Virus record (IMG/VR): IMGVR_UViG_3300007960_004287
Coordinates: 1 to 37,397 of that record
DNA length: 37,397 nucleotides
Direction: 5' to 3' (one strand)
DNA from: a virus
A program made the position numbers and the translations under genes. Every line of letters begins with the position of its first letter. The stretch's first letter is position 1. Below are positions 1 to 37,397 of this stretch, one piece after another. The notes beneath the pieces are model-generated. The model ran no database searches, had not been told where the DNA came from, and worked only from the letters and a program-made list of their open reading frames with translations.

Positions 1-198
1 AATAACTATTCAGGTTATTGGTACGGATATAACTACAGAAATTACGCACGTTATATACATGCTGTTGGTAATCCTTATACGCGGGGGTTTTTCAATGGCT
101 GGCTAGACGAAACCTACGAAGAAAGTGGCGAATGGACCATGAAGATAAAGAGCATTAAGCCAGTATTTGGACCAGAACCAGAGTGGAGTCTTGATTAA
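1..198 (+). CDS. 3' end of an unrecognised phage protein (partial)
   Basis: The reading frame is open from the first base of the window to a TAA at 196-198, giving the last 65 residues of a protein whose start lies outside. The fragment is rich in Tyr, Trp, Asn and Gly (for example SGYWYGYNYRNYARYIHAVG) and ends in an acidic tail. I do not recognise the family. It lies on the same strand as, and just upstream of, a small cysteine-rich protein and a probable virion protein, so a structural or virion-associated role is possible, but that is only inferred from position. The next gene starts 14 bases downstream behind a good Shine-Dalgarno sequence, so the two are probably co-transcribed. Confidence 0.75.
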   Translation, partial: NNYSGYWYGYNYRNYARYIHAVGNPYTRGFFNGWLDETYEESGEWTMKIKSIKPVFGPEPEWSLD

Positions 199-212
199 AG
201 TGAGGTGATGAC

Positions 213-617
213 ATGCTCATAATAAACTGTGATATTGACTGCAATACAAATAAGTGTACATTATGTGGAAACCAGTATGGTAGCTGTAATGTAAAGGTAA
301 ACTGCATAGCGGACATTATGGTTAGTGAAAAGGATTTTTATGGGGAAAATGGAGAGCAAAAAATAAGACCGGGAACGGAACTAAAAAGAATGCTGGCAAA
401 AATGGGGTTTCAAACAAAACATACTGGGTGTAAATGTAATGATCACGCCAAAAAAATGGATTATTTGGAACAGGCCCATCCAGGCTGGTGTGAGGACAAT
501 ATAGATACTATATGTGGTTGGCTTGAGGTTGAAGCCAAAAAAAGACGCCTTCCATTTATTAAAACTGCGGCAGTTTTCTTGATAAAACGTGCCATAAAAA
601 AAGCATACAAGAGGTAG
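213..617 (+). CDS. Conserved cysteine-rich phage protein, function unknown
   Basis: A 134-residue protein with two visible parts. The N-terminal 35 residues carry six cysteines (C6, C10, C15, C18, C25, C31), compatible with a metal-binding or disulfide knuckle. The second half holds the pattern GCKCNDHAKKMDYL, then a lone Cys, then DNIDTICGWLEVEAKKRRLPF. From memory this resembles a C-terminal module found in many phage proteins, with the shape GCxCxxRAxxMxxW...CExNIdxIxxWLxEEAxxRxxPF; its function is unknown to me. The ATG at 213 is preceded by GAGGTG. The C-terminus is strongly basic (KRAIKKAYKR), which could mean nucleic-acid or membrane-surface contact. It lies between the partial gene at 1-198 and the probable virion protein at 666. 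Confidence 0.85.
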   Translation: MLIINCDIDCNTNKCTLCGNQYGSCNVKVNCIADIMVSEKDFYGENGEQKIRPGTELKRMLAKMGFQTKHTGCKCNDHAKKMDYLEQAHPGWCEDNIDTICGWLEVEAKKRRLPFIKTAAVFLIKRAIKKAYKR

Positions 618-624
618 TTTTGTG

Positions 625-630
625 TATAAT
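625..630 (+). promoter_or_regulatory. Possible sigma-70 -10 box (TATAAT)
   Basis: A perfect TATAAT lies in the 48-base gap between the cysteine-rich gene and the virion-type gene at 666, which would give a leader of roughly 30 bases carrying the AGGAG ribosome site. No convincing -35 hexamer lies 16-18 bases upstream, and the base pattern is TGNN rather than an extended TGN, so this could be chance or could depend on a phage activator. The isolated transcript it would make (666 to the terminator at 1657) fits a separately expressed structural gene. Confidence 0.35.
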
Positions 631-665
631 ACACTGGCACCCCTAAATACAATAGGAGATTACTC

Positions 666-1637
666 ATGGCAGAAATTAGATTTCAGGTTCTAAACCAAAC
701 AAATGGGCAACCAAGTCCAAACCTAGATACGCTATCTGGTTCGGGTCTAGCCTTTTATGGTGCCAGTGCTGGATCATCAGTCCAGATTGGCTCATATCAG
801 GATAACACAAATGTTGCAAATGCTGATGGTAGCACATACAAAGATGCTACAAATAACATCAAGTATCTTGCTAACACTTATCCATCAGGAATGGCAGTAC
901 TGTCAGAAACTGGTGGTTCAGAGCATACGATTGGGCTATCAGGTATTAAGACCTTCCAATCAACTCTCGGTATTGAGTTTGGTCACTCAACACCAGTAAA
1001 GACCCAAAATGTTCAGTTGCGTATCTATGATAGATCCAACATTAACTATCCAGCTTCTGGTGTAAATACCAAGGTTGCTGAGATTGTAAACCATAATGGT
1101 GGAAGCTATGCATCACAGGGCAGCACTGGCGTAACATCAAACGTCGTAGGTAGTGGTGATGCCTTCTGGTGGGGTGAGCCTTGGCCTACTGAGTACGTAA
1201 CGAAGAACTATTACACCAATAGTTCTGGTGAAGTTTTCCTCAATGGATTCCAGGGAACCAATACAAATGGTGACTCCAGGCTTTCTGCTGCTGGAATTGC
1301 TGGTTCCTACGCTGCCGTTGGTGGAACTGGCGTGGTAGTACCACTTCTAGATAGTCCTGGTAGTGGTCAGAAACAGCTTCAAAGAAGTGAGGTTGCTGGT
1401 TCTACTGGCATGATTTGGCCTAAGTGGACTCAGTATGTAGCATCTGCTTCACAGCAGACAATGTTCGGTCTTCGCAATAGCTTTGGTGATGGTACAAACG
1501 TAGCCAACATTGAAAAGACCTATGGCGGTACTGGCATTGATACTCACCACACTTGGGCTGTTGCACTATCAGCATCACCACTTTCTATTGGAAGTAAAGA
1601 GCAGTACGGACTGTATGTCAGTCTTGAGTATCTCTAA
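666..1637 (+). CDS. Probable virion structural protein
   Basis: A 323-residue protein that is rich in Gly, Ser, Thr and Asn, has no Cys and few charged residues, and contains short beta-prone stretches (GTGVVVPLLDSPGSG, WAVALSASPLSIGSKEQYG). This composition is typical of phage head-decoration, fibre or tail proteins, but I recognise no named family. There is no signal peptide or membrane segment. The ATG at 666 follows AGGAG with good spacing. The gene stands alone between a possible -10 box at 625 and a strong intrinsic terminator 20 bases after its stop, which suggests independent, probably late and abundant expression. It is the last plus-strand gene before the long minus-strand block. 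It could be a decoration or fibre protein; the sequence does not decide. Confidence 0.75.
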   Translation: MAEIRFQVLNQTNGQPSPNLDTLSGSGLAFYGASAGSSVQIGSYQDNTNVANADGSTYKDATNNIKYLANTYPSGMAVLSETGGSEHTIGLSGIKTFQSTLGIEFGHSTPVKTQNVQLRIYDRSNINYPASGVNTKVAEIVNHNGGSYASQGSTGVTSNVVGSGDAFWWGEPWPTEYVTKNYYTNSSGEVFLNGFQGTNTNGDSRLSAAGIAGSYAAVGGTGVVVPLLDSPGSGQKQLQRSEVAGSTGMIWPKWTQYVASASQQTMFGLRNSFGDGTNVANIEKTYGGTGIDTHHTWAVALSASPLSIGSKEQYGLYVSLEYL

Positions 1638-1656
1638 TACAAGGTGCTTTAAAGAG

Positions 1657-1687
1657 AAAGACCCAGCTTTCGCTGGGTCTTTTTTTT
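1657..1687. terminator. Bidirectional intrinsic terminator between converging genes
   Basis: A perfect 9-base-pair GC-rich stem (AGACCCAGC at 1659-1667, loop TTTC, GCTGGGTCT at 1672-1680), extendable by two A-T pairs, is followed by a T run to 1687 on the plus strand. Read on the minus strand the same hairpin is followed by TTTCTCTTT, so it can also stop transcription from the minus-strand gene that ends at 1690. It lies exactly between the two converging stop codons (1637 and 1690). Confidence 0.92.
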
Positions 1688-1689
1688 GC

Positions 1690-2019
1690 TCATTCAAGAG
1701 TCTTGGTTTTGTGGTTCCATCTCTGCCAGCCATTGTCTGGGAGATACTTTCCATCAGCGTCTTTACGCTTGGGAAATAAACCACCACCCTTCTTGTGAAC
1801 CCCAAGACCTAACTTGGCAGAACACTCTACGCATCGCATTTCAAAAAACTCGTTACCGTCATTCTCACGAACAACACAACGAACATTTTCAGATCCGCAC
1901 TTTCCACATACGTTTTCCCCGAAGACTTCTTCAAATGAAGCAATCTCCTTGAATACATCCTTCTGTGTATCAGCTTGAATCTCTAGCGATAGATTACCAA
2001 CGGTCTTTATGACCTTCAT
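1690..2019 (-). CDS. Zinc-ribbon protein of unknown function
   Basis: A 109-residue protein with a four-cysteine zinc ribbon: CGKCGSENVRC in the first knuckle and CVEC about 25 residues later, followed by a basic, Gly-rich tail (KKGGGLFPKRKDADG). The ATG at 2019 is chosen over an in-frame TTG at 2031 because the GGAGG ribosome site lies between them, 5 bases before the ATG. The start overlaps the stop of the Rad52-like gene by one base (TAATG), which suggests translational coupling and perhaps a shared role in recombination. It is the last gene of the minus-strand block, just before the shared terminator. The partner or target of the ribbon is unknown. Confidence 0.85.
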   Translation of the reverse strand: MKVIKTVGNLSLEIQADTQKDVFKEIASFEEVFGENVCGKCGSENVRCVVRENDGNEFFEMRCVECSAKLGLGVHKKGGGLFPKRKDADGKYLPDNGWQRWNHKTKTLE

Positions 2020-2780
2020 TATTGCCTCCAATCTTTAGTATATCCCAGAATCTCATCTGGGATCTGCTTGCTCTTATTTTGATACTTATTGAGTTCTCCA
2101 AGCATCTTAGAAGCCTTTAGCTTGCTAACTTGGTCAATAGTATCAAACGTACTTTCGCCAGAATTAATGAAACCCATAACATCAATGTTTAGCTGCTTAC
2201 ACTTGCTATCAATAAACTTTATCTGTGGCTCGGTAATGTTGTCATCACCGTTCCATTCACCGTCAACGGGTCTACTACTGGCAACAGCAGACCTAACAAT
2301 AGATTCAACATCCTTCTTGCGTGTGACTTCTTCAGCAGTCACGCAACGGAGTTTAAGTGCTTTTCTAAGGGCTCTACCCTCTGCTCTTGTACTTGCAGTA
2401 GCGACAGGATGAGCACAGAATAAATCATCTGTATTGCCATGCCAAACGTCAGCAACATCAGAAAATGTCCTCATGCGTCCGCTATCCTGCCAATCAATGA
2501 CCACTTCAAATACAACAGTAGCCCTGCCTGGACCATTTGGGTCTGTGGATGGAAATACCTGAGATGGGCGACTTACAATAATAGAGCCAAGAATTTCTTC
2601 TGCGACTCTTCGTAGACCGGCACATGTTGGGTTTCCATCAAATAGCTCTCCTGGCTCAAACTTAGCCATAACCCAATCATGCCACTCCTGGGAGCCATAC
2701 AGAGGCGTAGTACCCTGAACAGCGTCAGTTGTGCCAACTTCCTTTTCTTCACCTTCTACATCAAAAAACTTGTCAGTCAT
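2019..2780 (-). CDS. Rad52/Erf-like single-strand DNA annealing protein
   Basis: A 253-residue protein with the features of phage Rad52/Erf-type annealing proteins. A predicted alpha/beta core (about residues 45-150) ends in the hallmark helix ATASTRAEGRALRKALKL, a basic helix that in this superfamily lines the DNA-binding ring. The core is followed by a variable linker and a C-terminal helical region (about 185-240, beginning TEPQIKFIDSKCKQLNI). The family anneals complementary single strands coated by SSB. Its start overlaps the stop of the preceding endonuclease gene (TAATG), with CGGAG upstream. The phage also encodes RecA (29992-31074), so it carries both strand-invasion and annealing activities. 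Assignment to the superfamily is fairly secure; the exact subfamily (Erf, Sak or Rad52/22) is not. Confidence 0.75.
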   Translation of the reverse strand: MTDKFFDVEGEEKEVGTTDAVQGTTPLYGSQEWHDWVMAKFEPGELFDGNPTCAGLRRVAEEILGSIIVSRPSQVFPSTDPNGPGRATVVFEVVIDWQDSGRMRTFSDVADVWHGNTDDLFCAHPVATASTRAEGRALRKALKLRCVTAEEVTRKKDVESIVRSAVASSRPVDGEWNGDDNITEPQIKFIDSKCKQLNIDVMGFINSGESTFDTIDQVSKLKASKMLGELNKYQNKSKQIPDEILGYTKDWRQ

Positions 2781-3562
2781 TAGCTGTTCTCCGATAGTTC
2801 AATTTCCATGATGCGATCCTTAACCGCATCCGATCCTGCTATGTTATCAACCGCAACTCGCACAGAGTCCCAAAGTTTTTTCGCCGTAATTCGGCTAAGA
2901 TTCTTACAGAGGTATTTGACTCTGATTACCTTATATCCACGATTTATAAGTGTGCCATTTTTTTGCTCATCATATTTTATCGTGTCCATTAATTTTTCAT
3001 GGCCCCAAATAGGCAAAAAGTGCTGTGGACCATCAATCTCAATTACGACTTTTAGTTCTGGCAAGAATAAATCTATTTCATGCTTGCCTGGGATGAGTCC
3101 CTTTTTATGTAGAACAACGTCATAACCTTCCTTTAAAAGCTTGTCGCGTAGGAAACGCTCTGCCTTGGACCCATTCACAGAAGCCTCCTGTAATGCTCGT
3201 CCTGCTAATTGCTGCATTTCCAGCTTCTTATGTGCTGGCATAGCTTCCCATCTGACCTTAGCATTCTCAGAAAAAGCTTCTCGCTCTAGGTCTGACATTT
3301 CTTTCCATGCCTTTGCCCTACCTTGAGAGATTTTATTTTTTTCGCTTTCAGTTCTTTTTCTACCAGCGGTTGGGTGCGAAGCAGTACCCTTTTTTAGGGC
3401 ATTCTTTTGTGCTTCGCTCTTATCTCTGGTTTCATATCCTTGCCTCTTAAGAATTCTGAAAATCTTATTTGCGTATGTTCCAAGTTCTTTTGCTATTTCG
3501 TTAGCACTTCTACCCTTGGAGTATTCTTTAACTATGTACTTTTCATTTATTTCCATGTTCAT
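2780..3562 (-). CDS. VSR-like (EDxHD) homing endonuclease with N-terminal HTH
   Basis: A 260-residue protein in three parts. Residues 8-42 form a helix-turn-helix (GRSANEIAKELGTYANKIFR). Residues 65-125 hold basic helices with the shape of NUMOD-type DNA-binding repeats (GRKRTESEKNKISQGRAKAW). Residues 133-235 form a very-short-patch-repair/DUF559-type nuclease with E135, D164 (EIDLFLPELK), D177/H181 (EIDGPQHF) and D198 (KYDEQKN), then GYKVIRVKY. The EDxHD class is known from phage homing endonucleases. It is a free-standing gene between the glycan island and the recombination gene, overlapping the upstream gene by 20 bases, so it looks like a mobile insertion tolerated inside the coupled block. 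I cannot see a target site. A phage recombination nuclease is a less likely alternative. Confidence 0.8.
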   Translation of the reverse strand: MNMEINEKYIVKEYSKGRSANEIAKELGTYANKIFRILKRQGYETRDKSEAQKNALKKGTASHPTAGRKRTESEKNKISQGRAKAWKEMSDLEREAFSENAKVRWEAMPAHKKLEMQQLAGRALQEASVNGSKAERFLRDKLLKEGYDVVLHKKGLIPGKHEIDLFLPELKVVIEIDGPQHFLPIWGHEKLMDTIKYDEQKNGTLINRGYKVIRVKYLCKNLSRITAKKLWDSVRVAVDNIAGSDAVKDRIMEIELSENS

Positions 3563-4016
3563 TCACCATTTCTACAAGTGAGTCTAGGTTCCAATTGTCA
3601 ACAACGCCCACAGTCTTTTTGTTGCAAAAATTATCAATCATTTCAGCATGATCCTCGCTGCGGGCAATAATCTTTAGTCTATCGTCTCTTAATACAGAGC
3701 ATACTTCATTGTAATTCATAGGACTGTCAACCCAAGACAGATCCCATAAATATAGGAACTTTGCAGCCCTATTGTTGCCCTTTAGAATGGTATTAGCCTC
3801 TCCTATGGTTGTAGCAAAGAGATTATGATGATACCCAGACATAAAGGCCACAGACCTACATGAAAACATGGTAGGAATTACTGGAATCGCGGGCTTTACA
3901 GTAAAGACAGAAGCACATAGATTCAGTGCCGATAGTGTCTTGTTGAACTCATTAATCATGTAGAATGACTTTTGAGATGGTCCTAAATGCTCTACTACTG
4001 CTGCTATATTAATCAT
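3543..4016 (-). CDS. Small glycosyltransferase-like protein
   Basis: A 157-residue protein starting MINIAAVVEHLGPSQKSF. The ATG at 4016 is preferred over an upstream in-frame start at 4055 because AAAGGA lies 6 bases before it and it overlaps the methyltransferase stop as ATGA. The layout (an early Rossmann-type strand, a central region naming a target, KFLYLWDLSWVDSP, then a strand and helix with a conserved-looking IIARSEDHAEMIDNF) resembles a reduced GT-B glycosyltransferase, much shorter than the usual 350 or more residues. No catalytic motif is clear, so function is inferred mostly from its place at the end of the glycan island. It could be an accessory protein for neighbouring transferases. 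Confidence 0.55.
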   Translation of the reverse strand: MINIAAVVEHLGPSQKSFYMINEFNKTLSALNLCASVFTVKPAIPVIPTMFSCRSVAFMSGYHHNLFATTIGEANTILKGNNRAAKFLYLWDLSWVDSPMNYNEVCSVLRDDRLKIIARSEDHAEMIDNFCNKKTVGVVDNWNLDSLVEMVNEHGNK

Positions 4017-4720
4017 GAATTTCCTTTCTGAGCCAATACCCAACACTGACAACAATTATTTGGTTCATTTGGCACATTGCCAAACTCGTCTTTTAAATCA
4101 TTAAAATCGGGCCACGTTTGATTCTTAAACATTAGGTCTATATACTTATGGTTTCCCCATTGACCGTTTCGCACAATTTCAAAACCGTTCTTAGCAAACA
4201 GCATAAGAAGCCCCATTGGTGTAAACCCACCAAAGTGTACCGGGGTCATATGCGGAATATTTATAGTTGGAACGCTTGTAAATACGTATCCACCTGGATT
4301 CATATTCTTATGAATGTTTGCTATTGCCACATCTGGACTATGTAGATGCTCTATAGTTTGATTAAATAGGAAAAAGTCAAACTTGTCCTTCATTTCTGGC
4401 AAATCATGCAGATCATATGGAGGGTATGGAAGATAGGTCTTTTTGTTAAACCTTTTCTCTATGAACTCTAGCTCTGGATCACCATCGCACGTATAGCCTA
4501 AATGCCCTCCAATGTCCATATACTTGGTCCACTCAATGAAGTCAAGCAAGCACCAAACTCTTGGAAAGTCATGACCGTCCCATTGTCTGTTTATGTTCCA
4601 TGGACCATCTTCCTTTTGGCCTGGAAACTGTGGAACCTTAACGTACTTACTAAAGTACATTGGTGACAACCTAGCGTATCTAGCATAAACATCATGTATT
4701 ACATGTTCCGTTATCTTCAT
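4013..4720 (-). CDS. SAM-dependent methyltransferase-like protein
   Basis: A 235-residue protein with a class I SAM methyltransferase outline. Motif I is weak (YMDIGGHLGYTCDGD, about 67-81). The later elements are clearer: FDFFLFNQTIEHLHSPDVAI (motif II and helix, as in Methyltransf_11/23 proteins) and MNPGGYVFTSVPTIN (motif III), followed by GGFTPMGLLMLFAKNGFEIV. It probably methylates a sugar or glycan, judging from its place in the glycan island, but the acceptor cannot be read from the sequence. TAGGAG precedes the ATG at 4720. Its start overlaps the stop of the GT25-like gene, and its stop overlaps the next start (ATGA). The C-terminal NNCCQC cysteine cluster is unusual and could bind metal. 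Confidence 0.75.
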   Translation of the reverse strand: MKITEHVIHDVYARYARLSPMYFSKYVKVPQFPGQKEDGPWNINRQWDGHDFPRVWCLLDFIEWTKYMDIGGHLGYTCDGDPELEFIEKRFNKKTYLPYPPYDLHDLPEMKDKFDFFLFNQTIEHLHSPDVAIANIHKNMNPGGYVFTSVPTINIPHMTPVHFGGFTPMGLLMLFAKNGFEIVRNGQWGNHKYIDLMFKNQTWPDFNDLKDEFGNVPNEPNNCCQCWVLAQKGNS

Positions 4721-5418
4721 TTAATAGCACTCCTAAATCTTCTATTGCTCAACTGACCACAGATCCTTGGATTGGTATGGTAGACATTAAAGTCAAGTTT
4801 CTCAAAAAAGTAATTAAGCTGCCAATCTAGTGGCAACACAAAGCCATCCGCATGATACGACTTTAGCACCCTTCTTGCTGCACTCATACTATAGATCATT
4901 GATGATGTTGTATTTGTAGATGGATGATTAACAAGTAAATAGGATGGATTTCCTGGTAGTGTCTTTTGGACGCTAAGGAAGTCAAGGTTTAGACCGCCTC
5001 CAAGAAAAATAACATCCCAGCCCTCTGGTGCTTCCAATATGATTTCTGTGAGATCTATGTCGTTGCACATAAACATAAAGTCATCTTCAAGCATTAGTGC
5101 GAATGCAGCATTGCCACATTCAACAAAATGATCCAATGCGTCAAGATGTTTTATGGTTAAAGAAATCTCAGAATCATTTAAAACAAACTTAGGTGTACTA
5201 TCTAGCCCGATTTTTTTTAAAGAGGTTAATGCTGCCTCATTAAAGGCATCAATGTCATGTCTCTTGTAAAGTGAAACCTTTTTTGGGTCCATATTCTCTC
5301 TGTCATTGCACATCATGATTTGAGGATCATGTATGTGAACCTTATTAAGCTCATTCATGAAATGATCAAACCTCTCCCGAAGAGGAGAATAGTGCATGAC
5401 GTAAGTTTCAAATATCAT
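4717..5418 (-). CDS. GT25-like glycosyltransferase
   Basis: A 233-residue protein of the LPS-biosynthesis glycosyltransferase 25 type. It shows the family order: an N-terminal name-like strand and RERFDHF helix, a central SLTIKHLDALDHFVECG helix, the acidic metal-binding EDD (E111-D113 in FALMLEDDF), a later GWDVIFLGG strand, and a TTSSMIYSMSAARRVL acceptor-side segment with PLDWQLNYFF. GT25 enzymes move hexoses from UDP-sugars, often galactose or glucose, to lipooligosaccharide or, in animals, collagen. There is no signal or membrane segment, so it should act in the cytoplasm. It is coupled to its neighbours by 4-base overlaps on both sides, with CGGAG before the ATG. The donor and acceptor are unknown. 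Confidence 0.82.
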   Translation of the reverse strand: MIFETYVMHYSPLRERFDHFMNELNKVHIHDPQIMMCNDRENMDPKKVSLYKRHDIDAFNEAALTSLKKIGLDSTPKFVLNDSEISLTIKHLDALDHFVECGNAAFALMLEDDFMFMCNDIDLTEIILEAPEGWDVIFLGGGLNLDFLSVQKTLPGNPSYLLVNHPSTNTTSSMIYSMSAARRVLKSYHADGFVLPLDWQLNYFFEKLDFNVYHTNPRICGQLSNRRFRSAIK

Positions 5419-6230
5419 TTTTCAATTCTCCGTTCCATGTATCTAGCAAGTCCCAATGGGGAACAATAGTACTCGTACCAATCATAGGCATCCTGTGAGA
5501 GTTTAGCCAGATTAGTCTTATCCTGAAGCACTTTATTTATTTCGTCTGCTGCGAAAGTCCAGTTGTCAATCTTAGTATAGTTGGCCTTATTGTAAAACTC
5601 AACGCGAGGCAAATCAACTCCAACAACAGCACATCCGCACATCATAGCCTCAAAGAATCTAAATGTTTCTCTGCTAGCAGATCCTCTTGGGACTAGTGCG
5701 ACCTTAGAGTTGTTTAGCACAGATGAATACTCAGCCTTATCAATGCCATTATTCCAGCCTTCATACCAAAGACACTTATACCTGAGTCTCTTGTTTTCTT
5801 CTAGTTGGTCAACGAATCTCTTAAAGTCTACGCGACGATAGGGATCAAACTGCCCCATAAATGTCCAATCTAGCGATCTATCGTTAATTGGTATGTTTAG
5901 ATTTTTCACACCCTTTAAGTGACAGAGAGGAATACCAAAAACTTTTCTGTTGTAGATAACGCTATTAACGTCATCAATATTGCTCATTGGATGATACTGC
6001 TTAAAGATATAAGCAACGTCATCTCTTTCTATCATGTCATTCGGCATCTGGTGTGTTTCGTCTGACGTTGAGATAAAAATAATTGGATAATTGGTCTTTG
6101 GTAGTGGTCTGTTCCAATTATTGATAACAAAACTGTATCGCCTCTCTAGTCTGCTAGATAGTATACATGCAGCCTCTTCATATACGTGATCGTCGCCATT
6201 TCCCTTTGCTAGATTTATAACTTCTGACAT
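5415..6230 (-). CDS. Exostosin-like glycosyltransferase
   Basis: A 271-residue protein with the exostosin/GT47-like C-terminal signature SKVALVPRGSASRETFRFFE followed by an AMMCGCAVV helix and strand, which binds the nucleotide-sugar in GT-B enzymes. Upstream are a DWTFMGQFDPYRR strand marking the start of the second Rossmann domain and a region of short strands (YPIIFISTSDETH). It has two paralogues in the window, at 8481-9266 and 23486-24391, with the same arrangement. The start at 6230 follows TAGGAG. It is soluble by sequence. The sugar is not predictable; membership of the exostosin-like group is clear. Confidence 0.85.
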   Translation of the reverse strand: MSEVINLAKGNGDDHVYEEAACILSSRLERRYSFVINNWNRPLPKTNYPIIFISTSDETHQMPNDMIERDDVAYIFKQYHPMSNIDDVNSVIYNRKVFGIPLCHLKGVKNLNIPINDRSLDWTFMGQFDPYRRVDFKRFVDQLEENKRLRYKCLWYEGWNNGIDKAEYSSVLNNSKVALVPRGSASRETFRFFEAMMCGCAVVGVDLPRVEFYNKANYTKIDNWTFAADEINKVLQDKTNLAKLSQDAYDWYEYYCSPLGLARYMERRIEK

Positions 6231-6232
6231 TA

Positions 6233-6841
6233 TTAGCTCCTATGAGGATAAATTACTGATGTAATACTAGTTCTATTTAAAGCGTCACCAACTGTTTTCT
6301 GTTTGTAAATATGCTTTTCGCAAGTGAGATTATTCACTACCTCTAAGGTAGATGGAAGCTCATCAATGTTTTTGCCTTTATAATGCTCCTTTAATGATGT
6401 GTGTAGATCTTCCATGATAAAAATCCCACCATCTTTAAGTGCTGGGATACCATACCTAAGCGATCTTTTCTGATGGGAAATCATGTGAGATCCATCGTCT
6501 ATAATTAAGTCAAACGGCCCATGCTTTTCTAACGCTTCCTTTAACTGTCCTGTGTCAGATTGGTCTACCTTATGAACTCTGATTCTCTTGTTGTTAATTT
6601 CAAAGTTTTCAGGCGAAAGAATGTCATAGCCATAAATGATTCCGTTTGTGAAATAGTCTGCCCACATATGAAGGCTAGGGGCTTTCTGCTTTCCAATACC
6701 AATCTCCAGAATTTTTACCTTCTGGCCCCTAATTGAATGAAGATGCTTGTCATAAAAGTCAGCAAAGCCATGGACTTTAGATGACTTATCAGTATGGTAT
6801 TGTAAAGCTAGTTCGTCTAGCGTTTTATTTCCAGTACTCAT
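6233..6841 (-). CDS. Class I SAM methyltransferase (sugar methyltransferase type)
   Basis: A 202-residue protein with a clean class I methyltransferase core: the N-terminal LALQYHTDKSSKVHGFADFY (a pattern seen with sugar and macrolide O-methyltransferases such as the MycE group), motif I ILEIGIGKQKAPSLHMW (from about 44), an acidic strand end IIYGYDI, then FDLIIDDGSHMISHQKRSL (metal or SAM-facing DDGSH, about 114-119), and GGIFIMEDLHTS as motif III. In that group the reaction is metal-dependent O-methylation of a sugar hydroxyl. It sits between an epimerase and an exostosin-like transferase, so it probably methylates the phage glycan or its precursor. Its start follows AAGGG and overlaps the epimerase gene by 17 bases. 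Confidence 0.85.
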   Translation of the reverse strand: MSTGNKTLDELALQYHTDKSSKVHGFADFYDKHLHSIRGQKVKILEIGIGKQKAPSLHMWADYFTNGIIYGYDILSPENFEINNKRIRVHKVDQSDTGQLKEALEKHGPFDLIIDDGSHMISHQKRSLRYGIPALKDGGIFIMEDLHTSLKEHYKGKNIDELPSTLEVVNNLTCEKHIYKQKTVGDALNRTSITSVIYPHRS

Positions 6842-7823
6842 AAATACCCTTCGTTATCTCATAGTCCATGTGTCTTGTTTCTCTACTCTTTTGGTCCTTT
6901 GCCCAATTAAACATTTCTCTAACTAGGTTCTCTAGATTAGTCTCGTCATTAAAATTGAGCAAGAATTTTGCTTTTGCGTGGCTACAATAAGCCTCTTTGA
7001 CTTCGTGTCTTGGTTCTGCAAATACGATCTCACTTTGGTAACCTTCTTGTAATCCTATCTTTTCCACCATTTTCGCAACATCCAAAATAGACCAATATTT
7101 ATCAGCACCAATGTTAAAAATCTCTCCATTATAAGTGTCGCTCATTAATTCAGCAAATGGCTTAAGATAGTACTGAATGTCTGAAAATGCTCTGACCTGA
7201 CTTCCATCGCCATAGATAATCATTGGCTCATTGTTTAGAGTTTTTCTGATAAAAATACCTATGACATTTCTGTATCTATCCCAAATGTTTTGGTAGATGC
7301 CAAGCACGTTATGTGGTCTTATTATGTTGTGTCTTAGCCCATGCTGTTCGCTAGCACATTGAATGTCCATTTCAACAGCATACTTTGCTATTCCATATGG
7401 ATCAATTGGCTTTGGGGTCATGGACTCTGTAAATGGCGGCTTACTATTTTCGTAAACAGCCATTGATGATGTGAATACCAGCTTACAGTCATGAGTTATG
7501 CAGGAGTTAATTACATTTGCACTAGCGACAACATTATTAACGTAGTTATACTTACGAATAAATGGAGACAAGCCTTCAGCGGCATATGCAGCAAAATGAT
7601 AGCATACATCTGGCTTGTATTTCTGAAACAGCGATTTTAGTATAGAATAATCATTTGCCAAATCAAATTCTAGCCACTGAAAATCATCGTGCTGTGGAAG
7701 AAACTCATAATAGCCACCAGATAGGTCGTCTATTCCTATTACATAATGCCCCTGATCTAACAGATACCTAGAGAGGTGCTGACCCAATAGGCCAGCAACC
7801 CCTGTAATAACTACTTTGCTCAT
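6825..7823 (-). CDS. NAD-dependent sugar epimerase/dehydratase
   Basis: A 332-residue extended short-chain dehydrogenase of GalE/RmlB type. The NAD-binding loop is GVAGLLGQH (G8, G11, G14). D32 and D33 end the second strand (IGIDDLSGG). HFAAY lies at 76-80, the catalytic serine is in TSSMAVYE (119-125), and the catalytic pair is Y143 and K147 (DPYGIAKYAVE). The usual substrate-side IRPHNVLG is present. Length is typical. The enzyme interconverts or modifies an NDP-sugar, likely a UDP-hexose, and so supplies a donor for the nearby transferases. Whether it is a 4-epimerase or a dehydratase cannot be settled by eye. The ATG at 7823 overlaps the upstream stop as ATGA. Confidence 0.9.
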   Translation of the reverse strand: MSKVVITGVAGLLGQHLSRYLLDQGHYVIGIDDLSGGYYEFLPQHDDFQWLEFDLANDYSILKSLFQKYKPDVCYHFAAYAAEGLSPFIRKYNYVNNVVASANVINSCITHDCKLVFTSSMAVYENSKPPFTESMTPKPIDPYGIAKYAVEMDIQCASEQHGLRHNIIRPHNVLGIYQNIWDRYRNVIGIFIRKTLNNEPMIIYGDGSQVRAFSDIQYYLKPFAELMSDTYNGEIFNIGADKYWSILDVAKMVEKIGLQEGYQSEIVFAEPRHEVKEAYCSHAKAKFLLNFNDETNLENLVREMFNWAKDQKSRETRHMDYEITKGIYEYWK

Positions 7824-8500
7824 CTTTGGGAATCGCTCCGAATAACATTGTTACATACTCTAACGAAGTCTGGTCGCCGCCATGGCTCTCTACCAATAAG
7901 GAAATGATGATAAATCACCTTGTCATAAGTAGTTCCAACTCCAAACATAGTGTCTGTTTTCCCAACTCTCCATCTTGGATCAGCACAGGATGTTACGCGA
8001 AGAAAATCCATTGGAATACCAATAGACTCACAGTCATAAGTGAATCTTTGTGCCACATCGGAATACTTGTCTTCAACAAAAGATAGCCTTTGGTAAAATC
8101 TATAGACCTCTTGTAGTCTCGCCTTTGGTATAGCTAAACATGCTGGTCCAGCATAAATGTGACCATTAGACTGATTAGATTCGCATGTCTGCTCAATTCC
8201 GCACACAGAGTTGTTATTTAGAATGGTCTTGCTAACTAAATGATTGTATAGATGCTTTGTAAGTGGAATACAGTCCAAATCAAAAAATACCACCATGTCA
8301 AACTTGTCATGATGATTATCAAGAATGTCTAGAGACTTTTTACCAAGCCATACACCATGCGGGATTGGGTCAACTTCCTGATTGATAGTCAGTCCAAAAT
8401 GATCAAACACCGCTCTTTGTGCATTAATAACAGCATCTTCCACCTCAAAAGAGTATGATATTGGCAGAATCCTTATCCCACTAGCTACCTGAGTCTTCAT
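7820..8500 (-). CDS. Putative GT-A glycosyltransferase
   Basis: A 226-residue protein. The best clue is FDMVVFFDLDCIPLTKHLYN, a hydrophobic strand ending in a DLD (DxD-like) metal and nucleotide-sugar site followed by IPL, typical of GT-A folds. Further on, SNGHIYAGPACLAIPKARLQ matches the acceptor-side strand of such enzymes, and HHFLIGREPW near the end may supply the usual late histidine. No family name is clear to me. It overlaps the upstream exostosin-like gene by 20 bases and the epimerase by 4. A clear TGGAGG lies a little far upstream of the ATG (about 11 bases), so initiation may depend on coupling. Confidence 0.6.
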   Translation of the reverse strand: MKTQVASGIRILPISYSFEVEDAVINAQRAVFDHFGLTINQEVDPIPHGVWLGKKSLDILDNHHDKFDMVVFFDLDCIPLTKHLYNHLVSKTILNNNSVCGIEQTCESNQSNGHIYAGPACLAIPKARLQEVYRFYQRLSFVEDKYSDVAQRFTYDCESIGIPMDFLRVTSCADPRWRVGKTDTMFGVGTTYDKVIYHHFLIGREPWRRPDFVRVCNNVIRSDSQR

Positions 8501-9266
8501 AGATCTTGTTCCTCCAATATTCCTTAAATAAAAGTGGCGTATTTAGCAGAGTTTTGTCAAACTTTTCAAGTTGTGATTCTAGAAATTTTTCCGTTACTTC
8601 ATACCATGAGTTAATAAATACAATTGGTAGTTTTTCTTCGTAATTGTAGCACCCATGTTTTTTTGCTATTGGTATACATCCTAATAGGATTGCTTCCCAC
8701 AGCCTGTGCGTATCTACCCCATTTCCGCGAGGACATAAACAGAAGCGATACCTAGTAAGGTTATCAACATAAAAACCGAAATCCGCACCATTAATAGCAT
8801 AGAATGGATCTGCTGCTATTTCATTTTTTAGAACCATGCTCAACAATCCCTGACGCTCTTTTTTGTACGTTTCTGGATTGAACTGACACAAAGCCTTAAG
8901 ATGCCTATGTGGGTTGGTTCTTGCTGGGAGTGCTAGATTTAAAATCTCTCTTTTTACTGGATGCCACTTTGTATTCTCAAGACCGATTGGTAGTGGCTTT
9001 ACGTTTGGTATAGTTGAGTCTATATTTTGCCCATACCACACCTTTAGGTTTGATGGAATCGGACCACCAACACTTAAAGAGTAGTCGCTATTATGCGTAA
9101 TAAGAGTAAATGTTCGTTCTGGATTCTCGTATATTACATCAATAGCAGAAATGTATTCTTCGCTATTAGCATACATTATTATGTGTTCTTTGTCTGGCAT
9201 CTCTTGATGCCACTGAATGTCACACAGATCTCTAAAAAAATCACCGTCAACAATTTTGTCAATCAT
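8481..9266 (-). CDS. Exostosin-like glycosyltransferase
   Basis: A 261-residue protein of the exostosin/GT47-like group. It shows LITHNSDYSLS and VKPLPIGLENTKWH in the first half, then YRFCLCPRGNGVDTHRLWEA with LLGCIPIA, the nucleotide-sugar binding block. The HRLWEA variant differs from the ETFRFFEA form of the two other exostosin-like proteins in the window, so this is a separate branch rather than a recent copy. GGAT precedes the ATG at 9266, which overlaps the upstream stop (ATGA). It carries no membrane segment. The donor sugar is unknown. Confidence 0.83.
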   Translation of the reverse strand: MIDKIVDGDFFRDLCDIQWHQEMPDKEHIIMYANSEEYISAIDVIYENPERTFTLITHNSDYSLSVGGPIPSNLKVWYGQNIDSTIPNVKPLPIGLENTKWHPVKREILNLALPARTNPHRHLKALCQFNPETYKKERQGLLSMVLKNEIAADPFYAINGADFGFYVDNLTRYRFCLCPRGNGVDTHRLWEAILLGCIPIAKKHGCYNYEEKLPIVFINSWYEVTEKFLESQLEKFDKTLLNTPLLFKEYWRNKIYEDSGS

Positions 9267-10108
9267 CTAGCAAAATCCTTTAAGTTTTTTGAATGAATGT
9301 GCAGATTAAAAATTGAGTGGTCGCCATTGATTGGCCCATCTACCATAAAGGCAGGGAAAACCATTTTGGAATTAATGGCATGTCCTATAAAATGAGTGGG
9401 ATCAGTAAATCCTTTTCCATGCCCATTGTTGGTCCCGCCAAAATACTGACCATATGAACCTGGATCATACACGAATTCACCTTCAGTTGATATGGTTGGG
9501 AGTGGATGTACTAATCCTTCTCTAAGGGCTAGATTAAGCAGGCTCATTTCAGACACGTGGTCATAGCCTCCAGCCGCTCTGATGCTATCTTCGCCACACT
9601 CAAGATAGTAAATAAATCTTTTACATAGATCTGCTAGCATTCCTGGGGCTGGCACATATGTTACGGCAAACGTTGTATGCGTTGCCGACATTGGCGTGAC
9701 ATTAACCGTTTTTCCATTCACTTCTGCCCTGCTAATTGGATGATACAGCAGTACGTCGTTTTCAAAATGGAATACCTTTTCGTGGTTGTTCCTAGTTATG
9801 TATTCAAGTACGTAGAATATTCTTTCTGCTGTTCTGTGCCAGAACATTTCTGGGGATGGGTGGGTGGTATTAGGAGTTCCATGACGCTTGAAGTCGCAAA
9901 CCTGATTGAATTGACCAAGCAGATCGCCATCACTAAGACCGTCTTGAGGAATCCAATTAATACCATACGCAGAAAAGAAAAGCTGCCTTTCTTTACAGAT
10001 AAAATCAATTGGTACATGCGGGTTCTTTCTTCTTGCTTGTACTAGGGATGTTTCTATGTATGATGGGAACGGCCCACCATCGGATATAAAAGTGTTTACA
10101 ATTCTCAT
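9263..10108 (-). CDS. Putative glycosyltransferase
   Basis: A 281-residue protein. EKVFHFENDVLLYHPI (END in place of DxD) looks like the GT-A metal site, followed by MSATHTTFAVTYVPAPGML and, near the end, a conserved-looking FNLHIHSKNLK that in similar phage proteins closes the domain. The middle GGYDHVSEMSLLNLAL resembles the acceptor-pocket helix. I cannot assign a CAZy family. It overlaps the downstream exostosin-like gene by 4 bases; its own ATG follows the stop of the DUF6492-like gene by one base, with only a weak GGA site, so it probably relies on re-initiation. Confidence 0.65.
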   Translation of the reverse strand: MRIVNTFISDGGPFPSYIETSLVQARRKNPHVPIDFICKERQLFFSAYGINWIPQDGLSDGDLLGQFNQVCDFKRHGTPNTTHPSPEMFWHRTAERIFYVLEYITRNNHEKVFHFENDVLLYHPISRAEVNGKTVNVTPMSATHTTFAVTYVPAPGMLADLCKRFIYYLECGEDSIRAAGGYDHVSEMSLLNLALREGLVHPLPTISTEGEFVYDPGSYGQYFGGTNNGHGKGFTDPTHFIGHAINSKMVFPAFMVDGPINGDHSIFNLHIHSKNLKDFAR

Positions 10109-10109
10109 G

Positions 10110-10823
10110 TCATGTCCATGTGTGGATAGAAAGTAGGTCTATATCAAGCTCCTTGCATGTTTCAACGATCAGTTTAATATGTTCATCCCGCCACATGTCA
10201 AACTGCCCAAACATTTTCTGTTTTGTTGGTTTTAGCGTGTACTCTCCAGGCATGTTATTATACACCCAGTGTCCATAAAGCTCATAATCTGCGAGTAGAT
10301 AGTTCTCATCTTGTAGCCAATGGTTCAAGTCTTTTACAAAATCTTTTAGATCAGGCATAAACTTGCGAAGTATTTCCTTATCAAAAAGCATAAAGTCATT
10401 AATGAACGTCTTGTCAAAGTTTGGAACAAGGTTAAAGTAGTCCTTCATAAAGTTGAAGTATGGCTTGTGCCACTGTTCTCTGTCGCTCAAAAAGAACGTC
10501 TTACCAGAGAATTTAATGTCTCTGTTGAACATAATGTCGCCATCAATAACCATATATAGGTCATTTTCTGTAAAGTCTTGATATAAGCCCAGCAATTGCT
10601 GGAAGATCCAGAATGGACGCTTGTATTTTATGTCTTCAAACGTTATCTCTAATGCTTCATGGTCCTGAATTGATGTAACATCAATACCGTTAAACTCATG
10701 CTTATGTGGACTTACAACATAGATGTTTTCTGGGTATGGCTTTAGATAGGAAAGAGACTCCAAACAATATACTAGCTTGTTGTAGTCCTTGGGATGGGAT
10801 AGGATTACAGCATCATAGTTCAT
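10110..10823 (-). CDS. DUF6492-like glycosyltransferase
   Basis: A 237-residue protein whose start is set at 10823 (MNYDAVILSHPKDYNKLVYC) by CGGAGG 8 bases upstream and an ATGA overlap with the previous gene; a longer frame to 10862 has no such support. The order is a first strand with a Pro/Lys loop, KYKRPFWIFQQLLGLY (seen in DUF6492-type sugar transferases), LYMVIDGDIMFNRDI with the DGD metal site, and INDFMLFDKEILRKFM for the acceptor side. The family is soluble and GT-A-like. It is one of several single-domain transferases packed head to tail here, suggesting one enzyme per glycosidic bond. Confidence 0.75.
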   Translation of the reverse strand: MNYDAVILSHPKDYNKLVYCLESLSYLKPYPENIYVVSPHKHEFNGIDVTSIQDHEALEITFEDIKYKRPFWIFQQLLGLYQDFTENDLYMVIDGDIMFNRDIKFSGKTFFLSDREQWHKPYFNFMKDYFNLVPNFDKTFINDFMLFDKEILRKFMPDLKDFVKDLNHWLQDENYLLADYELYGHWVYNNMPGEYTLKPTKQKMFGQFDMWRDEHIKLIVETCKELDIDLLSIHTWT

Positions 10824-11662
10824 AAAATACCCTCCGATAGATCTATTTCCTGATGTGGACATTCAATATTGCTAAAATCAAGAAGGGACATATCAACTCT
10901 CTTGCCACTTAGATACTTGCCCAGTAGGAATGCTGAATCATACTTGAAACGCTCTCCAGAAAAATTCTCCGTATGGCTGTCGGAAACCCTGTTATTGGGA
11001 CTGTTCACGACAACGCTGTGCTGTGGTGCTAGCATGAAAGCACCAGAGTTGGTCCAGTATTTTTGCATCTGTGACTCAACCTCATTTGGCGTTTGCTTAT
11101 ACTTGAATCTCTGATTCATGTATTCTATTTCTTCAAACATATCTACCAGTGTGCTTATCTTGCAAATATGCCCATCAACAGAATGCGAATATGACCAGTA
11201 TGAACCATAGTAGTATCTGGTCTTTGGAATGAATATGAAATCGCCTATAACTTGATGCTCATTAACAGCATCTGGAAAACATTGACCAGCATGATATCTC
11301 TTTACAATGTTAAACCCTAGCCTTAGCGATACACAGAAAACGTTTGGCGAACCAAAGATCTGATCATAAACATCAGTAGAAAAATAACGGAAAAAGATGT
11401 TGTCATCTGTAAACATACAGCAATACTTATTTTTAGCACTACCAAGCATCCTTAGCAGATCGGCATAAATACTATCAGACTGCCTAACAAAAATACAGTT
11501 AGGATGCTCACTCTGAAGTGTGTCTAGAGTCGGTTCATACTGACCATCATAACTATGCAATACAAGAATCTCATCCGTATCTGGGAAATTCTTTTCAATA
11601 CTAGTTAATGCAAGATCAAGCTGAAGTGGGCGATTCTTACTGAAGACTAGTGATGTTATCAA
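10820..11662 (-). CDS. GT2-like glycosyltransferase with TTG start
   Basis: A 280-residue protein with a GT-A/GT2-like opening (SLVFSKNRPLQLDLALTSIE), a second strand EILVLHSYDGQY, and CCMFTDDNIFFR, in which the TDD takes the place of DxD. A later SGAFMLAPQHS segment fits the acceptor loop. The start codon is TTG at 11662, supported by AAGGAG at 11669-11674, 6 bases away, and by overlap with the upstream stop (TTGA); no ATG lies nearby in frame. The unusual start could lower expression relative to its neighbours. The exact family is uncertain. Confidence 0.7.
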   Translation of the reverse strand: MITSLVFSKNRPLQLDLALTSIEKNFPDTDEILVLHSYDGQYEPTLDTLQSEHPNCIFVRQSDSIYADLLRMLGSAKNKYCCMFTDDNIFFRYFSTDVYDQIFGSPNVFCVSLRLGFNIVKRYHAGQCFPDAVNEHQVIGDFIFIPKTRYYYGSYWSYSHSVDGHICKISTLVDMFEEIEYMNQRFKYKQTPNEVESQMQKYWTNSGAFMLAPQHSVVVNSPNNRVSDSHTENFSGERFKYDSAFLLGKYLSGKRVDMSLLDFSNIECPHQEIDLSEGIL

Positions 11663-12711
11663 TTTAAGCTCCTTAGCTTTTGAAGTGCGTCATTGTACTT
11701 CTTTGTAACAGTAACAGATTCCTCAGTAAAATCTAGATAGGATAGGATGTCTGCTATTCTATGGAAGTTAGTGTGATTGTCTTCTACTATTCTCTTGCCC
11801 TTAGCCGCGATTTCTCTCTTTTCATCTTCATGCTCAAGATAGTAATCTATCTTATTCTTGAAGTCTTCTGGGGATTCTGCCTGAACAAGACCGTCACCAA
11901 AGATGTTATAGCCAGCAACCTTGTCAGAAACACAGAAACCACCAGAGTATAGAACCTTGAATATTCTTTCGTTTATGTCTATGCCAAAAGCATGGGCATG
12001 TGGCTCAGATAAGTTTGGGCAAATCTTAGCGGAAACGAATAGATTCTTAACGTCTTCGTCACGAATATAGCCGCAGTATTGATTTACGGGCCAAATTTGA
12101 TTTCCAAAAATCTTCACACGATATTCAGAAATGTCGCCAAGCAATGGGAATAGCCAGTTGTTAATCACGATCCCCTTATGAGGCCAGTAGCCACCAACAA
12201 AACCAATGTCGCATTCTAGCTTTGGATCAAACTTTGCATCCGAGTATGCCATCACATCTGCACACATCATAAGTGACTTAGCATCAATGCCAATATCCTT
12301 ATAGTAACTATGTGTGCGATCAACATCCTCTTGTCTGTAGTGAATGTGGACAAAATCAGGTTTTCCTGTTTCGTCCTTTAGCTTTTTTAACAGCTTACGT
12401 TCCTTATCTGATAGGAATAGGACGTTATACTTTGAGCGATCAACCTCTTCGTTTTGCTCTCCCCAATCACCAGCACGTAGACCAACCTTAATATGAGGTC
12501 TTTCATATAGACACTTGATAAGTGCTTCATCCAGGTTGTATGCTTGACCTAGAAACACATCTGGCTCAAAAGAATCAAAAGCATCAAATGCGTTAACCTT
12601 CTTACAGTCCCACATTGAGGCATTAATACCAGCGGCACGAAAAGCATTAAGCCATGCTAGTCTCTGGAAATAATGAGCGTGAGTACCATCACTAGAAATT
12701 AAAATCTTCAT
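11659..12711 (-). CDS. CgeB-like GT-B glycosyltransferase
   Basis: A 350-residue protein resembling CgeB/spore-maturation glycosyltransferases. The N-terminal domain opens with KILISSDGTHAHYFQRLAWL and includes FEPDVFLGQAYNL. The second domain starts at CDIGFVGGYWPHKG, a hallmark of this group, and continues to the donor-binding block GIDINERIFKVLYSGGFCVS followed by DKVAGYNIFGDGLV and a C-terminal helix with HTNFHRIADIL. Length is typical. CgeB itself glycosylates Bacillus spore surface proteins, so a protein acceptor is conceivable but not shown. AAAGGG precedes the ATG, and the gene overlaps the upstream nucleotidyltransferase by 20 bases. Confidence 0.82.
   Translation of the reverse strand: MKILISSDGTHAHYFQRLAWLNAFRAAGINASMWDCKKVNAFDAFDSFEPDVFLGQAYNLDEALIKCLYERPHIKVGLRAGDWGEQNEEVDRSKYNVLFLSDKERKLLKKLKDETGKPDFVHIHYRQEDVDRTHSYYKDIGIDAKSLMMCADVMAYSDAKFDPKLECDIGFVGGYWPHKGIVINNWLFPLLGDISEYRVKIFGNQIWPVNQYCGYIRDEDVKNLFVSAKICPNLSEPHAHAFGIDINERIFKVLYSGGFCVSDKVAGYNIFGDGLVQAESPEDFKNKIDYYLEHEDEKREIAAKGKRIVEDNHTNFHRIADILSYLDFTEESVTVTKKYNDALQKLRSLN
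11669..11674 (-). promoter_or_regulatory. Ribosome binding site deciding a TTG start
   Basis: AAGGAG on the minus strand lies 6 bases before TTG at 11662. It is the only good ribosome site near the start of this glycosyltransferase frame and supports the non-ATG start. Confidence 0.75.
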
Positions 12712-13447
12712 ACATACCCTTTCTGATTCTGTCTATTTCCATAATCTTCATGCCATGAGGTTCATGACACTCAAATGTCCCACCGTTCTCTATTATCTTG
12801 TTTAGGATCTCAAATGACAACATTTTTTTGCTGGAATTCTCAAATTTATTGAAGATCTGCCTCATTATCCTGAGTTCTTTTCCTGTAACAAAAGCCATTT
12901 GACACCATTTTACGTCCAGGCCATAAGAAAAGATTGTTGCCTTATTGTTCACAACTGTGACACCGACTTCCTTAGATTCTATATGATTTTGAGTGTCAAT
13001 AATAATAAATGACTTATTGTAGTTGGGTTCGTAAATTGTCTGCTTGTTAAAGATAAGATCGCCGTGCATGAACAAAAAAGCTCGCTTATTCATGTTATTG
13101 AAGGCGAGCCTAAGACTTTCTGATACATTTGTTTCATCGTAAAGTTGATTTTCAACAACGCGAATAGATGAATCAAGCTTCTTAACTATACGCTGACAGT
13201 TATAGCCAAATACACCAATAATTTCTGGATCAGCAAAACAACTATTGATGACATTAATCTGATGATCAATTAAGATTGAGTCATTGATCTTCAGTAATGA
13301 TCTGGGTTCGTATGATTTTATTCTTGAACCAATACCAGCAGACAAAATAGCAACAGAAATATCAACATTCTTTTGCTTGTTGTTCTTCTGTATCTGCGTT
13401 TGCTTCTTTTCGTTTTTGATACTGGTCGTACACGAAGTTTTATTCAT
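12692..13447 (-). CDS. Sugar nucleotidyltransferase (NTP_transferase type)
   Basis: A 251-residue protein with a 29-residue Lys/Asn/Gln-rich lead, then the nucleotide-binding signature AILSAGIGSRIKSYEPRSLL (about 33-52), in which the usual Pro-Lys is Pro-Arg. RAFLFMHGDLIF carries the catalytic Asp of the HGD/DxD type, and CHEPHGMKIMEIDR resembles the closing segment with its metal-side Asp. Such enzymes join a sugar phosphate to an NTP, giving the NDP-sugar used by transferases; small-alcohol substrates such as phosphocholine are also known in this fold. It looks more AT- and Lys/Asn-rich than neighbouring genes, which may indicate a separate origin. CAGG precedes the ATG at 13447. Confidence 0.8.
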   Translation of the reverse strand: MNKTSCTTSIKNEKKQTQIQKNNKQKNVDISVAILSAGIGSRIKSYEPRSLLKINDSILIDHQINVINSCFADPEIIGVFGYNCQRIVKKLDSSIRVVENQLYDETNVSESLRLAFNNMNKRAFLFMHGDLIFNKQTIYEPNYNKSFIIIDTQNHIESKEVGVTVVNNKATIFSYGLDVKWCQMAFVTGKELRIMRQIFNKFENSSKKMLSFEILNKIIENGGTFECHEPHGMKIMEIDRIRKGMYEDFNF

Positions 13448-13450
13448 TTG

Positions 13451-14230
13451 TTACCTGGAACTAAGAATTTGGGCGTTTCTCTGGAACATCTCTGGAGTCA
13501 TTTTGTATGACTGGTTCATGCCAGTGTTATTGGCTATTGCTAGTTTCTTTGGCACATGAGTCATCATGCACACCTTGGATAGCCTAAGCCACAGATCGTA
13601 ATCTTCAGTACATCCAATAAATTCTTTACTCGCTGGACCATGTAGCCTTGAATCAAAAAACTCCTTATTTGGCTGACATACCTTGCCAAGGGCATCCTTT
13701 TTTATTAGCGAATTGCTATGTACGATACATCTTTGCAGGAGAACAGTTCTATCATAAGACTGCTTAAACTCACGCTTTGTGTAATTAGGATAGACGTTAT
13801 CGTAGTCGCCATAAGCAACACCAATCTCTTTATACTCCATTAGCTTTTCAACTAGTGTTGATACCTTGTTCGGCATGTAAGCATCATCAGAGTCTAAGAT
13901 GCCAAATATATCCGCCCATTCCCACGCCTGCCAGATTGCCACATTTCTTCCAGTGCTAGCACCAGAGTTTACAATCCTAAAAGCGTAAAGATTATCCTTC
14001 CTTCGTTCCTCAATAGGCCCAGCATAGTATGACTCATTGAGAGTTCTAGTCTCAAATGGCTCAGTCATAGATGAAATAACTTCCCATGAATGATCGCTAG
14101 AACCATCATCAACAACATAAACTCTTAGTGGTCCATTGTAGTCCTGGTTTAGGACGCTCTTTATTGCGTCCCCTACATAATTACCATAGTTATAGTTCGT
14201 GCATACAATAGCAACATTAGGATTGCTCAT
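13451..14230 (-). CDS. GT2 family glycosyltransferase
   Basis: A 259-residue classic GT-A/GT2 enzyme: VAIVCTNYNYGNYVGDAIKS at the start, VYVVDDGSSDHSWEVI with the nucleotide-binding DD, NSGASTGRNVAIWQAW, FGILDSDDAYMPNKV with the DSDD metal site, and GCTEDYDLWLRLS with the catalytic ED. The start is placed at 14230, where TTGGAGAG lies upstream; the longer frame to 14401 runs across the preceding gene and has no ribosome site. It overlaps that gene by 14 bases. There is no membrane segment, unlike GT2 polysaccharide synthases. The acceptor is unknown. Confidence 0.9.
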   Translation of the reverse strand: MSNPNVAIVCTNYNYGNYVGDAIKSVLNQDYNGPLRVYVVDDGSSDHSWEVISSMTEPFETRTLNESYYAGPIEERRKDNLYAFRIVNSGASTGRNVAIWQAWEWADIFGILDSDDAYMPNKVSTLVEKLMEYKEIGVAYGDYDNVYPNYTKREFKQSYDRTVLLQRCIVHSNSLIKKDALGKVCQPNKEFFDSRLHGPASKEFIGCTEDYDLWLRLSKVCMMTHVPKKLAIANNTGMNQSYKMTPEMFQRNAQILSSR

Positions 14231-14999
14231 TAAATTCTCTCCAAGTGATATACGTTTCTGGATGACTCTTTGTGGCAACGTCCTTAACCTTGTCCAAGAA
14301 TAGTCTTGAGTCCATTTGCTCGTCTTGGAAGATCTTGGTCTTATTTCCATTAAGGAACTTAAACAAAGCTGTCTGGAATAGCAGTCCATTCCAGTTATCA
14401 TCGTATGGCTCTACGACAACCAGACGCTTCATGTCCACATTGACTCTCTTATGCATTGACTCTATAAGATCTTTTCTGATCTTTTCGCCAGAATGACACA
14501 CATACATCCAGCCATTCTTCGCATGTCTAAATGCTTCATCCATAAAGAATTCAGCATATTTTAGCTCAGAAACTATCTGGACTATATGGAAGTTGGTAAT
14601 ATCAAAGTCAAATGTTTTTCTAAGCAACTCATGAATTTCTTCATTAAATTCAACCTTAGATGTAATGACAATAACATATCTAGCAGTAAAAGTCTGTGAT
14701 TTTATGTCACTGATTGTTGACTTTAGATCATCCATGTCGCCATCAAAAATAACGACAAATCCAACTCGCGGCCTAACCTCATTCATTACTGCCGCTTCTA
14801 GGTCTAGAGATTCCTTAAGGTTGAGACGTTCAAACCATTGTTCTGGTCTAGAGGCATTACAGAATCTTTCTAGAACAAAATCACCATTTTCATCCAGGGT
14901 TGATCCAAGCTTCTCAGCCCTACCTAGCTTACATCCTGTTTGGACATTGCTTTCCTTTATACTAAACACGCAATCCTTACACTTATGCTCTACTATCAT
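14217..14999 (-). CDS. Glycosyltransferase-like protein with N-terminal cysteine motif
   Basis: A 260-residue protein. Residues 1-50 hold four cysteines, C7 and C10 (HKCKDCVF), C23 (TGCKLGRAEKLG) and C47 (RFCNASRPEQW), a pattern that could bind zinc or an iron-sulfur cluster. From about residue 78 there is a GT2-like strand order (GFVVIFDGDMDDLKSTISDI, RYVIVITSK, IVSELKYAEFFMDEAF, NGWMYVCHSGEKI), but the catalytic DxD and ED are not obvious, so it may be a non-catalytic partner. The ATG at 14999 is preferred over an in-frame GTG at 15017 because CAGGAG lies between them. It overlaps the previous stop as TAATG. Confidence 0.6.
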   Translation of the reverse strand: MIVEHKCKDCVFSIKESNVQTGCKLGRAEKLGSTLDENGDFVLERFCNASRPEQWFERLNLKESLDLEAAVMNEVRPRVGFVVIFDGDMDDLKSTISDIKSQTFTARYVIVITSKVEFNEEIHELLRKTFDFDITNFHIVQIVSELKYAEFFMDEAFRHAKNGWMYVCHSGEKIRKDLIESMHKRVNVDMKRLVVVEPYDDNWNGLLFQTALFKFLNGNKTKIFQDEQMDSRLFLDKVKDVATKSHPETYITWREFNEQS

Positions 15000-15421
15000 T
15001 AGCCTGTTCTCCTGCACTTAATAATAACCCTTGAAGTCGCCTGATCAAAATGCTTACTTTCTAACGTGATATTGCTTGGAAGAGACTCCAGTAGCTTTTC
15101 CATGGTAAGAAAGCATCGTCTTTTCTGGTTTGCGAAAACTATGGCATTAAGATCCTTTAGATCAATCTCTTGTGTGAACATCTTTCTAGAAAGAACTTCA
15201 ATATCTGCTTCAATAAATGTAATCTGACCCTTAAGCCTAATTTTGCTCACGATCTTTTTAATAGCGTCCGCGACTTCGTTTTCCTCAAAAGAAGAAACAA
15301 AATTGTCGCACACCATGATCCTAGCTTCTGAGTCAAGCACCGTACCATCTAGCAGAGCGATGCTGTTGACCCATTTGTATGTTCCGTCAAGCGGTTGAGT
15401 TTCCGATAGGTGAATCCTCAT
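14999..15421 (-). CDS. Small protein resembling a methyltransferase fragment
   Basis: A 140-residue protein. The middle and end (GQITFIEADIEVLSRKMF, LKDLNAIVFANQKRRCFLT, LESKHFDQATSRVIIKCRR) have the spacing of the later strands of a class I SAM methyltransferase, but motif I with its Gly-rich loop is not recognisable, and the protein is much shorter than a full enzyme. It may be a reduced or non-catalytic member. AAGGG precedes the ATG at 15421, which overlaps the GT4 stop (TAATG). Its position inside the glycan island suggests a role with the adjacent transferases; this is inferred only from context. Confidence 0.5.
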   Translation of the reverse strand: MRIHLSETQPLDGTYKWVNSIALLDGTVLDSEARIMVCDNFVSSFEENEVADAIKKIVSKIRLKGQITFIEADIEVLSRKMFTQEIDLKDLNAIVFANQKRRCFLTMEKLLESLPSNITLESKHFDQATSRVIIKCRRTG

Positions 15422-16452
15422 TATGCGATCCCTTTCTTGTCTTTAATAACCTTGAAAAATAGCTTGTTCCAATCGTCTATAAAACGATCTAGCCCGTAGT
15501 AATCAACAATAGTCTGTCTTGCCGCATCCCCAAGCTTTCTAGCAAGAATTGGGTTGTTCAGTAATAATTCGCAATGATTTCTTAGTTCCTGTGGATCATT
15601 TGAAATTAAGCCATTCTTTCCATTGACGATAATTTCTGGGATCATACAGTTTGCAGTTGATACAATAGCACATCCGCAAGCCATTGCTTCCAGCAATACT
15701 GTCGGTACTGGTGAGTGCAATGAGGTATTGTAGAATATGCTAAAGCTATTGTAAATCTGCCTGAGATGATCTGTGTCTCTTGCTGGCTCAGAAAATCCTG
15801 GCGACTTTCCAACCGGCATCACTGGAAGACCCTGTGTTGTCTGCTTCCATAGATTAAAACCACAACACCAATCCCTGTCGGGCCACCCATTTACTACTGA
15901 CAGTAGTGCGTTTCTACGCTCAATTCCCATTGGCTTAAAGTATTCAGTGTCAATGCCATGTTCTACAACTGAAGACTCTTCCCCAAAACCCCAAGCATCT
16001 CTATTATAGTAAGAGATAAAAGAGTCATGGTCCACCTTAATACTCTGCATTCCCTTCTTTTGAGCCTCAATGTCCATCCTAACATCTGGAAGAACATGCG
16101 TATGGCGAAGAATAGGAATTGCTAAACGATCAATTGTTGGTGAGTTTCGCTGCATTGCCAGAACGTCATGCATCGCCTTTAGTCTTCCGCAGGAAGTATG
16201 CGATAGCACTAGATCAAAATCAATGTGGTCTGGAATGTAATCCAATTGAGTGTAATTGCTTGGTATGGGAGCATAAGTCTCATCCCAGGTCTTCTGATTT
16301 GGAATGTTCATGGCAAAGAAGTTATGCCCAGTGCGGCATAGATTAGCCTCATATCGTTCGTGCGTAGTACACGTAAGGATATTGAGTGGTTCTTCCGCAT
16401 TGATTCTCTTCATGAGAGATCTTACGTTTCTCTGTGTCGCGTTGAATGTCAT
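15421..16452 (-). CDS. GT4 family glycosyltransferase
   Basis: A 343-residue GT-B enzyme. The N-terminal domain carries LNILTCTTHERYEANLCRTG and FDLVLSHTSCGRLKA. The linker has SSVVEHGIDTEYFKP, the conserved entry to the C-terminal domain. The donor-binding block is SPVPTVLLEAMACGCAIVST, where the first acidic residue of the usual EX7E is replaced by Ser (HSPVPTVLLE), leaving only the second Glu. That substitution is unusual and may alter donor binding. Length is normal. AAAGGA precedes the ATG at 16452, which overlaps the upstream stop (ATGA). It is soluble by sequence. Confidence 0.88.
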   Translation of the reverse strand: MTFNATQRNVRSLMKRINAEEPLNILTCTTHERYEANLCRTGHNFFAMNIPNQKTWDETYAPIPSNYTQLDYIPDHIDFDLVLSHTSCGRLKAMHDVLAMQRNSPTIDRLAIPILRHTHVLPDVRMDIEAQKKGMQSIKVDHDSFISYYNRDAWGFGEESSVVEHGIDTEYFKPMGIERRNALLSVVNGWPDRDWCCGFNLWKQTTQGLPVMPVGKSPGFSEPARDTDHLRQIYNSFSIFYNTSLHSPVPTVLLEAMACGCAIVSTANCMIPEIIVNGKNGLISNDPQELRNHCELLLNNPILARKLGDAARQTIVDYYGLDRFIDDWNKLFFKVIKDKKGIA

Positions 16453-17543
16453 TTAATTATTTCCTTTATCTTTTGTCCAATCTTTGCGTAATCGTATTCT
16501 TTAGCAGCGTCTTTTGCCTTCTTAGAAGCGTGTTCCATTGCTGATGTATTCCACTTCATGAATGCTGATCTGAGTGCGAACTGTAGTTGCCGTACATCAA
16601 TTTCCATCCAGTTACCCCTTGCGGTATCAAGATGTGGAAGTGTATCAACAGCACCAAAGCATGGAACCTCTCTTGATTCTACTGCTTGACCATAGCAAAA
16701 GTCATTCATGCCGGTTCCATTTGTATAAATGGTTGGTACACCTAAAGCCATTGCCTCTAGTGCTGGTATACAGAAAGATTCACCGCGACTAGGCATCACA
16801 AAGCACTGAGAAGCATACAAGATAGATTTATATTGATCTTCTTGAATCTTGCCGCAGATTATGATTTCTTTTCTGTAGTCTTTTCTAAGCTTTAGACCCT
16901 GCTTAATCTGAGAGCAATACTTTTCAACAACATCAGCAGTGGTTCTAGATGTTTTAATGACAAGATTTACTGGATCATTTGGGCCGAATTCAAGATGAAA
17001 AGCCTTAATAAGAGCGGCGGCATTCTTTCTTTCAATCCACTCTCCAGCAAAGACGAAGTTAAAGCAACCATTCATTTCCTTTATTTCTATGGTTGGCTTA
17101 AAATCTCTATACTTAGACATGTCAATAGAGCTTGGCACAACCATAATTGGCTTAGTTACACCACTTCTAGCTAGCTGCCCCTTGCTGCAAAAACTCATGG
17201 TCCATATTTCGTCCATTAGATTGCAGTGGGAATGCCAGCCTATGTCTCGTACTGGGTAAGATTCTGTTGTAACGAAACCAATGTTGTAGTAACTGGAATC
17301 GTAGGAAAAAAGATGGGGCAGCATATGCTGTACGCAAATATCGCATCCTTCTGAGGATTGAGCCTCTAGTTGCTTGATCCTCGCTGGATAATCAGTAGTC
17401 TGTGCTTCATAAGTGATAGCACGAGGAACCACATTTAATCCTGCGGCATCCATGGCGAGAATATTGCTTACAGCAGCATTGCCCCATCCTGTTCCATCAC
17501 GATAATTTCCAATGTATAGAATCTTCTTATCAGTTGCTGGCAT
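16449..17543 (-). CDS. GT4 family glycosyltransferase
   Basis: A 364-residue GT-B enzyme. It opens with KILYIGNYRDGTGWGNAAVS (Gly-rich acceptor loop), has SGVTKPIMVVPSSIDMSKYR as the domain linker, FNFVFAGEWIERKNAAALIK at the start of the donor domain, and PSRGESFCIPALEAMALGVP with a full EX7E (the two Glu in GESFCIPALE). This is a standard retaining GT4 layout, and the catalytic residues appear intact. CAAAGGATG lies before the ATG at 17543. It overlaps the large GT4 gene upstream by 14 bases. The sugar and acceptor are unknown. Confidence 0.9.
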   Translation of the reverse strand: MPATDKKILYIGNYRDGTGWGNAAVSNILAMDAAGLNVVPRAITYEAQTTDYPARIKQLEAQSSEGCDICVQHMLPHLFSYDSSYYNIGFVTTESYPVRDIGWHSHCNLMDEIWTMSFCSKGQLARSGVTKPIMVVPSSIDMSKYRDFKPTIEIKEMNGCFNFVFAGEWIERKNAAALIKAFHLEFGPNDPVNLVIKTSRTTADVVEKYCSQIKQGLKLRKDYRKEIIICGKIQEDQYKSILYASQCFVMPSRGESFCIPALEAMALGVPTIYTNGTGMNDFCYGQAVESREVPCFGAVDTLPHLDTARGNWMEIDVRQLQFALRSAFMKWNTSAMEHASKKAKDAAKEYDYAKIGQKIKEIIK

Positions 17544-19179
17544 TTTGATTCATCCTTTGCTGTCTCGCCTGTTCCCAAGTGTTGAGCTGAGTACGATAGT
17601 TCACACACTCGTTATAGGCTTCCTGTAGTGAAAATGGCACATACTTGTTATAGCTTTGTACATGAGATTCATTAAAGTAGAAATCTCCGTCCACATTCTC
17701 ACTCCGATATCCAAACGTGCAGTCCTTGACAACTCTCCTCCAAAAATAGTTGCCAATCCATTCTGGCTTATTTAAAACATTAGCAAAAAGAAAGTTCACT
17801 TGCTCTACGATTGTTTTTAGATTGCTTGGAATTCCTTCCGCTGGCCTGTGAATCTTAATGGGAGAATTCCAGGTTAATCTGTGGTCCTTTAGTTCTACGC
17901 CACGAATGTACTTTAGCCATGCTTCGGCTGTCTTATCCCATGAATAATGCGTTCTAGCTTTACGCATGACTTCTAGACCCATCTCACGAATCTCTTCGCT
18001 TGTCTTATTAGACAGTTCTAGTAGACATTGAACAAAAGCTTCGTTATCTGGTATGGCTCGCAAGCAACCAGTTTCGCATTCCTTCATAAATGACTTTGGC
18101 TTAATACCAATCCCACCAATGTTATCAATAACGGATTCCATTGCAGAATAGTATGTTGAGATAACAGGAAGCCCACAATAGGCAGCTTCTAGCTGTGGCA
18201 TCCCAAACCCTTCACTATTTGCATACTGAACATAAACATCAAATAGATTGTAGATGTCAGCAAGATCCTCTTCAGACATTGGGTTACTAAGGCCAACTAA
18301 CTGATTCTTAAACTCTCCACACTTCTTACAGTGCTGAACGGAGTCATTAAAAAAGTTTGTTGACACAGACTTACACTGCTTACATTTATAAGTGAATAGA
18401 ACCCTATTAGAAAGGCTATACTCATCAAGCAATGCTGGAACATCCCATCCAATATCTGGATAATAGGTGTGGCAATACAAGAAAGCGTTTGGCTTATCTG
18501 TCTTATCTAAGAAGTCCCTAAAAGACTTTAATAGATCTGGATATAGCTTACGCTTCTGGTTTCTCATTACAGTACCAATAATAAACGCAGCAGGATGAAT
18601 ACCATGCTCGTTTCTATGGTGCTTCTTATCTGGCACTGGCATGAAAATCTTGCTCGCCGCTGGTGGTGCTAGGTCCACAAACTTCATGTTGTCGGACTGC
18701 TCCATAAGAACGTCTCGTCCAAACTCAGAATAAGCAAACACTGCATCAGCATCTTCGTATGTAGCAATCCACTGATTGTTTTGTGGCTTTGCGTCAACCG
18801 TTGGCATGATTGCCCAGTTGTAGAAATCCCTAAATGGAGATCTCTGCTCAAATTCAATCATCCACCAGTCACGAATATCCATTACAACGTCTGGCTGGAA
18901 GTCTAGAAGAACTTCGTTAAAGTTAAAGTCACCAAACTGTGCCGTTGGATTCTTGTAACTACTATAGTTTGGATGGTCCTTCTCTGGCTTATTCCAGTAG
19001 ATCTTCCATGGGTATTGAGTAAGCTGTGGGTCTTTAGCACCAGCATAAATGCCCAACTGTGCTATTTCAAGGTCATCGTGCTGACATAGCCTCCCAAGAA
19101 CCTGGGTAGCGTAAACAGAATAACCAGTAGTATACCATGGTGCTTCACAAAGCATCAGGACTTTTCTTTTTCTATTCAT
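17530..19179 (-). CDS. Large GT4 glycosyltransferase with inserted zinc ribbon
   Basis: A 549-residue GT-B enzyme. The N-terminal loop is APWYTTGYSVYATQVLGR. The donor domain starts at IIGTVMRNQKRKLYPDLLKS (about 200-220). Residues 264-292 form an inserted ribbon with C266/C269 (CKQC) and C284/C287 (CKKC). The EX7E motif is E323 to E331 (SEGFGMPQLEAAYCGLPVI). About 120 residues follow the usual end, including an aromatic-rich stretch with no recognised domain. The start at 19179 is chosen over a GTG at 19194 because AAGGA lies just before the ATG. It overlaps the ssb stop by 8 bases, so this first gene of the glycan island is coupled directly to the replication genes. Confidence 0.88.
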   Translation of the reverse strand: MNRKRKVLMLCEAPWYTTGYSVYATQVLGRLCQHDDLEIAQLGIYAGAKDPQLTQYPWKIYWNKPEKDHPNYSSYKNPTAQFGDFNFNEVLLDFQPDVVMDIRDWWMIEFEQRSPFRDFYNWAIMPTVDAKPQNNQWIATYEDADAVFAYSEFGRDVLMEQSDNMKFVDLAPPAASKIFMPVPDKKHHRNEHGIHPAAFIIGTVMRNQKRKLYPDLLKSFRDFLDKTDKPNAFLYCHTYYPDIGWDVPALLDEYSLSNRVLFTYKCKQCKSVSTNFFNDSVQHCKKCGEFKNQLVGLSNPMSEEDLADIYNLFDVYVQYANSEGFGMPQLEAAYCGLPVISTYYSAMESVIDNIGGIGIKPKSFMKECETGCLRAIPDNEAFVQCLLELSNKTSEEIREMGLEVMRKARTHYSWDKTAEAWLKYIRGVELKDHRLTWNSPIKIHRPAEGIPSNLKTIVEQVNFLFANVLNKPEWIGNYFWRRVVKDCTFGYRSENVDGDFYFNESHVQSYNKYVPFSLQEAYNECVNYRTQLNTWEQARQQRMNQNASN

Positions 19180-19483
19180 TTGTTCCTTCTTCACCTGGAG
19201 GGAAAATCTTAAACGAAGTTACACGAAAAACGTATTCGCCTCTGTAGTTTCTAGCAATGGCACTGACGGCCATGTAGCCGCCTTCCTCTGCTTGCTTACA
19301 AATGGCTTTTGCGGCAGTATCCCACGCCTCAAATGTCAGTATGTTGTTTCTCTTCTTCGTAAGACCATCACGATCCTTACGGAATTCTTCTACGTTGAGC
19401 TTAAAATTTGTGACATGGGTATTATGTGTCACTTCAAGTTTTGGAATATCAACGAATCTACCCAAGAAATTACAGTTATTCAT
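19172..19483 (-). CDS. ssb: Single-stranded DNA-binding protein (SSB)
   Basis: A 103-residue OB-fold protein matching the bacterial SSB family core: NNCNFLGRFVDIPKLEVT (first strand and loop), VTNFKLNVEEFRK (second strand, as the usual FxLAxN), NILTFEAWDTAAKAICKQ (the F-x-x-x-x-W region), GGYMAVSAIARNY and YVFRVTSFKIF. It lacks the long acidic C-terminal tail of cellular SSB; the end is only GEEGTNE, so the usual tail-mediated partner recruitment may be reduced. It directly follows the C-terminal half of DnaE, 4 bases after its stop, which fits a role at the phage replication fork. Confidence 0.88.
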   Translation of the reverse strand: MNNCNFLGRFVDIPKLEVTHNTHVTNFKLNVEEFRKDRDGLTKKRNNILTFEAWDTAAKAICKQAEEGGYMAVSAIARNYRGEYVFRVTSFKIFPPGEEGTNE

Positions 19484-19487
19484 CTTT

Positions 19488-21029
19488 TCAAACTTGCCTC
19501 ACTTTGTTTGCAATAATTGATGTCTTGTCTCTCTTGGAGACTTCCCCATTTATCAATACGGTATTTCCCTCAACTAATAAATCACGGTACTCAGCATATG
19601 TTTCTGGGAAAACTGTTACTGAGTCAAGCATCCCGCTACTGTCTTCCGCACACACAAATGCCATGAGTTGCCCAGGAGTCTTGCCATTCTTTGTCTTATA
19701 CTCACGAACAGAGGACACCGTAACTACTATGTTTACTTTACCTGTTATCGTACCATTAGCGATGTCTTTACACATAGTAGCACTAAACGATTCATCAGCA
19801 GCATCAGCCTTATTGCATGTGAGTGAGCATCCCATGTAGGAAATTTCGTCAGTAGCCATAGTGGTAATACTGTCTTCAATACCATAAAATGGGTTCTTTA
19901 GTGCCTGATTGATATCAGCTACAGTCTTTAGACGGCGAGAATTAATCTTATGATTAACCATCATGTCGTCAATACACTGATAAAGAGTGTTAAAATTCTT
20001 GTAGCTTGTGGATATGTACTCCTGCTCTTTCTTTGTTAGCTGCTGCCAGCTATCAAATTCATACAGCATGGTTTTTCTTGGGGTTTTGTTATTCGGGCCA
20101 TTAAACGCACCAACAGAGATAAGTGCTATAACTGCTCTCTTGTTGATCTTGCCCTTATAAATCATATTGATAAGAACATCTAGCCATGTGTATTTTTCTA
20201 CGCCCTGCTTGATGGACTCAATCTTTTCACATTCAGCATCACCAACATTCTTTACATGCGAAATACCAAAGATGATCTTGCCATTTACCTCAGTAAAATC
20301 CTTATAGAGATAGTTAAGTCTTGGTGGATACACATCAATGTCGCAAGACTTAGCGTCAACGATCAATTCCTTCATCTCACGCTGAGAGTCTGGCTTACGA
20401 TACGCATGGTTAAGATAGGTAACATAGAACCTGGATGGACGATACAGCTTACAGTACGCTGACCAATAAGCATTAATAGCATATGACACAGCATGTGACT
20501 TATTAAATGCGTACCTATTGGACTTCTCAATCCATCCGAAAATCTCTTCAGCGATCTCTTTACTGACGATGCCCTTTTTCTCAGCACCCTTCATGAAGTC
20601 TTTCTTAACCTTTTCCATGAGGTCAGCTTTCTTCTTACCGATAGCCTTACGGAGAGCATCTGCTTCCTTCAGATCAAAACCGGCAAGCTTCTGAGCAATC
20701 ATCATAGACTGCTCCTGATACACAAGAACCCCATAGGTTTCAGATAGTATCTCCTCTAGGGATTCATGAGGATAGGTAACAGCGTCTTTACCGGCCTTGC
20801 GGTCGCAGTAATGTTGCGTCATGGACTTGCCATCAACCTTAGCCATAAGCGTTCCAGGTCTAATAACACTAATAAGTGCTGCTAGCTCTGAAATGCTTTT
20901 TGGCTGAAGCTGCTTTGCCCAATGACGACCAAGATTAGACTCTAGCTGAAATATGCCCTTCGTGCGACCAGAACAAATAAAATTCCAAACATCTGGATCG
21001 TGAAGGTCATTAATATCAAAATCACTCAA
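19488..21029 (-). CDS. dnaE: DNA polymerase III alpha subunit, C-terminal half (fingers to OB)
   Basis: About 513 residues that align by motif with DnaE after the palm: GIFQLES (about 25-31), ISVIRPGTLMAK, YPHESLEEILSETYGVLVYQ, EQSMMIAQ, ADALRKAIGKKKADLMEK, RYAFNKSHAVSYAINAYWSA (fingers), then helix-hairpin-helix-type sequence around IVDAKSCDIDVYPPRLNYLY and an OB-fold at the end (VSSVREYKTKNGKTPGQLMA, LDSVTVFPETYAEYRDLL). No catalytic Asp lies here; all three are in the gene at 21928-23496. I see no clear QxxLF-type clamp-binding motif. I place the start at TTG 21029, which has GGAG 9 bases upstream and overlaps the exonuclease stop (TTGAGTGA); a TTG at 21062 with an AAGG site is the alternative and would add 11 residues. 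No ATG start is available. Confidence 0.9.
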   Translation of the reverse strand: MSDFDINDLHDPDVWNFICSGRTKGIFQLESNLGRHWAKQLQPKSISELAALISVIRPGTLMAKVDGKSMTQHYCDRKAGKDAVTYPHESLEEILSETYGVLVYQEQSMMIAQKLAGFDLKEADALRKAIGKKKADLMEKVKKDFMKGAEKKGIVSKEIAEEIFGWIEKSNRYAFNKSHAVSYAINAYWSAYCKLYRPSRFYVTYLNHAYRKPDSQREMKELIVDAKSCDIDVYPPRLNYLYKDFTEVNGKIIFGISHVKNVGDAECEKIESIKQGVEKYTWLDVLINMIYKGKINKRAVIALISVGAFNGPNNKTPRKTMLYEFDSWQQLTKKEQEYISTSYKNFNTLYQCIDDMMVNHKINSRRLKTVADINQALKNPFYGIEDSITTMATDEISYMGCSLTCNKADAADESFSATMCKDIANGTITGKVNIVVTVSSVREYKTKNGKTPGQLMAFVCAEDSSGMLDSVTVFPETYAEYRDLLVEGNTVLINGEVSKRDKTSIIANKVRQV

Positions 21030-21711
21030 TGTACATTTCTCCGTTTGCAAATGCCTTCTCAAACTTTACCTTCTTCAATAGCCCACGCTGAAGCTTCAGG
21101 AACTTAATAAGGATATTGGCAGTATCCTTAACGTCTTGTAGAGCATCATGAGCGTTATCCTTGGATAATCCAAAATATTCACGCAAGTAATCCATGTTAT
21201 AGGACTTAACATCCTGGTTGTTTTCAAACCAACAATAGATGTGATCCATAAGATCTATCTTAAAAATTGGATTGAATAGCTTCTGCTCGTCACGATCAGC
21301 ATTGTATGGACCGTATTCCTTACACATGCGACGAACAATCGGCATGTCATAGCCAATAATATTAAACCCAGCAGCAATTGGTGCAGTGAAGGAAGTATTC
21401 TTCCAGTTGTACTGGTTTACAAACTCAGCAAACTTCTTCCACACCACCTTTGGAGGTGGAGCTTTAGCAAGATCCTTACGGTTCTTTCTAGTAATCTCCA
21501 GTGCCTTTTCCTCAAGCGGTGCTACACCAGCCTCAATAGCCTTATCGTCATCAATAATAGGACGAATCTCACTATTGAATGTGCCTCCAGGCTGAAGGGT
21601 TAGCTTTCTTCCATGGATGGCAATTGCGGCAATCTGTGTAGGCTGTGCCGTAAGCGGATTCGCACCCCCAGTCTCAAAGTCAAACACGATTATATCACGC
21701 ATATTAGCCAT
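21022..21711 (-). CDS. DnaQ-like DEDDh 3'-5' exonuclease
   Basis: A 229-residue exonuclease of the DnaQ/RNase T superfamily. Exo I is D11 and E13 (IIVFDFETGG), Exo II has D122 within AGFNIIGYDMPIVRRM, and Exo III has H188 and D193 (NAHDALQDVKDTANIL), giving a complete DEDDh set. It removes 3' nucleotides, and as a partner of DnaE it would proofread. It is encoded exactly between the two halves of the split polymerase, overlapping the upstream small gene by 8 bases and the downstream half by at least 8. The PHP domain of this polymerase has lost its metal ligands, so this is the likely proofreader. AAAGGA precedes the ATG at 21711. There is no clear clamp-binding motif. Confidence 0.9.
   Translation of the reverse strand: MANMRDIIVFDFETGGANPLTAQPTQIAAIAIHGRKLTLQPGGTFNSEIRPIIDDDKAIEAGVAPLEEKALEITRKNRKDLAKAPPPKVVWKKFAEFVNQYNWKNTSFTAPIAAGFNIIGYDMPIVRRMCKEYGPYNADRDEQKLFNPIFKIDLMDHIYCWFENNQDVKSYNMDYLREYFGLSKDNAHDALQDVKDTANILIKFLKLQRGLLKKVKFEKAFANGEMYIE
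21039..21042 (-). promoter_or_regulatory. Ribosome binding site for the TTG start of the DnaE C-half
   Basis: GGAG on the minus strand, 9 bases before TTG 21029 and inside the last codons of the exonuclease gene. It supports coupling of the polymerase C-half to exonuclease translation. A competing AAGG before TTG 21062 prevents certainty. Confidence 0.5.
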
Positions 21712-21931
21712 GAATCTTATCCTTTACTAGGGAAGCGAACTTGTTAACAGCCTCATCAATGTTGGGGAACAGATCATAAACACGATGCTTGTCTGACCAC
21801 ACCTGATACTTTGCTGATCTCTTAACGACACCATTCTTTAGGACGGCATCTAGGTTACAAATGGATACACCGTCTAGGTCAACGGCCCCACCAGCATATA
21901 CAACGCTCTTAATATCTTGCTTTGTTGTCAT
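21704..21931 (-). CDS. Small protein of unknown function inside the split dnaE locus
   Basis: A 75-residue protein (TTKQDIKSVVYAGGAVDLDG at its start). The sequence suggests a small alpha/beta domain: two short strands, a basic middle (GVVKRSAKYQVWSDKHRVYD) and a C-terminal amphipathic helix (IDEAVNKFASLVKDKI). I recognise no family. It overlaps the N-terminal polymerase half as ATGA and the exonuclease gene by 8 bases, so all three are translated together. A role as a bridge or accessory for the split polymerase is possible but rests only on position. Confidence 0.75.
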   Translation of the reverse strand: MTTKQDIKSVVYAGGAVDLDGVSICNLDAVLKNGVVKRSAKYQVWSDKHRVYDLFPNIDEAVNKFASLVKDKIHG

Positions 21932-23496
21932 TCCATAATCTCCATAACTTTTGAGAGTAGATCAATACCGAGAATATCTAGTTTTACCAAACCGAGTTTT
22001 TCTAGATCACCCATTTCAAACGCCGCTATAGGTGTATTGTTCTTATCCATAATCATAGGGCAAGTATCTTTTAGCACAGTTGGAGACACGATAACACCGG
22101 CAGCGTGTTTTCCATGTGACTTATTAGTTCCTTCTATATTAATAGCCTGCTTGAATATGTCAGCAAGTGGACCCTCAAGCTCACCATCCTTAGTTTTCCT
22201 ACACCACCCTTCAAGCGGTTCAGGATCATTCTCCAATGCCCAATTAATGATACTCTTATCATCGGATACTTCCAACTGGTCAGAAATCTCTGCCTCGTTG
22301 GGTATGCTCTTGGTTATCTCATTCATCTCTGCAAATGACACAGCCTCATTGATTCTAAGGACTTCCTTCAATGCTGCTCGTCCTTGGAGTCTTCCGAATG
22401 TAACCATCTGCGAAACGTTTTCATGCCCGTATTTCTCTTTAATGTAGTCGATAATTTCGTCACGATGCTCCGCTGGAACGTCAACGTCAATATCAGGCAG
22501 AGAAATATTATCCTTGCTATTTCGCCCTTCATTATAGAACCTCTCAAAGATTAGACCATACTCAATTGGGTCCACTTCTGTGATGCCAATTAGGTACGAA
22601 ACTAGACAACCAGCAGCAGATCCTCTACCGGGACCGGCAAGCCAATCACGACGCTTTACTTCATTTACAATATCTTGAACGATCAAAAAGTAACCAGATA
22701 GATCAGCCTTAAGGATAACATCTAGTTCATGCTTAACACGATCAGCATATATTGTTTTTTGTTCTTCGTCATCAACCTTGCCACTGTTAGCAATACGCTC
22801 CTTCCATCCAACACGGCACAAATGCCTTAGATAGTCTGGCTGAGACATGTTCTTTGGGCATTCAAATGCTGGAAGAGTTGGATTGTGTGCCACCTCAAAG
22901 TCTTCACACTGATTAAGTATTGTATCGTAAATCTTATTGTCCTTTGGTGGCTTTAGATAGTACTCGTCAGACAAAAAGAATTCCTTGTGGTCAAACTCTT
23001 CATCCTTTCTCATCTTTGCCTTAATCTTTGGAATGGTTGTCTTCATTCCAGAGCATAGCAGAACCCTATGGCATTCAGCATCAGACTGATTGACATAGTA
23101 ACATGCTTCCTTTTGATAATCGTAGCGGACGCAGTTAGATCCGAATAGTTTAGCAAATCCATCGCTCGTTGTCAAGCAAAGCAGATTGCCAGCCTCGGCA
23201 ACCTCTCTAAGCCTGTCATAGCTAGAATCAGACACGTATTTAATTAAATCAAACCATCCAGCCTTGTTCTTACAAAATAAAATAAACGTACCAAAGTCGC
23301 ATCCGATGATTGGCTTAATCTCATGCTTTCTACATGCAGCATGGAAGTCAACAGCACCAGACATGCTGCCAATGTCGGCAAGAAGAACGGCATCGTAGCC
23401 TAGTTCTTTTGCCTTCTTTGCCAACTGATCACACTTTGAAAAACCAAGCAATAGACTAAAATGAGTCTTACAATTTAGTGCGATTTTACTCGACAT
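21928..23496 (-). CDS. dnaE: DNA polymerase III alpha subunit, N-terminal half (PHP, palm, thumb)
   Basis: A 522-residue protein covering the first half of DnaE. The PHP domain is at about 5-200. The palm begins near AGPGRGSAAGCLVSYLIGIT (287-306). The metal-binding aspartates are D337 and D339 in LPDIDVDVPAEHRDEIIDYI, with the third at D507 in LGLVKLDILGIDLL; HGKHAAGVIVSPTV (461-474) is also present. The protein stops 15 residues after D507, where single-chain DnaE continues into the fingers. The usual PHP signature HxHSxYSLLDG reads NCKTHFSLLLG and TDHGNM reads ADIGSM, so its metal-dependent activity is probably lost. The stop overlaps the next start (ATGA). The start at 23496 overlaps the exostosin-like gene by 11 bases. 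Confidence 0.93.
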   Translation of the reverse strand: MSSKIALNCKTHFSLLLGFSKCDQLAKKAKELGYDAVLLADIGSMSGAVDFHAACRKHEIKPIIGCDFGTFILFCKNKAGWFDLIKYVSDSSYDRLREVAEAGNLLCLTTSDGFAKLFGSNCVRYDYQKEACYYVNQSDAECHRVLLCSGMKTTIPKIKAKMRKDEEFDHKEFFLSDEYYLKPPKDNKIYDTILNQCEDFEVAHNPTLPAFECPKNMSQPDYLRHLCRVGWKERIANSGKVDDEEQKTIYADRVKHELDVILKADLSGYFLIVQDIVNEVKRRDWLAGPGRGSAAGCLVSYLIGITEVDPIEYGLIFERFYNEGRNSKDNISLPDIDVDVPAEHRDEIIDYIKEKYGHENVSQMVTFGRLQGRAALKEVLRINEAVSFAEMNEITKSIPNEAEISDQLEVSDDKSIINWALENDPEPLEGWCRKTKDGELEGPLADIFKQAINIEGTNKSHGKHAAGVIVSPTVLKDTCPMIMDKNNTPIAAFEMGDLEKLGLVKLDILGIDLLSKVMEIME

Positions 23497-24391
23497 GACT
23501 TCTAAATTCCTTTCGGGTTCTATCCATATCCTGCTTCACTTTCTCTACACCAATACTATCACGCTGTAACGTGATATTCGCAAGCTGCCGTGCCAGTGCT
23601 TTTGGTTCAAGAATTGTCAAATTGTATTCAACAATCTTCCTGACAATTTCTGGCATCATTTTTCCATTCAGGGTATTCAGGGTGACTGATAGGATCTTGT
23701 CCATCACTGCCCATGAACACTTAGAGAATGGTGCTTCACGATAATACCACAATGGCGGCAATCTTTCAACTACTGGTAATGCCCCCATTTTTATCGCTTC
23801 AAAAAATCTGAACGTTTCTGGACTGCTGGCCCCCGGTGGGCATAGAACAACCTTAGAATCGTTAAGAAGGCCGATGTAATCGTCATGACTTAACCCCTTT
23901 CCAAATCCATCAGTAATTTCAACATAGTAATTGAACTTGTCGCCAGTTTCCTTCATGAGTTTGTCAAGCCCACGCTTGAAAAAATCACGGGTTCCAGTGT
24001 CGGGAATCTGACCAATAAATGTGAAGTCATATTTTCTATCAGGTATTGGCTGCGGGTCTGGCATGTTGTCACAGTTGACAAAAGGTCCAAGCGGCAATGG
24101 ATGTGTTATACAATTTAGGTACGGTAGTTCAAACTTATCAAGCCAATGATAATTCTGAAAAATGAAATGTACTTCCTTTACGAAGAAGTCATGGGCTATG
24201 ATATGCATCTCACGAGATGTTGAGAAAACTATGTTTAGCTTATCATCATTAAAGTTATCCCAACCTCCCTGATCGTACTTAATGACAACACGATATTGCT
24301 CTGGTAGCATGTCTGCTAAATAACCAGCAGTATCTAACAGAAACTTATTACCCTGATCAAATTCCTTATGCCAATCAATTAATTCTGCCAT
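23486..24391 (-). CDS. Exostosin-like glycosyltransferase among replication genes
   Basis: A 301-residue protein of the exostosin-like group, with KYDFTFIGQIPDTGTRDFFK opening the second domain and SKVVLCPPGASSPETFRFFE followed by AIKMGALPVV as the donor site. It is closest by eye to the protein at 5415-6230, which has almost the same block (SKVALVPRGSASRETFRFFE). It lies between a RecB-like nuclease and the N-terminal polymerase half, far from the main glycan island, and is coupled to both by short overlaps. It may serve the island from a distance, or represent an insertion by duplication. It is soluble by sequence. Confidence 0.85.
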   Translation of the reverse strand: MAELIDWHKEFDQGNKFLLDTAGYLADMLPEQYRVVIKYDQGGWDNFNDDKLNIVFSTSREMHIIAHDFFVKEVHFIFQNYHWLDKFELPYLNCITHPLPLGPFVNCDNMPDPQPIPDRKYDFTFIGQIPDTGTRDFFKRGLDKLMKETGDKFNYYVEITDGFGKGLSHDDYIGLLNDSKVVLCPPGASSPETFRFFEAIKMGALPVVERLPPLWYYREAPFSKCSWAVMDKILSVTLNTLNGKMMPEIVRKIVEYNLTILEPKALARQLANITLQRDSIGVEKVKQDMDRTRKEFRSHVE

Positions 24392-25413
24392 TAGCCTGGA
24401 GCCTCATAATAATTGGAATCAAACCCGTCACGCTTTAGTTTCTCGGTAGCCTCATCATAGCCAAAAGCCCTTAAATGCTCTTCGGCATACTCACACATGG
24501 AGGTATTAGTTCCAGGCCACTTTGTCTTATAGAAATGGCATAGCTTAGTACACTTAAAGCTCTTGCGATCTCTTGAGCATGGTTGCGGAAAATCATTTCT
24601 GGTAATTGACTTCCATCGCTTCTCTAGCATTCCTAGAAACTTTTGCTGGTCATCCTTATCAAAGCACATAGAGAAAGGTCCACCATCTCGTATGAAGAAT
24701 ATTGACATGATAGCCTGATGGTAGTCTGGAAACAACTTCGTAATAGCGTAGTTGTATAGTAGTAGCTGTGGGTCTTCACATAGTTTTTCATATGTCTTTT
24801 CCTCTCCAGTAGCCCAATTTAAACGGCGACCAGTCTTCCAGTCAATTACCTCAATAACACCATCGTCTATTTCTGTTACAAAGTCAATAGTACCCTTAAT
24901 AGCAAGTCGCCCTTCTACGTCATTACCTTTATTATCCTTATAGGTAAACGTAGCCCAAGGCTCATCAATAGGAATGTCAAAATGTGGTTCAGCGGCCACA
25001 ATCTTTCTATTCCTTGGATCAAACTGACCATCATTATATTCAATTGCTATCTGTACAAGCTCATCACAAAACTTATAATCAGCATTGGTGTATTTATGAG
25101 TGCAATTAGAAGTGTAGTGTTCGTATGATTGCTTCAGCATCTTGTCTACGAACTTTTTAGTATACAAAGCTTTTGGAGTACACTTAACTTCTCCAATAGC
25201 GTCATCCACTATGGTCAGACTCTTAGCGTCTGGGTTATCCTGATGCTCTTTCTTAAGAGTGGCAAGAACCTCCATTACCTTATGGACAATAGTTCCAAGC
25301 TGTGCCTTCTTGCCAGATGGGGACTGATAGCCCAGCACATAGGTAAAATAGTATTGTAGTTGACAATACTCATACCCATTGTATGACGACGATCTAATGT
25401 AAGGACATAACAT
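24391..25413 (-). CDS. PD-(D/E)XK nuclease of the RecB/Cas4 type
   Basis: A 340-residue nuclease. The opening YIRSSSYNGYEYCQLQYYFT and LGTIVHKVMEVL (H44) match the PDDEXK_1 family. The catalytic core is D177 (KGTIDFVTEI), D191 and K193 (IEVIDWKTGRR), with a QLLLYNYAI helix carrying the motif-IV Gln. C17 plus the C-terminal cluster C279, C288, C292 and C307 suggest an iron-sulfur cluster like that in AddB and Cas4, though the exact ligands need alignment. Such proteins resect DNA ends. Next to RecA-type recombination genes and the polymerase, it probably makes single-stranded substrates for recombination or degrades host DNA. AAGGGG precedes the ATG. Confidence 0.87.
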   Translation of the reverse strand: MLCPYIRSSSYNGYEYCQLQYYFTYVLGYQSPSGKKAQLGTIVHKVMEVLATLKKEHQDNPDAKSLTIVDDAIGEVKCTPKALYTKKFVDKMLKQSYEHYTSNCTHKYTNADYKFCDELVQIAIEYNDGQFDPRNRKIVAAEPHFDIPIDEPWATFTYKDNKGNDVEGRLAIKGTIDFVTEIDDGVIEVIDWKTGRRLNWATGEEKTYEKLCEDPQLLLYNYAITKLFPDYHQAIMSIFFIRDGGPFSMCFDKDDQQKFLGMLEKRWKSITRNDFPQPCSRDRKSFKCTKLCHFYKTKWPGTNTSMCEYAEEHLRAFGYDEATEKLKRDGFDSNYYEAPG

Positions 25414-25416
25414 GAA

Positions 25417-26241
25417 TCACCCCTTCTTAAAAGTATGAATACCAGAAGTATTAGGTTCAGTTCGTGGCTGAATCTTACTTGGCACAACAGCTCCACCCAA
25501 CCAGCCCCAACTCTCAAGAAGGCGAACCAGTTCTACGTTTACATCATGAATACCGAGATTAGCATTATCTATAACAGCGTCCATTCCATCATAGTTTGCC
25601 AATTGATTTTCGCTATGATGTGAATCTTCGTATGGGTTTCTTGTTAGATAAATAACCTTTCCACCAGCGTCCTGAATTGCCTCAACCTCATTTGGAAATC
25701 TTAGGTCGTCAATAACCGCAAGCAATGGCTGTTCTGCCTGTATGTCATCCACAAGACGCCGCTGCCAAATGTCTGGATAAATCTTACGGCACAGATCGCT
25801 ACCAAAAAATTGTAGAAACTCTCTATTCGTCATGCGTCCAGTTTTGTCTGTGACCCCTGGCATGTCTTCCCATCTATACTTTGTCTTCAAGTCCTTCTGG
25901 GCATTGTTTCCGTATACCTCAGAACGATTCAACTTAAACATATGGATACAGAATTCCTTTAGGGGGCGAGCCATAGAATAGCTCTTTACAAAAGGCCACA
26001 TGTTGTATGCTGCCCATTCGGCAAATTCCATATCGCTACGGTTTACATCTAGCATACCTTTTGACTCATACTCTTCGCCGTCCTCTGACTTAATAACAGA
26101 TTCCACCATTAGCTTTCCATCTTCAAGAATGCTAAAGTTGTTAATAACACTATGGCATCTCATCTGATAGCCATGAAGAAAATTACTTGCTGTGGTCTTG
26201 CCAGCCTGCTTTGTGCCAGCAAATCCTATAATCTTTGTCAT
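25417..26241 (-). CDS. Deoxynucleoside monophosphate kinase (phage type)
   Basis: A 274-residue P-loop kinase: FAGTKQAGKTTASNFL (Walker A, G9 to T16), RPLKEFCIHMFKLNRSEVYG and GRMTNREFLQFFGSDLCRKI (lid and dNMP-side regions seen in phage dNMP kinases), AVIDDLRFPNEVEAIQDAGG (Walker B and sugar side), and VIYLTRNP followed by DSHHSENQ. The family phosphorylates dGMP, dTMP and related monophosphates to diphosphates. It works with the dUTPase and ribonucleotide reductase at the right end to feed the polymerase. TAGGAG precedes the ATG at 26241, which overlaps the primase stop (ATGA). Confidence 0.88.
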   Translation of the reverse strand: MTKIIGFAGTKQAGKTTASNFLHGYQMRCHSVINNFSILEDGKLMVESVIKSEDGEEYESKGMLDVNRSDMEFAEWAAYNMWPFVKSYSMARPLKEFCIHMFKLNRSEVYGNNAQKDLKTKYRWEDMPGVTDKTGRMTNREFLQFFGSDLCRKIYPDIWQRRLVDDIQAEQPLLAVIDDLRFPNEVEAIQDAGGKVIYLTRNPYEDSHHSENQLANYDGMDAVIDNANLGIHDVNVELVRLLESWGWLGGAVVPSKIQPRTEPNTSGIHTFKKG

Positions 26242-27266
26242 TGAGTTACTCCTAGTAATTGAGGACCAAGTTCTTCTTTAATTTGTTCTATTGAGAGATC
26301 GCCAACGTCTTTGGTGGAAATCGTTGGTCTGTAGTAGTTGAATCTTCTGCCACCCTTCTTAACTATCTGTTCATATGCTTTTTCGCCAGCCTCATCTGAA
26401 TCTGTCAGCACAACAACATTCATAACTCCACATTTTTCAAGCAGGATAAGCTGATCGTCAGTAAGACTACAACCAAAGATTCCAACAGTTTGAGTATAAC
26501 CGGACTCATGCATTCTCCAAACGTCTCCCTGTCCTTCTACCAGGATAACGCTGCCGGTTTCTAGTATCCTGTTATAGGCACGATGTATGCCGTATAACAC
26601 ACACTTTTTGAACCCCTTGCTGTACAGCCATTTTGGTTGCATTCTATCGTTTTCTGCTCTACCGGCACATCCAATAAACATAAAGTTCTGATCATAAATT
26701 GGTGCTACAGACCTTCCGCTCATTGGCTTGCCAGCCTCAAACGAGTGACCAACATCAAAATCATCCAAAGTCTCTGGCTTAAAACCACGCTTGATAAAAT
26801 ACTCAGATGGTATTTTAAGCTTGCTACGAACCTGATCTCTGGTTATTGAAGACTCTGGTATTTCCTGAACACGCTGAAACTCTTCTAGTGGATTAAAGTG
26901 TTTTGCTTTAACGCCTTCTAGTTCAGTCTCACCGCCGATAAAATCTAGAGTAAACTGGTATGCTTCATTAAGGTTGACTTTTCTACCATACTTAGATTCC
27001 ATGGTTCCACGAATGAAACCTAAAAGATTATTGGAATACTCTTCCTCGCAATGCTTAGTCCAGCACTGCCAGTTACCCTTAATGGTATTGCCATCACTAA
27101 AGATACAACACGCTTCTGTGTTGTCTCCACCATGGATGGGACACGCAAAAGCGAATCTATTGGGATGTTCAATAAAGTCAACTTGGAAATGATCTAATAG
27201 CCTGCCAATATCCTCGGCAGCGGCATTAGACATCTTCAATATCTGTTCCCGGCTCAATGTCGCCAT
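26238..27266 (-). CDS. dnaG: DnaG-like primase
   Basis: A 342-residue primase, shorter than cellular DnaG. The zinc-binding domain has C42 and H45 (FACPIHGGDN) with C68 and C73 (GNWQCWTKHC), as in CHC2 primases. The TOPRIM domain has E244 (VILVEGQGDVW) and D289/D291 (VVVLTDSDEAGEKAY). A C-terminal helicase-interaction domain is largely absent, so contact with the DnaB-like helicase may differ. It makes RNA primers at the fork. The start at 27266 overlaps the helicase gene by 41 bases and has AAGGA about 11 bases upstream; an ATG at 27233, which overlaps by only 8 bases, is a fair alternative and would remove 11 residues ahead of the zinc domain. Confidence 0.9.
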   Translation of the reverse strand: MATLSREQILKMSNAAAEDIGRLLDHFQVDFIEHPNRFAFACPIHGGDNTEACCIFSDGNTIKGNWQCWTKHCEEEYSNNLLGFIRGTMESKYGRKVNLNEAYQFTLDFIGGETELEGVKAKHFNPLEEFQRVQEIPESSITRDQVRSKLKIPSEYFIKRGFKPETLDDFDVGHSFEAGKPMSGRSVAPIYDQNFMFIGCAGRAENDRMQPKWLYSKGFKKCVLYGIHRAYNRILETGSVILVEGQGDVWRMHESGYTQTVGIFGCSLTDDQLILLEKCGVMNVVVLTDSDEAGEKAYEQIVKKGGRRFNYYRPTISTKDVGDLSIEQIKEELGPQLLGVTQ

Positions 27267-28704
27267 CTATTTCAAATCCTTCTTCACGTTGTTGATTGGT
27301 ATTATGAATTTGGTTCCTAGTTCTACTTTCTTCAATTCTACCAATGTTACCAAACATCTTCACACTAATGTAGTCGCCATCATCAAGACCGCCACCATGC
27401 CTAGCAACCACAGGAACCAATTTACGGTTCCCGTGTACTACTCCGTCTGTAGCAATCTCTTCTTCAGACTTTAACTTAAAAATAGTAAAGCTAGTACAAA
27501 GCCAAATGAGTCTGTCTGAACCAGACACAACATCAGTTGATTCCTTTGTGATACCATCACGATTCAACTGTACAAAGCTCAAACATGGCACATCATACTT
27601 TACGCAAAAGTTATGTAGCTTAGTAATCTGGAATCCAAGCACCTGATATTCTTGCATGGAAGAACTAATACTCTCGCCACCCATTAGCTTTAGATAGTCA
27701 TAGACTATTAAGCAATCGTTTGTCTTGCCATTCTCGTCAAATCCAACGTGCTGATAAATCCACTTACGTGCGATTGACAAAATGTTATCAAACGGTTGAC
27801 CGGCAATACTAATGTAGTGGTATGGCATTTTCTCAAGCTCTTCAGCCGCAGCCTGAACCTTTTCTAGTTCAGTTGGGTTTTCGCCAAACTGACCAGTAGA
27901 AATTCTGCGAACATCAACACCACTTAGACACGCAAGAATACGATTCTGGTGATCCTGCCTACCCATTTCTGTATCAAGCATTAATACTGGAATACCTAGC
28001 TTGCCAGCAACGTGCATAGCAACAGCATCTCCAAACATGGACTTACCAACCTTTGGACGAGCAGCAACAAGATCAACAGACTTTCTTCTAAGCCCGCCAC
28101 CAATAGCATTATCGTACTGTGGAAATCCGCTTGGAATACCAGCATAATCGCTTGGGTTTGAGATAAGGTACTCTACATAGTCCTTTACATCTGCACCAAT
28201 AATCTCAGTCTTTTTGTCGGATGATTCATAGATTGATCCAGTGGCATCCAGCAATGGTTCTTCAATTTTTGATACAATATCAAGCACATCCTCATCACCA
28301 GAAATGTCTCCTAGCTGCTGAGAGCAGGCGGCTAATGTTTTCTGTAGTTGCCGTGCTAGTTTTAGCTTGGCAATCTTGGCGGCATGGGAGGCGACATTTT
28401 CTTTATGGATAGGGAAATTAAAAAGAGATCGGATAAAGCCAATCTCTTCTTTGTTGTTAAGCTGATCCGAAATTCCAAGATCGCTTGCTGCCGAGAGAAT
28501 AGACGTTAAGTCTACCTTAGAACCTTCCATGACAGACTTATGAATGCAGGAAAATAATACCTGATTCATGGTATCATTGAAGCAGTCTTCGTCTACGAAG
28601 TCTACCTCTAGATAGGCATCAAGACCGTACTGGCATAGCCCAGCCAGAACGGCTCTCTCTGCCGCAGGATTAAATAGTTGCTTTTGTGTTGTTTTCTTTT
28701 TCAT
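27226..28704 (-). CDS. dnaB: DnaB-like replicative helicase
   Basis: A 492-residue RecA-fold helicase. The N-terminal DnaB domain opens with NPAAERAVLAGLCQ and runs to about residue 110. The motor domain follows with YAGIPSGFPQYDNAIGGGLR, Walker A ARPKVGKS (about 215-222), LMLDTEMGRQDHQNRILACL, Walker B LIVYDYLKLM, and a VPCLSFVQLNRDG strand with the conserved Gln. The C-terminal tail is acidic. It unwinds DNA at the fork as a hexamer and should work with the primase next to it. The start at 28704 is chosen over 28728 because AAGGT lies 6 bases upstream and the ATG overlaps the previous stop (ATGA). Confidence 0.93.
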   Translation of the reverse strand: MKKKTTQKQLFNPAAERAVLAGLCQYGLDAYLEVDFVDEDCFNDTMNQVLFSCIHKSVMEGSKVDLTSILSAASDLGISDQLNNKEEIGFIRSLFNFPIHKENVASHAAKIAKLKLARQLQKTLAACSQQLGDISGDEDVLDIVSKIEEPLLDATGSIYESSDKKTEIIGADVKDYVEYLISNPSDYAGIPSGFPQYDNAIGGGLRRKSVDLVAARPKVGKSMFGDAVAMHVAGKLGIPVLMLDTEMGRQDHQNRILACLSGVDVRRISTGQFGENPTELEKVQAAAEELEKMPYHYISIAGQPFDNILSIARKWIYQHVGFDENGKTNDCLIVYDYLKLMGGESISSSMQEYQVLGFQITKLHNFCVKYDVPCLSFVQLNRDGITKESTDVVSGSDRLIWLCTSFTIFKLKSEEEIATDGVVHGNRKLVPVVARHGGGLDDGDYISVKMFGNIGRIEESRTRNQIHNTNQQREEGFEIDGDIEPGTDIEDV

Positions 28705-29150
28705 CGTGACCTTATACATCTGTCGCAAATGTAATTATCACGGGCATGTGCTGGGTGAACCTCATAAGACTGGCTACACTTACCACATACCTGCGATACC
28801 TTCTTGAATGGCTTTCTCTTTCTTTCAGATGGAGAAACAGACGGAGTTGCTATATCCCTATCCGATCCATCGTCAACAAACTGTATTTCTCTCTTAACCT
28901 GATTTACAGGCACGGCAGAAGAACCCTTAGCCTCATCACGCACCATTGTGAAATCATCATTGACGTTTCTGGGAGAAACTGCCCGTGGTCTTTCTACAAC
29001 TGGTTCTGGTGCTTTAGGCTTAGTGTCTGGCTCTCTCTTTGGAGTGCTAGACTCAAGACTATCCACCATGTCCTTCGCCATCATTATAAGCTCTGGATCG
29101 CCACTGTCAAGTGCCATTCTCATCAATTTTAGTGCTTCTTTAAGTGCCAT
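28701..29150 (-). CDS. Zinc-ribbon protein upstream of dnaB, function unknown
   Basis: A 149-residue protein in three parts: an N-terminal helix pair (residues 1-35), a long Pro/Lys/Glu-rich region likely to be disordered (about 36-115), and a C-terminal ribbon with CGKC and CDRC separated by about 17 residues (VHPAHARDNYIC). The family is not recognised. The layout of an anchoring helix, a flexible linker and a nucleic-acid-type zinc knob, with direct coupling to dnaB (ATGA), would suit a helicase loader or recruiting factor, but that is context only. CAGGAG precedes the ATG at 29150. Confidence 0.8.
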   Translation of the reverse strand: MALKEALKLMRMALDSGDPELIMMAKDMVDSLESSTPKREPDTKPKAPEPVVERPRAVSPRNVNDDFTMVRDEAKGSSAVPVNQVKREIQFVDDGSDRDIATPSVSPSERKRKPFKKVSQVCGKCSQSYEVHPAHARDNYICDRCIRSR

Positions 29151-29151
29151 C

Positions 29152-29613
29152 TTATTTTCTCCTGGCTAAATTGAGTAGGATATCTGATAGTTTTTTAATG
29201 TTGTCCACTTTGGCCTGAAGGGTTTCCACGCGAGCCTGAGCGTTATTCTTGATCTTCAGTATTTCAGAAGCCAAGGGGTTTTCCCTAACACAGTTATAGT
29301 ATTTCTCCTGCCATTTGGCATACTGCCCTCCATACTGACTTATTTTGTTGGCAATAATGTACCAGATACTTTCATCTGCCCATTGCAGCTTTACCTTTTC
29401 TGCTGAAAGCATGGACTCAAGATGATTAGAATACGAATACAAATCGTATGCGTACTTATGGCATTGTGCGTATGTTAGAGAGTCTAACCTAGATCCATCA
29501 AGATTTAACGCTTCCTCTATGTCGTCGCTTATCTTAACTTCTCTTATGCCAATAGCCTTTGACCATCTATCAATGTTCTCTACAAATTCTTTAAATCTTT
29601 CTTCTCCACTCAT
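29152..29613 (-). CDS. Helical protein near recA, possible recombination mediator
   Basis: A 153-residue, almost all-helical protein. The C-terminal half (about residues 90-150, SQYGGQYAKWQEKYYNCVRE, then NNAQARVETLQAKVDNIKKL) reads as a coiled coil. Small helical proteins next to RecA/UvsX in phages are often UvsY-type mediators that load the recombinase on SSB-coated DNA. Size and context fit, but I cannot show homology. The ATG at 29613 is preferred to one at 29625 because the GAGG ribosome site lies between them. It overlaps the upstream nuclease gene by 23 bases. Confidence 0.72.
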   Translation of the reverse strand: MSGEERFKEFVENIDRWSKAIGIREVKISDDIEEALNLDGSRLDSLTYAQCHKYAYDLYSYSNHLESMLSAEKVKLQWADESIWYIIANKISQYGGQYAKWQEKYYNCVRENPLASEILKIKNNAQARVETLQAKVDNIKKLSDILLNLARRK

Positions 29614-29995
29614 CAATGTCCTCATCGTAGTTAAAGACTATTAGTGTAATGTCGTTTATCTCACACCAGTTTCTCTTGTCATTATCTCTTGCTTTTGCAC
29701 GATAGAAGTCTAGCTTGCTCTTGTAAAAGAACTTGTTAAACTTATAGTGTTGTTCGCCGTGAACCTCAACCAGTATCTTACGATTCGGAATAAACAAATC
29801 GCCTCGCAGTGTGCTTTTTCTATACTGATCTTTGGTTCCAGGCAAAGAAACTTCTTGTAGAACTCTATCATGAGTAAACACCTCATCAAGCAAAGACTTT
29901 GCCTTCTTGTGAAGTGCGGATCGTGACGACGCTTTAGCTTGGCAGTTGGTTGGATTCCAAACATATTCCTTGCCGTCTAGACCCTTAATGTTCAT
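29591..29995 (-). CDS. VSR/EDxHD-like nuclease next to recA
   Basis: A 134-residue protein. After a conserved-looking opening (GKEYVWNPTN) it has a PD-(D/E)XK/VSR-like core: LRGDLFIPNRKILVEVHGEQ with D66 and E77, H83 directly after, KLDFYRAKARDNDKRNWCEI with D104/D106, then a final ITLIVFNYDED strand. This is the compact domain of the EDxHD nucleases without the extra DNA-binding parts found in the homing enzyme at 2780-3562. It overlaps the recA stop (ATGA; AAGGAG upstream), so it may be a resident repair or recombination nuclease rather than a mobile one. The substrate is unknown. Confidence 0.7.
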   Translation of the reverse strand: MNIKGLDGKEYVWNPTNCQAKASSRSALHKKAKSLLDEVFTHDRVLQEVSLPGTKDQYRKSTLRGDLFIPNRKILVEVHGEQHYKFNKFFYKSKLDFYRAKARDNDKRNWCEINDITLIVFNYDEDIDEWRRKI

Positions 29996-31074
29996 AACAT
30001 CTCCTTAATCATTCTTTCTAGTTCTACCCCAACCTCTGGGTTCTCAGCAAAGAATCCGTAGAGATTATCCTGTCCCTGAAACTTAAAAGCCTTAGATACT
30101 GCTTCTGGATCAGAAACGTCAACATCTGGCTTGATCTTCTTGACTAGTTCTGGTAGTTCATTCATGAACGAACAAGTCATCCATGCTCCAGCCTTTTCAA
30201 TCATGCCAACATCCATAGCCAGGATAATAACTTCTTGTACCTTATCAATCCCCTTGCCATATCTAATCCAGCTCTGGACATTACCTCCAGGTGGACCCAT
30301 AGATGAGCAAACGATCTTCCAGTTTACAGCCTGACCAATTCTATCACCTTTGGTATTAACCCATGGGGTGACAGCAGAAACCTTTTCCCCGCCACCAGCT
30401 ATTTCCATTCTAGTATCTGCCTGATACTGAATCTTATTGCCACCGTCTGCCATCTTGGCTTTACCAAAACCAGAAGTGTTAGCAATGTAGTGAGTAATAG
30501 CAATCACCAAGCCACGCTGCCGTGGCAATAACTGTCCCATCTTTTTCGTAAAGACAGACAGAATCTTAGGTAGCCCCGCTCGTCCAGCACTCATATCTCC
30601 ATCCAATTCCTTTGCAGGCATAAGAGACGATATGGAGTCTATGATAAGAACCGAGCCATGGAAATCTGGATGACTCATTAGCTTATAGGCAATGTCCAGA
30701 AAGTCTTCTGCCGGAATTGGCTTATCCTCTGGATGAATAATCTTCATCTTTGCTGGGTCAAGCTCTGGAACCTCAAAATTCATTTCCTTTAGTCGGCCCT
30801 CAACATCTAGATAGATAATTGGTCTGCCTTCCTTTTGGCAGTTACACGCTATCTGCATAGCGGTTGTGGTCTTGCCGCTCTTTGGATCTCCAGTAAGAGT
30901 TACCCATGAGCCTTCCCTGATGCCGCCACCAAGAGCAAGATCAATAGCGGGACTGACGCTTATAACCTTGAGATTCTTTTGCTCCTCTAGTAGTTCATTA
31001 CCATTAATGATAATGTTTCCATATTCCTTGATCAACTTTTGAACGTAGTCACTTTCAATTCTGTTTTTTGCCAT
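29992..31074 (-). CDS. recA: RecA-family recombinase
   Basis: A 360-residue RecA/UvsX-family protein. Walker A is GDPKSGKT (62-69), preceded by PAIDLALGGGIREGSWVTL. IIYLDVEG follows, then Walker B SVLIIDSISSLMPAKELDGD and the loop-1 neighbourhood MSAGRAGLPKILSVFTKKM. GLVIAITHYIANTSGFGKAK stands for the usual QxR region and loop 2, with His in place of the common NQ. It catalyses strand exchange in recombination-dependent replication and repair. AAAGG precedes the ATG, and the gene overlaps the upstream hypothetical by 20 bases. It is distinct from host-type RecA in the loops, as phage versions usually are. Confidence 0.92.
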   Translation of the reverse strand: MAKNRIESDYVQKLIKEYGNIIINGNELLEEQKNLKVISVSPAIDLALGGGIREGSWVTLTGDPKSGKTTTAMQIACNCQKEGRPIIYLDVEGRLKEMNFEVPELDPAKMKIIHPEDKPIPAEDFLDIAYKLMSHPDFHGSVLIIDSISSLMPAKELDGDMSAGRAGLPKILSVFTKKMGQLLPRQRGLVIAITHYIANTSGFGKAKMADGGNKIQYQADTRMEIAGGGEKVSAVTPWVNTKGDRIGQAVNWKIVCSSMGPPGGNVQSWIRYGKGIDKVQEVIILAMDVGMIEKAGAWMTCSFMNELPELVKKIKPDVDVSDPEAVSKAFKFQGQDNLYGFFAENPEVGVELERMIKEML

Positions 31075-31540
31075 CGTCTGCCTTTCTGAGCCTGTTAACT
31101 AAGGAGTTTTTACTTCCGAATGATTTGCGAGGTTTGTATACAAGGTTATCAGTGTTCACAACAGTTTTGACTTTCTTCTTTTCCTCTGCTATTATTGCGG
31201 CACTTTTTTTGATACCTTCTTCAATCCACTTGGTAATCAATACAAATTTTTTAGAAGAGTGAAGAAAACCCAGCGAGTAGATACGTTTATTCGCTGGGCT
31301 CTTTAGATAGTGAAGTAAAGCCTCTTCGCCATACTTCTTTATAACTTTGTTAGCAACCCTGATCTGTACTTGATACTCGTCCCTATAGGACTTGTTCCAA
31401 AACTTAAACTCAAGACTGCCAACGTTTTCACGTTCACGCTTACGCATACATAACATCTCTGCTACGTATTGTGAAGCAGAACAAGGCTCACCTGTTGAGA
31501 TGCTTTTGTACTTCTTCGTGTTGCTTTTTTGGTGATCCAT
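31055..31540 (-). CDS. Conserved phage protein of unknown function
   Basis: A 161-residue basic protein. The core SASQYVAEMLCMRKRERENV followed by GSLEFKFWNK, then YQVQIRVANKVIKKYGEEALLHYL and IYSLGFLHSS, reads as a conserved helical domain that I believe recurs in phages without a known function. The C-terminal 45 residues are Lys-rich and probably flexible. The only ATG start in the leader (31540) overlaps the previous gene by 53 bases and has a weak ribosome site, so the true start could differ or depend on coupling. The strong basic charge and position just before recA suggest DNA contact, which is inference. Confidence 0.8.
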   Translation of the reverse strand: MDHQKSNTKKYKSISTGEPCSASQYVAEMLCMRKRERENVGSLEFKFWNKSYRDEYQVQIRVANKVIKKYGEEALLHYLKSPANKRIYSLGFLHSSKKFVLITKWIEEGIKKSAAIIAEEKKKVKTVVNTDNLVYKPRKSFGSKNSLVNRLRKADDGKKQN

Positions 31541-31994
31541 TCTTAAAAATCATGTGTTTAAGGTTTTCGGGCGTTAATACTCGCGTTCCTGTTTTTTGTT
31601 CAAGCTCTGAGATGGGCCATGTGTATTTAGAAATATCTAAACATGAACAGTCATCTCTTAGTAATCCAACAGTTAGTGTTTGAAACGATTGGGAGTGTGA
31701 TCCGTCCATGGCTTGATCCTTTGCCATGCCACGCATTACCACAACCCCATCAAGCCCATCTGGGTCTTCAAAGAAAACCTCTGCTGGTGCTCCAAACATG
31801 TGTAGCTCTACCTTTGTTATAAATAGATCATTATCCTCACAATGCTTCTTCAAACGCAACCATGGGTTTTCAAAGCCTGGACGATCATAATCTCCGTACA
31901 CTTTAGTCCCATCATTTAAAGTAATCTGCCAGCTAATGTATAGCTTATTATAGCACAGATCCTCAAAGTATGGGTCAATGGATGTACATAGCAT
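31488..31994 (-). CDS. Hypothetical phage protein
   Basis: A 168-residue protein with a beta-rich first half (LYISWQITLNDGTKVYGDYD, WLRLKKHCEDNDLFITKVEL) and a second half containing GAPAEVFFEDPDGLDGVVVM and an SQSFQTLTVGLL strand. I recognise no family, enzyme motif, metal site or membrane segment. AAGGAG precedes the ATG at 31994. It is part of a block of six short genes between phoH and recA. The 53-base overlap with the next gene is the longest in the window. Confidence 0.8.
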   Translation of the reverse strand: MLCTSIDPYFEDLCYNKLYISWQITLNDGTKVYGDYDRPGFENPWLRLKKHCEDNDLFITKVELHMFGAPAEVFFEDPDGLDGVVVMRGMAKDQAMDGSHSQSFQTLTVGLLRDDCSCLDISKYTWPISELEQKTGTRVLTPENLKHMIFKNGSPKKQHEEVQKHLNR

Positions 31995-31997
31995 ATT

Positions 31998-32318
31998 CTA
32001 CTCCTTGATCCTATGAATTGCACTACGTAACTTACGAATGTGACTCATTGTCTTAGGCTCTTTCTTTCTCTTATCGTCTGCCGCAGAAGACGCATTCTCA
32101 GTCATGATTACAACACCATACTCTTTATTTCTGGCATATAGATCCATGTCTGTTGGCTTCTTAATAACCTCTGTTTTCTTATTTGCAGTAAGTGAATCAC
32201 GATAAGCAGTTACAGCCTTTAGTGACCTTTCTAGCTCTACGGATAGTTCCTCTGCTGACATCTTTAGATTCTCAGCAATGTATTCCTTATCTGAATTTGA
32301 AAGCGGTCCCTTCTTCAT
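31998..32318 (-). CDS. Small HTH-like protein
   Basis: A 106-residue protein. Residues 4-42 (LSNSDKEYIAENLKMSAEEL then SVELERSLKAVTAYRDSL) have the helix-turn-helix spacing of short regulators in which a paired helix decides when to bind DNA. The second half has DLYARNKEYGVVIMTENASS, a conserved-looking strand and turn, then a basic tail (KRKKEPKTMSHIRKLRSAIH). A role as a transcription regulator within the middle gene block is plausible but unproven. GAGGAG precedes the ATG at 32318. Confidence 0.75.
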   Translation of the reverse strand: MKKGPLSNSDKEYIAENLKMSAEELSVELERSLKAVTAYRDSLTANKKTEVIKKPTDMDLYARNKEYGVVIMTENASSAADDKRKKEPKTMSHIRKLRSAIHRIKE

Positions 32319-32319
32319 A

Positions 32320-32661
32320 TCAAGAACTCCTCATTAAAAGTCTTCGGGCTTGAGTGTAGTACAATGTATTCTTGGTCTTTAGAAATTTCTCATAACGTTC
32401 ATACGTCTTGGCATCAACCTTTCTAAACTTAAAAAGCTTTTGAGTCAGGTACTGCCTGGAGTCTGTATGATGTGGATCAACCAATTCTCCACGGGCATAC
32501 TTTACGAAATGATTTGTCTTACCGCTGGTGGTTACTAGCTTCACAACAGCTTGATCTTCCTTTTGGGTTGGATTGCCATTCTTATCCAAGAAGACAATAT
32601 CGGCAACATCTGGGTCTGGAAGATTTAGTCCCTTCAGGTCGTCTTCTGTTAGTCTATCCAT
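32320..32661 (-). CDS. Hypothetical phage protein
   Basis: A 113-residue protein. The first 60 residues (LKGLNLPDPDVADIVFLDKN and QAVVKLVTTSGKTNHFVKYA) appear beta-rich with an acidic lead; the rest is basic and helical, with several Tyr (FRKVDAKTYERYEKFLKTKN). No family is recognised. GGAGAAA lies somewhat far upstream of the ATG (about 11 bases), and the gene overlaps its upstream neighbour by 13 bases, so coupling is likely. Confidence 0.78.
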   Translation of the reverse strand: MDRLTEDDLKGLNLPDPDVADIVFLDKNGNPTQKEDQAVVKLVTTSGKTNHFVKYARGELVDPHHTDSRQYLTQKLFKFRKVDAKTYERYEKFLKTKNTLYYTQARRLLMRSS

Positions 32662-32900
32662 TCGTTAAGTTTCTCCATTTTTGCCTTAAGAATCCTAATC
32701 GCCTCTGCCTCGTTTACTGCATTAAATGAGAACTGAGCTTTTGTAGTAATACCATACTTTTCTAGCAGTCTGTTTCCAATAATCTCTGGCTCAAGTAGCC
32801 CATCATTATTCATCTTGCGAATGTCCACTTTCATTGTCACAGTAACATTGTGTGGGCAGTCACGCCTAGCAATATGTTTTGACTCTTTATTCATCCCCAT
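32649..32900 (-). CDS. Small hypothetical phage protein
   Basis: An 83-residue protein with HNVTVTMKVDIRKMNNDGLL as a beta pair, TTKAQFSFNAVNEAEAIRIL as a strand and helix, and a final amphipathic helix. The repeated strand-helix order could be a small alpha/beta sandwich. It is unrecognised. The ATG at 32900 has GGTG 7 bases upstream; a second ATG at 32894 and a TTG at 32906 are alternatives, so the first two or three residues are uncertain. Confidence 0.75.
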   Translation of the reverse strand: MGMNKESKHIARRDCPHNVTVTMKVDIRKMNNDGLLEPEIIGNRLLEKYGITTKAQFSFNAVNEAEAIRILKAKMEKLNEWID

Positions 32901-32902
32901 GA

Positions 32903-33250
32903 TCAATCACCATTCTTAATCCAGTTTAGCTTTTGCTGCGGAGTCATCTTATTGATTTTACGCTGCTCCTGGCGAACCTTGCGTCTTTCCTGCTCTTTTG
33001 GATTATTAATGTTATCAGCAGCTTGCTTGTCTTGTAGCTCATAATGACCCATATTTTGGGTATTTCTGTCTGCTAGATGCTGAACAGTGCCAGGATCACC
33101 CCTGACGAAAAAATTTGGAGGCGAGATAAACACCTTGACTAGTTCGTTTTTCCCGCAGTGTGGGCATACGTGAACAGATGGTGCGTCGTGCGGCTGAAAG
33201 ATCTCAGTATAGTAAGCACATTTCTCACATTCAAAATCATACGTTGGCAT
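32903..33250 (-). CDS. FmdB-type zinc-ribbon protein
   Basis: A 115-residue protein starting PTYDFECEKCAYYTEIFQ, the opening of the FmdB/CxxC_CXXC_SSSS zinc-ribbon family, with the second knuckle CPHCGKNELVKVFISPPNFF. The N-terminal Pro after Met and the PPNFF turn are typical. The last 60 residues are basic, Gln/Lys-rich and probably helical. Family members are thought to be nucleic-acid-linked regulators, but the role in phages is unclear. The ATG at 33250 is chosen over one at 33265 because AAGGAG lies between them. Confidence 0.85.
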   Translation of the reverse strand: MPTYDFECEKCAYYTEIFQPHDAPSVHVCPHCGKNELVKVFISPPNFFVRGDPGTVQHLADRNTQNMGHYELQDKQAADNINNPKEQERRKVRQEQRKINKMTPQQKLNWIKNGD

Positions 33251-33271
33251 TTTGTTCTCCTTCAAATAATG

Positions 33272-33295
33272 GGAGGCTAACGGGTGCTAGCCTCC
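33272..33295 (-). terminator. Stem-loop in the only sizeable intergenic gap
   Basis: On the minus strand GGAGGCTAGC, a four-base loop (ACCC) and GTTAGCCTCC form a 10-base-pair stem with one G-U pair. It lies in the 75 bases between the phoH stop (33326) and the zinc-ribbon gene. No T run follows (CATTATTTG), so it is not a classic intrinsic terminator. It could be a weak or factor-aided terminator, an RNA processing site or a 3' end protector for the upstream message. The structure is clear; the function is not. Confidence 0.5.
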
Positions 33296-33325
33296 ACATA
33301 GTAATCAATCAGAATCTCTGTTTTT

Positions 33326-34006
33326 TCACAGGCGAGCAATAATATCCGCAATAATTTTATTACGCACAATATCTGTTGGAGTTAATCTGCATAGAGAAAC
33401 TCCATCAATGTCTGACAGTCTGTACATACAATCATCAAGACCGCCAATACAATCGTCTGGTAGGTCTGTCTGAGTAACGTCGCCATTAATAACAGCCTTG
33501 GAATCAATTCCAATTCGTGTCAAAAACATCTTAATTTGTTCGTATGTCGCATTCTGTGCTTCATCTAGTATCATAAATGTTTTGTGAAAATTTCTACCAC
33601 GCATGTATTCTAGCGGACAAAGCTCAATAATGTTCTTAGACTTAGCCATATTAAAAGTATCTGGGGTCAGATATAGCTTCATTTCCTCAATAATTGGAAT
33701 GAGGTATGGCAAAATCTTTTCCGTAAGTGTCCCTGGCAAAAACCCAAGACCGCGACCAGACTCTACCACTGGTCTTGTGATTACGATCTTATCAATCCTT
33801 TCCTCTAGCAAATACTGACAAGCCAAGCCCACTGCTAGTGCGGTCTTACCAGAACCGGCAGGACCACTACAGAATGTAACGTCAGAATTATTCATTGCTT
33901 TGATATAATCTGCTTGGTTACGGCTTTTTGGCTTGAGTACTTTCTTTGTTGGTGGAGCCTTTTTCTTTGCAGGAGTTAAAGGCGTTAGCGGTTTTTTTCT
34001 TGACAT
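33326..34006 (-). CDS. phoH: PhoH-like P-loop ATPase
   Basis: A 226-residue PhoH family ATPase. A basic N-terminal tail (residues 1-28, Lys/Pro-rich) precedes the core. RNQADYIKAMNNSDVTFCSG leads into Walker A GPAGSGKT (48-55). KIVITRPVVESGRGLGFLPG is the conserved PhoH block, FMILDEAQNATYEQIKMFLT holds Walker B with the DEAQN signature, and GDVTQTDLP is the sensor-like segment. PhoH is widespread in phages; RNA-related helicase or ribonuclease roles have been proposed, and its function in phages is unsettled. AAGAAGGTG precedes the ATG. Confidence 0.92.
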   Translation of the reverse strand: MSRKKPLTPLTPAKKKAPPTKKVLKPKSRNQADYIKAMNNSDVTFCSGPAGSGKTALAVGLACQYLLEERIDKIVITRPVVESGRGLGFLPGTLTEKILPYLIPIIEEMKLYLTPDTFNMAKSKNIIELCPLEYMRGRNFHKTFMILDEAQNATYEQIKMFLTRIGIDSKAVINGDVTQTDLPDDCIGGLDDCMYRLSDIDGVSLCRLTPTDIVRNKIIADIIARL

Positions 34007-34020
34007 GTTTTGTCACCTTC

Positions 34021-34989
34021 TTAGGATGTTGTAAAATCATTGTTTTTGTTTTCGTAGGTTAATGTAATACTAGCATTTGAACCTCCCGCGTCTGCTCCGC
34101 TTTCTGAGAAATCTGATAGATAATTTTTAGCCCCAAGGTTAAAAGTAAAATCAGAGGTAACAATAGCTATAGATTTATTATCTGCTAATTCACTAGCTGG
34201 TGAATCCTTGCCAATATCAAATGTGGCAAAGTTATCACGTTTCAGACCAGTAAAAGAACATGAAATTCCTACTGGCATCTGTAGGAAAAAGTAATCATTT
34301 ACATTCTCATCTGCATCATATCCAGACCATGGGCTTCCATAGTTAACAATATTAGTGTATGTAAACGTGAGTTGAATATTGATTTCCTGTATACCGTAGA
34401 CAGTTTGGCTATCAACCTCTAAACCATTAGTAAATGCCGTGGTAACTTCAGAAGGTAACGTAGATGATAGAATATCTATGTATTTTCTTCGTAGCGTAGT
34501 TGCTGATTGTGGTGATGTTGGTAGCCCTGAAGCACCACTAGTTCCGTACTTTGCTATTCTTGACTCTAGTGTAATCTCTTCTGTAAGAGATCCATCTGCG
34601 GTCATGGAATAGGATATGGAAGTTATTCTACATTTATAGTATGTTACAGTAGTGTATGACCCAGAATTGCCGATGTTAGAAGTATCATCTTGACCATAAA
34701 TGATTGCTATATCTTTTGTGGCGAATGTACCTTTATCATAGCCAATATCTGATATTACGTGACTTGCAAATGGATGGAATAGACTATCTCCAGAAGAAAG
34801 AACTCTACTGATGTTTATAGTATGAGTCTTATCTTTGGTTTCATAGATAAATTTTTGATAGTGCCTGCCCTCGTCTGGCTGAAATACCCTATCAATACTA
34901 GAGCTAACACCGACAGACTGAACACCATTTAAGAATGCTCCATTTACAGCAACGGCCTTACAGGCCCAAAAGATACGATCATTAGCCAT
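34021..34989 (-). CDS. Tail-tube-like virion protein
   Basis: A 322-residue protein with strong beta character and high Ser/Thr/Asn/Gly. Near the N-terminus GAFLNGVQSVGVSSSIDRVF followed by DKTHTINISRVLSSGDSLF resembles the start of phage tail tube proteins, in which a QsVgi...f turn is followed by a long beta strand. Later stretches (YYKCRITSISYSMTADGSLT, GIQEINIQLTFTYTNIVNYG) fit a large beta barrel or decorated tube subunit. Homology is judged by eye and is only moderate. The gene lies between dut and phoH, away from the virion genes at the left edge and on the opposite strand. GGAC precedes the ATG. It could instead be another beta-rich virion protein. Confidence 0.7.
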   Translation of the reverse strand: MANDRIFWACKAVAVNGAFLNGVQSVGVSSSIDRVFQPDEGRHYQKFIYETKDKTHTINISRVLSSGDSLFHPFASHVISDIGYDKGTFATKDIAIIYGQDDTSNIGNSGSYTTVTYYKCRITSISYSMTADGSLTEEITLESRIAKYGTSGASGLPTSPQSATTLRRKYIDILSSTLPSEVTTAFTNGLEVDSQTVYGIQEINIQLTFTYTNIVNYGSPWSGYDADENVNDYFFLQMPVGISCSFTGLKRDNFATFDIGKDSPASELADNKSIAIVTSDFTFNLGAKNYLSDFSESGADAGGSNASITLTYENKNNDFTTS

Positions 34990-34991
34990 GC

Positions 34992-35465
34992 TTAACGTCC
35001 AGTACTGCCAAAGCCCCCGGTCCCACGATCAGATTCATCCATAGAAGTGACCTCACCAATAGATACACATCCAATAGCCTGAACAAGAAGTTGTGCGATT
35101 CTATCGCCAATTTCTATTACTACTGGTTCATCTCCATGATTCTGTAGAACAACGCAAACCTCGCCTCTGTATCCAGAGTCAACAACCCCAGCAAGTGTGT
35201 CAATGCCCTTCTTAACTGCCAATCCAGACCTGGGCCAAATGAGCCCAACATAACCAGAAGGTATGGCAAGCACAAGCCCAGTTTTTACCATGGCTCTTTT
35301 ACCTGGATCAATTACTAAATCCTGCACAGAACAAAGATCATAACCAGCATCATCTGGGTTTGATTTTCTTGGCATTTGTGCCGTCTTAATAAGTCTTAAG
35401 ACTTTTAGTTCAGTATTTGTAGACGGTGGAACAACAGTAACACCATGTGAAAAAATGTTTGTCAT
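34992..35465 (-). CDS. dut: Deoxyuridine 5'-triphosphate nucleotidohydrolase (dUTPase)
   Basis: A 157-residue trimeric dUTPase with all five motifs: I DDAGYDL (38-44), II WPRSG (77-81), III AGVVDSGYRGE (92-102) with the catalytic Asp, IV GDRIAQLLV (120-128) and V RGTGGFGSTG (147-156), which closes over the substrate. It converts dUTP to dUMP, keeping uracil out of phage DNA and supplying the dTMP precursor. A 28-residue lead precedes the core. AAAGGA lies before the ATG at 35465. It follows the reductase gene by 17 bases, and together they form a nucleotide-supply pair. Confidence 0.96.
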   Translation of the reverse strand: MTNIFSHGVTVVPPSTNTELKVLRLIKTAQMPRKSNPDDAGYDLCSVQDLVIDPGKRAMVKTGLVLAIPSGYVGLIWPRSGLAVKKGIDTLAGVVDSGYRGEVCVVLQNHGDEPVVIEIGDRIAQLLVQAIGCVSIGEVTSMDESDRGTGGFGSTGR

Positions 35466-35482
35466 AAAGTCCTTTCCTATGT

Positions 35483-37397
35483 TTATCTAATTTCGCAGCT
35501 TCCACCTGAGCAAGCCCATTCCTGTTCTGCTTTGACGTTGTTTTCCTCTTCTATTACTTCTGTATAATCAACGTCTGTATACTCTCTCCGCATGTCAACC
35601 CATTCTTTCCATACGAATACATCCTTCATGCAGTATGTTAGCATCTTTAGGTCGCCATTCATGTACTTATCAGCAAAACGTTGGCATCGCTCCAGATACT
35701 CCTGCTTGTCTTTGCCCTTAATCTTTTGACCAAAGCCAAGCAGACTATCGCAGGCTGCCCATAGATTATCCTCAAACAATCTTAGGCCAACTTCAATAAG
35801 ACCGCTAACAAAAAGTGAAGCATCACCATAACGTTGTACCTGTTCAGTTGGCAGATAGACAGTAGTGAATGGTGCTTGTGCATAATCTTTGTCACCAGCA
35901 ATTGGAAGTAGCGACACACCACAGAAATACTGTCTGTTGTCATACAGGAAGTTTGTAACTTCTTCCCATTCATCTGGCTTTACATTGATAGTGTTGGAAA
36001 CATTGTGAACAAGCCACTTCTGAGTGCATAGCTCAGGATTAGTACCATTTACAACCCAGCTCTGCTGTGTGCTTTTCACATAGTTTAACAAGTCTACAGC
36101 ATCAAGCTGATTCTTGGTCTTTGACCCGTCTGGAACCTCAACACAGAATGATACAACATCATCTGAGTCGTTATTTGACCATACGCTTTCTTCACAAGCT
36201 CTTGGGTTCTTGCCTCTGAAGTGCTGATAAATTGGTTCCATCTTGTTGGCCTGAACGCGACGAATGTAACGCTTGGCGTGATGTGGGTGAATACCAGACG
36301 ATGTTCCAAGAATACAACTGGAAGTGCCTTCTGGCTTAACACATGTTGTACGTGCCGCTTGGTTAATACCAATAAGATTAGCAACCTCCTGGTTGGTTTC
36401 TCTTACTATTGTAGCACCACGCTTCTGAATTTCTGGATCTAGACAAATCTCATGTTGTTCCATGATGCCAGTCATTGAAACGCCAAGCAGTGCTTCTCTG
36501 GCGATAATACGCTCAGATACTTCACCCAGATAGGAGAAACTAGTAAATCCAGCTTGAAGTGTACCAATGATAGCGGCAGACACGCAAGCATCATAAAAGT
36601 CTTGCTCTGTCTTCACCTTGGAACAATTAATAGTTGATAGATTACATGCCTGCCAACCAGTTTCTCCGGTCTTTTCATCAACAGGCCACATGCCAATCTC
36701 AACGCATGGATTAACAATAAGCTCAGTTGAGTCTGACCAAATAAACCCAGGCTCTCCAAATTCCTTAACAGAACTCATTAGTTCTGAAAATTCTTCCAGA
36801 GTGGTTTTATCTCTTAGCAAGAGAGCAGAATTGTTAGATCTACCTCTTTGTGGATTTTCTATAAACCAATTTCCTGTCTTAGCCTTTGCCATTTCTTCGT
36901 CATCCGGCGAGAACACGCAGATAGTTGCACTCCTACGAACCCCACCGCTAATAACAGCATCAGCAGCGTACATAACAATATCATATGCATCGACCGACTT
37001 TAGCCGATCACCTCCGTTTTTAATAACTCTCTCAAAAACTTTTTTGATGTTGTTTAAAGCCTTTTTAAGCGGTTCTGGTCCCGGTGCTTTTCCTCCACTT
37101 GATTTGAGTAGTGATCCAGCGGGTCTAATCTGTGAATAATCAAACGTGACATTCTTAGCATTATAACCTGGAAACAACTCGCAATCATCAAAATAACTGC
37201 TAACAAGAACTCCAACTGCATCTGACCATCCTTCTATTGAGTCTTCTATAACGAACTTCTTTGAGCCGTTCTTACTCTTTACGAAATTTGGTAGTTTTCC
37301 TACGTGATGTGTTTGTACTGAAAACCCAGTGCCACATCCGCATAGCAGGAGATACATACATTCCTGAAAAAATCGTGGCCTATCGGCGTATGAGGCA
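35483..37397 (-). CDS. nrdJ: Class II (adenosylcobalamin) ribonucleotide reductase, 5' end outside window
   Basis: At least 638 residues; the frame stays open to the window edge, past an internal ATG at 37357, and the added residues (ADRPRFFQEC before MYLLLCGCGTGFSVQ) continue the family pattern, so the true start lies outside. It matches the monomeric RTPR-like class II enzymes. NPCVE holds the thiyl-radical Cys between Asn and Glu (N216, C218, E220 counted from the internal Met), ACNLS has the second active-site Cys, and PEGTSSCILGTSSGIHPHHA is the phosphate-binding loop. The C-terminus ends CSGGSCEIR, the redox Cys pair matching CEGGAC of the Lactobacillus enzyme. It reduces ribonucleotides without oxygen or metal-radical subunits but needs cobalamin from the cell. 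Confidence 0.94.
   Translation of the reverse strand, partial: ASYADRPRFFQECMYLLLCGCGTGFSVQTHHVGKLPNFVKSKNGSKKFVIEDSIEGWSDAVGVLVSSYFDDCELFPGYNAKNVTFDYSQIRPAGSLLKSSGGKAPGPEPLKKALNNIKKVFERVIKNGGDRLKSVDAYDIVMYAADAVISGGVRRSATICVFSPDDEEMAKAKTGNWFIENPQRGRSNNSALLLRDKTTLEEFSELMSSVKEFGEPGFIWSDSTELIVNPCVEIGMWPVDEKTGETGWQACNLSTINCSKVKTEQDFYDACVSAAIIGTLQAGFTSFSYLGEVSERIIAREALLGVSMTGIMEQHEICLDPEIQKRGATIVRETNQEVANLIGINQAARTTCVKPEGTSSCILGTSSGIHPHHAKRYIRRVQANKMEPIYQHFRGKNPRACEESVWSNNDSDDVVSFCVEVPDGSKTKNQLDAVDLLNYVKSTQQSWVVNGTNPELCTQKWLVHNVSNTINVKPDEWEEVTNFLYDNRQYFCGVSLLPIAGDKDYAQAPFTTVYLPTEQVQRYGDASLFVSGLIEVGLRLFEDNLWAACDSLLGFGQKIKGKDKQEYLERCQRFADKYMNGDLKMLTYCMKDVFVWKEWVDMRREYTDVDYTEVIEEENNVKAEQEWACSGGSCEIR

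Follow-up and report, generated by a model that had tools for sequence, protein, structure and literature searches.

The window, i.e. the whole viral record analysed here (37.4 kb), contains a split-polymerase locus at positions 19488-23496 on the minus strand. In the ORF list of the window, the locus comprises four overlapping genes in the order N half of DnaE, a 75-residue protein (X75), an exonuclease and the C half of DnaE (Table 1). The genes of the N half and X75 overlap by 4 nt (ATGA), those of X75 and the exonuclease by 8 nt (ATGGCTAA), and those of the exonuclease and the C half also by 8 nt (TTGAGTGA). The preliminary description of an exonuclease and a 75-residue reading frame coupled by short overlaps between the two halves is thereby confirmed. 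The C-half ORF was mechanically listed as 19488-21062(-); whereas the TTG at 21029 is the likelier start, with a GGAG upstream of it and the starts of nearly all relatives at the same position. A homing endonuclease-like gene is located elsewhere in the window (29591-29995).

Table 1. Genes of the split-polymerase locus and its flanks in the window.
Feature	Position	Strand	Basis
SSB-like protein, directly downstream of the C half	19172..19483	-	Pfam SSB 9.2e-5 (below the curated cut-off), PHROG 44 4.2e-6
C half of DnaE: fingers, tandem HhH and OB fold, 513 aa	19488..21029	-	Pfam, Foldseek
DEDDh exonuclease, DnaQ-like, 229 aa	21022..21711	-	Pfam RNase_T, PHROG 192
X75, 75 aa, conserved	21704..21931	-	Alignment of relatives
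N half of DnaE: PHP remnant, palm and thumb, 522 aa	21928..23496	-	Pfam, E. coli alignment
PD-(D/E)XK nuclease, dNMP kinase, Toprim primase and DnaB-like helicase, upstream	24391..28728	-	Pfam, PHROG, relatives

The N half matched the Pfam families PHP (1.1e-17) and DNA_pol3_alpha (2.6e-73, full model 1-260), and the C half matched DNA_pol3_finger (1.1e-46) and HHH_6 (5e-11), with a sub-threshold OB match. Alignment to the E. coli Pol III alpha structure 2hnh showed that D337, D339 and D507 of the N half correspond to E. coli D401, D403 and D555; these three residues are invariant across the relatives in the N-half alignment. Against 2hnh and 5fku, the N half could be aligned until about E. 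coli residue 563 and the C half from about residue 591 (span 591-893, plus a weak OB match), and therefore the break affects no more than a linker about 27 residues long. It lies in the palm-fingers linker, and the conserved elements are all retained. The N half ends 15 residues past D507, right behind the helix LLSKVMEI, and the C half begins about 24 residues ahead of GIFQLES; the relatives are similar at both ends. The site is well upstream of FNKSH, the motif near which the cyanobacterial split-intein site of DnaE lies. The preliminary description had assigned PHP, palm, thumb and all three catalytic aspartates to the first gene, with a stop 15 residues after the last of them, and the fingers to the OB-fold to the second gene, and had distinguished the break from the cyanobacterial one; the Pfam matches, the ORF coordinates and the proposed alignment with single-chain DnaE agree with it on each point.

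Among the hallmarks of the C family, the three catalytic aspartates are present, and the fingers, HhH and OB are also present but on a second chain. The single polypeptide of these polymerases was not found; the locus has two ORFs with two genes between them. In the subgroup of the window the PHP domain is shortened and its metal-ligand positions are lost, whereas the L231-type members keep them. The C half alone was modelled by AF2 with a pLDDT of 90.2, and the best Foldseek match of this model was the M. tuberculosis DnaE1 7pu7 (E 6.5e-22, TMq 0.71); 2hpi also matched. According to the model, the C half can plausibly fold as a free-standing subunit.

The exonuclease matched Pfam RNase_T (1.2e-13) and PHROG 192 'DNA polymerase exonuclease subunit' (2.1e-28), and its DEDDh residues (D11, E13, D122, H188 and D193) are invariant in the alignment of the relatives; it is presumed to be the proofreading subunit. 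X75 had no match in Pfam, PHROG or NCBIfam. It is conserved in a 26-row alignment, and its AF2 model (pLDDT 83.7) had no match in the PDB. X75 was detected in 48 of the 59 representatives (41 by BLAST and 7 by HMM); in a subclade without it (L081, L161 and L163), the genes of the N half, exonuclease and C half overlap directly.

Scans of IMG/VR gave several hundred loci. The two halves are separate ORFs at every locus where both are readable, except in one lineage. The exonuclease lies between the halves at 285 loci, representing about 167 distinct viral sequences; the raw count of 169 included two sequences (L413 and L430) that are fused at the palm/fingers break and intein-broken elsewhere. 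The N-(X75)-exonuclease-C order and the same break recur down to about 45% identity with the window, and the search for this order in related phages suggested beforehand had a positive outcome. In the 59 representatives, the N half always keeps PDxD and, near its end, KxDxL, and the C half keeps the fingers motifs except in two cases, which are cut or intein-broken; YQEQ, GKKK and FNKSH are likewise among the retained motifs. The earlier observation that both halves keep their family motifs thus also holds in the relatives. Both halves are under strong purifying selection; the median dN/dS was 0.030 for the N half, 0.024 for the C half, 0.005 for the exonuclease and 0.12 for X75. Shine-Dalgarno-like 4-mers are found upstream of the exonuclease gene in 58 of 59 representatives and upstream of the C half in 30 of 59 (background 15%), which fits separate initiation of these genes.

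The relatives keep the neighbourhood helicase-primase-dNMP kinase-PDDEXK nuclease-polymerase-SSB, and some of them have additional genes inserted between the parts of the polymerase. The hosts of these uncultured viruses appear to be bacteria. No close cultured relative was found among the INPHARED records available; the best polymerase matches there covered most of the query at no more than about 36% identity, and neither the exonuclease nor X75 had a match. The bacterial genome contigs searched for prophage relatives gave only ordinary single-chain DnaE (≤34% identity). A search for the T4-type capsid protein gp23 gave no match, but the control gave none either.

The homing endonuclease-like gene in the window and the extra genes in some relatives might suggest that a recent insertion or an assembly error has broken the gene into non-functional fragments. 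This possibility is practically nil: about 167 distinct sequences share the break, the dN/dS of the halves is about 0.03 with the motifs retained, and no other polymerase was detected. The recurrence of the same break excludes an assembly rearrangement, and together with the dN/dS it rules out assembly error or decay. It is also very improbable that a split intein, or trans-splicing of another kind, ligates the halves once they are translated, in the manner of the cyanobacterial DnaE. Genuine split inteins do occur in the same polymerase of relatives, at FNK/SH in L060 and L413 and at GRG/SAAG in L430, and are accompanied by free-standing endonuclease-like ORFs; whereas no intein model matched the halves of the window (TIGR01445 does match L413, with 3e-8), in line with the intein-free ends noted before. 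The end of the N half after LLSKVMEI and the start of the C half about 24 residues before GIFQLES also leave no room for intein halves. Moreover, L060 has both types of break, and its intein ends are found only at FNK/SH and not at the palm/fingers break, although the intein break is readable in the same genome. No Rfam intron, indeed no Rfam family, was found in the window; with neither an intein model nor an Rfam family matched, an intein or intron at the palm/fingers break was ruled out.

Less improbable, but still unlikely, is that the split enzyme serves as a specialised repair or translesion polymerase and leaves replication of the phage genome to the Pol III of the host; replication by the host enzyme could in principle take place. 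Consistent with such a role, the middle domain of the DnaN clamp was not found in 18 records, all of which may be fragments, and a clamp-motif search gave no established conserved pentapeptide in the C halves, where a Q-x-M-L-Y-like string occurs just behind the HhH in 19 of 49. Yet the enzyme lies within a complete set of replication genes (DnaB-like helicase, primase, SSB, exonuclease and dNMP kinase), and it is the sole polymerase found. Each of 20 long related records had one PF07733 (C-family) match, and no family A or B polymerase (PF00136 for B) was detected in 18 records, the window among them; the related records searched, which are up to 148 kb long, may be incomplete. The second complete polymerase that would have spoken against the halves in the preliminary description was thus absent from these possibly incomplete records.

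In seven relatives (L416, L421, L422, L427, L432, L413 and L430), a single reading frame runs through the break without interruption. Their order is (X75-)exonuclease-DnaE-SSB, i.e. the same parts with the N half moved beside the C half. For example, the exonuclease is just upstream of the fused gene in L413, L416 and L421, and X75 is present there too in L413 and L416. The linker stretch is 42-44 residues in the fused L413, L416 and L421, compared with 42 when the chains of the window are placed end to end. The first tree also contained DnaE of bacteria and of other phages, and in it the split rows formed one group (SH-aLRT 100); the fused relatives were found afterwards in a wider sample. 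In the trees of the N half, C half and N+C, the fused rows are nested inside the split clade, beside the subclade of the window. A tree of helicase, primase, PDDEXK nuclease and exonuclease, reconstructed without an outgroup, likewise showed the fused rows as kin to this subclade. Uninterrupted genes in related phages had been named beforehand as evidence against a two-part enzyme. Such relatives do exist and at first resembled a refutation; in the light of the trees they count as evidence for re-fusion, and their nesting in the split clade means that they give no sign that the halves are broken.

The direction of this change depends on the root, which is set by a distant outgroup. It is possible, though rather doubtful, that the single chain is ancestral, with the fused clade sister to all split members and one split in which N and X75-exonuclease swapped order. 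The outgroup may have misplaced the root, and the AU test leaves monophyly of the split rows standing for the N half (p 0.155) or the C half (p 0.341) alone. Against it are the nested position of the fused rows in all three polymerase trees, the recovery of the split rows as monophyletic in 0% of 200 bootstrap trees, the AU test for N+C (p 0.047), and the kinship with the subclade of the window shown by the neighbour genes, albeit in the outgroup-free tree. The trees favour, without proving it, that one lineage joined an ancestrally split enzyme back into a single chain; the split itself probably goes back to the ancestor of this phage clade. Overall, there is a reasonably good case that a replicative Pol III alpha has been a two-chain enzyme since the ancestor of a diverse clade, with the exonuclease gene kept between the parts, and was re-fused in one lineage.

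It is highly probable from these comparisons that the replicative polymerase of these viruses is a two-chain C-family enzyme with fingers and palm on separate chains and an in-operon proofreader. The working two-part enzyme of the preliminary description is supported by the intactness of both halves, their low dN/dS, their constant co-occurrence and the lack of another polymerase in the records searched; the breadth of the clade, the fused relatives and the split Pol III alpha reported earlier from jumbo phages lay outside that description. Most likely, one polycistronic message would give the N half, X75, exonuclease and C half through coupled re-initiation. The first chain (PHP-palm-thumb) would supply all three catalytic aspartates, and the second chain (fingers-HhH-OB) the dNTP- and template-binding surface; associated side by side and non-covalently, the two would form a complete active site of the Pol III alpha type. 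The exonuclease would serve as the proofreader, in the manner of epsilon, and X75 would have an accessory or assembly role. An obligate two-chain replicase is the best reading of the sequence data.

A two-chain version would offer a ready test of whether the fingers and palm assemble in trans, and the exonuclease gene in the gap a test of how proofreading is stoichiometrically coupled. The clade also allows asking whether split or fusion came first; if the re-fusion is true, a replicative polymerase has here been split and rejoined in a natural experiment. In annotation, a half on its own would be taken for a truncated dnaE, and these viruses would be lost from dnaE-based marker trees.

To our knowledge, the bacterial replicases of the C family are single chains, and the cyanobacterial intein splits are rejoined. 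The DnaE1 enzymes of E. coli, T. aquaticus and M. tuberculosis have the same domain order and catalytic residues, but in a single chain; the E. coli exonuclease epsilon is a separate protein encoded elsewhere than alpha. The cyanobacterial dnaE is also coded in two pieces, which are joined by a split intein (PMC3919608); whereas here the site is different and no intein is present. A replicative-family polymerase on two chains is likewise known from Methanothermobacter thermautotrophicus, the PolB of which consists of two polypeptides; according to Kelman et al. 1999, as cited in PMC7776575, it was purified and described as a B-type polymerase that is split. This enzyme is cellular and belongs to an unrelated family. 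In the OM43 phages MEP401 and MEP402 and most members of their group, PolA is encoded by two ORFs that flank a small one, an arrangement for which the authors suggest an intron (PMC10580990). The small ORF in the gap resembles the present arrangement, whereas the polymerase is of family A and the gap has no exonuclease gene.

Split C-family polymerases as such are already known from group 2.2 jumbo phages (PMC7824862) and deposited Cbastvirus genomes; the open-access texts searched gave no description of this break site, of an exonuclease nested in it or of the fused relatives. In Bacillus phage BpsS-140, the PHP part alone is separated. The Cbastvirus DnaE (Tenacibaculum phage Larrie and Cellulophaga phage phiST) is encoded by adjacent N and C genes, as a C-family polymerase similar to the present one; however, its break is inside the palm, ahead of the PDxD aspartates (between residues 325 and 330 of the N half of the window), no exonuclease lies between the genes, and it forms a separate long branch in the tree. 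The group 2.2 jumbo phages also have a C-family polymerase on two separate proteins, described by Iyer et al. 2021 (PMC7824862) as a 'minimal' Pol III alpha thought to be reconstituted into one enzyme. In that account, the core is minimal, the genes are distant and a family B polymerase is found alongside. These hallmarks are absent here: PHP and OB are present and PF00136 was not detected in the 18 records, and a nearly full DnaE, from the PHP remnant to the OB, is encoded by adjacent genes around an exonuclease as the sole polymerase found.

Split inteins were also observed inside the DnaE polymerases of the relatives. The FNK/SH site is interrupted in one relative whose DnaE is split at the palm/fingers break (L060) and in one of the fused lineage (L413), which have this fractured-gene arrangement in common; a free-standing endonuclease-like ORF (309 aa and 306 aa, respectively) lies between the intein halves. 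A separate split intein at GRG/SAAG, in the palm of another fused-lineage DnaE (L430), is accompanied by a 301-aa endonuclease-like ORF.

Genes of the window and features of related loci
Locus	Coordinates	Feature	Adjoins
Window	4013-19194	run of glycosyltransferase, epimerase and methyltransferase genes	
Window	29591-29995	HNH/homing-endonuclease-like gene	UvsX-like recombinase gene
Window	29992-31074	UvsX-like recombinase gene	HNH/homing-endonuclease-like gene
L060	10909-13772	DnaE split intein, FNK/SH	
L413	10390-11640	DnaE split intein, FNK/SH	
L430	2700-3870	DnaE split intein, GRG/SAAG	
L231	4613-5224	putative, sequence-based uracil-DNA-glycosylase-like ORF	X75 and exonuclease (lies between)

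The gene series at 4013-19194 suggests a large sugar-modification block.

The C half in the deep split members (L231, L350, L396, L405, L409, L410, L412, L414, L415, L417, L418 and L431) has an N-terminal extension with a conserved CGC motif; the window's subgroup lacks this extension.

Two ORFs make up the DnaE of Lysinibacillus phage LC76P1 (L344); they are separated by a 281-aa ORF, which may reflect the insertion of an intron or of a homing endonuclease. The DnaE of the Cbastvirus phages Larrie (L101) and phiST (L340) is broken inside the palm, ahead of the PDxD motif; the ORF ends in Larrie faintly resemble an intein, and the two frames in phiST overlap by 8 nt.
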